A program made the position numbers and the translations under genes. The notes beneath the pieces are model-generated. The model saw only the letters and a list, made by a program, of their open reading frames with translations. It made no database searches and had not been told where the DNA came from. A stretch of 64,000 nucleotides of DNA, from contig WNNJ02000225.1 in assembly GCA_012934845.2 (NCBI GenBank), forward strand, positions 369,867-433,866, given 5' to 3'. This document shows positions 1 to 64,000 of the stretch, piece after piece; within the stretch, counting starts at the first letter, position 1; the number at the start of each line of letters is the position of its first letter. This stretch comes from Pomphorhynchus laevis (lineage: Eukaryota > Acanthocephala > Palaeacanthocephala > Echinorhynchida > Pomphorhynchidae).

Positions 1-823
1 TGAAGATGCTTACGGAAGTTAGCGAAATATCAATAAAAAATTTCCTCTTTTCTTTGATTCAACTCAACAAATTCTTTATCAATAATGGATCAGTATCAAT
101 TATTTAAAAAATATTAAAACAATATTATTTTTCTGTGAATTATTTGTGTCACAAAATTGGATATACGATCAATAATTTACAAATTGGATATTGTTGAAAA
201 TATACTTGTGATTATTATTGAATACCTTATTGAGCTGTCTTATTCATTATTAACTAATTTGCATTAGGTCAGTTGTTACAAGCAATGGATATTTATCATG
301 CTATTATTTACTGTTGATTAGCCTTTTAATTAGCGAATAAGTTAAAGAATATATAAATGTAACAAATGACTTTATTAAATTAATAAAATAATAGAGAAAT
401 TTAATTTTAACCGAGAATGAGGATTGCTGGTAACTACAATAATATTTTCATTAATTTATTTTTCTAGTTGTTCATTTAAATTGCCATTAAAAGTTGCATT
501 TAATATCGTGAAATGATTAATAAAACCAGATATTTTCTTTGTGTCTTTTAATGATTAGTCTAGTCATTATAGACTAAACAAAACACGCATATTTTATATG
601 CTAAATGTTTTATTTCAAGTTCTGCTGTCAAATGAAAACTTGTATATCCCATTGAATATTTAAGATTTATGCAATTTAATAAAATGTAGCAAAGAAATGG
701 AATTTAACTCATTTCTAAATTTAAGCTCATTTCTAAATTTGTTATTGGCATCTCTTTTATTTTACTAATTATATTTAATAAATATTATTTGAAATAATAA
801 TATTATTAATAAAAAAAATTATT
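1..823. other. AT-rich intergenic DNA, no gene seen
   Basis: No ORF of note, no recognisable motif and no clear repeat. The last 50 bases become AAT/ATT-rich and merge with the AT-rich half of the satellite that follows. Confidence 0.6.
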
Positions 824-1876
824 ACTGAATGATATAAAAATGGTCAGACTCACGCCCGAAGACTCGGCGGATAGGTCATTTTGGCACCAGCAAACGTGGC
901 AAGCGGAACCCGCCAAACGGGATAAACGCGAAGAAGAAGAAATCTTATTTGAAACTTGAGTAAACATTGAAATGAGTTAATGGGCTATATAATCTAAATA
1001 TGGTGATGTAGATGTAATACAAATTAAGTAAATAATAATATTATTAATAATAATATATGATTATTATATGAAATAATAATATTATTGATGAAAAATAATT
1101 TTATTACTGAATGATATGAAAATGGTCGGACTCACCCCCGAAGACGCGGCGGATTGGGCATTTTGGCACCAGCAAACGTGGCAAGCGGACCCCGCCAAAC
1201 GGGGTAAACGCTAAGAAGAAGAAATCTTATTTGAAACTTGAGTAAACATTGAAATGAATTAATGAGATATATAATCTAAATATGGTGATGTAGATGCCAT
1301 ACAAATTAAGTAAATAATAATATTATTAATAATAATATATGATTATTATATGAAATAATAATATTATTAATGAAAAATAATTTTATTACTGAATGATATG
1401 AAAATGGTCGGACTCACGCCCAAAGACGCGGCGGATAGGTCATTTTTGCACCAGCAATCGTGGCAAGCGGACCCCGCCAAACGGGATAAACGCTAAGAAG
1501 AAGAAATCTTATTTGAAACTTGAGTAAACATTGAAATGAATTAATGGGCTATATAATCTAAATATGGTGATGTAGATGTAATACAAATTAAGTAAATAAT
1601 AATATTATTAATAATAATATATGATTATTATATGAAATAATAATATTATTAATGAAAAATAATTTTATTACTGAATGATATGAAAATGGTCGGACTCACG
1701 CCCGAAGACGCAGCGAATAGGGCATTTTGGCACCAGCAATCGTGGCAAACGGACCCCGCCAAACGGGGTAAACGCTAAGCAGAAGATATCTTATTTGAAA
1801 CTTGAGTAAACATTGAAATGAATTAATGGGATATATAATCTAAATATGATGATGTAAATGCCATACAAATTAAGCC
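824..1876 (+). repeat. 282-bp satellite, about 3.7 copies, derived from a LINE 3' end
   Basis: The phrase ACTGAATGATAT starts at 824, 1106, 1388 and 1670, an exact 282-bp period. Each unit has a GC-richer core of about 120 bp and an AAT/ATT-rich half. The core begins ATGGTC and translates as MVGLTPEDAADRSFWHQQTW followed by QADPAKRDKR and a stop. That is the tail seen at the end of many LINE ORF2 proteins (x-L-x-P-E-D-A-x-D-R-x-x-W ... A-D-P-x-x-R-D-K-R). Copies differ by scattered substitutions, so the array is not brand new. I infer that a 5'-truncated LINE end was amplified in tandem. Confidence 0.85.
840..959 (+). pseudogene. C-terminal tail of a LINE ORF2 (first satellite copy)
   Basis: A 39-codon stretch starts at ATG 840 and ends at TGA 957-959. 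It carries LTPEDSADRSFWHQQTW and then PAKRDKREEEE. The first copy lacks the TAA that ends the tail in later copies (CGC GAA instead of CGC TAA), so it runs a few codons further. No RT domain is attached. It is a fossil fragment inside a satellite unit, not an independent gene. Confidence 0.6.
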
Positions 1877-2244
1877 TCAATTTCATAATTAATAAACAAC
1901 ACCAGCACCTAATGTTCAAGCATTTTATTAATAATGCACCAAACGTATAAGCTATCAAACTGTCAAGCTGGAGTGAATAATACTTACATTATATGAAAGA
2001 TTGCTTTGACTGTTTCTTTGTCTTCCAATATCAGGAGAAAACCTATTTCCAACACATTTATAAATATATTTCTATTCGTCTTGGGACAATACCGTTGTTG
2101 TGGATTTTGCTGATCCGTAGAGATTGCTTCCAAAGTTTTACTAATCAGCAAAGCTCGTGTTATAATCGTTTTCATTTTTAAGGTAAGTATTTCATATTTG
2201 TTTTCCTATAATTGCACGAAAAATCAATAGCTTCAAATTTAACT

Positions 2245-2778
2245 TCAAATATAAGAAAGGTAACTAACTATTTTAAATTCACTTTCTTCTTTTATCATAT
2301 TGTAGAGAATAGATAGTTGCTCAATGAGCTGGTGGAAAAGCATCATCGTTGGGTTACCGAGATCATTAACAATCGATTGTCGATTTGTATTTAATTGCTT
2401 TACTGGTTGTTTCAATATAAGACCGTTACTGTTTGCTTGCATGGATGTAGTTAATTCTGGTAATGGAAGAACAGGTGTATCATAGGTAAGTATAGTAGCA
2501 GCGTCTTCGTCAGTAAAACGTTTGATTTGATGTGTACGCAACAAATGCATAAATCTATGAGCACATAAGCAATTCACACATAATAAACCAAAACCTCCTA
2601 GGCGATCGCATTCTGTACAATGTCCAACGACTGGAAGTGGAACGCAACAACTAGTACACGTGAATTCATGACTGCTATTTGGACTCCTAGAGTGATATGT
2701 TTGTATTAAATTAAGTAAATCGCTTGAGTTTTCTTTAACAAAAGGCAAATCATCGTTCAAAATAAACATTTGATCCAT
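2245..2778 (-). CDS. B-box zinc finger exon, TRIM-NHL-like (partial gene)
   Basis: A 177-residue open stretch contains a B-box-like zinc-binding module at about residues 41-83: C41-x2-C44, C54-x2-C57, C67-x2-C70, H74, H78 and H83, followed by HQIKRF. This spacing resembles the B-boxes of TRIM-NHL proteins such as Brat. B-boxes mediate protein contacts in ubiquitin ligases and RNA regulators, but no RING, coiled coil or NHL repeat is visible here. A plausible 3' splice site (CAATTTTAG) lies just upstream of the ATG, in frame with it. A GTGAAT donor candidate lies near the 3' end. It is therefore more likely an internal exon than a complete gene. The family assignment rests on cysteine/histidine spacing only. 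Confidence 0.55.
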   Translation of the reverse strand: MDQMFILNDDLPFVKENSSDLLNLIQTYHSRSPNSSHEFTCTSCCVPLPVVGHCTECDRLGGFGLLCVNCLCAHRFMHLLRTHQIKRFTDEDAATILTYDTPVLPLPELTTSMQANSNGLILKQPVKQLNTNRQSIVNDLGNPTMMLFHQLIEQLSILYNMIKEESEFKIVSYLSYI

Positions 2779-3094
2779 CGTTTGTTGATCTAAAATTGAA
2801 CAGAGATTTTAGTATCTGAAACTGTTGTTCATTAAAATAAATATGAAAGATTGTGGTAGGTATAACCAGTAGTGTTTCAAAATAAATTATAAGGAAAGGT
2901 AAGCATTCAATTTTTAATATAAACAAATTTTTGTGATTGAAGTGACCAAAAATGTAAATAGCACAAAAGTTTGACGCCACTTAAAAAATATTAGGGCTAA
3001 TTGGTTTAAACAATTAAAATATAATTTAATTTGTATTATCAAAATTGAAATGGCGAGACGCCCCTCAAGATGTAGAAAATTTATTAGACCGATG

Positions 3095-3623
3095 AGATAA
3101 AAGGAGTAATTTATCGGATTAACTGCCTTAATTGCATTCTCTTTTATCTATGATAAACTGGATGGTTTTTAAAAACCAGAGTAAAAGAGAATCGCTCAGC
3201 CCTACGTACTACTGCCCACTCAGCTGTGGCTCAGTACACCTTAAGTACAGGACACAACATTAATTTTGATAATGTTGAAGTCATCTATTCTGTCCAAAAA
3301 TAAAAGGCGAATATGCGAGTCACTCTGGATTGAAGAATTGAAGCCGGGCTTAAATGAGAATGATGGTCACCGTTTAATTCTAAATCGTGATGAACATCCT
3401 TCTTTGTAAAGTTTGCTTATACAATCGTAGACTTGGCAGCACAACGTGAGGAAACGTGCATCCTTTTTTTCTCCTTTTCTATATCCTTAACATTTTACAT
3501 GTTTCAGATTTCTGATGATGATTCCAAACTGGAATCGAAAATTTAATAAATTTTCTACCTCTTGCGGGGTGTCTTGCCATTTCGATTTTGATAATTTAAC
3601 AGTGACCCCGATCACCTTTCGTT
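3095..3623 (+). repeat. 5' direct repeat (pLTR) of PLE 1
   Basis: Matches 5836-6364 almost base for base, starting at AGATAAAAGGAGTAATTT and ending at ATCACCTTTCGTT. It contains a hammerhead-like core near 3512 and the first ATG codons of the PLE ORF. Confidence 0.85.
3512..3558 (+). ncRNA. Hammerhead-like core in the 5' pLTR of PLE 1
   Basis: CTGATGA (3512-3518) is followed by one unpaired T, a perfect 6-bp stem GATTCC/GGAATC with loop AAACT, then GAAA (3537-3540). A short AATTT/AAATT stem III can follow. PLEs are known to carry small hammerheads in their terminal repeats. Two features are not canonical: the extra base before stem II, and a stem I that pairs poorly. The ATG at 3515, the first in the ORF, lies inside the CTGATGA core. 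Confidence 0.5.
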
Positions 3624-5708
3624 CCAATGATTTTGAAAACGTCTATGGCAGACAAATTCGGTGCAAATTGAACAAGTTCATTCAAGGAATTAAGAAGATA
3701 TCAACGATGTTAGCTGATGTAAAGTTTCTCAAACGCTGTAAACATAATGGTTTAATTCCGACCTTTGCAAAGTTACGATTCACGGGTTGTACGGCTGGAT
3801 CAAAAGTTACTGCCAGATTACTTCGACAGTGCTCGTTTCGACTCATTACCCATGAAATTCGATCTAAATACAGCTTGCGCCAGACACTGATGATTAGTTG
3901 TTCTGCTGATAGAATAAAATTATTAGCATCCATATCGCAGGAAGACTGGGATTCTTGTGTCGCGTTCCTCGTGCAGCATGCTGACTACATTTTGCAAACT
4001 AAGCGTTCAACACTTTACGGTAAGTGGAACAATCTGAAGTACTGTTCATCCTGTGTAACCATTAATTTCTCTTACTCTCCTGCAAAAGCAGTGCGTTCGG
4101 CTGGTCAATGTGGTCCTATTAATAATGATATTAGACAAGCTTATGATAATAATATTTCTACTGTTTCAGACAAAAATGTTGTAAATTTATCGGGACGTAT
4201 GCTTACATGCGAGGAGGTTAGTGTACTTAGTCTTGGTCTGAATTATGGAATTAGGAGAACAAAATTTGATAGTGTAGCGGAAACATATATTGGGGTTCGA
4301 TTAGAAATGTTCGCTTCGAAAGTAAAAACGTTTTTCCCTTATATTGCGCCTATTCAATCTCTATTGTCGTCTCTTACTGGACTAAGGTTGCATCTAAAAT
4401 CCCTTTAAGGTGCTACTGTCGGACACAATAATTAAACGAGAAAACAAATCACCTTACTAAGTAATCTAAAAGATGATCCTGACATTCACATTACTAAGGC
4501 TGACAAGGGAAATTGCATAGTGATTTTGAATTCACTTGAATATACCTCTAAGATGTGTAACATAATAAACGATCCTTCTGCAGTTGAAGTTGCCGCTTAA
4601 GATCTGACGTGTGTTCGGTCTCGGAAGCTAATTGTGGTATTGAAGGAAATGAGACGAAAGGATATAATAACGGATGTAGACTATAAGTTGATGTATCCTT
4701 CTGACCCAAATGTTCCAAGGGCATATGGCCTTCCCAAAATTCACAAACCTGGCATTCAACTGAGGACTATTGTGGTAATGGTAGGGGCCTTCAATTATTA
4801 TGCTGGTAAGCATGTAGCTCGGTTATTGAAGGATCATATTCTAAATATTAAATCCAAAGTGTTGAATAGTCATCCAATGGTTAAATTTCTAAATGAAATT
4901 AACTTACCGCCTAATTCTCAATTCACATGCTTTACTCTTGATGTGCCGTCCCTCTTTACGAATGTGTAAGTGACCGAAGCTATCGATTCTGCAATAAAGA
5001 AGTTGAAATCCCAATGGTTTGATCATGTCAATGCAATTCTTATCAGGTCCTTCTTTAATCTGGCCACGGTCACAAACTTCTCGTTCGATAGGGTTCTATA
5101 CAATCAGATATGGGGTGTTGTAATGGGTTCCTCGTTAGGTCATACATTGGCGGATATGTTTATGGAAGACTTTAAGTTAACTGCAATGACCGAGTATATT
5201 ATAAAACCAATATTCTGGAATAAATACATAGATGATATTTTTGTCATTTGGCCAGAAGGTAAAGACAGTGCTTCCCGGTTTATCGAGTTTCTAAATGCCC
5301 GCCATCCTTTATAAAATTAAATGTGACCTGGCCACAGGATAACTGTCTTAGCTTTTTAGACTTGTTGATTAAGTCTAAAAAGCTAAAAAGCTAGTTTCGG
5401 ATTTCTCCACTTATGATTTCCAAAATCCTACAGAAACGGACTTTTATCTACATTGGTCCAGTAGTCACAGTGTGAGTACACAATTAGGAATATTTAAGGG
5501 ATTCTGCCTCAGAGCCATTAGACTGTGTGGCACCCTGAATAAACACAATTGTCAGCTTCTTAGACTAATTTGTATTTTTAAGGATTTGGAATATCCTGAA
5601 AGTATGCTTTTTGATCGATTAACGAAGGTTGTTGATAATCATGCTTCAATTCCGGTCGTTGATCCTGATAAGTTATCCCATTTTTTGACACAACCTGAGT
5701 GTGAATAA
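3515..5708 (+). pseudogene. PLE 1 reverse transcriptase, broken
   Basis: One reading frame runs from 3515 to 5314 with in-frame stops near 4406, 4598 and 4967. The frame then shifts, and the C-terminal part continues at 5472-5708. Landmarks in order: VVNLSGRMLTCEEVSVLSLG (PLE N-terminal region), ITKADKGNCIVILN, PRAYGLPKIHKPG, LDVPSLFTN, the RT motif VVMGSSLGHTLADMFME and the catalytic YIDD. After the shift comes TETDFYLHWSS ... GFCLRAIRL, the post-RT region of Penelope/Poseidon-type proteins. The VVMGSS motif departs from the usual PMGSP. The product would copy the element RNA at the target site, but this copy cannot make it. Confidence 0.85.
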
Positions 5709-5835
5709 GCGTCAAAGCTCGTTCAAAACAGTGTGGTAAAATTTATAATGGAGTATAATTTTCCCATTAGTCTTATCTACAATTAACGCACTTCCAAATC
5801 AATTAGAATGATGACTAGGGTAGAAAGGACCAATA

Positions 5836-6364
5836 AGATAAAAGGAGTAATTTATCGGATTAACTGCCTTAATTGCATTCTCTTTTATCTATGATAAACT
5901 GGATGGTTTTTAAAAACCAGAGTAAAAGAGAATCGCTCAGCCCTACGTACTACTGCCCACTCAGCTGTGGCTCAGTACACCTTAAGTACAGGACACAACA
6001 TTGATTTTGATAATGTTGAAGTCATCTATTCTGTCCAAAAATAAAAGGCGAATATGCGAGTCACTCTGGATTGAAGAATTGAAGCCGGGCTTAAATGAGA
6101 ATGATGGTCACCGTTTAATTCTAAATCGTGATGAACATCCTTCTTTGTAAAGTTTGCTTATACAATCGTAGACTTGGCAGCACAACGTGAGGAAACGTGC
6201 ATCCTTTTTTTCTCTTTTTCTATATCCATAACATTTTACATGTTTCAGATTTCTGATGATGATTCCAAACTGGAATTGAAAATTTAATAAATTTTCTACC
6301 TCTTGCGGGGTGTCTTGCCATTTCGATTTTGATAATTTAACAGTGACCCCGATCACCTTTCGTT
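5836..6364 (+). repeat. 3' direct repeat (pLTR) of PLE 1
   Basis: Second copy of 3095-3623. It also keeps the hammerhead-like core: CTGATGA 6253-6259, stem II with one G-T wobble, GAAA 6278-6281. Confidence 0.85.
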
Positions 6365-7465
6365 TCATTAATAGTTTTGATTTCATTAAATATAAAGACT
6401 TTTTCGTTAAACAATAATTATTACTCTAAAGAGTCATGCTATTCGAATATTGATCTTATTTTAAGGTTCCTGGTCGCTTAGCTTGCTGAAAATGTAACAA
6501 AAAATCTTCGTTTGGCTTATTAAAATTTTTCAAAATCTTTGCTTGGTCATTTCTTAAATGTAAGTTTACCAAATGAAAAGTTAAAACTTATGACAATTAT
6601 ATCTTATAAGTGCATCAGCATTGTAATTACTAAATTTAATTTTATATTGAGAATACATCAAAAAATGTAAGAAATGTATTACTTAAGTTAAATTAAAACA
6701 TACAATTTTATAATATATAATATTCTTAATATTATAATATTGAGATTGATATCATAAAGACAATTATAATAATTGTTGTAGAATAAAATACAGGATTTTG
6801 TAAAACAAAACTGTCTTCTGTATTATTAATAGGGACGAGTCATACTGTTCGAATTTTGAGTTAAATCGTATTTTAAGTTTCCTGTTCGCTTAGTTTACTA
6901 GAAATTTTTCAAAATTTTTGTATTGCTCTATGCTAATTTGCAAATAATTGTTTACTAAAACAATTATTTTCACAAAAAAATCATTTTTTTATAAATTAAT
7001 TTTTTAGTTATTCTATTATTAAATCATATTTTTGTTGACATTGAAACTGACATTCACTAAAAACAATGCAAATGAGGTTTAATAGCCACAGCTTAAAATG
7101 TAAATGTAGTGCAATAAAATACAACATATATATTTTTGTTATTTCTTTACAAAAAATATTTGCCAAGTAATCATTTGTAAATAATTATTTGTTCATTTAT
7201 ATAAATAATTTAATATAAAATTAATATTTTATAATTGAAATTACATTTAATTAAAAATAAAAGAAAATATTAATAGAAAACTATCATTTACATTTAATTA
7301 TGAAAACAAATATTTTTGCAATAAATCGGAGCCAGGAGACACTATTATATATTTCCGCCAATATTTCATCAATAATAATTAATTACTTAATATTCATATT
7401 ATAAAGAAAAATAATTATTATCAACAATAATTAATTAATAACATAAGACCAATAACAAGCTTGGT
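6365..7465. repeat. AT-rich repeat block A (inverted copy near 21.56-22.36 kb)
   Basis: About 6500-7318 matches the reverse complement of about 21555-22363. The block contains an internal direct repeat: 6426-6550 resembles 6835-6935, both with GTCAT...TTCGAAT and CGCTTAG. No coding region is visible. Confidence 0.75.
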
Positions 7466-7468
7466 CTT

Positions 7469-7858
7469 ATGTCCTTCGAATGCGCGATTAAATACTTTGA
7501 TGTGATGTTGCTTCCTGTTATGAGTTACGGGATTCGATGCTTTTGGTCGGATTTGACCTTAGGAGATTGTCAGATCATTGATAAATGTTTTTGGCGCTAC
7601 CTAAAAAAGATATTAGGAGTATCATCGAAGTGTTCTTCTACAGCTGTTGCGGTGCTTAGTAGATCGATACCATTCTCGGTCAAACTTTGGAATCGATTTC
7701 GCCTTGGTGAAACCACAGCGTATTTGGCAGCCCAACTGCTATTCGATAACAAAATACTTAGCCTAGATCCAGATATCTTTTTGACGCCTGTTTATACTCA
7801 ATCAGCTTGGAGAAATCCAAGATACCAAAGCGTCCGCTGGTTTAGCGTTTATCCTTAG
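7469..7858 (+). pseudogene. LINE reverse transcriptase C-terminal (thumb) fragment
   Basis: This 129-residue ORF begins at a junction and contains YFDVMLLPVMSYGIRCFW, the pattern (Y-x-x-V-L-L-P-V-x-x-Y-G) found just after the RT catalytic region of many LINEs. It continues with FWRYLKKILGVSSKCSSTAV and ends at a stop near 7858. The catalytic RT motifs and endonuclease are missing upstream. It lies between repeat blocks A and B and has no counterpart in their inverted copy. It was therefore either inserted here or lost there. Confidence 0.65.
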
Positions 7859-8268
7859 ATGGCTACCACGCCAAATTTTGTTCAATTCGACTCCCTTTTC
7901 ACACTCGCTTGACTCACTGTCGCTGTCGATTTTTCTCAAAAGAGTGTTCAGCTATTTTGCATGCTTTCGCATGCCCCGTATTATCTTCGTGGTCTTCAGA
8001 ACAAGTCGACAAAGGAGGACTAATAAATCACCTAACTTTGATTGATGCTTAACATTTTTCTTGCGCACAGTTGCACTCATGGCCCGATTTCAGATTTCAG
8101 AATTCATCTATAACAACGTACGCTAAATGTCAGACACAGGATTTCTGATTTCAAGTAATTGGTTTAATTTATTGTATTTTAAATTTTGCCCAGCCGAAAG
8201 GCGAAATGGGAAATAAATCGCTACATTATTATAATTATTATGATTATTATATAATTATTAATGAAACT

Positions 8269-8568
8269 CGCAAGCGTTCAAAATACGAAGAACGAGTAAC
8301 TCTAATTGAACATGGAATTTTCGTCCCAGCTATTTTCTCTACTTCCGGTGGAATCGTCAAAGCGGCTATGCAACTCTTACGGCTTGTCGCGGTCAAACAG
8401 GCAAAGCGTAATCGTCAGCCTTATTCAGATAATCTCAGCCATTTGAAGAGGCGAATTGGCTTTGCCATAGATTGTGATGCATCAGCATGCAAGAGGAGTT
8501 CCAGGTTTTCGAAAAACAAGATGGTGTCTGACCATAATAGGGTTTACTCGACAATGGAACGTGACTGA
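8269..8568 (+). pseudogene. Retroelement C-terminal module (IEHGxFxP...) fragment
   Basis: The frame encodes KYEERVTLIEHGIFVPAIFS, then GGIVKAAMQLLRLVAVKQAK and later RRIGFAIDCDASACKRSS. It is the end of a conserved C-terminal module that I recognise from many invertebrate retroelement proteins: a [KR]YxxRVxxIEHGxFxPLVFSxxGGM block followed by KRLAxLLAxK and LRCRLSFxLLRS. The module's zinc-knuckle-like part (CxCGxxFxxxHAxxC) is absent here but is present in the decayed copy at 11.8-12.6 kb. Its biochemical role is not known to me. Confidence 0.6.
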
Positions 8569-8750
8569 ATTGATGACTGAAATATTCATGGGCCCATTTG
8601 CGGGAATCCATATTTGTGTATATTTGTTGTAAAAATAATATTAAAAAAAATAATTATTAATAATTATATATAATAATTCTCAAAACGAGAGTGATACCAT
8701 TCTGCCTGAATTATTTTAACAATCTTTTAAGCCAGACGCGGAAGAACGAC

Positions 8751-8975
8751 GTTTACAGTATTTGATACCGTTTCGTTATCACAATGACTCATCAGTGACA
8801 GATCCCTCCCACTGCTGGGTAGAGTAAGATTAGCAGACGACAGAAAAACGACAAAATCATCATGTGTATGATGATTCGTTTTTTTTTCGTCTACAAGTCC
8901 TCCTCTGCATCCAGTAGTTGGAAGGATCTGGCACTGATGAGTCATTGTGATTACGAAACGGTATAAAATAGTATA
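8751..8975. repeat. Inverted repeat with a hammerhead-like core in each arm
   Basis: Left arm on the minus strand (8797 to 8753): CTGATGA, stem II GTCAT...ATAAC (one mismatch), GAAA, then a 7-bp stem III ACGGTAT/ATACTGT with a short loop, then A, giving a GUA cleavage triplet. Right arm on the plus strand: CTGATGA 8934-8940, GAAA 8955-8958, with stem III decayed. Between the arms lie GAGGGATCTG/CAGATCC-like pairings and a small ATCATCATG/CATGATGAT hairpin. Stem I is not convincingly paired. The reverse-complement copy lies at 22.54-22.76 kb. Confidence 0.6.
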
Positions 8976-9699
8976 ATCATTATATATAAATAATTAAATA
9001 TTAATTGTTATACAATCTATAATAATTTTTAATGTAAATAATTATTATCTACATTACTAATAGAAAGAACTTTTGTTGACCTGCTAAGAACCCTCTCTGA
9101 TTTCTTATGTTCATGCACAGTGCATGGGTATACAACCGGAGCTGCATATAAAACTTTACTCTATACATGTGCTAAAATCAGAGGCCGAAGAGCAGTCGGA
9201 TCAACGCGAACAAAGCGCATCGAATCATATCTATCATTTTATTAGAGTTGGCACAAGCTTGCTCAGTGACATGTGGATAATTATTACCTACATTATTAAA
9301 CAGGGAGAATTTGTTATGATATTACAATTGGAGATATTATGATATATCTTCTAAATATTACAAATTAATAACACCATAAACTATTATTAATTATTAATTA
9401 ATAATAATTAATTAATAATTATTGTATGAATACTGTAATGTCATTATTTTAATGATGCCATTTCTTCATACATAATTTTTGAATCCTAAACAACCATAAA
9501 CTTCAAATTTGTCACAAACTGCATTTCTAATTGATGTATGTTATCTTTTGAATTAGGTAACTGATTTCGTAGAGGACGTTGATATATGCCAGTTCTTTCG
9601 CATAGAGCATGCCTCTTTAATAATAAAACTGAGTGTGATAAATATAACTTTATCGGTTTTTTTCCAGTTCTAATCGATTATCGTAATTAAATAAAGAAA

Positions 9700-10120
9700 A
9701 ATGTTTATTTGAATGTTGCCAATAGAAAACACATTTATTTGCTCTATTAATTATATAATTGTAAATTCAAATTATATTTATATATTAGAAATATTAAATT
9801 TTAAACTTTAATTTTAATCGTTTATTTAAAAATGTTATTCGATTGAAAATATTGAATGTCAAACATTATTAAACTTTTAATATTGAGGGGATAAATTTGA
9901 AAGAGTCGAGGATGTCGGTCCACATTATTGTTGAAAGAAGAAAAGGCATCCGTACACAGAACATTGTTGTTAAAACCAATATTTCGGTTTCCAAGCGAAA
10001 CCATTTTCAAGGTAATTGTAAGTAGTTAGTAATCAAGAATTTTAAAACAAGTTTTAATTATGAAAACAAATATTCGCTTGGAAACCGAAATATCGGTTTT
10101 AACAACAATGTTCTGTCGAT
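9700..10120. repeat. Local direct and inverted repeats, no gene
   Basis: About 9957-9999 and 10074-10116 are inverted copies of a 43-bp sequence containing AACATTGTTGTTAAAACC and ATTTCGGTTTCCAAGCG. A direct repeat links 9712-9770 with 10319-10375 (GAATGTTGCCAA ... TTTATTTGC ... TTATATAATTGTAAA). Confidence 0.7.
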
Positions 10121-10575
10121 TGAAGGGATTATTGAAGACGTATAATATTTTAATTGACAAATATTAGCAATTACTAATATGGCCTTTCTATCAACTAAAT
10201 CATATATCTAACGCATATCTTCATTTGATAAGATGTAGCTTTTGTGGTTATATTGTGAGAGTACTTAAACATAACGAATAGTAACGTGAATCTTTATATA
10301 GAATAAATCTCTGCACCTTGAATGTTGCCAACATAAAATAGATTTATTTGCACTTTCATTTATATAATTGTAAAAGAACTAAATAAAATATTGGAACAAT
10401 ATCTAGAGCGCTTAAGCTCGCAGAAAGAGTTTTAGGATTTTTTATTTATTTCTGTGATTTGCATATATTTGTACCATTTATCTAGTAATTATAACTTACG
10501 CTACAATTGATACTTCATTACCTGGTAATTTTAATTATGCGAAAGCTACATATTGTGTAATATTTTGTATAATTA
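10055..10575. repeat. Repeat block C (inverted copy near 21.06-21.56 kb)
   Basis: Reads as the reverse complement of about 21055-21562, from the CGCTTGGAAACCGAAATAT end through GCGAAAGCTACATATTGTG. Divergence is a few bases over 500. No coding sequence is seen. Confidence 0.8.
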
Positions 10576-10599
10576 ATAAATGCATGGATATATTTTTTA

Positions 10600-11800
10600 A
10601 GGTTTCTTATTTGTATATATTAAAGAAACAACTAAATCATATTGTTTTGTTTAAAGATTAGGCTTTAAGTTTATATTTTTAGGCTTGGATAACAGATTTT
10701 ATAAGTTAAAGCTTTATATAAATCATTGTATAGATGTAAATCCTTATATAGTCATTATATATCACATGTTGTTTTGTTTAAGTTTTGTATTTTGAGTTGT
10801 AACTTATTATGAAAAATTTATTACGAATTTAGAATTATATTTATTATATTTAAACGGTATTTAATCAGTAACTACTGAGATAGTTACTATTATCCTTTGT
10901 CTTTCCAGTGTACTAACATTTTTTGGAAGGTAGTTATTACTTTTATTGTTTTGCTATTTGGTATTCATATACATAATATACATACTCCTCGTAATAAAAT
11001 ATCATTGTCAGGTACTTATTGTGTAGATTTTAATGGCAAAATATGCACACGATTATTTAGGCGAAAATATCTAAAAATCAAGTTATTTGTTACGAAAATA
11101 TTAGACAATATTTTCATTGTGTTATTCGACAAATATTAAACGCCATACCATATAGTCAACTGTATATCGGGATAATTTTTTACATCGCAAGTACACGAAG
11201 GGAAGCAAAAAATACTTGGCAGGATGTCATCATTATTTAAGCTCGATTTAATGCAATCAGTCTAAAAAATAAATGTTACGTAATGGGTAGCTTTCTATAA
11301 TGTGCAACGCATGCTTATAATGTAAAAATGCGCTAGAAATTCGAATGAAACTATCAATTTTTCTATTGCCTCACGTTTTTTCTAAATAGACTACGCTTAT
11401 TTTCCAAAAGATTTCGCGTTCTCTACAAAAAATTTTATTCCTGAAGAAAGTTGGATGTTGTTTACCGTAAAATATTTATTAGTTAATGTCTATTAAATTT
11501 ATATTTTTATCATATTGAAATCTTGTCATAATAAAGCAGACTTTAAGGGATACATCAATCATGTCAAGTTGAATAATAAACATATAAAATGACAAAAGAA
11601 CGAAGCAATCATTTTGATATTTTATAATTTTTTATAAAATTAGCAAATTATTCTACTATATTTTAGTTTTTTCGCCATTCACGATCTAAATACTAGATTC
11701 ACATCATAAATCAAATTACGTCAGAAATGACTAATAGCTAATAAGTTACAAACAATTACTAGTGCCCCACTCATAAATATTAAAATATGTCCAGCAATAT
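10600..11800. other. AT-rich intergenic DNA, no gene seen
   Basis: Only short, compositionally biased ORFs. The one at 10897-11139 has no recognisable motif. Confidence 0.5.
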
Positions 11801-11839
11801 TTGACAAGCATTAAAATATTAGCTTCGTTATTTTATTAT

Positions 11840-12609
11840 GAATCAAACGGGCAATACAATTTTTATAATCCAAGAACAGAAACAAGAATAATAAAGGAGA
11901 ATATAATTCATATCACTAATAATTCTGGAACCTCGTTATGGCTCAGCACTTTTCCTGATACACAAACTGGACGATACTTATCGAAGCAACAATTTTAAGA
12001 CGCGATATCCTCAAGATATGGATGGGAACTGTATTTGTGGACAGAACTTCAGCATTGGACATGCGCTCTTATGTCAAGTTGGTGGAATACCTTTCATACA
12101 ACATAACACAATAAGAGACAAGATTGCGTTAGCACTTCGTGATATATGTGTCAATGTTGTTATTGAGCCGTCACTCTTACCAGTGCCAGATTTAATGCTA
12201 TTTGATAACATCAGTACAATCACAGAGAGGTCGGCTTGACTAGACATAGCATGCAATAATATATATTTGGAACGACGATGGAGCGGACCTTCATGGACGT
12301 TTGTGTTAATAACCCGCTTGCCTCATCGTATTCCCAACGGATGACCGATTCGCATAGTTATCATGAGAATATAAATCGAGCCAAATATGCTGAACGAGTA
12401 GCAAACATCGAGTGATCCGGATTTCACCCTCTCACGTTTCTGCGCTAGGAAACATGGGTCCTAATGCAGACAGAGTATTACGAAAGATCGCTCGTCAACT
12501 GGCGATTAAACACAATACACCATATAATGAATGCATCACAAACCTTAGAAGCAACATTTCATTTATCCTCGCAAAGTGTGTATCTATGGCGATTGACGAG
12601 CATCCATAA
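11840..12609 (+). pseudogene. Decayed retroelement C-terminal module, fuller copy
   Basis: Reading across three frames recovers the same module as at 8.3 kb, in order. SGTSLWLSTFPDTQTG is at about 11921. DAISSRYGW is at about 12000. CICGQNFSIGHALLCQVGG (zinc-knuckle-like C-x-C ... H ... C) is at about 12030. IRDKIALALRDICVNVVIEP follows. FMDVCVNNPLASSYS with RAKYAERVANIE is at about 12290-12410, and SFILAKCVSMAID ends it. Several frameshifts and stops separate these pieces, so it is dead. An acidic residue after the I-E-P block and the later D-V-x-V-x-N-P could suggest a nuclease fold, but that is speculation. No RT is attached. Confidence 0.65.
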
Positions 12610-13845
12610 TAAACCTCAACAGTCAAGCGAATATACTCAATGATTCACCAAATTAATAGAAATGTTATTAAACAACTCGGTTAAGGCCTATTTGAAGGAA
12701 CCTACATATTTGTAAAATTATTCTAATAAATATTGTTATGAAAAAATTAAAAAAAAATTATAATCCTCTTGATATATTTTACAATCAAGCTTTTACATGT
12801 AATATGGCAAAATAATGGTGCCGTTCATAATTATAAGAGCAGTTATTGTTCATGTCATGTTAAATTATGGTAATCAAATAGTGAAGTTTGTGAAATTAAT
12901 TTAATTGCTGAAGTTCAGATAAACATTTAATGGAATAAGTGAATATTGGCTCAGTTTACATAGCATCAATGATCGGAAATAAAATATTTATTAACAGAAT
13001 AATGGGTCAATAAATTGATTTTAATATTTATTAAGTTTTGAGATAGAAAAAATATATCTCTATTTGCTTATTTTCTTAAATATTGCGATAAAGTGTAAGG
13101 CAAGTCTAATATAACTAACAGACATGTGTTAGTTATATTTAACAATAAAAATAAATTATCTAGTTTATATATTTTCACTTTATTTGTTTACATTCCAATA
13201 TAAAGGATATTTTTAATTTGATCATCAGTAACAATATATTCGATGCATAAATATATATATATTCAAATTTAATGAATAAATTTGAATATATTTGGTAGAT
13301 ATAATAAATATAATAAATATAGTCAACCTATTGACTATATTTTACAAAATATAGTCAATAGGTTGTTTTATTAGAAAGGAAATAAGTAAAGTTTTCTTCT
13401 TTGTTCCAATAAAACTATCTAATCGAAAATGGAAGAAAGTTATGGGTTTAGTGTTAATTATAGCCATTAGGGTAAACTTTAGTAATATCATAAAAGGCAG
13501 AAACAGTTAATTGACGAACATGATCATTAATTGAACAGACTAGTTGTAACTTTTCTGCAGATGATAGCAGTAGCTTTTGAAATATTGAAATTTTTGGAAT
13601 AAATCTAATTTCCTCGTTCTCTTAAATTTATAAAACTATAAAGGATATTATGAAATAAAATTATATTTAAAATAAATTTTATTGTTTATCATTTTATTCA
13701 ATTTATCTAAGATGTTCAACAATCAATCTCAAACATTTATATTTTGTATAATCGTTAAAAAACGTTTGTTTTTATAAAGTTGAGAAATTAAATAAAAATT
13801 GAATTTTTGATTAAAATATTTGACAAATAAAGTAAATCGAACTGA
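12610..13845. other. AT-rich intergenic DNA with one strong hairpin
   Basis: No gene is seen. The notable structure is a hairpin at 13324-13365 with 20-bp perfect arms (CAACCTATTGACTATATTTT) and a 2-base spacer. Confidence 0.5.
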
Positions 13846-14000
13846 TATTTCACCGGTTAGAGCGCGGACAGCAAATCCATTCGAGGATAACTAGTTATTG
13901 ATCCGCTACGGATGGCTGAGGATTTTATGAATGGAGTTTTCAATTTAATATTTAATGATGATATTAGGGCCATTTGCGGGTAATCTTTTAATTTAAATTT
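13846..14000 (+). repeat. Dispersed repeat (second copy at 55.37 kb)
   Basis: Shares with 55368-55520 the strings CAGCAAATCCATTCG, GGATAAC and CTACGGATGGCT, then AATGATGATATTAGGGCC and GCGGGTAA. The end resembles GGGCCCATTTGCGGG at about 8591, so it may be another 3' end of the block B element family. Coding content is not evident. Confidence 0.7.
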
Positions 14001-14167
14001 TTAATTGTACTAAAAAATAAAAAAAAATAAATAATAAATAATAGTAATATACCATTATAATTATTTTATTATTTTAATTATTTAATAAAGTATTTTAAAT
14101 AAAAATTAATTTTGGCCAAATTAGGCTCCTTCTATCTGAAATTGTTAGCACAAATTATACGGCTCTA

Positions 14168-14325
14168 ATCTAGGTAGTATTCTACTACCTAGGTAGTATT
14201 CTACTACCTAGGTAGTATTCTACTACCTAGGTAGTAGAGTACTTTGCCTAGATAGTACTCTATTACCTAAGCAAAAGCTAGGTAGTACTCTATTACCTAA
14301 GCGAAAGCTAGATAGTACTCTATTG
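14168..14325. repeat. Tandem short palindromic repeat (CTACCTAGGTAG)
   Basis: The unit CTAGGTAGTATTCTACTAC (19 bp) is repeated perfectly about three times and is followed by diverged units with GATAGTACTCTATTACCTAAG. Each unit contains the 12-bp palindrome CTACCTAGGTAG and TAGTA/TACTA pairs, so single strands could fold in several registers. Confidence 0.9.
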
Positions 14326-14780
14326 CAGCGTATATTGATTAAAAATTAATCGTAGCCAATCTTTGCCTCTGGACCGCAGTTTAAAGCGATTTGTTCGCAC
14401 CAGCAACTTGTAAAATAACGCAATTTTTGGAATCCTGTAAGAAATTCAGTGCCCTTGTAATCAACGGATACGTTTAGAGAATAACTAGGAATCAAATCAG
14501 CAAACACACCCGATAAGCCGGTAAAAACTCTTATTGCACCTGAGTTTCTTTTTAGCATCGTGAGGAATGGTGTCTTTACAGTTATCACAAAAGCAGTCGA
14601 AACGCACCCTAACCACTTCATCCGACTGACGATGACTGCTGGGTGGTTAGGAACGTCTCAAAGTGATACATTAGACTGATAAAGCTGATGATCGAAGTCC
14701 AGTTATTTAGCAGCAAATATGGATTAAAAATCAATCGTAGTCAGCTCTTGCTCCTTGACTTTCAAACGATATTTCGCACT
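14326..14780 (-). other. Unrecognised ORF with a duplicated 3' end
   Basis: A 91-residue ORF (minus strand, 14346-14621) ends CEQIALNCGPEAKIGYD and a stop. The last 75 bp recur diverged at about 14701-14780, where the minus strand again reads toward a tail ending DYD and a stop. I do not recognise the protein. The duplicated tail suggests a repeat family rather than a host gene. Confidence 0.35.
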
Positions 14781-14888
14781 ATTAATTAAATATAATCGTA
14801 GTGTACGGATGTTCTGGGTAAACAACGGTCCACGATTTCTTACGAAATGCGGCATTTAGAAAATAATTTGATTGGTTGACTCTATTTT

Positions 14889-15107
14889 GATTCACGACTT
14901 TCAGGCTCCATATTACTTCTAGACGACCGCTTTAGCACCGAAATAATGGAGTACTTTGCAACACTCATCAGTAAAATGATGTACCCATCAATAGAATTAA
15001 ACGATCAGTAAGTACTTCATTTTACGGATGAGTGTTGCAGAGTACTTCATCATTTCAGTGCTAAAGTGGTCGTCTAGAAGTGACATGGTGTCTGAATGTC
15101 GTGAATC
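14889..15107. repeat. Inverted repeat, about 95-bp arms (foldback/MITE-like)
   Basis: The left arm begins GATTCACGAC and contains CTTCTAGACGACC and GCAACACTCATC. The right arm is its reverse complement with about 10% differences, ending GTCGTGAATC. The spacer is about 30 bp. No ORF. It could be a miniature inverted-repeat element. Target-site duplications were not evident. Confidence 0.75.
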
Positions 15108-15109
15108 GA

Positions 15110-16300
15110 ATTCTAGTCTCCAAAATCACATCATTGTATATAATGAAATAATGTAATATTATATAAATAATATGATAATATCATTTTTGATGATAACAGA
15201 GTTTTTCAAGAGCCTTAAAATTTTAATATAATTTTAAAATATTCAATTTTTATTATTCAAGTTTATAATTAATGTGGTTTTGTGGTTTGGTTTCTTCGTA
15301 TATAAAATCGCCATATCTTTGAAGCTCATTGTCGATGATATCTTTGCACTCACGCCTTAAAATAGAATTTTCAACAGAAAAAATATATATTTTTACTTTA
15401 TGGCAGTCTGAAAGACGAATAATTTAGGAGCGCACATTTAATTTTAATTTGACAAATTTGTATTTAGCGAATTTGAAGAGATATACTGTGAAAAGAAATG
15501 TAATTTCAAAGATAGCTTTTGAATAAAAAAGTAATTTACCAAAAATGTTGACATTAGAACATATTAGAGCATAATTAGAACATAGCCTAACAATATTTAA
15601 AATAGACAGTATTAATAACTTCTATGTTTAAACAGAATAAAAATTTATCTTAGAAGTCTGAAATTTAATCTGCTAACACAATAAAAATTCTTAAAAATTA
15701 TCTGCTTTAAAAATTATCTGTTGATAGATTAGTATTATTTAATATTATAATAAATTGCATTTTGAATCATAGAAACAATAGATGTATCAGAAACAATATT
15801 ATATCATATCAATATTATAATATTAAAATTTTATAAAAATATTAAATTATTTATATTTGAAAAATATTCAATTTTGGCGCATTTTTTAATTTTTTAATTT
15901 TTAGATTTGGATTAGTTAAGGAAATAACAACTGAAAAGTTAAAATTATTTTTTTATATAGTTAGTTTCTACACCCAGTACCATCTAAATAAAATTACAAT
16001 ATAAAAATTTAAAGAATCCATTTTAAGATGCATGTTTAGCATTGCATTATTTCCTCAGAACACGATTTATAAGTAAATATATACAAATATCATGTTGTAT
16101 TGTATTATACATGCAATTATACAGTAGTAACAACTATCCTCATGTTGCAAGAATTATTTCTATTTGTTATTTATTTAATAATTTATTAGCATATCCGAAA
16201 TTAAGATTTGAAGAATACATCAGTGTAAAGATCTTAAAATTGTATTTTATCATGAATTCTGATATGTTGTTGATTTATAATATTTTGTTGAATAATCAAA
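15110..16300. other. AT-rich intergenic DNA, no gene seen
   Basis: Only AT-rich ORFs without motifs. The 91-codon one at 16042-16317 looks like chance. Confidence 0.5.
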
Positions 16301-16306
16301 TCAAAT

Positions 16307-16668
16307 CAGCTAACTGAGTCTACGTATTTAATATAATTATAAAATGAACAAAACATAATAATGCTAAATCAAAATTTTATAATTAAATAATAAAATAAAT
16401 AATTGTTTTTAGATTTTTTATAATTTAAATCAAGTTAAAATAAAAAATTGAAATTAAAAATAAAAATCTATTTTTATGAATTGACTAATAAATAACAGAC
16501 GTTGTATCAGAATAAGAATTAGAGGTCATCAGGAGGAACTGCTATGCTATCAGGTTTCGGACCCTAACTCCTCTACCCAACATAGCAGCGGGGCCAAATA
16601 CATGCTAATGATGTATTTCCTCTGATTGAACTATCTAGTATCTTATTCTAATACAAAGTATATTATTT
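16307..16668 (-). repeat. 3' terminal region of Naiad-like PLE 2
   Basis: Lies directly downstream of the PLE 2 stop codon on the minus strand. Its pieces recur at 37.2-38.3, 38.5-38.9 and 42.8-43.0 kb: CAGCTAACTGAGTCTAC, GACTAATAAATAACAGACG, and AGGTCATCAGGAGGAACTGC. It is best read as the element's 3' untranslated or terminal sequence. Confidence 0.65.
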
Positions 16669-16669
16669 A

Positions 16670-18720
16670 TTATCCATCCATAAATATTTGCCACTTAAAG
16701 AGTTTAAATTTATTCTTTATATTATTGTGTTGATTTATATATTTTACCATTTTCTGTTTGATTTTATTTTTATAGTAACCTAGTTTAAAATATGTATCAA
16801 TTAAATTATTTTTATGATTTTGAAGAAAGCCAATATCATTACATGTTGTTGCAGTTCTTAAAATTTCATTATTTAATGTATTATATTTTATATTATATGG
16901 TATGCATGAATGCTCATGCAAAAATATGTTTCTTGTAAATTTAAATATGTCATCTTTACGATATAAATTAATAGTAGTTTTAGTTAATGTTAATTTAATG
17001 TTCATATCTATATATACACCTTCTTTATCATTAATATTGGTTTTGTTAAGAATAAAGCTTTCTGGATAAATTTTCTCACTAATTGAATAAAAATTATTGG
17101 AATTAAAACACATATTATCATCAATGTATCGAAACACATATTTCATATATTTATATAGTTTAGACTTAGTTTTTACACAGTTATAAACAAATTCATGTTC
17201 TATAAAGTTTAAAAACAAGTCAGCTATAATTGGGCTACTATTACCAACCCATTGGAACACCTTTTACTTGTCTAAATATAGATGTCCCTACTTTTAAATA
17301 ATTTTGATTTATCAAAATATTTAAGGATTCTATTAATTCAATTTTATCCATATATTTATATTTACTTGATGGTTTAATTTTTGTTAGATAGGCGTTATAG
17401 TTATTATAACATATATATGTATATCTTTTTCCGAATATAAGATTGGTTAATTTTACTAACGCTTCTTTAATATCTACTAAATCTAGATTTGTATAAAGCG
17501 TACTAAAATCGTTTGTATTTATATTTTGAAAATTTATTCCTTTTGTCTGTTCTAAAAATTCTTTTGTAGAATTAATACTGAAATAGTGTTTTATAGCAGT
17601 ATTAATTTCCATTACTTTACAATATTTTTTGAAGAGTGCTTAAATTACTTTAAATATTTTATTCATATAGACAGAAAGTGGTTTTAATGTACATTTAAAC
17701 GCACTACATATGAACCTAGGTTTTATTGGATTTTTATGTAATTTTGGATTCCAATATAATATAGGTATAGTTTTATTATCTGATTCAATTTTTATACCCT
17801 TTTTATCCATTATAGAACAGTGACTTGTAATAATTGTTTCTAAACTCAACTCACTACGTTCATATGTTGGATTTACATTTAAATCATTAGAATTAACCTC
17901 TTTCATTAGTATATCATAATAAAGCTTTTTGCATATGAAGACAAAGTTATTACTAGCTTTATCAATAGTTGTTATTATATAGTTATCCTTTAATTTAGTA
18001 AGTTCTTTATACATATCTTTATTAATTTTATCTTTTCATTCATAATTGTTTATTATTTTCATTTTATTTTTAAGTTTATCAAATATATAATCTTTCCAAA
18101 TGTTTATCTTAGATATATTCAAGCTTTCACTATTAATCAGCTTACCAAAGTAAGCATTTAAGTTATTATATAACGAATTGTAAATTTTATTTTTGTCGTT
18201 GTTATTATTTAATCTATATTTATACCCTTTTGATAGCAGCTTTCTTAATTCACAATTTTCAATTAATTCTAGATTATGGGTACATATATGTTCATTTATT
18301 TTATCAAAACTAAGACTTTTACAATTGCATTCTGTTTCCATTATGTTTCTAATATTATCGTTACATATTGATTTTAATTCTTTATTATAATTACAAATTT
18401 TTCGTCCTAATGGTGGTAGGAGTTTATACCTTATTTTAGGAATATATTTACTTAAATCTGACCCTATTATTTCTTTACTTCTAGAATTATTTAAAAGTTC
18501 GGCTATATTTAAATTATCTATACATTTATTAATGAAGTTTATGGTTAATGTATATTTTCTATTGTTATTTTTAACATTTATTGTACGAGTATAGTATTTT
18601 GTATTACAATAACTGTCTATTACATAATTCAACTTATCATATTCGTTAATTAATCTTTGATTTATTGAACAAATGATATCTTTAGAAAAACTTCTTATAT
18701 TTACAAAGATCTTTTAGCCT
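16670..18720 (-). pseudogene. PLE 2 reverse transcriptase, broken by frameshifts
   Basis: Four overlapping or adjacent minus-strand ORFs (18632-18036, 18014-17640, 17612-17241, 17260-16670) form one protein interrupted by frameshifts and stops. Landmarks: ECNCKSLSFDKINEHICTHN and ELRKLLSKGYKYR (PLE N-terminal region of Naiad type), ITTIDKASNNFVFICKKLYY, LYWNPKLHKNP, DFSTLYTNLD (motif A region), VKGVPMGW continuing as NSSPIIADLF (motif B), and FRYIDDN (catalytic YIDD). The end is KNKFKLFKWQIFMDG and a stop. Codons are extremely AT-rich, unlike PLE 1 or the LINE at 58-64 kb. This fits long residence or an AT-adapted lineage. Confidence 0.8.
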
Positions 18721-18814
18721 ATTATCTCTTAATAGTTGTTTTAATATTTCTAATTGTTCATTTATATACATATCCTTTTCAATATTTTTAACTCTATGTG
18801 TCTTATTCCTTTTA

Positions 18815-19117
18815 TCACCCACCATGACTTCTTAGTTTGCGTTTAACCGGATTATTATAATATAATTGTTTATTATGTATTATACTACTTCTGCCAATTC
18901 CTTGTACCACGTCATTCAATCCTAATGGGTACATGGAATTAAGCGTTTTAATCCAAAAATCTTTTCTAATAGTTTTTGATTTAATATTGATATGTTTTCT
19001 TCAATAATATGTTCTAAAATAAATAATTTACAGTTTTTAATATCATGTCCTATTAATCTCATATGTTTATGAAATATAGTTTGACTATTATGCTGTATAT
19101 TATATATGTGTTGCCTA
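18815..19117 (-). pseudogene. PLE 2 N-terminal GIY-YIG endonuclease, partial
   Basis: The minus strand reads NRQHIYNIQHNSQTIFHKHM, then RLIGHDIKNCKLFILEHIIE. After a one-base shift comes RKDFWIKTLNSMYPLGLND. This is the second half of a GIY-YIG nuclease of PLE type: H-x-x-x-x-G-H-D, I-L-E, then the conserved R/E-x-x-W-I-x-x-L-N-x-x-x-P-x-G-L-N. The GIY and YIG strands would lie further upstream. They are cut off by the duplication junction at about 19117. Downstream it runs through a frameshift into the RT N-terminal region, so the nuclease precedes the RT. Confidence 0.65.
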
Positions 19118-19510
19118 TTATGTTTCTAATATTATCGTTACATATTGATTTTAATTCTTTATTATAATTACAAATTTTTCGTCCTAATAGTGGTAGGAGT
19201 TTATACCATATTTTAGGAATATATTTACTTAAATCTGATTCTATTATTTATTTACGTCTAGAATTATTTAAAAGTCCGGCTATATTTATGTTATCTATAC
19301 ATTTATTAATGAAGTTTATGGTTAATGTATATTTTCTATTGTTATTATTAACATTTATTGTACGATTATAGTATTTTGTATTACAATAACCATCTATTAT
19401 ACAACTTAACCAATCATAGTCGTTAATTAATCTTTAATTTATTGAATAAAAGATATCTTTAGAAAAACTTCTTATATTTACATAAAGATCTTTCAGCTTA
19501 TTATCTCTTA
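19117..19510 (-). repeat. Partial direct duplication of the PLE 2 RT N-terminal region
   Basis: Matches 18340-18735, offset by about 777 bp, with scattered differences (for example CCTAATAGTGGTAGGAG against CCTAATGGTGGTAGGAG). It truncates the GIY-YIG region at its start. Either two PLE copies are joined head to tail, or a local duplication occurred. Confidence 0.8.
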
Positions 19511-20050
19511 AAAGTTATTATTTTACTTTGTTATTTATACTTCTCCATCATAAAAGATAAAGACTTGCTTAAAAATAAGCGGAAAAATAATGTTGTATCA
19601 ATAATCCATAGTTTCAGTATTTCTAACAAAGGTGATGTTTGCATTTTTATTTTCAATACCTTAAAACGATTGACTTGTAAAAAATTAGTAAAGTTGATGT
19701 AAGGATGTACTAAAAAATAAAAAAACAATTTCGAAATTATTGTGAAATGTCATTGATGCTAATACTTGAAGCTAATACTTAAAATAAGTATTTTCAGTTT
19801 AATATTTGAAATAATTTAAAACTTTGGTTTTAGATTTTGCAAGGCACGATACTCATTATCAGTAAATTTTTTAAAATTTTTAGTATTTTATTGATTCTGC
19901 TTTAGTTAATGAAAATAAATCAAAATCAAATATTTCTAATTTTAATCAAGTCAAAGTAAGTAACTTACTTTAGCAATGGTGATATTACTGATCCACTAGT
20001 AAATTCAATTTCAAATATTTCTAAATGATCGATGATTGTTATATATTTGC
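19511..20050. other. AT-rich DNA with a remnant of the PLE 2 repeat family
   Basis: About 19570-19640 shares CATAGTTTCAGTATTTCT and flanking bases with 38413-38505, so it belongs to the dispersed family at 37-38.5 kb. No gene is seen. Confidence 0.5.
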
Positions 20051-20407
20051 TTATCTAAAATATAGAGATCGATTATTAACAAACTGCAAGCATTGCCTTC
20101 TTACATTTGTGCATACATAGCCGGCATTTTCTATTATTGCTAATGCCGCTTTGAAATTGTCAAGACCTATGACTTTTATTCGCTTTATGGAAGTCTCTAT
20201 AGACGTGATATTACACTGTTCAGTGTGAAAAATTTCTTTGCTGTCTTTACTCTCCTCACTGCACTTTACTCTCACAACTGAACGACGATTTCCGATAAAA
20301 TCTACAACTATATGGCATGTTTGAAATATAGATCTGGTCAAGCTGGCTGCAAGTTTTTTTAAATCATTTATGTTTCGATCCTCCTGATTACAGCGCACAG
20401 TGTTCAC
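20051..20407 (-). CDS. Hypothetical protein exon, unrecognised
   Basis: This 118-codon open stretch has balanced amino-acid composition, unlike the AT-driven ORFs around it. It includes LAASLTRSIFQTCHIVVDFI, GNRRSVVRVKC and IKVIGLDNFKAALAIIENAG, and ends SLYFR and a stop. The first in-frame codon listed is GTG, not ATG, and CCTAG lies just before it, so it may be a terminal exon preceded by a 3' splice site. I do not recognise the family. No repeat copy of it appears elsewhere in the window, which favours a host gene over a transposon. Confidence 0.4.
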   Translation of the reverse strand: MNTVRCNQEDRNINDLKKLAASLTRSIFQTCHIVVDFIGNRRSVVRVKCSEESKDSKEIFHTEQCNITSIETSIKRIKVIGLDNFKAALAIIENAGYVCTNVRRQCLQFVNNRSLYFR

Positions 20408-20409
20408 TA

Positions 20410-21054
20410 GGCTTAGAATTAGATTTTAAATTAAAAACTTCAGAATTTTTTCAAATTCTGAATATTTATAATAAACAATATTATACACTGAATTAAAAAT
20501 AGCCCATCAGGACAAACGATTATTTATAATAGATATCTTATATACTATAATTGTATAGCATATAATTATAGCATTATTAAATAATTAATTATAAATCCCA
20601 AATAATTAATTAACTATACTTTTTAGTATTACACACGCACAGGAAAGTTAAAACCTACACGCTTTTTTACTACATTCGAAGGGAAGCTTAACCCGGAATG
20701 CGCCAACCACAGATGCCTAGCCCTAGTGGTGCGTTTTTACCTTAATCTACTCATAGCTACATGGCGGTATCATCACTGTGACCCTATAGCTACACAAATT
20801 CGACGGTTCTTGATAATTATATAGTTAATTATGATTATAAAATAATCATGTTATAACAAAATAAATCATATCATACTATTAAATATAAGTCTCACTGTAT
20901 CATAATCATACTTTATAATAGATGTATTAAATATTATTTCTTTATATTTTATGATAATAAAATAGTTATACTTATTTAATATTAATATTTCTAAATAACT
21001 ATAAATATTTCTAAAGAACTAAGTTTATCTACAGAGCTGTGTAATATTATGAAC
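20410..21054. other. Intergenic DNA with a GC-richer island
   Basis: About 20635-20815 is noticeably richer in G and C than its surroundings (AACCCGGAATGCGCCAACC, GCCTAGCCCTAGTGGTGCG). I find no ORF, tRNA fold or repeat partner for it in the window. Confidence 0.4.
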
Positions 21055-22710
21055 ACAAAATATTACACAATATGTAGCTTTCGCATAATTAAAATTACCA
21101 GGTAATGAAGTATCAATTGTAGCGTAAGTTATAATTACTAGATAAATAGCACAAATATATGCAAATCACAGAAATAAATAAAAAATCCTAAAACTCTTTC
21201 TGCAAGCTTAAGCGCTCTAGATATTGTTCCAATATTTTATTTAGTTCTTTTACAATTATATAAATGAAAGTGCAAATAAATCTATTTTATGTTGGCAACA
21301 TTCAAGGTGCAGAGATTTATTCTATATAAAGATTCACGTTACTATTCGTTATGTTTAAGTACTCTCACAATATAACCACAAAAGCTACATCTTATCAAAT
21401 GAAGATATGCGTTAGATATATGATTTAGTTGATAGAAAGGCCATATTAGTAATTGCTAATATTTGTCAATTAAAATATTATACGTCTTCAATAATCCCTT
21501 CAATCGACAGAACATTGTTGTTAAAACCGATATTTCGGTTTCCAAGCGAATATTTGTTTTCATAATTAAATGTAAATGATAGTTTTCTATTAATATTTTC
21601 TTTTATTTTTAATTAAATGTAATTTCAATTATAAAATATTAATTTTATATTAAATTATTTATATTAATGAACAAATAATTATTTACAAATGATTACTTGG
21701 CAAATATTTTTTGTCAAGAAATAACAAAAATATATATGTTGAATTTTATTGCACTACATTTACATTTTAAGCTGTGGATATTAAACCTCATTTGCATTGT
21801 TTTTAGTGAATGTCAGTTTCAATGTCAACAAAAATATGATTTAATAATAGAATAACTAAAAAATTAATTTATAAAAAAATGATTTTTTTGTGAAAATAAT
21901 TGTTTTAGTAAACAATTATTTGCAAATTAGCATAGAGCAATACAAAAATTTTGAAAAATTTCTAGTAAACTAAGCGAACAGGAAACTTAAAATACGATTT
22001 AACTCAAAATTCGAACAGTATGACTCGTCCCTATTAATAATACAGAAGACAGTTTTGTTTTACAAAATCCTGTATTTTATTCTACAACAATTATTATAAT
22101 TGTCTTTATGATATCAATCTCAATATTATAATATTAAGAATATTATATATTATAAAATTGTATGTTTTAATTTAACTTAAGTAATACATTTCTTACATTT
22201 TTTGATGTATTCTCAATATAAAATTAAATTTAGTAATTACAATGCTGATGCACTTATAAGATATAATTGTCATAAGTTTTAACTTTTCATTTGGTAAACT
22301 TACATTTAAGAAATGACCAAGCAAAGATTCTGAAAAATTTTAATAAGCCAAACGAAGATTTTGGCTCCGGTTGTATACCCATGCACTGTGCATGAACATA
22401 AGAAATCAGAGAGGGTTCTTAGCAGGTCAACAAAAGTTCTTTCTATTAGTAATGTAGATAATAATTATTTACATTAAAAATTATTATAGATTGTATAACA
22501 ATTAATATTTAATTATTTATATATAATGATTATACTATTTTATACCGTTTCGTAATCACAATGACTCATCAGTGCCAGATCCTTCCAACTACTGGATGCA
22601 GAGGAGGACTTGTAGACGAAAAAAAAACGAATCATCATACACATGATGATTTTGTCGTTTTTCTGTCGTCTGCTAATCTTACTCTACCCAGCAGTGGGAG
22701 GGATCTGTCA

Positions 22711-22757
22711 CTGATGAGTCATTGTGATAACGAAACGGTATCAAATACTGTAAACGT
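22711..22757 (+). ncRNA. Hammerhead-like core (copy of the 8.75 kb arm)
   Basis: CTGATGA 22711-22717, stem II GTCAT/ATAAC with one mismatch, GAAA 22732-22735, stem III ACGGTAT/ATACTGT, then A at 22752 giving a GUA triplet. Cleavage would be predicted between 22752 and 22753. Stem I pairing is not evident. The facing arm on the minus strand (about 22574-22540) is more decayed. Confidence 0.45.
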
Positions 22758-22937
22758 CGTTCTTCCGCGTCTGGCTTAAAAGATTGTTAAAATAATTCAG
22801 GCAGAATGGTATCACTCTCGTTTTGAGAATTATTATATATAATTATTAATAATTATTTTTTTTAATATTATTTTTACAACAAATATACACAAATATGGAT
22901 TCCCGCAAATGGGCCCATGAATATTTCAGTCATCAAT

Positions 22938-23240
22938 TCAGTCACGTTCCATTGTCGAGTAAACCCTATTATGGTCAGACACCATCTTGTTTTTCGAAGA
23001 CCTGGAACTCCTCTTGCATGCTGATGCATCACAATCTATGGCAAAGCCAATTCGCCTCTTCAAATGGCTGAGATTATCTGAATAAGGCTGACGATTACGC
23101 TTTGCCTGTTTGACCGCGACAAGCCGTAAGAGTTGCATAGCCGCTTTGACGATTCCACCGGAAGTAGAGAAAATAGCTGGGACGAAAATTCCATGTTCAA
23201 TTAGAGTTACTCGTTCTTCGTATTTTGAACGCTTGCAACG
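22938..23240 (-). pseudogene. Retroelement C-terminal module fragment (copy of 8.3 kb)
   Basis: The minus strand repeats the IEHGIFVPAIFS ... RRIGFAIDCDASACKRSS tail seen at 8269-8568, with one residue change (SRSSKN for SRFSKN). At about 23240 it joins directly to the LINE endonuclease remnant. Either the LINE was deleted internally or two elements are fused. Confidence 0.6.
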
Positions 23241-23244
23241 GAGA

Positions 23245-23568
23245 CTAATGGTGAGAGAAAGCTATAAGACCACAGTGGTTAATTGATCGATTTGAACTAA
23301 TTCGTCGTTGACGAGCCTTATCGACCACAGCGAGATTTAAAGAGCGGAGGCGTTTAAGAGAGTAATCATTCTGATCAACCTGCCAAGATTCGGTTAAACA
23401 CAAAACATTTAAAGATTTATGAAGGAAAAGATCATACACTAAATCAACTTTGTTACTAAGAGAGCGGATTTTTAAAACGCCTTTTTTCCAGGAAGATTTG
23501 GGGAGCAGCGGAGTAGAATCAATTAGAGGATACCCTGGATGATTTACTTGAAGTACATCGTTGGTCAT
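23245..23568 (-). pseudogene. LINE endonuclease N-terminal fragment
   Basis: The 107-codon ORF contains KIRSLSNKVDLVYDLFLHK and NVLCLTESWQVD. This is the start of an apurinic-type (exonuclease/endonuclease/phosphatase fold) LINE nuclease: the S-L-x-N-K strand and the metal-binding glutamate in L-x-L-T-E-S-W. The D-x-N and S-D-H parts are missing past the junction at 23245. It lies downstream of the ORF1 remnant on the same strand, as expected for a CR1/Jockey-like LINE. Confidence 0.7.
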
Positions 23569-23723
23569 ATATTGGCTGGATTAGAAAGATTGTTGTTACC
23601 TGTAGACGAAACTTCGCCGAGTACTGGTAAGCTCACATTTACTGCGTGGGCTTCCATACTTGATGAAACCACTATCTTATGCCCTCTAATAAAATATCGC
23701 TTACTTGGGTCTGACTTTTTTCG

Positions 23724-24308
23724 TTAGGATAATTCTTTTTGTAATCTCTTAAGTTCCTCTTGTTCAAGTTTCGACAAATCAGTGCACAAGTACACCGTAT
23801 GAAAGAGAGATGAATTATTAAGCTTAAACAAGGATTTTAAAGATGATTCCACATAACAGACGCTTGTTTTTACCTTAACCCACGGAGGGGAGTTAGTATG
23901 AAGTGCAGGGAGTCGATGAAAGTCTAGTTTTTGTCCGACCAAAGGACAACCGATTTCCTCAAAGAGATTTAATATAACTTGTTGCTCGCTTTCAGAAACG
24001 GGTAAATTACGAACTATCAGATGTGAGGCCCTAGCGCTTTCCCTATCAAGAGAGTTTGCTAATTTAGAATAAGATTTATCTACCTCTGGTGTGCGTTGAA
24101 AAGAACAAACAGCATGAGATACCTGCTTATTGATGCAACGGTTGAGGGAGGAGTTGATAGACTCATTTACTATTCTATGTATACGTTCTTTGTATGTCCA
24201 GCAACTATTCGAATCATTTGATATCAACTGGCTTTTAAGTTTAGTTATTTCAATTCGGGCTTCGTTGATTGCTTTAGCTGCACAAAATGATTTTATACAT
24301 AAAATCAA
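23724..24308 (-). pseudogene. LINE ORF1 (RRM-like) fragment
   Basis: The 194-codon ORF has an N-terminal helical stretch (INEARIEITKLKSQLI) followed by SHLIVRNLPVSESEQQVILN and LFEEIG, typical of the RRM-like fold in CR1-group ORF1 proteins. It ends in a lysine/glutamate-rich helix and is followed by the endonuclease. ORF1 proteins bind element RNA and chaperone target-primed reverse transcription. No zinc knuckle is visible. Confidence 0.6.
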
Positions 24309-24599
24309 ACGTTTTATATGTTGATTTTCTCAAAAACTTTTTATTTCTTCCTCACGTTCAGAACTTATATAGTTGTGACTGGCGATTTATTATTAATGTG
24401 ATTTGTCATGCAGTCACGAGATTTCGGAATTAAAGGCGTGTGAAATAAAGAATTTGTAAGAAAGGATGAGTCCAGCGACTAGGTAATAAGACTGTGTTAT
24501 CATATGTTGGAATTTGTTGTATAAAAGTAATATACAGTTAATTACGAGAATCTTACCTATATGTACAGTCTTCGCACTTCATTTGATATCCCAAAACAT

Positions 24600-26250
24600 C
24601 ACACCTTGTTTGTATGCCATAATGGTAGTCATGAATGTAGCTATTTCCCACACCAGGTAGCCACTAACTCAGCCTCAAAAATAGGTATGTCATTTAATAG
24701 TTGAAAAGACCAACATAACCCATATTTTCCAACAATACCAATCTGACTATTAGTTGCATCAGTAAAAGTAAATCCATTAGATGCATCGGTTAAAGGCAGT
24801 ATCATGTGCTCTTTATCAATGAATCACTTCACAAACCAGGATTTCCAAGACTTATCCTGGTAAAGGAGCTTATGCATTGTTGATAATATAGGCGGTGCAT
24901 ATTTTATTGTGCTTCTCAATTTCATTTGTTGTCTACTACCCACTGGTGACTGGATAATTCTTAGGTAAGCAACATTTTCTCTGAACTGCGTAATAACTTT
25001 CTTGGTAAACTCAACGCCGTGACGTGACTAGTGATCTCTTTCCCGAGAAACTTAATATTTCTGCAGGAACATAGTATGCATTTCTGCTCATTATGAGATA
25101 TATTCCAAACTGGTAGAAGAGCTTTTAATTCGTGGATTACTTTCCCATATGCCGTTTGTAATCATAGGTAAGAATCATGTTATCAAAATGACTTAACGAT
25201 TCTACACATTTCTGTTACATCCAATCGGTGTTGAATTACTTATCATTTGATCTCAGTAAGGTATCCAAGGGATACCGATATGTACAACTTTGTAATAGTA
25301 TTATTTATAATTGTACTAAAAACTGTTTTCTTCCAATCAGCTGGGTATAAAGGGATTTGGAAAAACATATTGGAAATCTAAACCACTTTTTGCACGCAAC
25401 ATCATCTCTGTTATGGTTTTGATATATAGATGTATATGTAAATCCAAAGTATTGCATTCGTTTCATATCCGACAATCATATACCAGTATATATGAATATT
25501 CGTTATGAAAAAGAAAGACCATATATCAAAATTGCCATACCGTCTTTTTAAAAGAGAGGGCTAATGTCCATTTTTAAATACTATTTGATGCCTTTAGTAA
25601 GAGCTTGACTTACGTTTGATTTTTATCTTTACCATTGCACTAGAATAGAGTTAATTCGTACATCATTATTAAATATATCCTAAATACTCTGTGATGCCTG
25701 ATTTGTTGTAGAAGGCGAGGCAGATAAACGATATTAGTTACCTTTGGGTTCATATTTAGTTACTTTAGATATGTATGAGCTATCCTAGCATCGAGCCAAG
25801 ATAAATATTTATCAAATATGTATTGATAAAAATGTCTTGACGTGCATTAACAACTGAATATCGAGGCATATTACGTAATATTGTTAAATATTTATCTATT
25901 ACCATTTGCTCTTTTATCAGTTGTACGAGTTGCTGCATACTAATCTTCGCGTGGCATTGGGTTGACAATATTCATGATAAGCTGCAGTAGTACATCCAGT
26001 TAATAAAAGAAAATTGCACTTATTATCCAAGGATCACGCCCTGTGAATTAATGGACCAAACTTCTGAGTGTCTATAGGTACTGGCGCTATAGAGAAAAAG
26101 TTGATCCTTATATGGTTTATTACCCCTGCAGTTATATTGCTCCATGGTTGGTATGACCCAGTCAAGAAGTTAATTTTGAGATGTCTTTTGAGATACCGTG
26201 AAGTCTGATAAAAGATCGTTCGGGATTCCGGGGCAAGTATGATGCCTTTT
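24600..26250 (-). pseudogene. Decayed LTR- or DIRS-type pol remnant (RT and RNase H)
   Basis: Reading minus-strand frames with shifts gives, in order, MFFQIPLYPADWKKTVFST near 25350 (RT, x-F-F-Q-I-P-L), EQKCILCSCRNIKFLGKEI near 25060 (RT thumb, K-C ... F-L-G), SPVGSRQQMKLRSTIKYAPP near 24920 (connection), then LTDASNGFTFTDATNSQIG and NDIPIFEAELVAT near 24700 (RNase H, T-D-A-S ... E-L-x-A). Every segment carries stops or shifts. The set of motifs fits Ty3-like or DIRS-like pol. No LTRs or integrase were found, so the class stays open. Confidence 0.55.
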
Positions 26251-27985
26251 TTATATTAAAAATTGTATGATATATTTATTAAAGCTCAAGTTATTTTAAG
26301 GAATTTGCAATGTAGACAATAACATGGAGATTTATTGAATATTCGAGAACACTATTGCGGAAATCACCAGAAAAATGTTTAAATTGTAGTTCATTAGACA
26401 AATTGAAAAAATGTTTTTATTCTAATGATCAAAATTCGAAAATTCAATTAATCCGATTACTTTGTCTGCTTTGCGAGATTCTTCAAATACCGTATACTTG
26501 CACTCATTAATAGCAAAAAAATTAACTTGAACGATGCTTTGAAATTACGATAGATAAATATTTATTATCTATGGTAAACAGTTCAACGTGCAAAATTGCT
26601 AACATAGAATTAAAATTAATTCAGGTGTTAATTATTAGTAGATATCAGTGATGTTGTGCAATGATTTAAACTTTAAAAACTGTCATTTTTTAATTTTTGT
26701 AGAATATCAATTTAATATTTACAAAATATACATTTCCTTTAATCATTGTTTTTATTACATAAACAAACCTCATATTTTCATAATTCGATGACCGCATTTA
26801 AATATAAACTGAATGATCGAACAATGATATAAAATAATAATTAAAGAACCATGGCAACATTAAGTTCAACCTAAAAAGTCTTAGTAAAAGTAATAGTAGA
26901 AATAATGCGAAACAAGAATTTTGAATTCACCAGTAAAATCAGATTTTGAAGAGCTAATCAATCAAATTATGCTTTTGTACCTCCTCCTATTTTCTGTATA
27001 TTAAAAAATGTCATTTAGTACAACATAGAAAATAAAATTATCTGTTTTCTAGTCAGATGGTTCTTGAACCATATATAGGGTGAATTTGCATCACAAAATG
27101 AGATAAGGAATCGGTGGTGTAAACAAATAAAAATTTAGTCAGGCAACAAAATTAACACTAAAGCGAATTCAATTTCTAAACTCTTATGACTAATAACTTT
27201 GCTAAAAGAATAAAGTATATTAAATCTTATATTAGAATTAGTCTTATAAAGCAATTTAGTGTATTTTAATTTATTTATTTTTTAACGTTTAAGTTACCTA
27301 CACAATCACTTCTGTTAAGACTCGTTTTAGTTGAAAAAATTTATGCAATGTGAGTTTTAGAAAAACGTGTACAATTTCAACATTTTAAGATATTTTACAA
27401 AGTAAACTAGTAATAATTATTTGAATGTTTGTTGAATTGTTGAATATCAAAAAATAGAAATTAAGTCAGAATAGATGGAAACTAAATGTTTCTTGTTAAG
27501 ATTACAACTCGTTAAAACTAGTTAATATTAATAAATATTTGATATCAAATGTAAACAGTTAAGAGTGCAAATGGATGGACTTAAATTTATTACTTCATTA
27601 ATTTAATTACAACATAATGATTTAAACTTACATCTAAGAGTTTATTTTGCCTAAACTAAAGATTGTATACTTAAAATACTTTTAAGATGATTATATAATG
27701 AAATTTTTGAGTTAATATTTTTTGATCTGGAAGAATTCGAAGACAATTTGTAATTTTATATGAAACTCAAATTGTCCAATGCTGATTATTCCTTATTATA
27801 TAAAACACAAAAAGCTATAATTGATGCGTTCACCTAACGTATATCAAAATTTTATTTAAAACATTATATCGTATCTATGCATTAAGATCTTATTAAGACA
27901 AATATCAATTATGAATATGTCACTAGCCAATAAAAATTGAATTAAATTTAATTAATTGTCGCTAACTAATTAAATAATTATCAAA
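26251..27985. other. AT-rich intergenic DNA downstream of the chondroitin synthase
   Basis: No gene or repeat recognised. On the minus strand an AATAAA (TTTATT on plus, near 27850) could serve as polyadenylation signal for the gene ending at 27988. Confidence 0.4.
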
Positions 27986-27987
27986 TT

Positions 27988-30237
27988 TTACCCATTTGAC
28001 GAATCATTGTTAGTGTATAATCTGACTACCTTACTTAAATTTAGATAATAATCAGTTTTGTTCTTAGTTTGATTTACATTAAAGTGATGAGTTATTATTT
28101 TGCGTGCAAAACTAGCAGCTACTCGATATGAAGCGGCAGTTAATGATTGTGTCCCAATGCACATTTTGTACTGATCGATTGGTAAGTCATCTTTATTGCA
28201 TTCTTTTGGGTGATATATATGAACAAGAGAAGGATCTGGTGGTCGGAATACAGTAATGTTAGCCTTTATTAACGCTTCAATAAGATAGACGTCTTCTTTA
28301 CCCCAGCCATCAATGCTGGTATCCCATCCACCAACCAAATCAAGATCTGATTTATAAATACCAATCATCCCGAATCCGTAATACCTCCAGAAGCCCTTGT
28401 CTTCATTTATGCACATATCATTGTCATTGCAAGATGAATTTATGTTTTCATCATCTAAACGCCAAAATGAGTATTCGTTTTGACTAAATACAATAGGCAT
28501 GTATACTTGTATTCCTTTCACTACACTTTGCTGAATTCGTTCAAGTAGAATCTCACTGATAACCATGTCGAGATCAATGAAAAATAAAAGATCACACGAA
28601 CTGAACTGATCAGCTCCCAATGTCCGATACTTTGCTCTATTAAATTTGTTTGAGGTCCAGACTATTTTCATTGGTAATTCTTTCTTTGCATCGTTCAAAA
28701 TACCAACTACATCAGGTGTATCTGCTGATGAAGCCACCACAGTTAAAGTAACAAATCTTGTTTTCTGTCCTTTGACGAAAAAAGCATCTCGAAATGAGCT
28801 TAGAAATTTTCGTAGCATTGTGTGTCGCCCGTAGCAGGGAACAATAAAATTGACCTGTCTAGATCGTTCTAATCGTGTCATGGATTCTATATGCCATTTA
28901 GAGAATACTGGAAAAACTACGGAAATATGCTTTCGCACAAGTTTTGTAGACTTTTTCTTAACATATCTATGATGTTTGTACGTTATATCAAGAATATATA
29001 AGAATCCTGTATCTTCTTTAAATGTAGTATATCCATTTTGTATCGACATGTTATCCACATATCTACCTAACTTTCTAGAGTCCATATTCAACTTATATGT
29101 GTAATAATCGATGATTGTGTTAATTGCTTCTCTATGTACAGCTTGCAAACTCCGAACCGGCTGTCCATCGATCGTTGAATATTGACTTCCACTAGTAAGA
29201 TAAGTCCATATGCATTTATCGCATTGAAATGAATTCAATTGCATGTTATTTTCTTTAAACATATCACCGTAGTTGAGTCTGGCAAGATCCCTTTGCATTT
29301 CCCACAGTCTCTGTTGATTTTGCCGAAGCCTTTGATTTAACAAGGTATAATGCACTTGATAGAATAGCTTGGCATCCTTTATCGGATGTAGATTAATAGC
29401 TCTAGCAACTTTTTCTGTTTGTAGTTCCTGGCGAAATCCGTCTGTTCCCTTAGGGTTGTTGTATAGAAGATGTAACATCTCATAATTCCAAGTACATGAT
29501 ACGTTTGCAAACTTTCGAATGCATCTACCTATTTCAACGTCTTCATGTAAACTTCTCAAGTCCAGCAAGCATTCACTAATATGTGGTACAAATCTTTGTA
29601 ACGTAGTCTTACTAATTATCATTCCTGGACCTCCCATGCAAAAATTGTCCCGAGGTCCAAGTCCGATCTTTCCTTTTTCTGATAGAATACCCATACCTGG
29701 TTGGCCGATAAAATAAGCATTACGACTGTCCATACTGGACAGAAAATTCTGTAATTTATCAGCCTTTATGTACATATCATCATCAACACGCATAAACCAT
29801 TCGTAATTATTGCCAAAGTTGTCGTATAAATGTTTCATCATAAGAAAACTTTTCTTTTGCGGTGGGTATATGTCCGTTACTCCTTTTAAACGAACTAACG
29901 GTATATTTCGTTTAGCCACTGTTTTCTCTGAAGAATAAAAAATAACTTTACCGGGTATGTCTTTAAACCAAGTGTCCATTATGACAGGAATCCGTGTATT
30001 TACGAATTTAGCGCTGGTCATGACCGCCACGAGAACTAATTTCCTTTCTAAGCTTTCGGTATTTATCATTGATGATCCTGATCGACGGCTTCCAAATATT
30101 GAATTCATGCATGTTTTTTTATTTTCTTGAATAGACGAACAAAGTGTTCGTTGGCTGATAATCCAGCCAATTATTGTAAAACTTAAACTCACGAATATAT
30201 GAGTAATCGTAACTTTGTGTCGTCGGTATAAGTTCAT
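27988..30237 (-). CDS. Chondroitin sulfate synthase (two-domain glycosyltransferase)
   Basis: 749 residues in one uninterrupted ORF from ATG at 30237. Residues 9-28 form a single hydrophobic anchor after a short basic cytoplasmic end, as in type II Golgi enzymes. The N-terminal half is a GT31-type glucuronyltransferase with WFMRVDDDMYIK (DDD 152-154) and HEDVEIGRCI near 231. The C-terminal half is a GT7-type N-acetylgalactosaminyltransferase with FIDLDMV (DLD 555-557), GGWGKEDV-like GWGKEDV at 644-650, and LVHIYHPKEC at 671-680. Both metal-binding motifs are present, so it should alternate GlcA and GalNAc in chondroitin chains rather than be a CHPF-like partner. Human CHSY1 is about 800 residues, so the length fits. 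There are no introns, unusual for this family in many animals. Confidence 0.95.
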   Translation of the reverse strand: MNLYRRHKVTITHIFVSLSFTIIGWIISQRTLCSSIQENKKTCMNSIFGSRRSGSSMINTESLERKLVLVAVMTSAKFVNTRIPVIMDTWFKDIPGKVIFYSSEKTVAKRNIPLVRLKGVTDIYPPQKKSFLMMKHLYDNFGNNYEWFMRVDDDMYIKADKLQNFLSSMDSRNAYFIGQPGMGILSEKGKIGLGPRDNFCMGGPGMIISKTTLQRFVPHISECLLDLRSLHEDVEIGRCIRKFANVSCTWNYEMLHLLYNNPKGTDGFRQELQTEKVARAINLHPIKDAKLFYQVHYTLLNQRLRQNQQRLWEMQRDLARLNYGDMFKENNMQLNSFQCDKCIWTYLTSGSQYSTIDGQPVRSLQAVHREAINTIIDYYTYKLNMDSRKLGRYVDNMSIQNGYTTFKEDTGFLYILDITYKHHRYVKKKSTKLVRKHISVVFPVFSKWHIESMTRLERSRQVNFIVPCYGRHTMLRKFLSSFRDAFFVKGQKTRFVTLTVVASSADTPDVVGILNDAKKELPMKIVWTSNKFNRAKYRTLGADQFSSCDLLFFIDLDMVISEILLERIQQSVVKGIQVYMPIVFSQNEYSFWRLDDENINSSCNDNDMCINEDKGFWRYYGFGMIGIYKSDLDLVGGWDTSIDGWGKEDVYLIEALIKANITVFRPPDPSLVHIYHPKECNKDDLPIDQYKMCIGTQSLTAASYRVAASFARKIITHHFNVNQTKNKTDYYLNLSKVVRLYTNNDSSNG

Positions 30238-30239
30238 AT

Positions 30240-33085
30240 TTATATTCTATCAACGTTTCGGGATAACGAACTGAGTGTTGATCGCATCAATAAATGGTTA
30301 AGCCGCATTTGCTAGTAAAACCGGTTTGTTCAAAATCAGAAGAAATGTTCAGTTGTGACTTTTCATCAAAATGAAAGCAAATTATTTTATAAGAAGGAGA
30401 TAAAAAGCAAATCTATTAATGTTTGCATTTTTGTAGATAGGAAAAATCTGGTTAAAATCACCATCCTCCTCCTATGATCTTGTCAAGAGATCCTCTTCAT
30501 TATTAATGGTCATATGTTGTGTGTAGCAAATATATCTTCACAATTTTTATCGAACAATAACTGCTTATAAACTTGTACTACAGGCCCAATTGTATTGCAT
30601 GTAGCAGATTTTTCAGTTGCCTTCACAGATATACAGGAAATTTATCAATTTATTGTTATTATCAGTATTTTAAGACAAATATATCGAACAAAAATAGACA
30701 GAATAATGTTTGCTAAAGTCTTTTGCCCTTTTGCCTTACATCCGACTGTGTGCACAATCAGTGCAACAGAGATTGCCAAGATCTATGCTGTGTTCCCCTA
30801 TTTAAAGTTTACGCATCCTTGAGAGAAGCTTTTAATAAAAAAAATGTTTTTTATTTCTAATTACTTGATTTAATATATGAAGATACGATTGTAAAAAAGC
30901 TATAAAACGCGACTTAGAGATTAATTTATAAAAAAAATTATACAGCAAAAGTTTTCTTCAAATGATACTATAAAAATTAAGTAATTCCTATTTTAAACAA
31001 GACAGCTTTTACGGGAGTAAAATATAGAAAGGTTAAGTGATTAAAGATTACTTTCATTCACAAAGTTAATCAATAAAAGTTTATTATAAATTTTTAAATA
31101 ATACAATAATTTATTTATAAAATAATAATTCAATTATTAATCTTGTATGGGAGCAAAATATAATGGTCAAATTTCGTTTAAGATAAATTGGTTGATATAG
31201 TGGTTGATTATTTGTCCTTGATCTTTTATGATTACATTAGTTTTAATCTTCATGATGATGAAAGCTCTCAAATTTGAAGCATAAAATTATCTTTTCTAAT
31301 TTCAGAAAGAGCTAATTTAGAAAATTATCAAGTAGAAGATGATTAATTGAACCGATGCAAATTGATGTTTCTCTAAAGACAGAAATTACTATCGCTTAAA
31401 TATGAATACATTAGAACTGAGCGTGTAAGTATAATATTGGGAACATAGATCGTCTGACGAACGTCCGAGAGATGTATACTTTTAAAAATTCAATAACGCA
31501 GAATATTCTTAACATATTTGAAGTGTGACTCCCGATATATTAATTTTAAGTTATTGTTTAATTTAAAAAGCACAACAGCAAACAATCATTTTTGTTCTTA
31601 TAATATGTTACAAGTTCCGTGTTTCATTTTAGCATATTAAGCTGATGTCACTGGTTTTACTCGTCATCGTAATCAGCCAACAGAGAAGGTATGTATTCTT
31701 TAGTCTATAATAACAGACTAAAGTAAGCGGTAGTATAATTTCTTTGATACAAGTTTGACCAATTGTTACCATTAGTTAATTTATACAACACCGTACATAA
31801 GCTCTTGCAATACTTCACATATATAAGCTTTCCACGTTTACTTTCTTAACGAGATCGGCTAACTTTACTTGACAGTTTATTATTCTTCGCTAATAATGAG
31901 TTGATAATATCTCATTTTGTTTGTCTAAAACGCTGATTGAAGACGATAAACGCATCGTGTTATAGGATCTGGTCAACATATAGCGCACGTTGTTCGCAAT
32001 CATAGTTACTCTTTCTGTTGGAAAATATTTGATAAGGAAACTTGCTCGTGGGAGGCTTTAGGTTGAATTGCTTTTATGCCTAAAAACGTTTGAACAAAGT
32101 GTGTACCTTCATCATATTATGAAGCTACTTTCTCTTGGCAATTCATCACTTTTTAAATGTCTTCATAATTATGAAACGTTATAATTATGAAAGTTGCCAA
32201 TAGGATTCAGATACTGCTGCATTAAACCCCTCCATAATGAAAATGATGATAATCAATTCTATCTAATTACCGGTGTATTTCAAAAACTATCATTTCTCCT
32301 ATAATATAATTAGCTTTTTTGTTTCTGATAATTAGTTTTTTTTCATTTGTTTATGCAGACTCGTATTGCAACTAAAATCAATCAAATGTTTTAATTAGAA
32401 GACAAACTGTTCACGTCTATCTTCCATTTGGACACTTCTCAATTCCAGACGAGATCAAAGTTGCATACTCAACACGATTCGGTAAAATTCAAACGATTAA
32501 AAGCATTTTTATTGTTTTAAGCATAAACTATTAAATTTATGAAAATAAATTTAAAGTTGATGATATATTGAGACTTTTGAGTCAATATTGTTTGATATGG
32601 AAGAATTCCAATATTACTTGTAATTTAATTTAAAACTCAAATGTTTAATGCTGACTATTCTCTGTTAAAAATAGGATTTTAGGAATGAAAGTTAAGATGT
32701 ATGATGCAGTAAACACCTATTTTATTATTTTTAATTATTTGTATAGTGAATTTGTTTGCATTAGAGTTTAAACTTTGAGTTTTTGAATTATTCGTTTTGT
32801 TTGAATCGAAATTTAAATTTGCGAAAAATTAGAAGACGGAGAATGTTTTTCTTTATTTTATATTTCTTTCTAGCTGGCATTATTAAATAAATTTCTTATT
32901 TTGACATGAATTTCGGAAAATTCAAAATATTTTGTTTGATTACAAATAGTGACAAACTGATCCCTGATAAATAAAGTATTTATTTTTCCAGTAATTCCTA
33001 AGTTTATTAAATCGATTTTATATCGATAACTACCGTGAATAATAATAACTAAATAATATTAAAATAACTTGATGAATGTATTATG
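30240..33085. other. Intergenic DNA, no gene supported
   Basis: A 75-codon ORF at 30595-30822 has no recognisable feature. The rest is AT-rich, with no repeat partner that I noticed. The promoter of the chondroitin synthase should lie just right of 30237, but I see no clear core element. Confidence 0.4.
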
Positions 33086-33089
33086 TACG

Positions 33090-34360
33090 TTGTTTAAATC
33101 CTATCTATAAGCCAACAGCAGTACTGCAGTAGTACTAATCCGATACCTGCATTTCACGCTTCGGTACTTTTAATGTTGGATGACGATTATTCGACTCGTC
33201 TGCTTTAATGACAATTAGATTTAATAAAAGACTTTCGACTTAAATTTTGCAAATTTAATTGGAATCATTTATGATTTTAAATTTAATCTGCGTTGGTAGG
33301 CGACGGTGCTACCTTCAATTTAAAAAGCTACCTATTTCTTAAATTAATTACTATTATCAAACCAGTCATCTATAGCTTGTTTCATAATTTTAAGTTGATA
33401 TACCTGTGCAGTTATTGTTACGATTGAAATTTTAATTACTATTTTTATTCTGCAGCCTACTTTAATTCTATCCATAATTGGTAGACCTCATCAGATACGG
33501 ATTCAATATCTACGTTTCACAATCACTCGACTCATCTGCTTTAATCGTCAATTAGATTCAATAAAATACTTTCGTCTTACATTTTGCAAATTTAATTGAA
33601 ATCATTTCTGATTTCAAATTAAATCAGCGTTGGTAGGGAAAGGTGCTTCATTCAATCTGACAACCTACCGATTTTTTCAATTGCAATTTTCAAACTAGTC
33701 ATCTATAATTTGTTTCCTTATTTTAAGTTGAAGTGTCTGTGCAATCATTGTTACCATTGAAATTTTGATAACTATTTTTATTAGATGACTATTTTTATAT
33801 GACTTTTTTATACTATTTTTAATTTTGATGACTATTGTTTCCTAATTTTAAATTAATTTAATTGTGCAGTCATTGTTACGATTGAAATTTTGATGACTAT
33901 TTTATTCTGCACGCTACTTTTATCTTATCTATAAACCAATAACCGTACGGTACATTTCAGTATTGGTGGATCTCATCAGCTACTAATTCAACACTTGCGT
34001 TTCATATTTTGGTCCTTTTATATATTCTATATAGCCTTGTAATAGGTGATATCCTTCAATTTATAAGACAACTCTTTTTTAAAATAGGCATTCATAATTT
34101 GCGTCCTAATTTTAAGTTGATATGCCTGTGGAGTCATTGTTTCATTCCTATTTTACAAATTTAATTGAAATCCTTTCTGATTTAAAATTAAATAAGCGCT
34201 TGAAAATTGTTTGTAATTGTTTGAGAATTGTATTATTTTGTTTGAGAATTGTTTGTAAAATCGATAAATTCAAAAATCTAATAAATAATTTAAAAATCGA
34301 TGAATCCTATTTAATTCTATTTATTCGCTTCAATTCTATTTATTGACTTATAATTAGGAT
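33090..34360 (-). repeat. Decayed tandem array with hammerhead-like cores, left of the DUF4139 gene
   Basis: Units near 33100, 33470 and 33935 share, on the plus strand, TATCTATAA(G/A)CCAA, CCTCATCAG-type and TTTCAC/TTTCAT blocks, then TTTAAT...CAATTAGAT, GCAAATTTAATT, AGCGTTGGTAG and GTCATTGTTACGATTGAAAT. Spacing is roughly 370-470 bp. On the minus strand each unit carries a GAAA-type block upstream of CTGATGAG (for example CTGATGAGGTC at 33490 and CTGATGAGATCC at 33975). This is the same order as the SINE-like family at 40.6 kb, but degraded. Confidence 0.6.
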
Positions 34361-34996
34361 TAAAGCAAAAAGGTTATAAAATATTTTAATATTAAGACTT
34401 TCTGCAACTCAAATATTTTATAGATTTTTATAATTCAGCACTTTTATAAACTTATTAATAAGTTCAAATAAAACTGTAAAAAATTCGCCTATTTTTACAA
34501 ATCTTTTCAAATTGAGTTTTCAAATCGAGTTGAATGCCGGTCAAACAAAAAGGTTCTTTTGAACGAATCATTAAGTAAATGTGGTACTTTTTCAACAATG
34601 TTGAGCAATGCATCATTTATGATCAATACATTGGCTACTACTCTTAAATAGGATTAAAATTTTTGTGGAACATCAATTACAAAAAAAAATATTTTCTACT
34701 TCCGTTTACATCTTTTAATTCAAAAACTGAATACTATCGTCGTTTGCAATTTGATCGTGGCACACGAATAATTATATTGCGGCACACAAATTTGCCGGTT
34801 TATAGCGCTTTAGAACCACTAATCTATACCCGTTTCTATATCTAGTTGATGTTATACAGTTTCTTAAATAACCTTGCTATCCCTGTCGTTGGTAAATTCG
34901 TGTCTCCTTGACAACGACAAATTGTCCGTGTTATAACCACGGAATAACCATTGCAATTTAGTGAAGCATGCTTTGGATCAATATTCCTTTATAAAA

Positions 34997-36157
34997 ATGA
35001 ATACGAAAAATAAAATATCAGATAAAGTCACATTTCGAATGTTTCCCTATTTCTCTCAAGTGCTTGAAATACGCCATCAGGTATCAAAATCACTTTCGTT
35101 GTACTTACCTAGTGAAATATTTGACAGTCTAATACCAGATAGCTTCAGTGCATCAGGTACGGCCGAAATTGTTTCGATACTGTATTTAAAAAAGGCACTC
35201 GATCTTTCAAATCCAAGAAATTCTGATTCTTCGTCTATAAGTAATTCAAATGATGACGAGGATAGAGAATTACTGCAAACTAAATGCATGGTCAGAAATG
35301 AAATCCGAATAAATTTCAAAAACCGTGGAGCTGCAAAAATAAGCTTCACATTAACTCTAATACGATGGCGTCCGGTTTACGAACTCGTACTCCAGCAGGA
35401 CGGTTGTTTATTATTCAAAGCATGGGCAGAGCTTAGTAATCAGTCCATGTATACATTTACTGCAGATGAAATCCAATTATGGGATTTTCTCGACAATATG
35501 ACTGCGATAAGCTCAATTGCATCACGCCAATACGAAGAAGGACGGAATAATGAAGATATAATGCTAGCCTGCTATCCTGGACGAAGCACGTTGATATTTG
35601 AAATTCGAGACCGCATTGAATTCGTTCCTTTGTCTACTCTTTTAATTCCCTTTCCTGCTAGCATACAGGTTAAAGTTAGCACAGAAGCCTATCTCGAAAA
35701 CGTTATTACAGACTTTTACGAGCAGGATTGTATTTTACCAATGAATAGAAAATTTATATTTCACTCTGGCTCAAGTTTCATACCTGCCGGGACAGTTATT
35801 CTCAGAAAAGATGATAGAATAATAGGCAAACTTTATATTTCATCATTTGAACGAGAATACGAGCATAGCTGTTCTGTTATAGATAACGAAACTCTATTTG
35901 AAAAGAGCACTCAAGAGGTTAATATCGGTTGCTTGAAGGTGAAAATTAAAATGAATAACAAACTTGATCATTGCATTAATTGCATTTATTCCGAATCATG
36001 CTCGGAAAGAATTCAACAGCAGTATACAGAATTTACTGATAATCGCGTTCAAAAGAATGACAATGGATTTAAAGTTACTCAAACAATACCAGCTTATTCA
36101 ACATACATGTTGGAGTATGTCGTATCTTTGTCAACTAAGTCTGCTCATATTTTATAA
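34997..36157 (+). CDS. DUF4140/DUF4139-family protein, compact form
   Basis: 386 residues from ATG 34997. An in-frame TAA at 34934 closes the frame upstream; a GTG at 34961 is the only earlier candidate. The N-terminal 60 residues match the DUF4140 pattern (VTFRMFPY ... LYLPSEIFDSL ... SASGTAEIVSI). Then comes an acidic, serine-rich stretch (SSSISNSNDDEDREL) where family members usually have a long coiled coil. The DUF4139 region follows: TLIRWRPVYELVLQ (W124), AWAELSNQS, FIPAGTVILRKDDRIIGK (P263), and IPAYSTYMLEYVV at the end. The family (C. elegans F37C4.5-like) is conserved, but its function is not established. AATAAA at about 36189 fits a polyadenylation signal. The gene has no introns. 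Confidence 0.8.
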   Translation: MNTKNKISDKVTFRMFPYFSQVLEIRHQVSKSLSLYLPSEIFDSLIPDSFSASGTAEIVSILYLKKALDLSNPRNSDSSSISNSNDDEDRELLQTKCMVRNEIRINFKNRGAAKISFTLTLIRWRPVYELVLQQDGCLLFKAWAELSNQSMYTFTADEIQLWDFLDNMTAISSIASRQYEEGRNNEDIMLACYPGRSTLIFEIRDRIEFVPLSTLLIPFPASIQVKVSTEAYLENVITDFYEQDCILPMNRKFIFHSGSSFIPAGTVILRKDDRIIGKLYISSFEREYEHSCSVIDNETLFEKSTQEVNIGCLKVKIKMNNKLDHCINCIYSESCSERIQQQYTEFTDNRVQKNDNGFKVTQTIPAYSTYMLEYVVSLSTKSAHIL

Positions 36158-36279
36158 AAATTGCCGAAAATATCACATTTTATATTAAAATAAAGGTTTT
36201 ACTGAATCATGACAGTCTGTGACGTTAGGATAAGTATGCAAACAATTACAGATTTTATACAAAAACCCGTTATTTATTC

Positions 36280-36480
36280 TACACGTTGCTTCAATCCTAT
36301 ATTTCTAAACCAACAGCAGCACACTAGATTTCAGTATTGGTTGGCCTCATCAGTTGTTGATCCAACACTTGTTCACATTTCGGTTCTTTTAACACTAAAT
36401 GTGGCATACTGCTATTGACTTAAGCATAGGATTAAAGCAACGTGCCGTTATCAAAATTTCAAGTGTAGCAAATGACTGCA
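36280..36480 (-). repeat. Hammerhead-like repeat unit right of the DUF4139 gene
   Basis: On the plus strand it has CAATCCTATATTTCTAAACC, GCCTCATCAGTTGTTGATCC and CACATTTCGGTTC. On the minus strand this is GAACCGAAA ... CTGATGAGGCC, the same family as 33.1-34.3 kb. The DUF4139 gene is thus bracketed by units of one repeat family. Confidence 0.6.
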
Positions 36481-36853
36481 CAAGTATATCAATTTAAATA
36501 AATTATTGAACAAAATATCTTACTAGTTTGAGAATATAAAGTTAATTTTAATATGATAATTATTTAATCATATTACATTATTAATATGTTTCTGCATAGC
36601 TAAAAACATTAATTTCAATAGTAAATGTGGAATAATCAGTAGCGTTTTTGGATAAAGTATAAACTATATGTAAAAATAAAACAGTTTTACCTTTTAGTGA
36701 ACAACAAAAATATCAAAATTAAAATTAGGAAAACAGAATCAGTACAAAAATAAGTATAAAAATAGTTACAAAATAGCAGTACAAAAATAGTTAGGAAAAA
36801 TTTAACATTTTAAAGTGCTTCTCTGGACAAAATGAGCGATGTTCAATAGACAA

Positions 36854-37162
36854 TTATTTTTGACGATGGCTGATTGAACTAAGATTATTGTTTTTATAGA
36901 GAAGGTCTATCAGCGACTGATGATCATCAGCAACTTTCTTCCTGTATTTTTTCCTTCGTTTTAATGACAAATTCTGAGCCAGTAGAGTATTAACAGTGTA
37001 TCGTTCTTCTTCGTCATCAACGTCACTATCTAAAAGATAGCTTCGCTTTCTTTTTAAAGTTCTCCATTTAGGCTTAGCTGTAATGGCTCTAGAGTAAGGG
37101 CTTGACTGCCATATGCGATTTTTTCTCTTTAATGAGAACTCGTTACAGTATACAGCAGACAA
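36854..37162 (-). CDS. Hypothetical basic protein or exon, unrecognised
   Basis: The 102-codon ORF from ATG 37162 has non-AT-driven composition with basic clusters (KPKWRTLKRKRSYLL, LSLKRRKKYRKKVAD) around an acidic DSDVDDEEERY patch. This looks like nuclear-localisation-type sequence. No domain is recognised and no copy occurs elsewhere in the window. It could be a small nuclear protein or the last exon of a larger gene. Confidence 0.4.
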   Translation of the reverse strand: MSAVYCNEFSLKRKNRIWQSSPYSRAITAKPKWRTLKRKRSYLLDSDVDDEEERYTVNTLLAQNLSLKRRKKYRKKVADDHQSLIDLLYKNNNLSSISHRQK

Positions 37163-37199
37163 CGAATTACATTGCGATTCTAAATGAAAAATATTTCCT

Positions 37200-38300
37200 C
37201 TTAGTTGTAATCAATCAGATCAGCTAACTGAGTCTACTCGTATTTTACTATTTATAAATTAAAAATAATGATAAATATAATAAATAAGTTGCGTATTTTG
37301 TACCGCAGATTGAATAATAAAATATAATTTCTGAAATAAATATATAATTTTATAAGTTGTGTATTTAGTATTGCAGAATATACATATCAATTGAATAATT
37401 AAATATAATCTCTAAAACAAATCAGATCAGCTAACTGAGTCTGCGCATTTTATACTATTTATTAATTAAAAATAAAAATAAACAAAATAAATAATTATAA
37501 ATAATTAATATTTTGCTTATTTTGTACGGCAAAATATTTACGTTAATCGAATGATAAATATAATCTTTGAAACAATTCAGATTAATATAATTAATCTGAA
37601 TTGAATTAATATAATCTTTGAAACAATTCATTAGACTTCTTCATTTATCTAAATTTAACATAATTAATGATTACTGTTAATCATTCATGATTATTCTAGA
37701 TTATCTTAAAATATAACAATTATTTTCATTAAATAAATTACGGTTATTATTTAATAATAAATGACGATAATTATTTAATAATAAATGATTATTATTATTT
37801 ATTGATAAAATACGATTATATATTTATATAAAGTAAAACAAAGTCCAAAGATCCATAATAACTTGTCAGTAGAAAAAAACAGATCAGATAACTGAGTCAA
37901 GTATTTTAAACTATATATGTTTAAAAATCAAGAATTATAAATAATAAATAATTATATAAGATGTTATACGATTTGTAAGATTTAATGATAAAATTTATAA
38001 TTAATATTTAAAATGAAAGTCAATTTTTATAAATTGACTAATAAATAATATACGATGTATTCGAATAATGAATATTATTCGAATAATATTCATTATTATG
38101 AATATTAATAACGGTCATCAGGAGGAACTGCTAGGTTTCGGTTCCTATTTCTCGACCCAAGATAACATTGGAGCAGTGAAAATACATGACGTATTTCCTC
38201 TGATGAAATTTGATTATCTAGTGTATCTTATTTTAATATAAAGTATATTATATATTTAAGGTATATTATTTATTATCAATAAAGATCGGCCAATATCTGG
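37200..38300 (-). repeat. PLE 2 3'-end repeat family, several partial copies
   Basis: CAGATCAGCTAACTGAGTCT occurs at about 37217 and 37426, with a variant at 37881. GACTAATAAATAATATACGATG is at about 38035. GGTCATCAGGAGGAACTGCT is at 38114, and CATGACGTATTTCCTCTGATG at about 38184. All recur next to the PLE 2 coding end at 16.3-16.65 kb. In addition, 37675-37810 is inverted relative to 57240-57390 (AATAATAAATGACGATAATT). Confidence 0.65.
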
Positions 38301-38399
38301 CCAAAACTACTAAAAGTAGTTTACATCTTAAAATATAAACACCTTGAAATGCAAATTTCTCCCTGCTTAAGGTTAATTTAAAAGAAATATAAAAATAAA

Positions 38400-38870
38400 A
38401 AATTATTAAACGTGCTTAAAAATAAGCAGAAAATAATAATGTCGTATCAAATAAAGTCGTAACAAATGCATAGTTTCAGTATTTCTGTAAGAGGTTATAT
38501 TAACCGGAAAGCATAGTCTACAGTTCAATAATAATTTGTCAGCAGAACAAATAACGTCAGATACCGGAGTCTACCTATTTTATATTATTTATAAATTAAA
38601 AATAAAATAAATAATTATAAATAATTATATAAGATTCTATACAATTTATATTAATTTCAAGTTAAAATTTAAAAAATCAATTTTAACGAATTGACTAATA
38701 AATAACAGACGATGTATTAGAATAATGATTAGAGGTCATCAGGAGGAACTGCTGTGTTATAAGGCTACTTTTACCACTGTTTATCAATCCAACATAGCAG
38801 CAAGGACAAATTACGAAAGATTTCGTTGCGTATTACAATATCGCGCAATTTTTACCGTTTATCATCGATG
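38400..38870 (-). repeat. Further PLE 2 3'-end repeat copy
   Basis: Contains AACAAATAACGTCAGATACCGGAGTC (degraded form of the GATCAGCTAACTGAGTC block), GAATTGACTAATAAATAACAG and AGAGGTCATCAGGAGGAACT at 38730, then diverges inside the CATAGCAG segment. Confidence 0.65.
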
Positions 38871-39405
38871 CGTTACCCAATCTGTTTAGACTTTTACAGT
38901 TTGGACAAAGTGAAAATAATGGTAAGGTAAATATAAACGCAAAATTTATACTCTTGATGCTCAGCAAGGCGAATACAATATTTATAATTAATTGATAATT
39001 ATTAATTATTAATATTATTTATATTTTTCTTATATTTTTAAAGTATGTAAATTATTATGTGCTTAAAATTTCATCGCTTTAAAAAAGTTTATAAAGATGT
39101 TAAACAATAAACAAAAATAGACATGGAAAAGTTATCGTCGAAAAAAAACAATTTTCACATTGTAATAAATAGAATGATAAATTGTATACTTCATTTAGCA
39201 TAATCCCCTGTTGGTATAAATTAATAGTAATTTAAATAGTAATTTATAATTAAATAGTAATTAAATAGTAATTTATCATTAAATAGTAATTTATCTTCAA
39301 TATTCTGCAACAATTTCTTTATGCAAGAAAAGATTTTCATATTTGCAATAACCGCAACAATAGTAGGTAGTTTATAAGGCAATTGATCAAATTGTCAGCA
39401 AAGAT

Positions 39406-39632
39406 CAAAAATTTATTATAAAAGCTATAGTTCTGAAATTAATCGTGTGTTGTATAATATTATGCATGCCCTTTTCTCGTCAAAAATTTATTATAAAAGC
39501 TATAGTTCTGAAATTAATCGCGTTTTGTATAATATTATGCATGCCCTTTTCTCGTCAAAAAGTTATTATAAAAGCTATAGTTCTGAAATTAATCGTGTGT
39601 TGTATAATATTATGCATGCCCTTTTCTCGTTT
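39406..39632. repeat. 75-bp tandem repeat, three copies
   Basis: Copies start near 39408, 39483 and 39558 and are almost identical (AAAGCTATAGTTCTGAAATT ... ATTATGCATGCCCTTTTCTC). Because 75 is divisible by three, two frames stay open across all copies. The resulting 25-residue repeats are a by-product of this and not evidence for a protein. Confidence 0.9.
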
Positions 39633-39659
39633 AGGTTTTTCCATGATTTGAATTCGTAA

Positions 39660-40540
39660 ACAATGAGATATAAAAGATTAGAGATAACCTGAAATATAAG
39701 AGATATTTCAACCTGAAATATAAGAAATATTTCAGCTAATAAGAGATAACCTGTATGAATAAAAAAGGATTTTTATTGAGCTGATTTTATTACGATGTGA
39801 TACCATGCTGTGATATCATGCTGGTTAGCTGGAAGTTACATTACTTGAAAATATGTCGTGACTTTATTGAACGATAAATATTAGAGGTTATGGTCATAAG
39901 ATGATATAATTTCGATTTTTGATGCAACTTGATAAAGGTGGCGAGTACAAGACAATTTGAAGGTAAGAAGAATAGCGAGAAGCGTGAAACTATAAACGAA
40001 TCTAAGAGATTAGAATTGAAGTGTAGGTAATCTTGAATACAAAGAGAGCCTCCTTTCAAAGTTTACCTACTTTAGATTTTTCAATGTTTTTTTAAGCTCG
40101 TTTGAACGACATAAGTCGACGAGGGTGTGAAAACTATATTTCGCTGAACGCAAGCACGGGATAGGAACAACTAGATTGTCTGTCTAGAGAATTTAAGCAT
40201 TGTCACGGCAGCTGGAGCGAAGATGTGAAGGAAGGTTAACCAAGGAAAGGAAAAAATCAGAGGACTCAGAGGATCATTTTACATTACAACACTCTATAAG
40301 CAGTTAAAATGCATATTCCGTCAAAAAAAAGCAAAGAATTAAGCTAAGGAGCTTAAGCAGATGGCCATATATTCACTTAAATATGAAGTTTCTCTAAAGG
40401 TATACCACAATTGACCAAATCGAATGCTTTCGAAAATTCGATGAATATTGAATATAAAACACTCTTTGTATAATGTAAATATATGTGTTGCATGATGCAG
40501 CATGACCTCATGAATATCAAATACTGATATTAATGATCTA
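39660..40540. other. Intergenic DNA, no gene supported
   Basis: Purine-rich on the plus strand from about 40190 to 40270 (GGAAAGGAAAAAATCAGAGG). No ORF or repeat partner was identified with confidence. Confidence 0.35.
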
Positions 40541-40622
40541 CAACACTGGAGTTGAATCGCGATAATGACGTCCTGAGTTCAAATCCGATCAGCACCAGTG
40601 TACGGAGTAAGCAGATAATAAA

Positions 40623-40668
40623 GGTCGAAACGTGAAATGTAGGTCTGGGTCAGCAGCTGATGAGACCC
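40623..40668 (+). ncRNA. Hammerhead-like core, permuted order (copy a)
   Basis: GGTC 40623-40626, GAAA 40627-40630, stem III ACG/TGT with loop TGAAA, A at 40641 (GUA triplet), CTGATGA 40657-40663, GACC 40664-40667. GGTC pairs with GACC to close stem II, giving a type II (stem II open-ended) arrangement. Between the triplet and CTGATGA only CTG/CAG pairs, so stem I is weak. Confidence 0.5.
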
Positions 40669-40927
40669 ATCCAGGCTGATTAGTAGCGTCCTACTGTATC
40701 AATAACAGAAGCAATACCTGTGAGGATAATGTTGTGCCACAACCAGAAGAATTTCAGCTCACAGATGCATTTACGTTAAAATAAAAACATTCATTGCAAG
40801 TGGCAGCATGAAAACACTGGTAGTGCTAGCGAATCACACAACTAGGTAGGTTTCTAATAGATCGTTACAATACGATCCCCTACTGGAAGTAATATACAAC
40901 AATGTATATCTACACAACTGGAGCAGC

Positions 40928-40980
40928 CAGCCAAGTAGATGTAGCGTTGAATCAAGATACAGACGTCCTGTGTTCAAATC
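40928..40980 (+). promoter_or_regulatory. tRNA-like A box and B box (putative Pol III promoter)
   Basis: CAGCCAAGTAG (40928-40938) matches the A box consensus TRGYNNARNNG at 10 of 11 positions. GTTCAAATC (40972-40980) matches the B box GWTCRANNC completely. Their starts are 44 bp apart, the spacing in a tRNA gene. The core at 41017-41063 lies just downstream. No complete cloverleaf was found, so this is a tRNA-derived SINE head and not a tRNA gene. Confidence 0.6.
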
Positions 40981-41016
40981 CGATCAGCATCAGTGTACGG
41001 AGAAAGCAGATAATAA

Positions 41017-41063
41017 GGGTCGAAACGTGAAATGTAGGTCTGGGTCAGCAGCTGATGAGACCC
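41017..41063 (+). ncRNA. Hammerhead-like core, permuted order (copy b)
   Basis: Stem II is 5 bp here: GGGTC 41017-41021 with GACCC 41059-41063. GAAA is 41022-41025, stem III ACG/TGT, and CTGATGA 41052-41058. This is the best-paired copy and has the tRNA-like promoter boxes upstream. Confidence 0.5.
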
Positions 41064-41223
41064 ACCCAGACTGATTAGTAGCGTCCTGCTGTATCAAGAA
41101 TAGGAACAATACTAGTGAGGATAATGTCGTGCCACAACCATATTAAATAAAGTGTTTAATTTAATACAGACGTCATCAGTTCAAATCTGATCAGCACCAG
41201 TGTACGAAGTGAGCAGATAATAA

Positions 41224-41270
41224 GGGTCGAAACGTGAAATGTAAGTCTGAGTCAGTAGCTGATGAGACCA
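41224..41270 (+). ncRNA. Hammerhead-like core, permuted order (copy c)
   Basis: GGTC before GAAA (41229-41232) and GACC after CTGATGA (41259-41265) again pair. Only a B box (GTTCAAATC, about 41172) is upstream. Copies near 41435 and 41730 have lost a core base (TTGATTA and CCGATGA). Confidence 0.45.
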
Positions 41271-42240
41271 AGCCAGGCTGATTAGTAGCGTGCTGTTGTA
41301 TTAAGAATTGGAACAATACCTGTGATTTAAATGTCGTGCCACAACCATATTCAATTAAGTGTTCAATTTAATACATACATCATCAGTTTAAATCCGATCA
41401 GCATCAGTGTACAGAGTAAGCAGATAATAAAGGTGAAACGTGAATGTAGGTATGGGTTAGTAGTTGATTAAATACACCCAGGCTGATTAGTAGCGTCCTG
41501 CTGTATTAACAATAGGAGAACAATAGCAGTGAGGATAATGTCGTATCACAACCAGAAGAGTTTCAGCTCACAAATGATATCCACCCAGGTTGATTAGTAG
41601 CGTCCTGCTGTATCAAGAATAGGAACAATACCAGTGAGGATAATGTCGTGTCACAACCATATTAAATAGTTTAATTTATTACAGACGTCATTAGTTCAAA
41701 TCTGATGACGGAGTAAGCGGATAAGGGTCGAAACGTGAAATGTTGGTCTAGGTCAGCAGCCGATGAGACCAAGCCAGGCTGATTAGTAGCGTCCTGTTGT
41801 ATTAAAAATTGGAACAATAGCAGTGAGAATAATATCGTGTCACAACCAGAAAAATTTCAACTCACAGTTACAGTCAAATTAAATTATACAATTAAATATT
41901 ATCGGTTGTGACCGAAATATCAAGCATTCGGTCGGCAAAAATGTCGATAAAAATTCGGGGCGGAAATGCTTATGGAAAATACGACCAATGAAAAAATACT
42001 GCTCGTGTAAACAATAGTAAAAAGATTCACAATAGTAAAATGACAGCTTATGGTTTACTGTCCGGTGAACAATTCGTATAGGAACGAACAGATAATTAAA
42101 CAATCGGTGTGTGGTGGATTCGAATTGCGAATAATAGTTACGCCCCTACCAAATATAGAACACATCAATTGTAATTTGTTATATAAGCCAGATATAAACC
42201 AGCATTTCGGCGACAAAAAGTTCAGCAGAAACAGTAACAT

Positions 42241-42285
42241 GACCGAAACACGAAATGTAGGCGTGGGCTCACTGCTGATGAGGTC
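42241..42285 (+). ncRNA. Hammerhead-like core with compensatory stem II changes (copy f)
   Basis: GACC 42241-42244, GAAA 42245-42248, stem III ACA/TGT with loop CGAAA, A 42259, CTGATGA 42275-42281, GGTC 42282-42285. Compared with the 40.6-41.3 kb copies, both strands of stem II changed (GGTC/GACC to GACC/GGTC), so pairing is kept by two compensatory substitutions. The distal stem I pair also flips (CTG/CAG to GTG/CAC). The surrounding repeat is otherwise diverged. Confidence 0.55.
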
Positions 42286-42769
42286 CATCTACGTTGATTG
42301 TAGTGGACAGTGATGCTGATAGGATTGAAAGAACAACATGATGATTATATGAAACCGACCAATGAAGGAATGCGCTTTTGTAAGCAATGAATATTCACAA
42401 TAATAAAATAATATCTTGATGCAACTATTACATTTTGTGTTAGGTCGATATATCAATTTAAGGTATTATTACTTTTAAGAAGTTCTAATTGCTTAATCTA
42501 ATTACAATTGAATAATCCTTGATAATGGTGTGCCCATGTGCCACTGAAATATTGAATATAAATTGTAAAATAAATAATCGTCTCTTCGCCTTATTTACAA
42601 TTATGAAGCGACAGAAAGTGTAAGGTATTATCCCTTTATATTACTTTGTTATAGCGGAAATCTGATTACTTAATTGAAGCTACATATTTTGAGGCTTTAA
42701 TTATTAAAAATTAAAATTATTTAAAAATGTAAATATCTTTCTCGTAAATACAATTTTATGAACCAGTAT

Positions 42770-43015
42770 TTATACGAGCTGATTAATAAATTACACACCA
42801 TATATTAGAATAATGATTAGAGATCATTAGGAAGAATTACTATGTCATCAGGATGAACCATTTTCGTCGATCAAACGTGGTATATAGCCAAATATATGCT
42901 AATTATATATTTGATCTGGAAGAATGATTGAATAATTTATTATTCGAACCAAGTATATTATTTAGAGTATATCATTTACTATCTATTACAAGAAATTTCC
43001 CACTCGAGTTTAAAT
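42770..43015 (-). repeat. Diverged PLE 2 3' end with the last codons
   Basis: Has CTGATTAATAAATTACACACC, AGAGATCATTAGGAAGAATT and, at 42978-43010, a reverse-complement match to the PLE 2 coding end (AAATTTAAAC ... AAATTTC). It is an orphan 3' terminus. Confidence 0.55.
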
Positions 43016-43165
43016 TTCGCATAATTTAATAATTTATTAATCAAAATACGAATATAGTTCCTTACTTTATTAATATATTCAAAATAGACAAATTAAATAC
43101 ATTGTTTTGATGTATTCATTTTTATTTAATTATTATGATGTATTTTATTTACATTTTCTAAATTT

Positions 43166-43474
43166 TTAGTTTGTAAATCTGTAAAACATACCGCAATCGT
43201 AATTGATTCCAATAAAGACTTCTATGTTATCCAATATGGCATCATAATGCATTGTTTTCTTGCTAATCGAAAGTAGATTTTTTCTGTTGAGAAATGCTGT
43301 TTGTATCATCTGGTCAATTGGAATTACGATTTGAACTGCGCATGATGACCGTTGTGGTGCATCTCTATCATAGATTTTGTCGCCACCCTGTGAATTAGAA
43401 TCGTAATTTCCAGAAAGTAATTGGTTATTAATGAATTCCAAAATTGAATAACTGCATTGGGTGCACAAGTTCAT
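43166..43474 (-). CDS. Unrecognised 102-residue ORF, partly duplicated at 43.9 kb
   Basis: Starts MNLCTQCSYSILEFINNQ, then DKIYDRDAPQRSSCAVQIVI, and ends CGMFYRFTN. Composition is not AT-driven. The first 50 codons recur at 43859-44044 (minus) with substitutions and a different C-terminal end, so one copy is derivative. No family recognised. It may be a small host gene caught in a local duplication, or part of an unknown repeat. Confidence 0.35.
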   Translation of the reverse strand: MNLCTQCSYSILEFINNQLLSGNYDSNSQGGDKIYDRDAPQRSSCAVQIVIPIDQMIQTAFLNRKNLLSISKKTMHYDAILDNIEVFIGINYDCGMFYRFTN

Positions 43475-43524
43475 CTAAAATTGTGAAATCGAACTCATTA
43501 ATGCTATCTTATGTTTTCATTTTT

Positions 43525-43770
43525 CAAAAAAAAATGAAATAAAATTTTTAATCATAAAACCTTTATTTTTTAGTCATAAAAATCGAACAACCGGATTCTA
43601 TATGACTGGCTAAAAACAAAATGTATTTTTATTCGGCATTCAATTTTATCTTTACAAAACGACGAACGTAAATATACGCGTTTTTGAATATGAAATCATT
43701 TGCTATGAATAAGAAAGTTTAAAATCATCGTTTTAATATTTCACTTTATTTCATTAAATATTTCATTATT
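43525..43770. repeat. Direct repeat, left copy (right copy 48930-49165)
   Basis: Both copies have CCTTTATTTTTTAGTCATAAA, CGAACAACCGGATTCT, ATGACTGGCTAAAAACAAAA, ATATACGCGTTTTTGAATAT and ATTTCACTTTATTTCATTAA, with about 4% difference. They bracket 5.2 kb holding the satellite and the PLE fragments. Confidence 0.85.
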
Positions 43771-43780
43771 TTATTTTAAA

Positions 43781-44216
43781 GTATAAGATTTGAATTCACA
43801 TCAAAAGCTATTCTTTGGCAAAAATTTTAAGATACTAGATAGAATATATTACATTAAATTAAATGAAAAGTCGCACGATGCTTCGAATGATTAAAACGAT
43901 TTGAACTGCGCATGATGACCGTTGTGGTGCATATCTATCATAGATTTTGTCGCCACACTGTGAATTAGAATCGTAATTTCCAGAAAGATATTGGTTATTA
44001 ATGAATTCCAAAATTGAATAACTGCATTGGGTGCACAAGTTCATCTAAAATTGTGAAATCGAACTCATTAATGCTATCTTATGTTTTCATTTTTGAAAAT
44101 GTTACAAAAGTATAAGATTTGAATTCACATCAAAAGCTATTCTTTGGCAAAATTTTTAAGATACTAGATAGAATATATTACATTAAATTAAATGAAAAGT
44201 CGCACGATGCTTCGAA
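43781..44216. repeat. Tandem segmental duplication
   Basis: 43781-43888 matches 44108-44216 (CATCAAAAGCTATTCTTTGG, AAAAGTCGCACGATGCTTCG). 43889-44097 matches 43325-43525, the 5' part of the 43166-43474 ORF. Confidence 0.85.
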
Positions 44217-44219
44217 GAA

Positions 44220-44480
44220 AAGAAAAGCTTAAAATACGGTAACCTCGACAAGCGCCAATACGAATTAACTACTTTTGTAGTCGAAACCGTTGGTGTCTAC
44301 GTCCATCAGCAATGAAGTTCCTGGACTATCGTGGAGCGAGGCTATCTCTAAATACGGGGGAAAACGTGCATCACTTGGCTAATGCAGCGCCTTAGAACTG
44401 CCATACAACGGGGCAATCGGCATGCTTCAAGGAATCAACCCGAGAATTGACGCTCGAATTTTCTGTCATCTTTTCAATTT
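44220..44480. other. GC-richer single-copy stretch, no gene recognised
   Basis: 44270-44460 stands out from the AT-rich context (GTGGAGCGAGGCTATCTC, CAACGGGGCAATCGGCATGC). It does not give a long ORF or a tRNA or rRNA pattern that I recognise. Confidence 0.35.
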
Positions 44481-44769
44481 TATTTTTTATTTTATTTTTA
44501 TTCTTTCATATTTAATCGTTTAATTTTAATTTAGCGATAATGTAAATTATAAAAATTAACATGTCGTTTGTACTTTTTTATAAAAAAAATAAAACAGATT
44601 AAACAAAACTGATAACCTTTGCATTTTTAATTAAAATATTTCATCGAATAGACTTTCATTCAATGCCGATAATTTTATTCGATGATACGGTATTTTTAAA
44701 CATTTAAATTTAGTAGAAATTTATTTTTAAATTTATATTTCAAACAAAATATTAAAAAATAAATTAATC

Positions 44770-47000
44770 AACCGAATAATAACAGAATAATAACAGAATA
44801 ATATTAAAAATAAATAACAGAATAATAATAACAGAATAACAATAATAACAGAATAATATAAAAAATAAATTTAAACTGTTAGGGGAAATTTGTATAGATG
44901 GAAAATACACAATACTATTATTAATCATTAAAGTTTTTTATTAATACATTTTTTAAACTTGGGTATAATATTATAAATATTATAATAACAGAATAATAAC
45001 AGAATAATATTAAAAATAAATAACAGAATAATAACAGAATAACAATAATAACAGAATAATATAAAAAATAAATTTAAACTGTTAGGGGAAATTTGTATAG
45101 ATGGATAATACACAATACTATTATTAATCATTAAAATTTTTTATTAATACATTTTTTAAACTTGGGTATAATATTATAAATATTATAATAACAGAATAAT
45201 AACAGAATAATATTAAAAATAAATAACAGAATAATAACAGAATAACAATAATAACAGAATAATATAAAAAATAAATTTAAACTGTTAGGGGAAATTTGTA
45301 TAGATGGATAATACACAATACTATTATTAATCATTAAAATTTTTTATTAATACATTTTTTAAACTTGGGTATAATATTATAAATATTATAATAACAGAAT
45401 AATAACAGAATAATATTAAAAATAAATAACAGAATAATAACAGAATAACAATAATAACAGAATAATATAAAAAATAAATTTAAACTGTTAGGGGAAATTT
45501 GTATAGATGGATAATACACAATACTATTATCAATCATTAAAATTTTTTATTAATACATTTTTTAAACTTGGGTATAATATCATAAATATTATAATAACAG
45601 AATAATAACAGAATAATCTGAGAAATTTTATTTTCCTCACTTCCGCTTGTAAGCGATGGAGGTAGAAAATACAGAATATAACAGAATAATAACAGAATAA
45701 TAACAGAATAATATTAAAAATAAATAACAGAATAATAACAGAATAACAATAATAACAGAATAATATAAAAAAAATTTAAACTGTTAGGGGAAATTTTATT
45801 TTCCTCACTTCCGCTTGTAAGCGATGGAGGTAGAAAATACAGAATATAACAGAATATAACAGAATAATAACAGAATAATATTAAAAATAAATAACAGAAT
45901 AATAACAGAATAACAATAATAACAGAATAACAATAATAACAGAATAATATAAAAAAAAATTTAAACTGTTAGGGGAAATTTGTATAGATGGATAATACAC
46001 AATACTATTATTAATCATTAAAATTTTTTATTAATACATTTTTTAAACTTGGGTATAATATTATAAATATTATAATAACAGAATAATAACAGAATAATAT
46101 TAAAAATAAATAACAGAATAATAACAGAATAATAATAACAGAATAATATAAAAAATAAATTTAAACTGTTAGGGGAAATTTGTATAGATGGATAATACAC
46201 AATACTATTATTAATCATTAAAATTTTTTATTAATACATTTTTTAAACTTGGGTATAATATTATAAATATTATAATAACAGAATAATAACAGAATAATAT
46301 TAAAAATAAATAACAGAATAATAACAGAATAACAATAATAACAGAATAATATAAAAAATAAATTTAAACTGTTAGGGGAAATTTGTATAGATGGATAATA
46401 CACAATACTATTATCAATCATTAAAATTTTTTATTAATACATTTTTTAAACTTGGGTATAATATTATAAATATTATAATAACAGAATAATAACAGAATAA
46501 TATTAAAAATAAATAACAGAATAATAACAGAATAATAATAACAGAATAATATAAAAAATAAATTTAAACTGTTAGGGGAAATTTGTATAGATGGATAATA
46601 CACAATACTATTATTAATCATTAAAATTTTTTATTAATACATTTTTTAAACTTGGGTATAATATTATAAATATTATAATAACAGAATAATAACAGAATAA
46701 TATTAAAAATAAATAACAGAATAATAACAGAATAACAATAATAACAGAATAATATAAAAAAAATTAAACTGTTAGGGGAAATTTGTATAGATGGATAATT
46801 TACAATACTATTATTAATCATTAAAATTTTTTATTAATACATTTTTTAAACTTGGGTATAATATTATAAATATTATAATAACAGAATAATAACAGAAAAA
46901 TATTAAAAAGAAATAACAGAATAATAACAGAATAACAATAATAACAGAATTATATAAAAAATAAATTTAAACTGTTAGGGGAAATTTGTATAGATGAATA
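44770..47000 (+). repeat. 203-bp satellite derived from the PLE 2 3' end, about 10 copies
   Basis: Units begin ATTTTTTATTAATACATT at about 44930, 45133, 45336, 45539, 46020, 46220, 46423, 46623 and 46823. Each contains ACAGAATAATAACAG blocks and ends with a reading NKFKLLGEICIDG and a stop. That matches the PLE 2 C-terminus NKFKLFKWQIFMDG and a stop. At 45600-45860 the array is interrupted by two copies of a hairpin-forming insert (CCGCTTGTAAGCG with flanking TTTTCCTC/GGAGGTAGAAAA). Neighbouring units are nearly identical, so amplification is recent. Confidence 0.9.
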
Positions 47001-47099
47001 ATACATATAATAACGTAAAATAAAATAAATAAAATAAAATTATAAAAAATTATATTATAAATATTATAAATTATTATTTGTGTATAATTTACAAATTTG

Positions 47100-48055
47100 T
47101 AAATTTGTAAATTATATAAAGATATGAAATATATGTTTCGATACATTGATGATATATGTGTATTTAACTCTAATACTTTCTATTCAAAAGTCGAACAAAT
47201 TTATCCAGGTAACCTCATTCTTAATAAAACCAATATTAATGATAAAAAAGTATCATTAATGATAAACCAACATTAATAATATATCTAGATATGAGCATTA
47301 AATTAACATTAACTAAAACAACTATTAATTTATATCGTAAAGATGACATATTTAAATTTTATATTTTATTTTACTTTACCTCTAAAGTAAAATCGAACTA
47401 AAATTGTCAAATATATAAATAAATTAAGTGTACAAATTTATTAAGATAGCCTCATTCCTAGCAAAACCAATATTGATGATAAAGAAGGTATATATCCAGA
47501 TATGAACATTAAATTAACATTAACTAAAACGACTATTAATTTATATCGTAAAGATGACATATTCAAATTTAAACAATATAAATTTTATCTAAACAATATA
47601 AATATATGAAATATATGTTTCGATACATTGATGATATATGTCTATTTAATTCTAATAATTTTTATTCAATTAGTGAGCACATTTATCCAGAAAGCCTTAT
47701 TCTTAACAAAACCAATATTAATGATAAATAAGGTGTATATCTAGATATGAACATTAAATTAACATTAACTAAAACTATTATTAATTTATATCGTAAAGAT
47801 GACATATTTTAATTTACAAGAAACATATTTTTGCATGAGCATTCATGCATATCATATAATATAAAATATAATACATTAAATAATGAAATTTTAAGAATTG
47901 CAACAATATGTAATGATATTGGCTTTCTTCAAAATCATTTAAATAATTTAATAGATACATATTTTAAACGAGGTTACTATAAAAATAACATCAAACAGAA
48001 AATAGTAAAATATATAAATCAACAATAATTTAAAAATAAATTTAAAATCATTAGC
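47100..48055 (+). pseudogene. Reiterated PLE 2 RT C-terminal fragments
   Basis: Three overlapping pieces lie head to tail. At about 47115-47350 is KYMKYMFRYIDDICVFNSN and onwards. At about 47440-47585 is the NKTNIDDKEGIYPDMNIKL part only. At about 47590-48030 the piece starts again at KYMKYMFRYIDD and runs to IVKYINQQ. All have the catalytic YIDD or its downstream region, with stops. They end next to a sequence matching the satellite's PLE-derived tail. Tandem truncated copies are typical of PLE insertions. Confidence 0.8.
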
Positions 48056-48424
48056 GGAAAATTTTAATGAATAGATAAAATTAATAAAAATTAATTTGAT
48101 AGATAAACATTAATGTTTTTGTAAAAATTTTCATCAATTTTTGTAAAAATTGCAAAATTAGATAATTAATATAATTATTAAATTAGATAATGAATAATGA
48201 AAATAATTAAATAATACATCAATTAAAAAATAATTAATAATTAATAATAATTAATTTAATAATAAAATCATTTAAATAATTAAACAGATAGATATTTTAA
48301 AGGGTACTATAACAATACAATCAATGAGAAAATATTAAAATATAAGAAATAATCGAAGTATTATTAAAAATAAATTTAATATCTCAAGTGAAAAATATTT
48401 ATGGTTGGGCAGAAAATATTAGAT

Positions 48425-48625
48425 TCTGTTTGATTAAGATATTACTCAAGATGATTACATTACATCGGAGGAATCACATTACAAAAGTTAAATACATAAT
48501 GTGTATAAATTTGGCTTCCCTGTTAGAATAAGATATTACGCAAGATGATTACATTACAACGGAGTAATCACATTACATAAGGTTAAATACATAATGTGTA
48601 TAAATTTGGCTTCCCTGTTATGTTT
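48425..48625. repeat. 93-bp tandem duplication
   Basis: Two copies of AAGATATTAC(T/G)CAAGATGATTACATTACA-type sequence end in GTGTATAAATTTGGCTTCCC. They begin near 48437 and 48530. Just upstream, 48360-48410 resembles the PLE 2 coding end. Confidence 0.85.
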
Positions 48626-48929
48626 AATTACAGGAAAATAAACGATATCTGATAGTGGCTTCTGATGACGTCCGATCTAAATCATAATACTTAGTACATT
48701 ACCTGTTAATCAATTCATGCAAATTCTGGAAAAGAAAACTAATGAATTCATTAAAAAATTAATGATTAAATAATTTGAATTATAGAAAATCGGGAGATTC
48801 AGATATTTATATTTTTAAATAAATTATATTATAAAATTATATTTTAAAAATAATTATATTTTTAAAGATCAATAAAATATACGTATCATAAGTAGCTGAT
48901 ATGTAATTTAGAAATTCCAACTTTTGCTT

Positions 48930-49165
48930 TTTTAATCAAAAAACCTTTATTTTTTAGTCATAAATATCGAACAACCGGATTCTTTATGACTGGCTAAAAA
49001 CAAAATGTATTTTTATTCGGCACTCAATTTTATCTTTACAAATCGACAAACGTAAATATACGCGTTTTTGAATATGAAATCATTTGCTATGAACAAGAAA
49101 GTTTAAAATCATCGTTTTAATATTTCACTTTATTTCATTAAATATTTCATTATTTTATTACGAAT
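48930..49165. repeat. Direct repeat, right copy (left copy 43525-43770)
   Basis: See the left copy. After 49165 the sequences diverge. Confidence 0.85.
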
Positions 49166-49366
49166 TTAATTTGAAGATAAAATGATTAAAATAAAATATT
49201 ACTTGATTTTGAAAAGTTTATTTTAGTATAATTCTGCTTTAATACTTACAGCCATAATTAGAATCTAAATTATTACACAAAAAAGTATCAAATTGCATAT
49301 TTTTAGTTCAACAAGTCAATGTTGATAGCAAATGACACTTTGTTATTGTAGTGCGTTTACTACAGT

Positions 49367-49578
49367 CGAAGAAATATTTATCAAACAAAGAAAATGAAAC
49401 AGACGGAACTGAACCAATCAAGTATCTGAGCAAAATCATATTGTTTATATTAGATATTAAATACGAAAAAGATGTCCCGCCCGTGATATTCCTGTTGTGC
49501 GTATGCATATTAGTGTCGATCGCATTTTCACCGTCCAGATTATATCATAAATTTACAATTTTAGCACGCCTATGCTGA
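49367..49578 (+). CDS. Possible exon encoding a small membrane protein
   Basis: The open stretch has SKKYLSNKENETDGTEPIK and then a hydrophobic segment VIFLLCVCILVSIAF, and ends at TGA 49578. There is no in-frame ATG. TTACTACAG just before 49367 would be a good 3' splice site, so it would be a terminal exon. No family recognised. It is also open on the opposite strand, which lowers confidence. Confidence 0.3.
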
Positions 49579-49599
49579 ATATCGACAACAATAGATTTG

Positions 49600-51360
49600 T
49601 TTAGTAAGAATAAAGAGTAAATTAGAGTATATCAGCGTTTAGATCAATGCCTTAATGTAAAACAATAGCATGTAATGCTAAATCGAATTTGGGCAATTTG
49701 AAATTAAACAAGTTTTAATTTAACGTCTCGGTGCAAAGCGAACAAGTGATAAGTTAAATTTTTAAAATAATAACATTTGCGAATCATTGACACCTCTTGT
49801 TGATATAAAGATAAATTGATTAAAAGTTAGATCTAAATGTGGTTGATTTAATTGATTCATTTAAATTTCTATCAGCAAGTGAATGCAATTTAATTGGACT
49901 AATACTTAAAAAAATGTTAGTAATAATAAATATATATGATAATCACCGAAATGTTTACGCTTACTTTAAAATTGTAAACTGCTACTTAACGTGATCAAAA
50001 TGAAAATAGGTAGATTCTAAATTTGGTCAATTTTAATAAATAAAATATTAAATATGTTGTTTATAAAAACTAACATTAAAATATATGTAATTGTATAATG
50101 TTTTATGAAATCATTTAATAAATATATTACAAAACACAAAACGATATTAATTGAAAATAAATGTTAATTACCTGTAACTTGCCAATTTAACAATATACGG
50201 TAAGAACGATTTAAACTTAATGATTAATAGCAATAATATATCATCATGTGTTATATGATAATATTATTTTTATGAAAATGTTGTGTTAAAAAACAATGTT
50301 ACCCCAAATGTCAAAGTGCAAAATGAATAAAAGCATATTGTTAGTGAAATTTATTTTAACAAAATTGAATTGATTTTTCATAAGCAAATATTGTGACATA
50401 TCAATAAAAAATAAACATAAAATAAACTAATGAGTTTACAATTATGTAAATTTAATAATCACTTATTCAATAATTAATTTTATATTTAAGCACTCCTTAT
50501 TACATAGCAAACAACTTTAAAGTAAAACAATTAATGTATCACGCAAAAGACGTTATATGAATTAAACAATGTAGATAAGAATGACGTCATGGTATGAAGA
50601 AATGAATTTCATAAATCGTTGACTCACATTTTCATCAAGTTAATAGTTTGATGCATGGCTAAAATATGTTTGCAATTGAAACAACTGCTTCAAATAGCCA
50701 TATTCTGCAAAACCAAAAACGACTAAATATTAAAAGTTATCATTATACTTTGTCGTTACTTATTTATTCTACCCATTATCTTCGATCAAACAAAAAATTT
50801 AAGTTATTTTCAAATAAAATACTAAATGGTAATTTTAACTTTTATCTAATTCAATTTTAATTTTTTATCTAATTTATATACGAAGATTGCTCATCTGCCC
50901 TGGGATACCCAATTATGTATTCATAAATAAATCACTATGTTTTCATTACAAGGAGGCACAAACACAAGGCAGCATTCTATATATCCTCATCAAACCAAGA
51001 AACGTGTCTACCGTTTTCAAAGTTTGTTGTCACACATGATGACTCGACATACGTTGCTACTTTGAATATTGTGAGAATAATTCGGACACGAGATAGACGT
51101 GTCCAAAATAATTTGGACACGTCTATTTGATATTTTGATTTCTGAATCTATTGAAATTTCTTTCAAGGTTGTGGAGATTAATTTTTCAAACGAGTTAGCT
51201 GAAAACTATGATTATATTTATGTAGATTCCGAATTTCTGCTATTTGATAATAATAAATATCGTTTATAGGGAGCAGTCGCGAATACTTGAACAATGAGTA
51301 ATATATATAATACTTCAAACATTATATTATATATACTATAATTAATATTATATATACTAT
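49600..51360. other. AT-rich intergenic DNA, no gene seen
   Basis: Only short AT-biased ORFs. Around 51070-51120 is a small repeat of ATTCGGACACG/TTTGGACACGTCTA. Confidence 0.45.
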
Positions 51361-51366
51361 ATATAA

Positions 51367-51550
51367 TGAATTGTTGCTAAGTCACACGAGGTGACTTTCG
51401 CATTGAAAACCATCTACAGAATCCTTCCTTCATGATATCCAATTCCATACACCCTGTAGTCAGGGTGTATGGAATTGGATATCATGAAGGAAGGATTCTG
51501 TAGCTGGTTTTCAATGCGAAAGTCACCTCGTGTGACTTAGCAACTATTCA
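51367..51550. repeat. Near-perfect 184-bp palindrome
   Basis: The left arm 51367-51456 and right arm 51461-51550 are reverse complements with only two mismatches over 90 bp and a 4-base spacer (TAGT). The arms begin TGAATTGTTGCTAAGTCACA and meet at CACCCTG/CAGGGTG. There is no ORF. The high arm identity implies recent origin, active correction, or a read-assembly artefact. Confidence 0.95.
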
Positions 51551-51630
51551 TTACATAAATAAGCATCCATCAAAGGATCACCAGTCCCGATTTCAATCGA
51601 TCTTCATGATCTCAATCGATCTACATATAT

Positions 51631-51893
51631 ATATATTGTAAAAGTATCTTATTAACACCAATCAACAAAAAGTTTTAATATTCGAACGTTTCGGTTCTTA
51701 AACCTTCATCAGCATTGTAAGTAGTTAATATGTATAACAAGATAGTATAGTTAATATGTATAACAAGATAGTTTAAACTATCTTGTTATACATATTAACT
51801 ACTTACAATGCTGATGAAGGTTTAAGAACCGAAACGTTCGAATATTAAAACTTTTTGTTGATTGGTGTTAATAAGATACTTTTACAATATATA
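51631..51893. repeat. Large palindrome with a hammerhead-like core in each arm
   Basis: The arms meet at the 8-bp palindrome GTTTAAAC (51771-51778) and extend to ATATATTGTAAAAGTATC on the left and its complement on the right. The left arm has one extra tandem copy of about 27 bp (GTTAATATGTATAACAAGAT). On the plus strand the right arm has CTGATGA (51811-51817), A, GGTT-TAAG-AACC, GAAAC. The left arm has the same on the minus strand (51712-51688). This CTGATGAAGG...CCGAAACGTT block is common in PLE-related terminal repeats. No ORF. Confidence 0.9.
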
Positions 51894-51899
51894 AATGAA

Positions 51900-53355
51900 C
51901 GGTCCTACGAGGATCACACCCGAAAGTCCCATGCTAGATAACATATATATAATGTTTGAAGTATTATAGTAAACATATCAGTTAACCTTGTCCACATATG
52001 TTCTACTATATATAAATTATATAATGAATATTTTAACTTAAGATGTCCTCCAATTTAGATTTTAAAAACTAAGAGAAATAGTTGCATTATTAATATTATT
52101 GAAGTTCATTAATGAGTTTAATATGTACATTCATCGAAGCGTTATGATTCAATGCTATAGATGGTTACAGCAGGTTGGAATTCCACATTTTACTCCTTCT
52201 GACTTGTGGTTGAAAACGATATTTATGTTGTTAATTATAATGTTTTGATGAGTAAAGACTAGAGCAGCAATTATAAACGTTTCTGGTTTTGAATTTATCT
52301 GATTTTACAGAACTTTTAGCTTCGTCATTATACTAAAGACACGAATGAATTGAGGGCCCTCTATGTTTAAAAGCATTACTTAAAATACTTTAAGTATATT
52401 ACATATACTTTATATAAATTATAAACAAACACGGTTTTTCTTGTGTATTTGTTATTGTTTAAATTTAATAATCATTTATTTAATCAATCATTTTTTATTT
52501 TACTCAAATGTTCAAATATTCAGATCGATTATTAATTTAATATTGTAGCGGTCATTGTAAAAAGGATATTTCATAATTTTAATAGGAATTTCATCTTTTC
52601 TCTCGATTCTACTCTATTAACTGAAATATTCAATTATCTTAATGCTTAGTTGAATATTAAATATAATATTCGATATAATAATTGAATATTAAATATAATA
52701 TCAAAATTAATGTTTATCAAATAGTTGATATTTAAAGTACAATCTGTATGGTGCTTATATTTTTAAAAGATATTAAGCTGACTGCCCAAAAGAATTGAAA
52801 GATATTGATGAAGACCGATACCGAATTATGGACATGAAATCATTGTTGATGAAATACAGCCAAACTGGCTAATTAGTGATGCGTATAAAATTTAAATAAC
52901 TAAGCGACAATTGATCGTGATTGCTCAAATACATACACACTCGCTTTCTTTAATTACCTTAATATTGAAAAACTTCCATGTTTATCCTTAAAATTGAAAT
53001 CATCATTGTTAGTAGTTTAAAAATACCAAACAAGTCAACTGTGGTTCGACTCAACTTCAGTATATCGTTAATGTGAAACGATGACATATATCATTAAAGC
53101 TGTATTATGATTCGTCGATGATTCTGTGACTAAATTTATATTAAAATGCAAGTCTTTTATTAATAGCATTCTAATAAGAGCCTGAGAAATTTTATGATGT
53201 TTCGAATTGTCTCAAAATTGTAGTTTTATTGTAAATTGAAAATGATGCATTTTCTAAATTGAAAAATTAAAGCAAGTGAAAAATATGATAGTTAACAAAT
53301 GTGTCATACATGTAAATGTTGTAATTTCGCTAATATTGTTGAAATTTGATAGTTT
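51900..53355. other. AT-rich intergenic DNA, no gene seen
   Basis: No convincing ORF, repeat or structural motif was found. Confidence 0.45.
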
Positions 53356-53360
53356 TAAAA

Positions 53361-53590
53361 TGCACTTTATTAACACGAGAACCACAATAATTTATTTGAC
53401 GTTTCGGCTAATCTCAGTGACCCTTTTTAAAAATGTAGTTTACCCACACTAAAACAGTAATTATTAATTTGAAGTTTCGACCTAATCTCAATGACATTTT
53501 TATAGGCATTTTACCCACACGAGAACAGTAATAATTTATTTGACATTTTGGTTAACCTCAGTGATAAGGTAAAATGCCTTTAAAACTAAC
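53361..53590 (-). repeat. About 85-bp tandem repeat, three diverged units
   Basis: On the plus strand the units share TTTGACGTTTCGGCTAATCT, CAGTGACC, then a stretch ending TTACCCACAC(G/T)A. On the minus strand this reads CACTGAGATTAGCCGAAACG, a degraded CTGATGA...GAAAC block with stem AGATTAGCC-type pairing lost. Confidence 0.6.
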
Positions 53591-53649
53591 ACGAGCTGGG
53601 ACACGAATATAATTATATAATATTGTAGAAATTATTGTGGCCCTTGTTA

Positions 53650-54115
53650 AAAGATATAAAACATTCTTTAATTTAGCATCTGTGAGCTAAATTTCTTATG
53701 CTTGTGGCATGACTATTTAGAATTGCTCCCATTCTTGATACATTAGGACACTACTAATAGTATAGGTCGGTCTCATCAACTGCGGACCCAGAGTTTCATT
53801 TCACGTTTCGAGTAATATTACATGTTTAATCGCTACAGTAGGTGCTGATTAGATTTGAACTGAGGACGTCTGTATCGTGATTCATAATATACACGTCTGT
53901 ATCGTAATTCAACGTTACATACACTAGGCTGGCTGCTCCAGTGATGTAGATATACATTGCTGTATATTTCTTTTGGTAGGGGATCGTATTCTAACGATTT
54001 ATTAGAAATCTACCCTGTGTATGATCTGCTACTACTAATAGCATAGGTCGGTCTCACCAACTGCGGATCACGTTTCGAGTAATATTATATGTTTAATCGC
54101 TACACTAGTGCTGAT
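53650..54115 (-). repeat. SINE-like element, inverted copies of the 40.8-41.2 kb family
   Basis: The minus strand reads CAGCCAGCCTAGTGTATG (A box region), GATACAGACGTC, GTTCAAATCTAATCAGCACC (B box region), CTCGAAACGTGAAATG, GCAGTTGATGAGACC and ATGCCACAAGCATAAG. The order is the same as at 41 kb. The core has one change (TTGATGA). A second partial copy lies at 54015-54115. Confidence 0.75.
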
Positions 54116-54142
54116 TAGATTTCAACTCAAAACGTCTGCTTA

Positions 54143-54262
54143 ATTACTCTAAGAATTTTATTCATATAGACAGAAAGTGGTTTTAATGTACATTTAAGCG
54201 CACTACATATGAACCTAGGTTTTATTGGATTTTTATGTAATTTTGGATTCCAATATAATATA
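54143..54262 (-). pseudogene. PLE 2 RT fragment
   Basis: About 115 bp match 17645-17770 almost exactly (TTCATATAGACAGAAAGTGG, GAACCTAGGTTTTATTGG), the part of the RT around WNPKLHKNPIKPRFICSAFK. It joins AT-dinucleotide-rich sequence at 54262. Confidence 0.8.
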
Positions 54263-55367
54263 AGTATAGTTAATACTATAATACTACATATAATATATAT
54301 AGTATTATATATTATAATATAATACTAATATAGGTATACTTATAATTTTAAACGAGTGCGTCGTTTAAAATTTAGAAGAACAAAATAAAGTATATTGAGA
54401 AAGGAATGGGTATGGAAAGTTACAAGGCGGAAAGCAATGAGAAGACGATTTTGAACACGACGATAAATGGTGGGCAAATCGGATAAGCAAGATGGTGATA
54501 TGTATGATCAAACCGACGAAGATGGATGAGAATTCAGACGTCTGCGTTGACGATACGTTGTAATGGAATAAGAGTGGATATAGGTGAGTTGGAAAATAGA
54601 CTAAGACAGTAATCAAGTCTTGAGAAAATGAGAGAAGATATGAGAGTCATACAAGAAAGACAATTGATCAATCTACGAACTTGACGGAGGTTGCGGAGAA
54701 TCAATGTAGATGAGCATACTTTATCTCTAACGAAAGGTTTAAGTGAAAGTTAGTTTTCAAAATGGAAGCATAGGAAAACGAGATTATCAACGATAGGAAG
54801 AATTGTAAAATTTAATGATACGGAGGGGTGTTCTAAGCCGAGGCGTCGAAGAAGGATCCATATTATTTTGGATTAATTAGGATTCAAAGAAAGGCGAAGG
54901 AAAAAACAAAATATGTGTTAATTTGACTGTAAATTTGTAAGTATTAAGCGAAATATAAACTGATATAATATAATATAATTATAATTATAAAGTATAATTT
55001 ATTTTAAGTATAAATGAAAAGAATGAATTTAGTTTTTACCATTATTAATACACCAAGAAAGTCAAAGGTACATCAGCAAAATCTAAATTTTCACCGTAAC
55101 AAAACATGTATCACAAAATAATCAAAATTATAGATAATAACCGAATTTATTTCTATGGTAAAGAAATTTATGGCAACATAAATTAGTGAACTTTACAGTA
55201 TTATTTTAACATAATAAATTAATATTATTAATAATATTATAAATATTATTAATATTAATAATATTAAAACCAATAAGCGCGAAAAAGACTATGCGACGTG
55301 TATAGCACTTATCCGACATAAGATAATCTTCTCCCTTGTGCGATCAACATCTATGTGTCTTCGCAGT
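54263..55367. other. Intergenic DNA with a purine-rich strand, no gene seen
   Basis: 54380-54900 is strongly purine-rich on the plus strand. The 83-codon minus-strand ORF there (54365-54616) is cysteine/serine/phenylalanine-rich, as expected from antisense purine-rich DNA. No function assigned. Confidence 0.35.
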
Positions 55368-55520
55368 TTTCACCGGTTGGAGCACAGACAGCAAATCCAT
55401 TCGGGGATAACCAGTTATAGATCCTCTACGGATGGCTCAGCATTTAATTAATAGAGTTTTAAATTTAATATTTAATGATGATATTAGGGCCTATATGCGG
55501 GTAACCTTTTAATAATAATT
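55368..55520 (+). repeat. Dispersed repeat (first copy at 13.85 kb)
   Basis: Second copy of the CAGCAAATCCATTCG ... CTACGGATGGCT ... GATGATATTAGGGCC repeat, about 12% different from 13846-14000. Confidence 0.7.
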
Positions 55521-57520
55521 TTTAATTGTAATTTTTCGTTGAAAAAAATAAAAAATATTATTATAAAAAAATATTTTGTTATAATAGTATTATTTTATTG
55601 AATTATTTTCTATGTAATATAAAATATTCATCAATTAAGTTTAATCTATCTCTATAATAATCCAATTAAAATTAACAAAGTAGACGCCAAGTAGACGGCT
55701 TTTATTTTAGGAAATAAAAAACAAAAAATCATTCCTATTCCTAATTATGAAAATAAATATATCGATCTACATTTGTGTGTTGAAATGTATTAATCTGCAT
55801 GATTTGTAACATTCAAAAATGTATTAATTTCCCATGAGAAATTAGTATTAATTTTTACAGACTAAAGTTTAAAATTGAATTATTTTAAGAAAATGTGATA
55901 ATCATTTTATTACATTAAAAGTGATTGAAATAAGATATTCCCAACCTTTCCTATGCCACGCACCTCTAGAAATTTATAAAATGATCTCTCACCCTCTACA
56001 TTAACTATCGAATCTATTAATTCGATACTTGAATTAATCATTCAATTATTGTACTTCGCCCGATTCGGTAAGAAAGATATTTGATTGACTTTAATCATAA
56101 AACATAGTTGTAAACATGTTACGTATCGATTCAAATGGATAATTCGATGAAATTCAATCAATTCTGTGATTTCTTCGTAAAGAGCCAAATCACCAAAAAT
56201 GAATAAACAAATTTAAATGCTGAACGACAATCATTAAACTTTCAAATTGATTGAATTTGCTAAATTGTTAATTTGGAGGCATTTAGAAGCCCCCCAAAAA
56301 TGATCTTTGATTCTCAGAGGGCGTGATTACCCTGAGTTGGCAAATCTTGATTTAAATATTGAATGATATGAATTTTGTCAGATATAAATGCAACGTCAAA
56401 TGAAGTATCAAATGAACTATCTAGAAATAAATACAGGAATTCCTTATTGTTAAAAATCAATATTTTAATGTAATCAGAAATTCAGCATTAATAGATTAAT
56501 ACTATTTATTTAACTCTAACTTTTACAGTTGAAAGATCTGAATTACAAGCACATAATGATCAATAATTAATTTCTACATTAATAAAATATACTTTAATAA
56601 AATATATCTTGGATTAATTTTTTTTGATAAAATTTAAATCAACTATTTTAAATTAAAGTTCAATATAACACATTACCTAAAATCTCAGTATAAGAAGCAG
56701 TCATATAATGCCATATGATTGTAATTTAAAAAATATATTCAAAATGTTATAGTAGGTCATTGGTGCAACAAATTGCATATAGATAATAAGTACAAGCCAG
56801 GAAAGCTGTCAATCAATTGTGAAACTGTTTACTTAATATGTGACCTACAAAATTTCGTGTTTAGAAAGGAAAAAGTAATTAATGACAGCTAAAACGTAGA
56901 AGAGGATTTCATCATTAATTTATTGAAATCAACGCACTTAATTTGCTCAAAAATATATATTTTTTCGTATAAAATATAATATTGGTTAATATATCAAATA
57001 GTAAAATCCGTTAAAACAAATTGGTAGGCTATGACGCTAAAAACAATTTGAATTTTATTCATAAAATCACAAAATTGCAGTGTATGATATTGAATCATTT
57101 TATTGCGTAATTTTATTACATTATCTTATATAAGTTAAAAAATTAATCAATTAGATTTAATTCAATTAAATAATAATGTGATGAATGAGATTACAATTAA
57201 ATTTAATAATAGTCGTCATTTATCATTAAACATAATCGTCATTATCATAAAATTATCATATTTTATCATTAAATAATAATCATTTATTATTAAATAATTA
57301 TCGTCATTTAGTATTAAAAAATAATCGTAATTTATTTAATGAAAATAATTGTTATATTTTAAGATAATCTAGAATAATCATTAATTAGGTTAAATTTAAT
57401 TAAATAATAATCCAATAAGATTATTATATCAAATTAAAGTCGTCATTTAGTTTTCCAATCTTTAAACAATAATTAAAACCATAATTTATGATTTAATATT
57501 ATTAAAACAAAAAATTACGT
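55521..57520. other. AT-rich intergenic DNA with one inverted repeat copy
   Basis: About 57240-57390 is the inverted copy of 37675-37810. Otherwise no gene or motif is seen. Confidence 0.45.
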
Positions 57521-57599
57521 ATATTGTGTTTTAATACTGCCCAAGTATTAATACTGCAGTACAAAATACACAAATTATTTATTATTTGTAATTATTTAT

Positions 57600-58268
57600 T
57601 TATCATTATTTTTCTGCTATCAATAAGAGCATCATCACACTCTCTTTCGGTTTCGATTATGTTATCAGACAAGTCTTCAGATCGTTCATCTGCATTATCG
57701 ATAGATCCCACATCCTCCATCAGCGCTATAGTCGCAAGGTAGTCATTCCCATAACCGTTGCAGTCATTGCTTCTGTTATCTGATAGAACATTAATTACAC
57801 CGACAATATTAATGTATCTACAGTGTCGACCTCTGAACTATAAGCACAGGTGTCCTCACAATCCTCATCACTGTCGTTTCCAGTTCTGCTATCAATAAGA
57901 ACATTATCTCACTATCTTTCGGTTTCGATTCTGTTATCAGACAAGTCTTCAGATTGTTCATCTGCATGGTTGATATATCCCACGTTGATTTCTCAATGAA
58001 CATATACGGTGCCATTACTGCCCTCGATAAATAGTTCATCACGATCGTAACCTATGAACCCTGGAAGTTGACTTCGACATGGCCAATGTAAAAACGCAAA
58101 AAACACCCTTCGAATTGAGAAAATCCAACAAGAAATATTTAAGAGAGCGATCCAAGCGTTCAGAAAACCCCCTCGATCATCCACAGTATCCCCCTGATGA
58201 CTGTCCAGCGTTGACCATATCTTCAAGAACGATTCGTAAGCAAAATTCATGAAATCACCTTCCCCCAT
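57600..58268 (-). pseudogene. Unrecognised coding-like region with an internal stop and a duplicated acidic tail
   Basis: The minus strand has a 91-codon ORF (58268-57993) starting MGEGDFMNFAYESFLKIW and ending SNGTVYVH and TGA. The same frame continues past that TGA as GYINHADEQSEDLSDNRIET, then IDSRTGNDSDEDCEDTCAYS. The acidic tail recurs at 57720-57605 as NADERSEDLSDNIIETE and IDSR, a tandem duplication of about 270 bp. I do not recognise the family. It may be a decayed host gene or part of an unknown repeat next to the LINE. Confidence 0.4.
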
Positions 58269-58352
58269 AGTTGTTTTTTAAAAGTTACTTACCAATCCTT
58301 TTGAAGCTCCGAGGTGCACTGTTTTGTTATCACTTTCTGATGTTTGATTTGA

Positions 58353-59644
58353 ATGCAGCAAAACGAAAATGATTTTACATTTGTGGTTTTGAAAATGTCG
58401 AAAAAAGTAAGTGCGGAGCTTCAAAAGAACTCTATTATGTGCAATTCAACGAATTTTGTCGGAATTCCTGTTAAAGAAGGACTAGAACAAGCTTTTCCAG
58501 ATGGAATTCAACACAACACGAAGGTCAGTAACGTTTCTACTTTTTCTAGTAATGGGGAGATGCTTCCACCCATACCAAAACAAAAGAATCTTATAATTAT
58601 TAAGCCTAAACTTCCGTTACAACGACATAATCTATTCGAAAAATTTCTAAAGAATTTTTGTGCAAATTATCCCTCAAGGATAATATTCAATAACGTGAAG
58701 TTTCTTCATTCCGAAATCTAAATCTCCTTTGCAACGGCGGACATGGCACAGGAGTATACTGGGTTTTCCAGATCGTATTTGTCTAATTTTGGTGAACTTA
58801 CTGAGAAACCTATCCTATCTACCTTGAAAGTAACGAACCTCCCCTGTTGGGTTGACGATGGAGACCTCGAAAATCTCTGCGCATCTTTTAAGGTCAGTAA
58901 CTTTAGACTATTGAAAGGAAAGGACGGGGTACCTATCCCCGTCGGATTTTGCTCCGCCCCTATAGATAGGGCAGAAACACTTGACAAGTCAAATTACAAC
59001 CCGTTTATGGGTCTCAATCTCAGGTTTCAGTTAATTGAAAGTGATGAATTCACTTTCCCCCACTGCAGTCGGTGTCACAAATGGGGGCATTGGTCCTCCA
59101 GCTGCAGTGGGACACCTACCTGTGGGGTATGCGGTTCCGCTAATTGCCCCGCCTTACTGTCCGACGTACGTTGTGTAGCCGCCCCGTCCTGTTCTAACTG
59201 CGGGGGGTGCCATCCTGCCTGGGGCAGAAAATGTGGAATTTTTAAAGATTACAGGAATCGTTTTCAGAAGCCATCTAAGACCCTGCCTCCTTTTCACAAG
59301 CATCCTCTCATCGGATGGATGATGCGGACATTATAAAACTCATCGAGGTGAATAATGAAGTTTAATATAGAAAGCTACAGAATCGAATCCTGATGGCCCT
59401 GGGTTCGGTAGGGCCGAATCCCTCCGTACCCGCTTCTAAAGTATTACCGGAATCAAAGAAGAGGGGGCTTCGGCCCATACTGTCCCCCCCACTCAAGATC
59501 GGTAAAATGCTGAGTGGCAAACAGCATAGGGGAAATGAAGATGCTGCCCAGGGGCAAGTACCGACCCCGGATGGGGCTAGTGGCAAGAAGGGTAACCTTC
59601 CTGCACCTAGCCCTGTAAAGGTAGGCAATCCCCCTTCCAACTAA
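58353..59644 (+). pseudogene. LINE 1 ORF1 (Gag-like, zinc knuckles), one stop and one frameshift
   Basis: The frame 58353-59336 contains a single in-frame TAA at 58719-58721, between HSEI and ISFATADMAQEY. The copy at 62.4 kb reads through the equivalent place (SVKVSFATCDLASDY), so the stop is a mutation. After it come LKVTNLPCWVDDGDLENL (RRM-like), then three CCHC-type knuckles: C108-x2-C111-x4-H116-x4-C121 (numbered from ATG 58743), C127-x2-C130, and C150-x2-C153-x3-H157-x6-C164. A frameshift near 59300 leads into a lysine/proline-rich tail ending at 59644. The protein binds element RNA. Confidence 0.8.
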
Positions 59645-59653
59645 TCCATCACA

Positions 59654-60226
59654 ATGCAGAGTACTCGTGAGCCTTTTTCACTGAATGTCCTTCAGTGGAA
59701 TTCGGGAGGTGCTTCTGCCCTTAGACTTTTATCCGGTAGAGATGCAGATGTTATAGTCCTTCAGGAGACGCGGTCTATCCGTCTTCCCCAGGACATTACT
59801 CGATTTATCCCAAAGCATATCTGTTCCCACTATACTCCGTACATAACCCCGCCTCACTCCTCTTCATCTCAAGGTCTTTTAACCCTAGTTAAATGCTCCT
59901 TAAGGTCTTCCCTCCTACTAAACTATTCTTGTCCAGCCCTGTCTTGTTTAGTTATTTCACTCTGTAAGAACGGTAAACGCCTCAGTCTAGCCAATGTCTA
60001 CATCCGGCCAGGGGAGATTCACAAGAACCGCGACCTCCTGGATGGTATTATTGATAGCGGCTATGACATGATACTTGGAGACTTCAACGACAGAACTGGT
60101 CGTTGGATCAACGCATCACTTCGCAGAGCTAGGAACGGTTATCTTATTCATAAACCACCGTCCCCCACCTTTCATTGCACATCAACAAATTCAATCCTCG
60201 ACATTTTACTGCTTCACTCGAGGTGA
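59654..60226 (+). pseudogene. LINE 1 ORF2, endonuclease part
   Basis: Starts 9 bases after the ORF1 tail stop, in the same frame. It is an apurinic-type nuclease with LQWNSGG (N16), VLQETR (E38), ANVYIRPG, LGDFND (D143, N145) and SPTFHCTSTNSILDILL. Together these supply the metal-binding residues. The frame breaks at 60226; in another frame the sequence continues toward the RT part, so a small insertion or deletion separates the two. The SDH motif is lost or altered in this damaged stretch. Confidence 0.85.
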
Positions 60227-60313
60227 TTGTTAAAACCCTTGTGCACGGAGCAGTCGCGCCAGCAATTGTACACCTCTCATGACCTAATTCGTTAGAGAAT
60301 TGAGGAAGATACA

Positions 60314-62104
60314 TTGCTTCGAAGGAGGTTTCACTTTGATCCGATCAGAGTAGCCTTCTTTCAGGCGGCTATCCGACTCTTTCCCCGAATAGGAAATCAG
60401 AGTCTGACCGAATTTAATACCTACCTCTTTTCGCAAGCTACCGCGATTCTATCGACTACCTATAAAGGTCGTATATACAATCCCACTCCGACAAAACTCA
60501 AGGTCCTAGCAAAATTACTGAACCTCCCTAATCTCTCTGCTTCCGCCAAACAGGCCCTCTCGAATGAATACTGGAGCGTTAGATATAGGTTCCAGCTGGG
60601 TAGGGATAGGGCGAGCATTGCTTGCTTTCACCCTTCTCAGTCTTCCTTTTGGAAGATTTTCAAGAAGGAGAAGTTTGTTTGCTGGAAGGATAGAGCATTG
60701 GGTTGGATAGGGAATGTAGGCCTTGAAAAAGTTTTGGAGGAGTCACTAGCCCTACACAACTATGGAGCCACTCAATCACCTCAACCAATCCCGCCTTGGT
60801 GTAACTTCAGGAGTAGGGATATATCTGTTACGGATATTCTTAACTCCTGGGGTCCACTCCCGGGCACCTCCAAATCCGTCGCTCCACTTTCTTCTCGGGT
60901 CTGTCAGCTTTTGACAGCTGATCAGAGAAGAGAGGTGGCCGTCACAATGCTTTTAGCCTCCCCATCCGATGTAGCAGGCATCAATATTAGTAAGCGTGTT
61001 TTTATTCCTAAGAAAAAATCCTGCTCATGTCCTAAAGACCTGCGTCCCATTTCGATTCAAAATTCCCTCGTGTCTATTTACGAAAAAGCGCTTGCGCGTA
61101 AAATTTGCGACCATTTAAGTAGGCGTAATTTGATCCCTCCAGGTTTTCATGGGTTCGTCAAAGGTCGCTTGTTCCATTCAGCAGTAGGTGAGGTGGAACA
61201 GTTTTGTCGGGAGAATAGCCATCGCCTAGTTGTGGCTATTTTCCTTGACTTTTCTGCTGCATTTGACCGCATCTCCATTCCTTTTGTGATCTCTTCTCTC
61301 AGGTCCCTCGGGTTGCCTGCGAGAATTGTGAACAGGGTGGAGATCCTGCTGTACACCAAGCGGTTTTATTATGAAGACGACCCTGATGCGCGTCAGTTCT
61401 ACCCTATTACGGGTGTGCCTCAAGGTTCACCTCTTTCTCCTATCTTATATCTTGCTGCCTCCATTAATCTATTTAAAATATTTAAACGCGAACAACGTCT
61501 TGTGGTGTATGCTGATGACACCACAGCCCTGTTCTCTGGACACAGGTGCAAAGACGTAGTTTCTGACATCAGCCGCTTCTTTTTAAGATTAAAAGACCTT
61601 TTACCCATATCCAATCTTATTTTAAACTCCGCCAAATCGCAGGCGGTTGTCTTTCATGGCACCACTGCAACAAAGAAAAAACTTAAGAGATTAGCACTCT
61701 CTGCACTCTCTTCCATATTTGCCTCTGAACCACTCCCCACCTTCACAAGTCGAGTAAAATACCTGGGGTTCACCGTTACGGTGAACTGGTCGGCGAAAGC
61801 TGACCTGGATAGACTTAAACGTATCCTGAAGAAAGCTAGGTGGGCTCTGAAACGGGCTCAGCATCTGTCATTGAACGGGAAAACCCAGGCGCGCCTTTGG
61901 GGTACCTGGGCTATCTCGGGACTTGTCTTCTTCTCAAGAGGACGTCCCCCAGAGCAAAGGCAAACGTTTCTTAAGCTCCTCGTCTCTCGTTTACCCAGCA
62001 TAGTCCGCGCCGATTGGATTCTTCGGGGGGTGAAAGACCCCGGGTGGTTCAGTCGGAAGGCGGCGTGTTGGATCGGTTGGGGGCTCAGATCCCCCTGGAC
62101 CTGA
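60314..62104 (+). pseudogene. LINE 1 ORF2, reverse transcriptase part
   Basis: 596 open codons in the endonuclease frame. PKDLRPISIQNSLVSIYEKA (fingers), FLDFSAAFD with D312 and D318 region (motif A), GVPQGSPLSP at 367-376 (motif B), and YADD at 399-402 (motif C) are all intact. The thumb has KYLGFTVT, and the end is CWIGWGLRSPW and a stop. No RNase H or C-terminal zinc finger. The RT could be functional if fused correctly, but two stops upstream (60226 and about 60290) separate it from the nuclease. Confidence 0.85.
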
Positions 62105-62401
62105 GGCCATAGAAGAAGAAAAGAGTTAGAAGACTGAAGATCTACTGACTTTCTATTGTTGTGTCTGATCTGGTTTATTGCATGTTTCGTTTTCTTTTTT
62201 TTGTGTACTTAAGAAAGTCTTTATTTATTTATTTATTTATTGATTTTACATTTCATCAAAAGAAAACGAAAAAATGGAAAACGTTGTCGGTGGTTAAAAG
62301 CAATCAACTGTTATGGTAAATTCCTGCTGTTTTCTTGGAAATAGTGGTAAAAATTTGGTAAGATCTTCAATTTCTCAGTCTACTGATAAGGCTGGTACTG
62401 T

Positions 62402-63200
62402 TTGTGTTTCTCAGAGTGGGGAGGTACTTACTCCCATCCCCAAAGCAAAAAATTAGTTATAATCAGAATGCTTCAACCGATTGAGAAGCATGAGATATTC
62501 TCAACTTTCCTACGAAAGTATGTTGATTTACATCCTAAAAGAATAATTTTTAATTCTGTTAGAATTTTTGACACAAGTGTTAAAGTATCCTTCGCTACGT
62601 GTGATCTTGCCTCGGACTACCTGGACTTTTTTAAGAATAATTATACTAAAATTGCTACGATCGAGTCTAAACCTATTTTGGAGATTCTCAAGATTTCCAA
62701 TTTCCCTCCTCATTTGAAGGAGGCTGACATTAACCTTCTAAAATCCTCGTTCAAAATGTCTTCGGTCAGGCCAGTCAAGAATAAAGATGGTCGAACAATC
62801 CCTATCGCCTTTGAGACTGTAGAGTATGGTCAAGCTCAATTGCTTGCTCTTTCCGGAAGTAATCCCTTTTTGGGTTACAACCTAGTTTTCACGATGATTG
62901 AAGAGGATCAGTGGACTTATCCACATTGTAACACGTGCTATTTTTGGGGGCACTGGTCTTCTACATGTCATAGTCCTTAATGTTGTGGAGTCTGCTCAAA
63001 GTCAGATTGTCCATTCCTAATTAAAGGGGAGATATGTAGCTGTTATCCCTTTGTAACAATTGCCATGGAGACCATTCGGCCTGGTCCCGGAAATGCTCAA
63101 AATTCAAAAAATATCGGCTGGACCACCTTGGTCAAGGTTCAGCACTGAGTACTCATGGGACGTTTTCTTCTATTATAGCCGGTCAGGGGAATTCGTTGCC
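62402..63200 (+). pseudogene. LINE 2 ORF1, diverged
   Basis: SQSGEVLTPIPKAKN is followed by a shift, then EKHEIFSTFLRKYVDLHPKR, LEILKISNFPPHLKEADINL and the first knuckle CNTCYFWGHWSSTC. A stop follows (TAA near 62978), and the second and third knuckles are readable past it (CGVCSKSDC, then CNNCHGDHSAWSRKC in another frame). Protein identity with LINE 1 ORF1 looks about half, so the two copies are not a recent duplication. Confidence 0.75.
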
Positions 63201-63566
63201 GAAGAATTTGGAATCTGATTCCAGGATGTCCAATGAGGACATTATCCATCTCCAAGAACAAAATAAGAGGGATATTATGGAGCAGATGACATCTTTATGG
63301 TCTAATTTATGTCCATCCTTCTACCACCTCAAGTTCCAGTTCAGCATGTTCCAGAGTCTAAGAAGAGAGAAGCGTCGGCTGACGCAGTCCGCCTTTAAAG
63401 ATAGGTAAGATGATGAAGAATAAGCAGCGCAGATCTCGGGTGAAACATGAAGATATTGCACGCGGGGAAGTGCTCGCTCCGGACTTTGCTAGTGGCAGAG
63501 GGGGTGACCCATCTGTTCCTGGTGTTGTCTAGGGCGTGGTAATCCCGGAATAGCCGAACTAACACA

Positions 63567-63980
63567 ATGCTGAGTAGCGGTGAGCCTTTTTCACTGAATA
63601 TTCTTCAGTATTATTCGGGAGGAGATTCTGCCCTTAGGCTTCTCTCTGGCCGAGATGCAGATGTTATAGTCCTTCAGGAGACGCGATCTATCCGTCAACC
63701 CCAGGACATTACTCGATTTATCCCAAAGCATATTTGTTCCCACTATACTCCGTACATTACCCCACCTAACTTCTCTTCATCTCAAGGATTCTTGACCGTA
63801 GTTAAATGCTCCCTAAGGTCTTTCCTCCTTTTAAACTACTCTTGTCCTCCCCTTTCTTGTTTAGTAATTTCTCTATTTAACGGTAAACGCTTCAGTCTAG
63901 CCAATGTCTACATTCGTCCAGGGGAGATTCACAAGAACCGTGACCTCCTGGATCGGATTATTGATAGCGGCTACGACATG
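63567..63980 (+). pseudogene. LINE 2 endonuclease, truncated
   Basis: EPFSLNILQYYSGGDSALRL, VIVLQETRSIRQPQDITRFI and LANVYIRPGEIHKNRDLLD follow LINE 1 almost residue for residue, much closer than the two ORF1s. The catalytic N is replaced (LQYYSGG for LQWNSGG). It ends at SGYDMV before the G-D-F-N motif. Confidence 0.8.
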
Positions 63981-64000
63981 GTGCGTGTTGGATTGGTTGG

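Follow-up and report, generated by a model that had tools for sequence, protein, structure and literature searches.

Analysis of the window, the whole stretch of 64,000 nucleotides from Pomphorhynchus laevis, indicated that positions 40551..41886 (+ strand) are occupied by an array of whole, truncated and deleted units of a repeat family, alpha, which carries the motif copies a to e (located by BLAST with the alpha unit and carried over from contig C1178) and at which TRF reported a tandem period of 207. An insertion of 1.19 units of a second family, beta, which bears copy f, lies at 41982..42408 (+; BLAST interval converted to window coordinates). On the - strand, model R1 detected a decayed alpha copy at 53734..53814 (49.3 bits) and two decayed copies of the delta family at 33938..34015 (45.6 bits) and 36307..36386 (37.3 bits), together with a pair of weak delta-like remnants at 33117-33167 and 33448-33533 (15.7 bits at E 0.13 and 15.2 bits at E 0.18, respectively). 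The copy at 36307-36386 served as query for the delta search, in which 46 matches were listed, the query itself counted. The unit arrays and the decayed minus-strand copies were absent from the initial annotation of this DNA, as were the CAGCAG partner and the helix GTCTGGGT/ACCCAGAC described below. The window was without match in Rfam at gathering thresholds and without a tRNA according to ARAGORN (bacterial code). Pfam matches were obtained for two alone of the eight window ORF pieces, 59645-60223 and 60296-62101; two ORFs that by eye are reverse transcriptase-like, 4601-5314 and 16670-18713, gave none in the five pieces scanned.

Copy b, by eye the sole intact-looking copy within 40540..42300, carries from 5' to 3' a GAAA block (G), a CTGATGA block (C) and a cleavage-site block (S), all on the + strand. 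Block G consists of the stem II strand GGGTC (41017..41021), the core GAA (41022..41024, the next A, 41025, being position 15.1) and the stem III 5' strand ACGT (41025..41028). The 5' strand of helix X, GTCTGGGT (41038..41045), is followed by block C with the stem I 5' strand CAGCAG (41046..41051), the core CTGATGA read from the sequence (41052..41058) and the stem II strand GACCC (41059..41063), and then by the 3' strand of helix X, ACCCAGAC (41064..41071). Block S contains the stem III 3' strand GCGT (41081..41084), C17 (41085..41085) and the stem I 3' strand CTGCTG (41086..41091). The pairing amounts to 6 bp in stem I, 5 bp in stem II, 4 bp in stem III and 8 bp in helix X, all four of which covary, and a weak helix Y of 4 bp, seen in the predicted local fold, joins GATA (41009..41012) to TATC (41092..41095). 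By analogy with the hammerhead core, cleavage is predicted 3' of C17, between 41085 and 41086.

The position of GAAA 5' of CTGATGA, the presence of ACGTGAAATGT then A between them and the 5 bp of stem II in copy b (41017-41021 with 41059-41063) had all been noted initially and were confirmed. The initial annotation had placed stem I between GAAA and CTGATGA, which is the wrong stem: the partner lies downstream, directly after GTC, where CTGCTG (41086-41091) pairs with CAGCAG (41046-41051). Since the stem I partner is 3' of the CTGATGA block, the order is G-C-S and not the type II order originally proposed.

Copy f (42241..42313, +) scored 86.9 bits with model R1, whose training rows included beta but left out this copy. 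Its block G comprises II' (42241-42244), GAA (42245-42247) and III (42248-42251), block C comprises I (42269-42274), CTGATGA (42275-42281) and II (42282-42285) and is flanked by the helix X strands X (42261-42267) and X' (42288-42294), and block S comprises III' (42303-42306), A17 (42307) and I' (42308-42313); helix Y is formed by CAGCA (42223-42227, by eye) and TGCTG (42314-42318), also on the + strand. The reading of its stem II as GACC/GGTC, two double substitutions relative to copy b, proved correct. Inspection by eye revealed a C.A mismatch in stem I of copy a, a G at position 17 of copy c, loss of the CTGATGA word in copy d, CCGATGA in place of CTGATGA in copy e and A.G at 15.1/16.1 in copy f.

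A hammerhead core requires CUGAnGA, GAAA, the pairs G10.1-C11.1 and A15.1-U16.1, and no G at position 17. The most frequent sequences of alpha, beta and a third family, gamma, contain this required core, as does the majority delta sequence, and several single copies, for example c, e and f of the window, break it. That the motif merely resembles a hammerhead by chance inside a repeat is extremely improbable. The words of a hammerhead are short, and loose matches (4/4/3) occurred 123 times in 1.024 Gb of first-order Markov sequence (one strand, window composition), or about 0.12 per Mb; yet the same sequence contained no match of the quality of copy b (at least 5 bp in stem I, 5 in II, 4 in III and 6 in X), and the helices covary across families. 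Copy b was the only place in the window that passed the loose scan. Compared with shuffled sequences, the local nearest-neighbour folds of alpha (z -0.69) and beta (z 0.50) had no added stability and that of gamma was mildly more stable (z -1.77).

The four families of this one genome keep stems I, II and III and helices X and Y with differing letters. Segment order, pairing, between-family covariation, copy number and array ends were all computed here. Covariation inside single families was little and the many broken pairs mostly reflected decay, so the families were compared with one another. In the MAFFT alignment of alpha and beta with linkers kept, 10 of 23 pairs had changed on both sides, 96.6% of 207 cells were paired and the score was 0.495, against at most 0.133 when the alignment was slid. 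With linkers cut out, both-side changes were found in 14 of 20 pairs for three families and, with helix Y included, in 18 of 24 pairs for four families (15 rows), where the score was 0.520 and that of the controls at most 0.142. Each of stems I, II and III, which flank the core, had changed on both sides across families. The delta rows of the four-family alignment derive from 20 fetched copies, of which fixed-spacing extraction gave 12, two of them identical, leaving 11; the other eight had altered core words or spacing. Further standard pair types exceeded those of shuffles in the four-family alignment, with no excess in the three-family (26, mean 27.2) or the alpha and beta alignment (15, mean 18.9). 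One X pair of beta, counted genome-wide, was A-T in 1,183 copies, G-C in 300 and mixed in 21. The covariation that the initial annotation had proposed to look for in stems I and II is present as both-side changes across families and little within them, and its view of a permuted-order hammerhead core with compensatory stem II changes inside an interspersed repeat was supported.

The families differ in detail. Helix Y of alpha has 4 bp only, and the path from stem III to helix X is short in gamma (6+3 nt). The predicted cleavage triplet is GUC in alpha and gamma and GUA in beta and delta. The alpha and beta model found gamma weakly, with 10 matches (13.3-20.6 bits, E 0.007-0.56) that lie in four of the five gamma loci given. 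Genome searches with RF00008 and RF02276 gave no match, a result made uninformative by controls that were equally silent. Gamma searched as DNA against plasmids, and alpha against phages, also gave none.

Several class assignments were considered. In type II (GSC) the interval from GAAA to CTGATGA contains the site of cleavage together with a closed stem I; by eye no core-adjacent pairing is present there in any of the four families, and gamma is without a GUH hairpin in that interval. Type I within one unit was rejected: Rfam HH9 matched 41036-41108 with 14.2 bits (cut-off 52) and E 8 because CAGCAG/CTGCTG fits stem I, but there is no GAAA between. A metazoan retrozyme with a type I hammerhead does not agree with the within-unit order, which is G-C-S, and type SGC needs the site block 5' of the GAAA block, which here comes last. 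A Pol III SINE was set aside, the strict A-box being absent from 40500-42300.

The initial annotation had combined the core with a tRNA-type promoter, and a type II hammerhead within a tRNA-derived SINE is now highly improbable. Alpha does have the order GAAA-hairpin-GUA-CTGATGA with stem II, and a B-box match is present in its unit; but stem I does not close between GUA and CTGATGA, the hairpin and GUH are lacking there in gamma, and the beta and gamma units contain no B-box match. The A-box claimed upstream of copy b was not recovered, as no TRGYNNARNNG match occurs within 40500-42300. The B-box was found as GTTCAAATC at 40577, 40972, 41179 and 41694, although the + strand of the window has 15 matches to the B-box pattern where 20 Markov shuffles average 10.2. 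A Pol III or SINE origin of the repeats is not established by the sequence.

The units are 396, about 360 and about 258 nt long with a GC content of 40-43%, and they occur in tandem and head-to-head arrays. Multi-unit arrays are common, and short tandem non-coding units bearing a hammerhead motif are a retrozyme-like trait. The 3' ends of arrays favour two sites about 35 nt apart, just downstream of the motif: two windows, chosen on the same data, hold 78 of 94 3' ends and 6 of 90 5' ends. Insertion targets are AT-rich, 78 flanks having a GC content of 20.3% over 40 nt and 14.6% over 10 nt, compared with 33.5% for the fetched segments. By comparison, the insertion ends look like those of a Penelope-like mechanism ('tail', PMC11167929).

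The favoured 3' ends just downstream of the motif would also suit a hammerhead-derived structured RNA signal, such as a binding site of a Penelope-type reverse transcriptase, whose fold is kept with no self-cleavage or with protein-aided cleavage. The hammerhead of an anole Penelope-like element did not cut unless the element's protein was supplied, and cleavage was dispensable for insertion in vitro (PMC11167929). Against such a signal, which is very unlikely, stand the core positions required of a hammerhead, which hold in the commonest or majority sequences of alpha, beta, gamma and delta.

The chief rival to a motif folding in cis is a nested hammerhead across tandem units, in which the C block pairs with G and S of the next unit (C1-G2-S2, type I, no pseudoknot), or in which a dimer forms by exchange of C blocks between two RNAs. 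Multi-unit arrays are common and, the required pairs being identical, the alignment tests made here cannot separate it from the cis GCS form. It is nevertheless unlikely: all three blocks fit into about 75 nt, yet a stem II loop of about 200-360 nt would be required; helices X and Y draw together the C, G and S of one unit; and the motif is intact in single-motif copies, for example the one on contig C698 (263 bp), which is not itself proof of function.

We consider it probable (about 0.84) that a pseudoknotted hammerhead ribozyme is encoded by the repeats, its blocks following the non-circularly permuted order G-C-S (type GCS), with unit processing and Penelope-type copying. In type GCS, stem III would enclose helix X, whose hairpin loop carries the stem I strand, CUGAUGA and the stem II strand. 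Stem I would form between the 5' half of this loop and the 3' flank immediately after position 17, and stem II between the 3' half of the loop and the 5' flank immediately before GAA, so that the crossing stems would rebuild the usual three-way catalytic core. Stems I and II would be linked by helix X at their C-block ends and by helix Y at the others. We infer the cleavage, the folding in cis, the circular RNA and the enzyme. Self-cleavage is predicted, after GUC or GUA according to family; the ribozyme would release units of 258-396 nt, which may circularise, from tandem transcripts, and a Penelope-type reverse transcriptase, starting at two internal sites, would copy the multimeric or circular RNA into AT-rich targets. 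That at least four Penelope-mobilised, circular-RNA-borne element families in an animal rely for their processing on a cis-cleaving pseudoknotted GCS hammerhead is somewhat better supported than not. The families suggest that evolution can retain a catalytic RNA core whose parts have been reconnected. If so, all six hammerhead block orders would occur in nature, the last of them in biological use, a non-circularly permuted RNA would exist in an animal and thus in eukaryotes, and the GCS topology would be tied to Penelope-type mobility. Tandem or circular RNA would then offer an evolutionary path, the blocks first nesting across units and later folding within one, and the repeats would allow the pseudoknotted and the nested use of a single catalytic core to be compared in nature.

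The Sm-alpha repeats of schistosomes are short, non-coding and SINE-like and combine a Pol III promoter with a type I hammerhead; a hammerhead in a short non-coding repeat is shared by the present families, which have the GCS order and no demonstrated promoter. Metazoan non-LTR retrozymes (Cervera and de la Pena 2020, PMC7229834) are likewise tandem non-coding hammerhead units (150-450 bp, GC below 50%, here 40-43%), with a type I hammerhead there and type GCS here. The anole Penelope-like element Poseidon PAc (PMC11167929) has two internal reverse transcriptase start sites 30-40 nt apart downstream of its hammerhead, tandem copies and AT-rich targets, as here; the present units measure 258-396 nt, and the anole ribozyme is described against the canonical hammerhead.

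In the open-licence literature, hammerheads of type GCS were found in PMC10085705 alone, no report of a hammerhead ribozyme in Acanthocephala was found, and on non-circular permutations since 2023 there was besides that paper only structure-comparison software, judged by title. According to that paper (Eckert et al. 2023), type SGC is experimentally validated and the helix joining stems I and II is needed for SGC-3 cleavage; no non-circular permutation is reported there from the genome of a known organism except for a Caballeronia candidate. Type SGC, the HRIMA-1 motif reported there from metatranscriptomes, has the same cyclic order, GCS being a circular permutation of it; its stem I-II helix, on the C-block side, corresponds to X. 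Block S is first in SGC and last here, and at their opposite ends stems I and II are connected by a linker of about 3 nt there and by helix Y here. The candidate itself, GCS-1 of Caballeronia peredens, is a single bacterial sequence with no covariation that cleaved at 0.014 per min in vitro, and in the same text scepticism on type GCS was urged on the grounds of one sequence and no covariation (PMC10085705). The four covarying families answer this objection computationally and supply many natural constructs for testing type GCS. Compared by block order, GCS-1 and the repeats share GAAA - CUGAnGA - site; the repeats differ from GCS-1, as described in that paper, in forming four covarying families in an animal genome and in having helices X and Y.

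Analysis of copy b, an alpha-family copy of the repeat, indicated that the whole motif occupies positions 41009-41095 of the window. In order, it comprises the first strand of a linking helix Y (GATA, then ATAA), II' (GGGTC, then the core GAA), the first strand of stem III (ACGT, then GAAATGTAG), the first strand of a second linking helix X (GTCTGGGT), the first strand of stem I (CAGCAG, then CTGATGA), the second strand of stem II (GACCC), X' (ACCCAGAC, then TGATTAGTA), III' (GCGT, then C17, the base before the predicted cleavage), I' (CTGCTG) and Y' (TATC). The GGTC/GACC pairing proposed in the initial annotation was right, but the stem I that it sought between GAAA and CTGATGA does not close there; CAGCAG pairs with CTGCTG, immediately 3' of GTC. 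In the block naming of Eckert et al. 2023 (PMC10085705), where G is GAAA, C is CUGAnGA and S is the site, copy b reads G-C-S, each of its three stems crossing the other two. Taken as a whole, the best explanation is that the repeats encode a hammerhead ribozyme in G-C-S order with predicted cleavage, to which we assign a probability of about 0.84.

To estimate the chance expectation, 1.024 Gb of sequence was generated by a first-order Markov model from the dinucleotides of the window. Stems I, II and III of at least 4, 4 and 3 pairs occurred at 123 places (2 in a smaller control of 3.84 Mb) and 5/5/4 stems at five; X of at least 6 pairs was found at seven places at any stem length, and at none of the five with 5/5/4 stems. 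Copy b has stems of 6/5/4 and an X of 8, and it was the sole place passing a 4/4/3 scan of both strands of the window, the other copies within 40540-42300 carrying core or stem defects.

The host genome (249.4 Mb, 3,242 contigs) was searched at the DNA level using copy b, copy f with its surroundings, a third family from one further locus and a minus-strand window copy (36307-36386), and four families emerged: alpha, beta, gamma and delta. Stem II of beta, TGGACC/GGTCCA, has six pairs in its most frequent intact form and five in many copies; the other beta helices are III ACAC/GTGT, X GCGTGGG/CCCACGC, I TCACTG/CAGTGA and Y ATCAGCA/TGCTGAT, and the site is GTA. The corresponding gamma helices are GGGAC/GTCCC, ACAAC/GTTGT, ACAGAG/CTCTGT, GTCCA/TGGAC and GCATGCT/AGCATGC, with site GTC. 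For delta, 22 copies were aligned, two of which lie in the window, and gave II GGACC/GGTCC, III ACGT/GCGT, X GTATTGG/CCAATAC, I CAGTAG/CTGCTG (one G-U), Y AGCCAA/TTGGCT and site GTA, the pairing being due in part to the alpha and beta model itself; the delta majority sequence has A at the second letter of the first of these strands, and one pair is lost in many copies. Delta was found in the window by a covariance model built from alpha and beta only. Gamma scored poorly with that model, which found 10 matches of 13.3-20.6 bits in 4 of the 5 gamma loci supplied; gamma is therefore counted as a member on account of its stems. Counting both strands, exact patterns matched at 2,050 places with a 28-nt anchor common to alpha and beta, at 1,504 with beta X-C-X' (overlapping the anchor set), at 193 with gamma and at 60 with delta, and the reversed control of each of the four patterns matched none.

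Where stem III meets X (41025-41036 with 41072-41084), GAA faces AGUA in alpha and GUA in the beta and delta families, an arrangement reminiscent of the bulged-G (loop E) motif; gamma has tandem GA at the same place. If this motif is real, stem III is longer than its Watson-Crick pairs show. On contig C1921 a truncated alpha copy, joined to different filler DNA, has turned into a satellite of ~318 bp that is repeated over the entire fetched stretch, and the motif is intact in several repeats.

The strictest covariation test used a MAFFT alignment of nine rows from alpha and beta in which the linkers were retained; 96.6% of 207 cells were paired and both sides had changed in 10 of 23 pairs, a number matched by 5 of 500 shuffles. 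Shuffle results here and below are not probabilities, given the relatedness of the rows and the choice of gamma by its stems. The score of 0.495 was reached by 0 of 500 shuffles, and six versions with displaced pairing gave 0, 0, 0, 0, 0 and 1 double-changed pairs and scores of at most 0.133. Further pair types were not above shuffles (15 vs 18.9), and the X pair 29-48 was broken in beta. With gamma added and linkers cut out (12 rows), 98.3% of 240 cells were paired, both sides had changed in 14 of 20 pairs and the score was 0.771 (displaced, at most 0.116); further pair types were again no higher than in shuffles. With decayed delta copies unedited and Y counted (15 rows), 88.3% of 360 cells were paired, both sides had changed in 18 of 24 pairs (Y 4/4, II 2/5, III and X 8/10, I 4/5) and the score was 0.520 (displaced, at most 0.142); none of five measures was reached by any of 500 shuffles. 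Genome-wide, the 1,504 R..Y places of one beta X pair comprised 1,183 A-T, 300 G-C and 21 mixed, a split that may reflect a single event in a subfamily. Otherwise broken pairs outnumbered compensated pairs within families (64, 76 and 83 copies; 33, 51 and 35 distinct), as expected for decaying copies.

In the proposed fold, stem III and X would form a nested hairpin with the C block in its loop, and the flanks of this hairpin would provide the strands that complete II and I. The main rival to this cis fold is folding across units through a nested C1-G2-S2 pairing, which employs the same letters.

Other hammerhead-like words were observed in the window. Two inverted pairs of CTGATGAG...CGAAAC with the usual type I spacing, near-identical and in opposite orientation, lie at 8775-8971 and 22552-22740; the Rfam type III hammerhead scored 19 bits at 8765-8804, below the cut-off of 48.5. 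A palindromic pair at 51670-51850 carries CTGATGA-AGGTTTAAGAACC-GAAAC words on both strands and resembles the minimal hammerhead that Penelope-like elements carry. At 59645-62104, ORFs of endonuclease-like and reverse transcriptase type (PF03372, PF00078) look like a LINE-type element, and long tandem arrays occupy 783-1874 and 44776-47005, their periods being 282 and about 200 bp. An intronless chondroitin sulfate synthase-like gene in a single open frame lies on the minus strand at 27988-30246; among the 120 matches listed, the best named one was in the bdelloid Adineta vaga, and others were in further bdelloids, a centipede, Seison and the acanthocephalan Neoechinorhynchus agilis (41% over 74%). 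The genome was taken to belong to the rotifer-acanthocephalan group.

The repeat units, 396, about 360 and 258 nt long, are strung into arrays with fractional copy numbers. With the C1921 satellite segment omitted, two intervals making up 11-16% of the unit took in 31 of 36 3' ends in alpha, 22 of 30 in beta and 25 of 28 in gamma, against 3/35, 2/28 and 1/27 of the 5' ends; the intervals were picked from these very ends, and the query used for alpha ended near the first site. Measured from the predicted cut, the two sites lie downstream by about 54-65 and 91-99 nt in alpha, by 58-65 and 92-99 nt in beta and by about 104-117 and 138-151 nt in gamma, and the 3' flanks are AT-rich. Both outer ends were assignable in 19 of 30 head-to-head insertions from the alpha, beta and gamma searches: in 18 the two arms stopped at different 3' sites, one at the first and one at the second, as though each target strand had been primed from its own place on the RNA; the remaining one, on a contig with two near-identical flanks, used the same site twice. 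The 3' ends lie beyond the predicted cut and many arrays are longer than one unit, which makes an uncut multimeric or circular RNA the probable template.

This behaviour of the ends is like that of the anole Poseidon element, which has two internal reverse-transcription starts separated by a 30-40-nt "tail", cutting and extension of both target strands and AT-rich targets (PMC11167929); one start lies 85-92 nt past the hammerhead cut, as computed from the numbers in that study. The same study speaks against a role of cleavage, the ribozyme being inactive without protein and not needed for insertion (PMC11167929). With less assurance than for the G-C-S hammerhead itself, we favour a cis-cleaving, pseudoknotted type-GCS ribozyme as the working processing ribozyme of at least four Penelope-mobilised, circular-RNA-borne families of animal elements.

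In Eckert et al. 2023 (PMC10085705), types I, II and III correspond to CGS, GSC and SCG, the SGC and CSG orders were validated in vitro, and GCS is left with one Caballeronia sequence (0.014 per min), without covariation and of unclear significance. That paper voices a steric worry about SGC, in which stem III is separated by little sequence from the helix joining I and II; it also holds here, with linkers of 9+9 nt in alpha but 6+3 nt in gamma. The GCS and SGC orders are circular permutations of each other, and helix X corresponds to the helix connecting stems I and II that SGC-3 requires for cleavage (PMC10085705).
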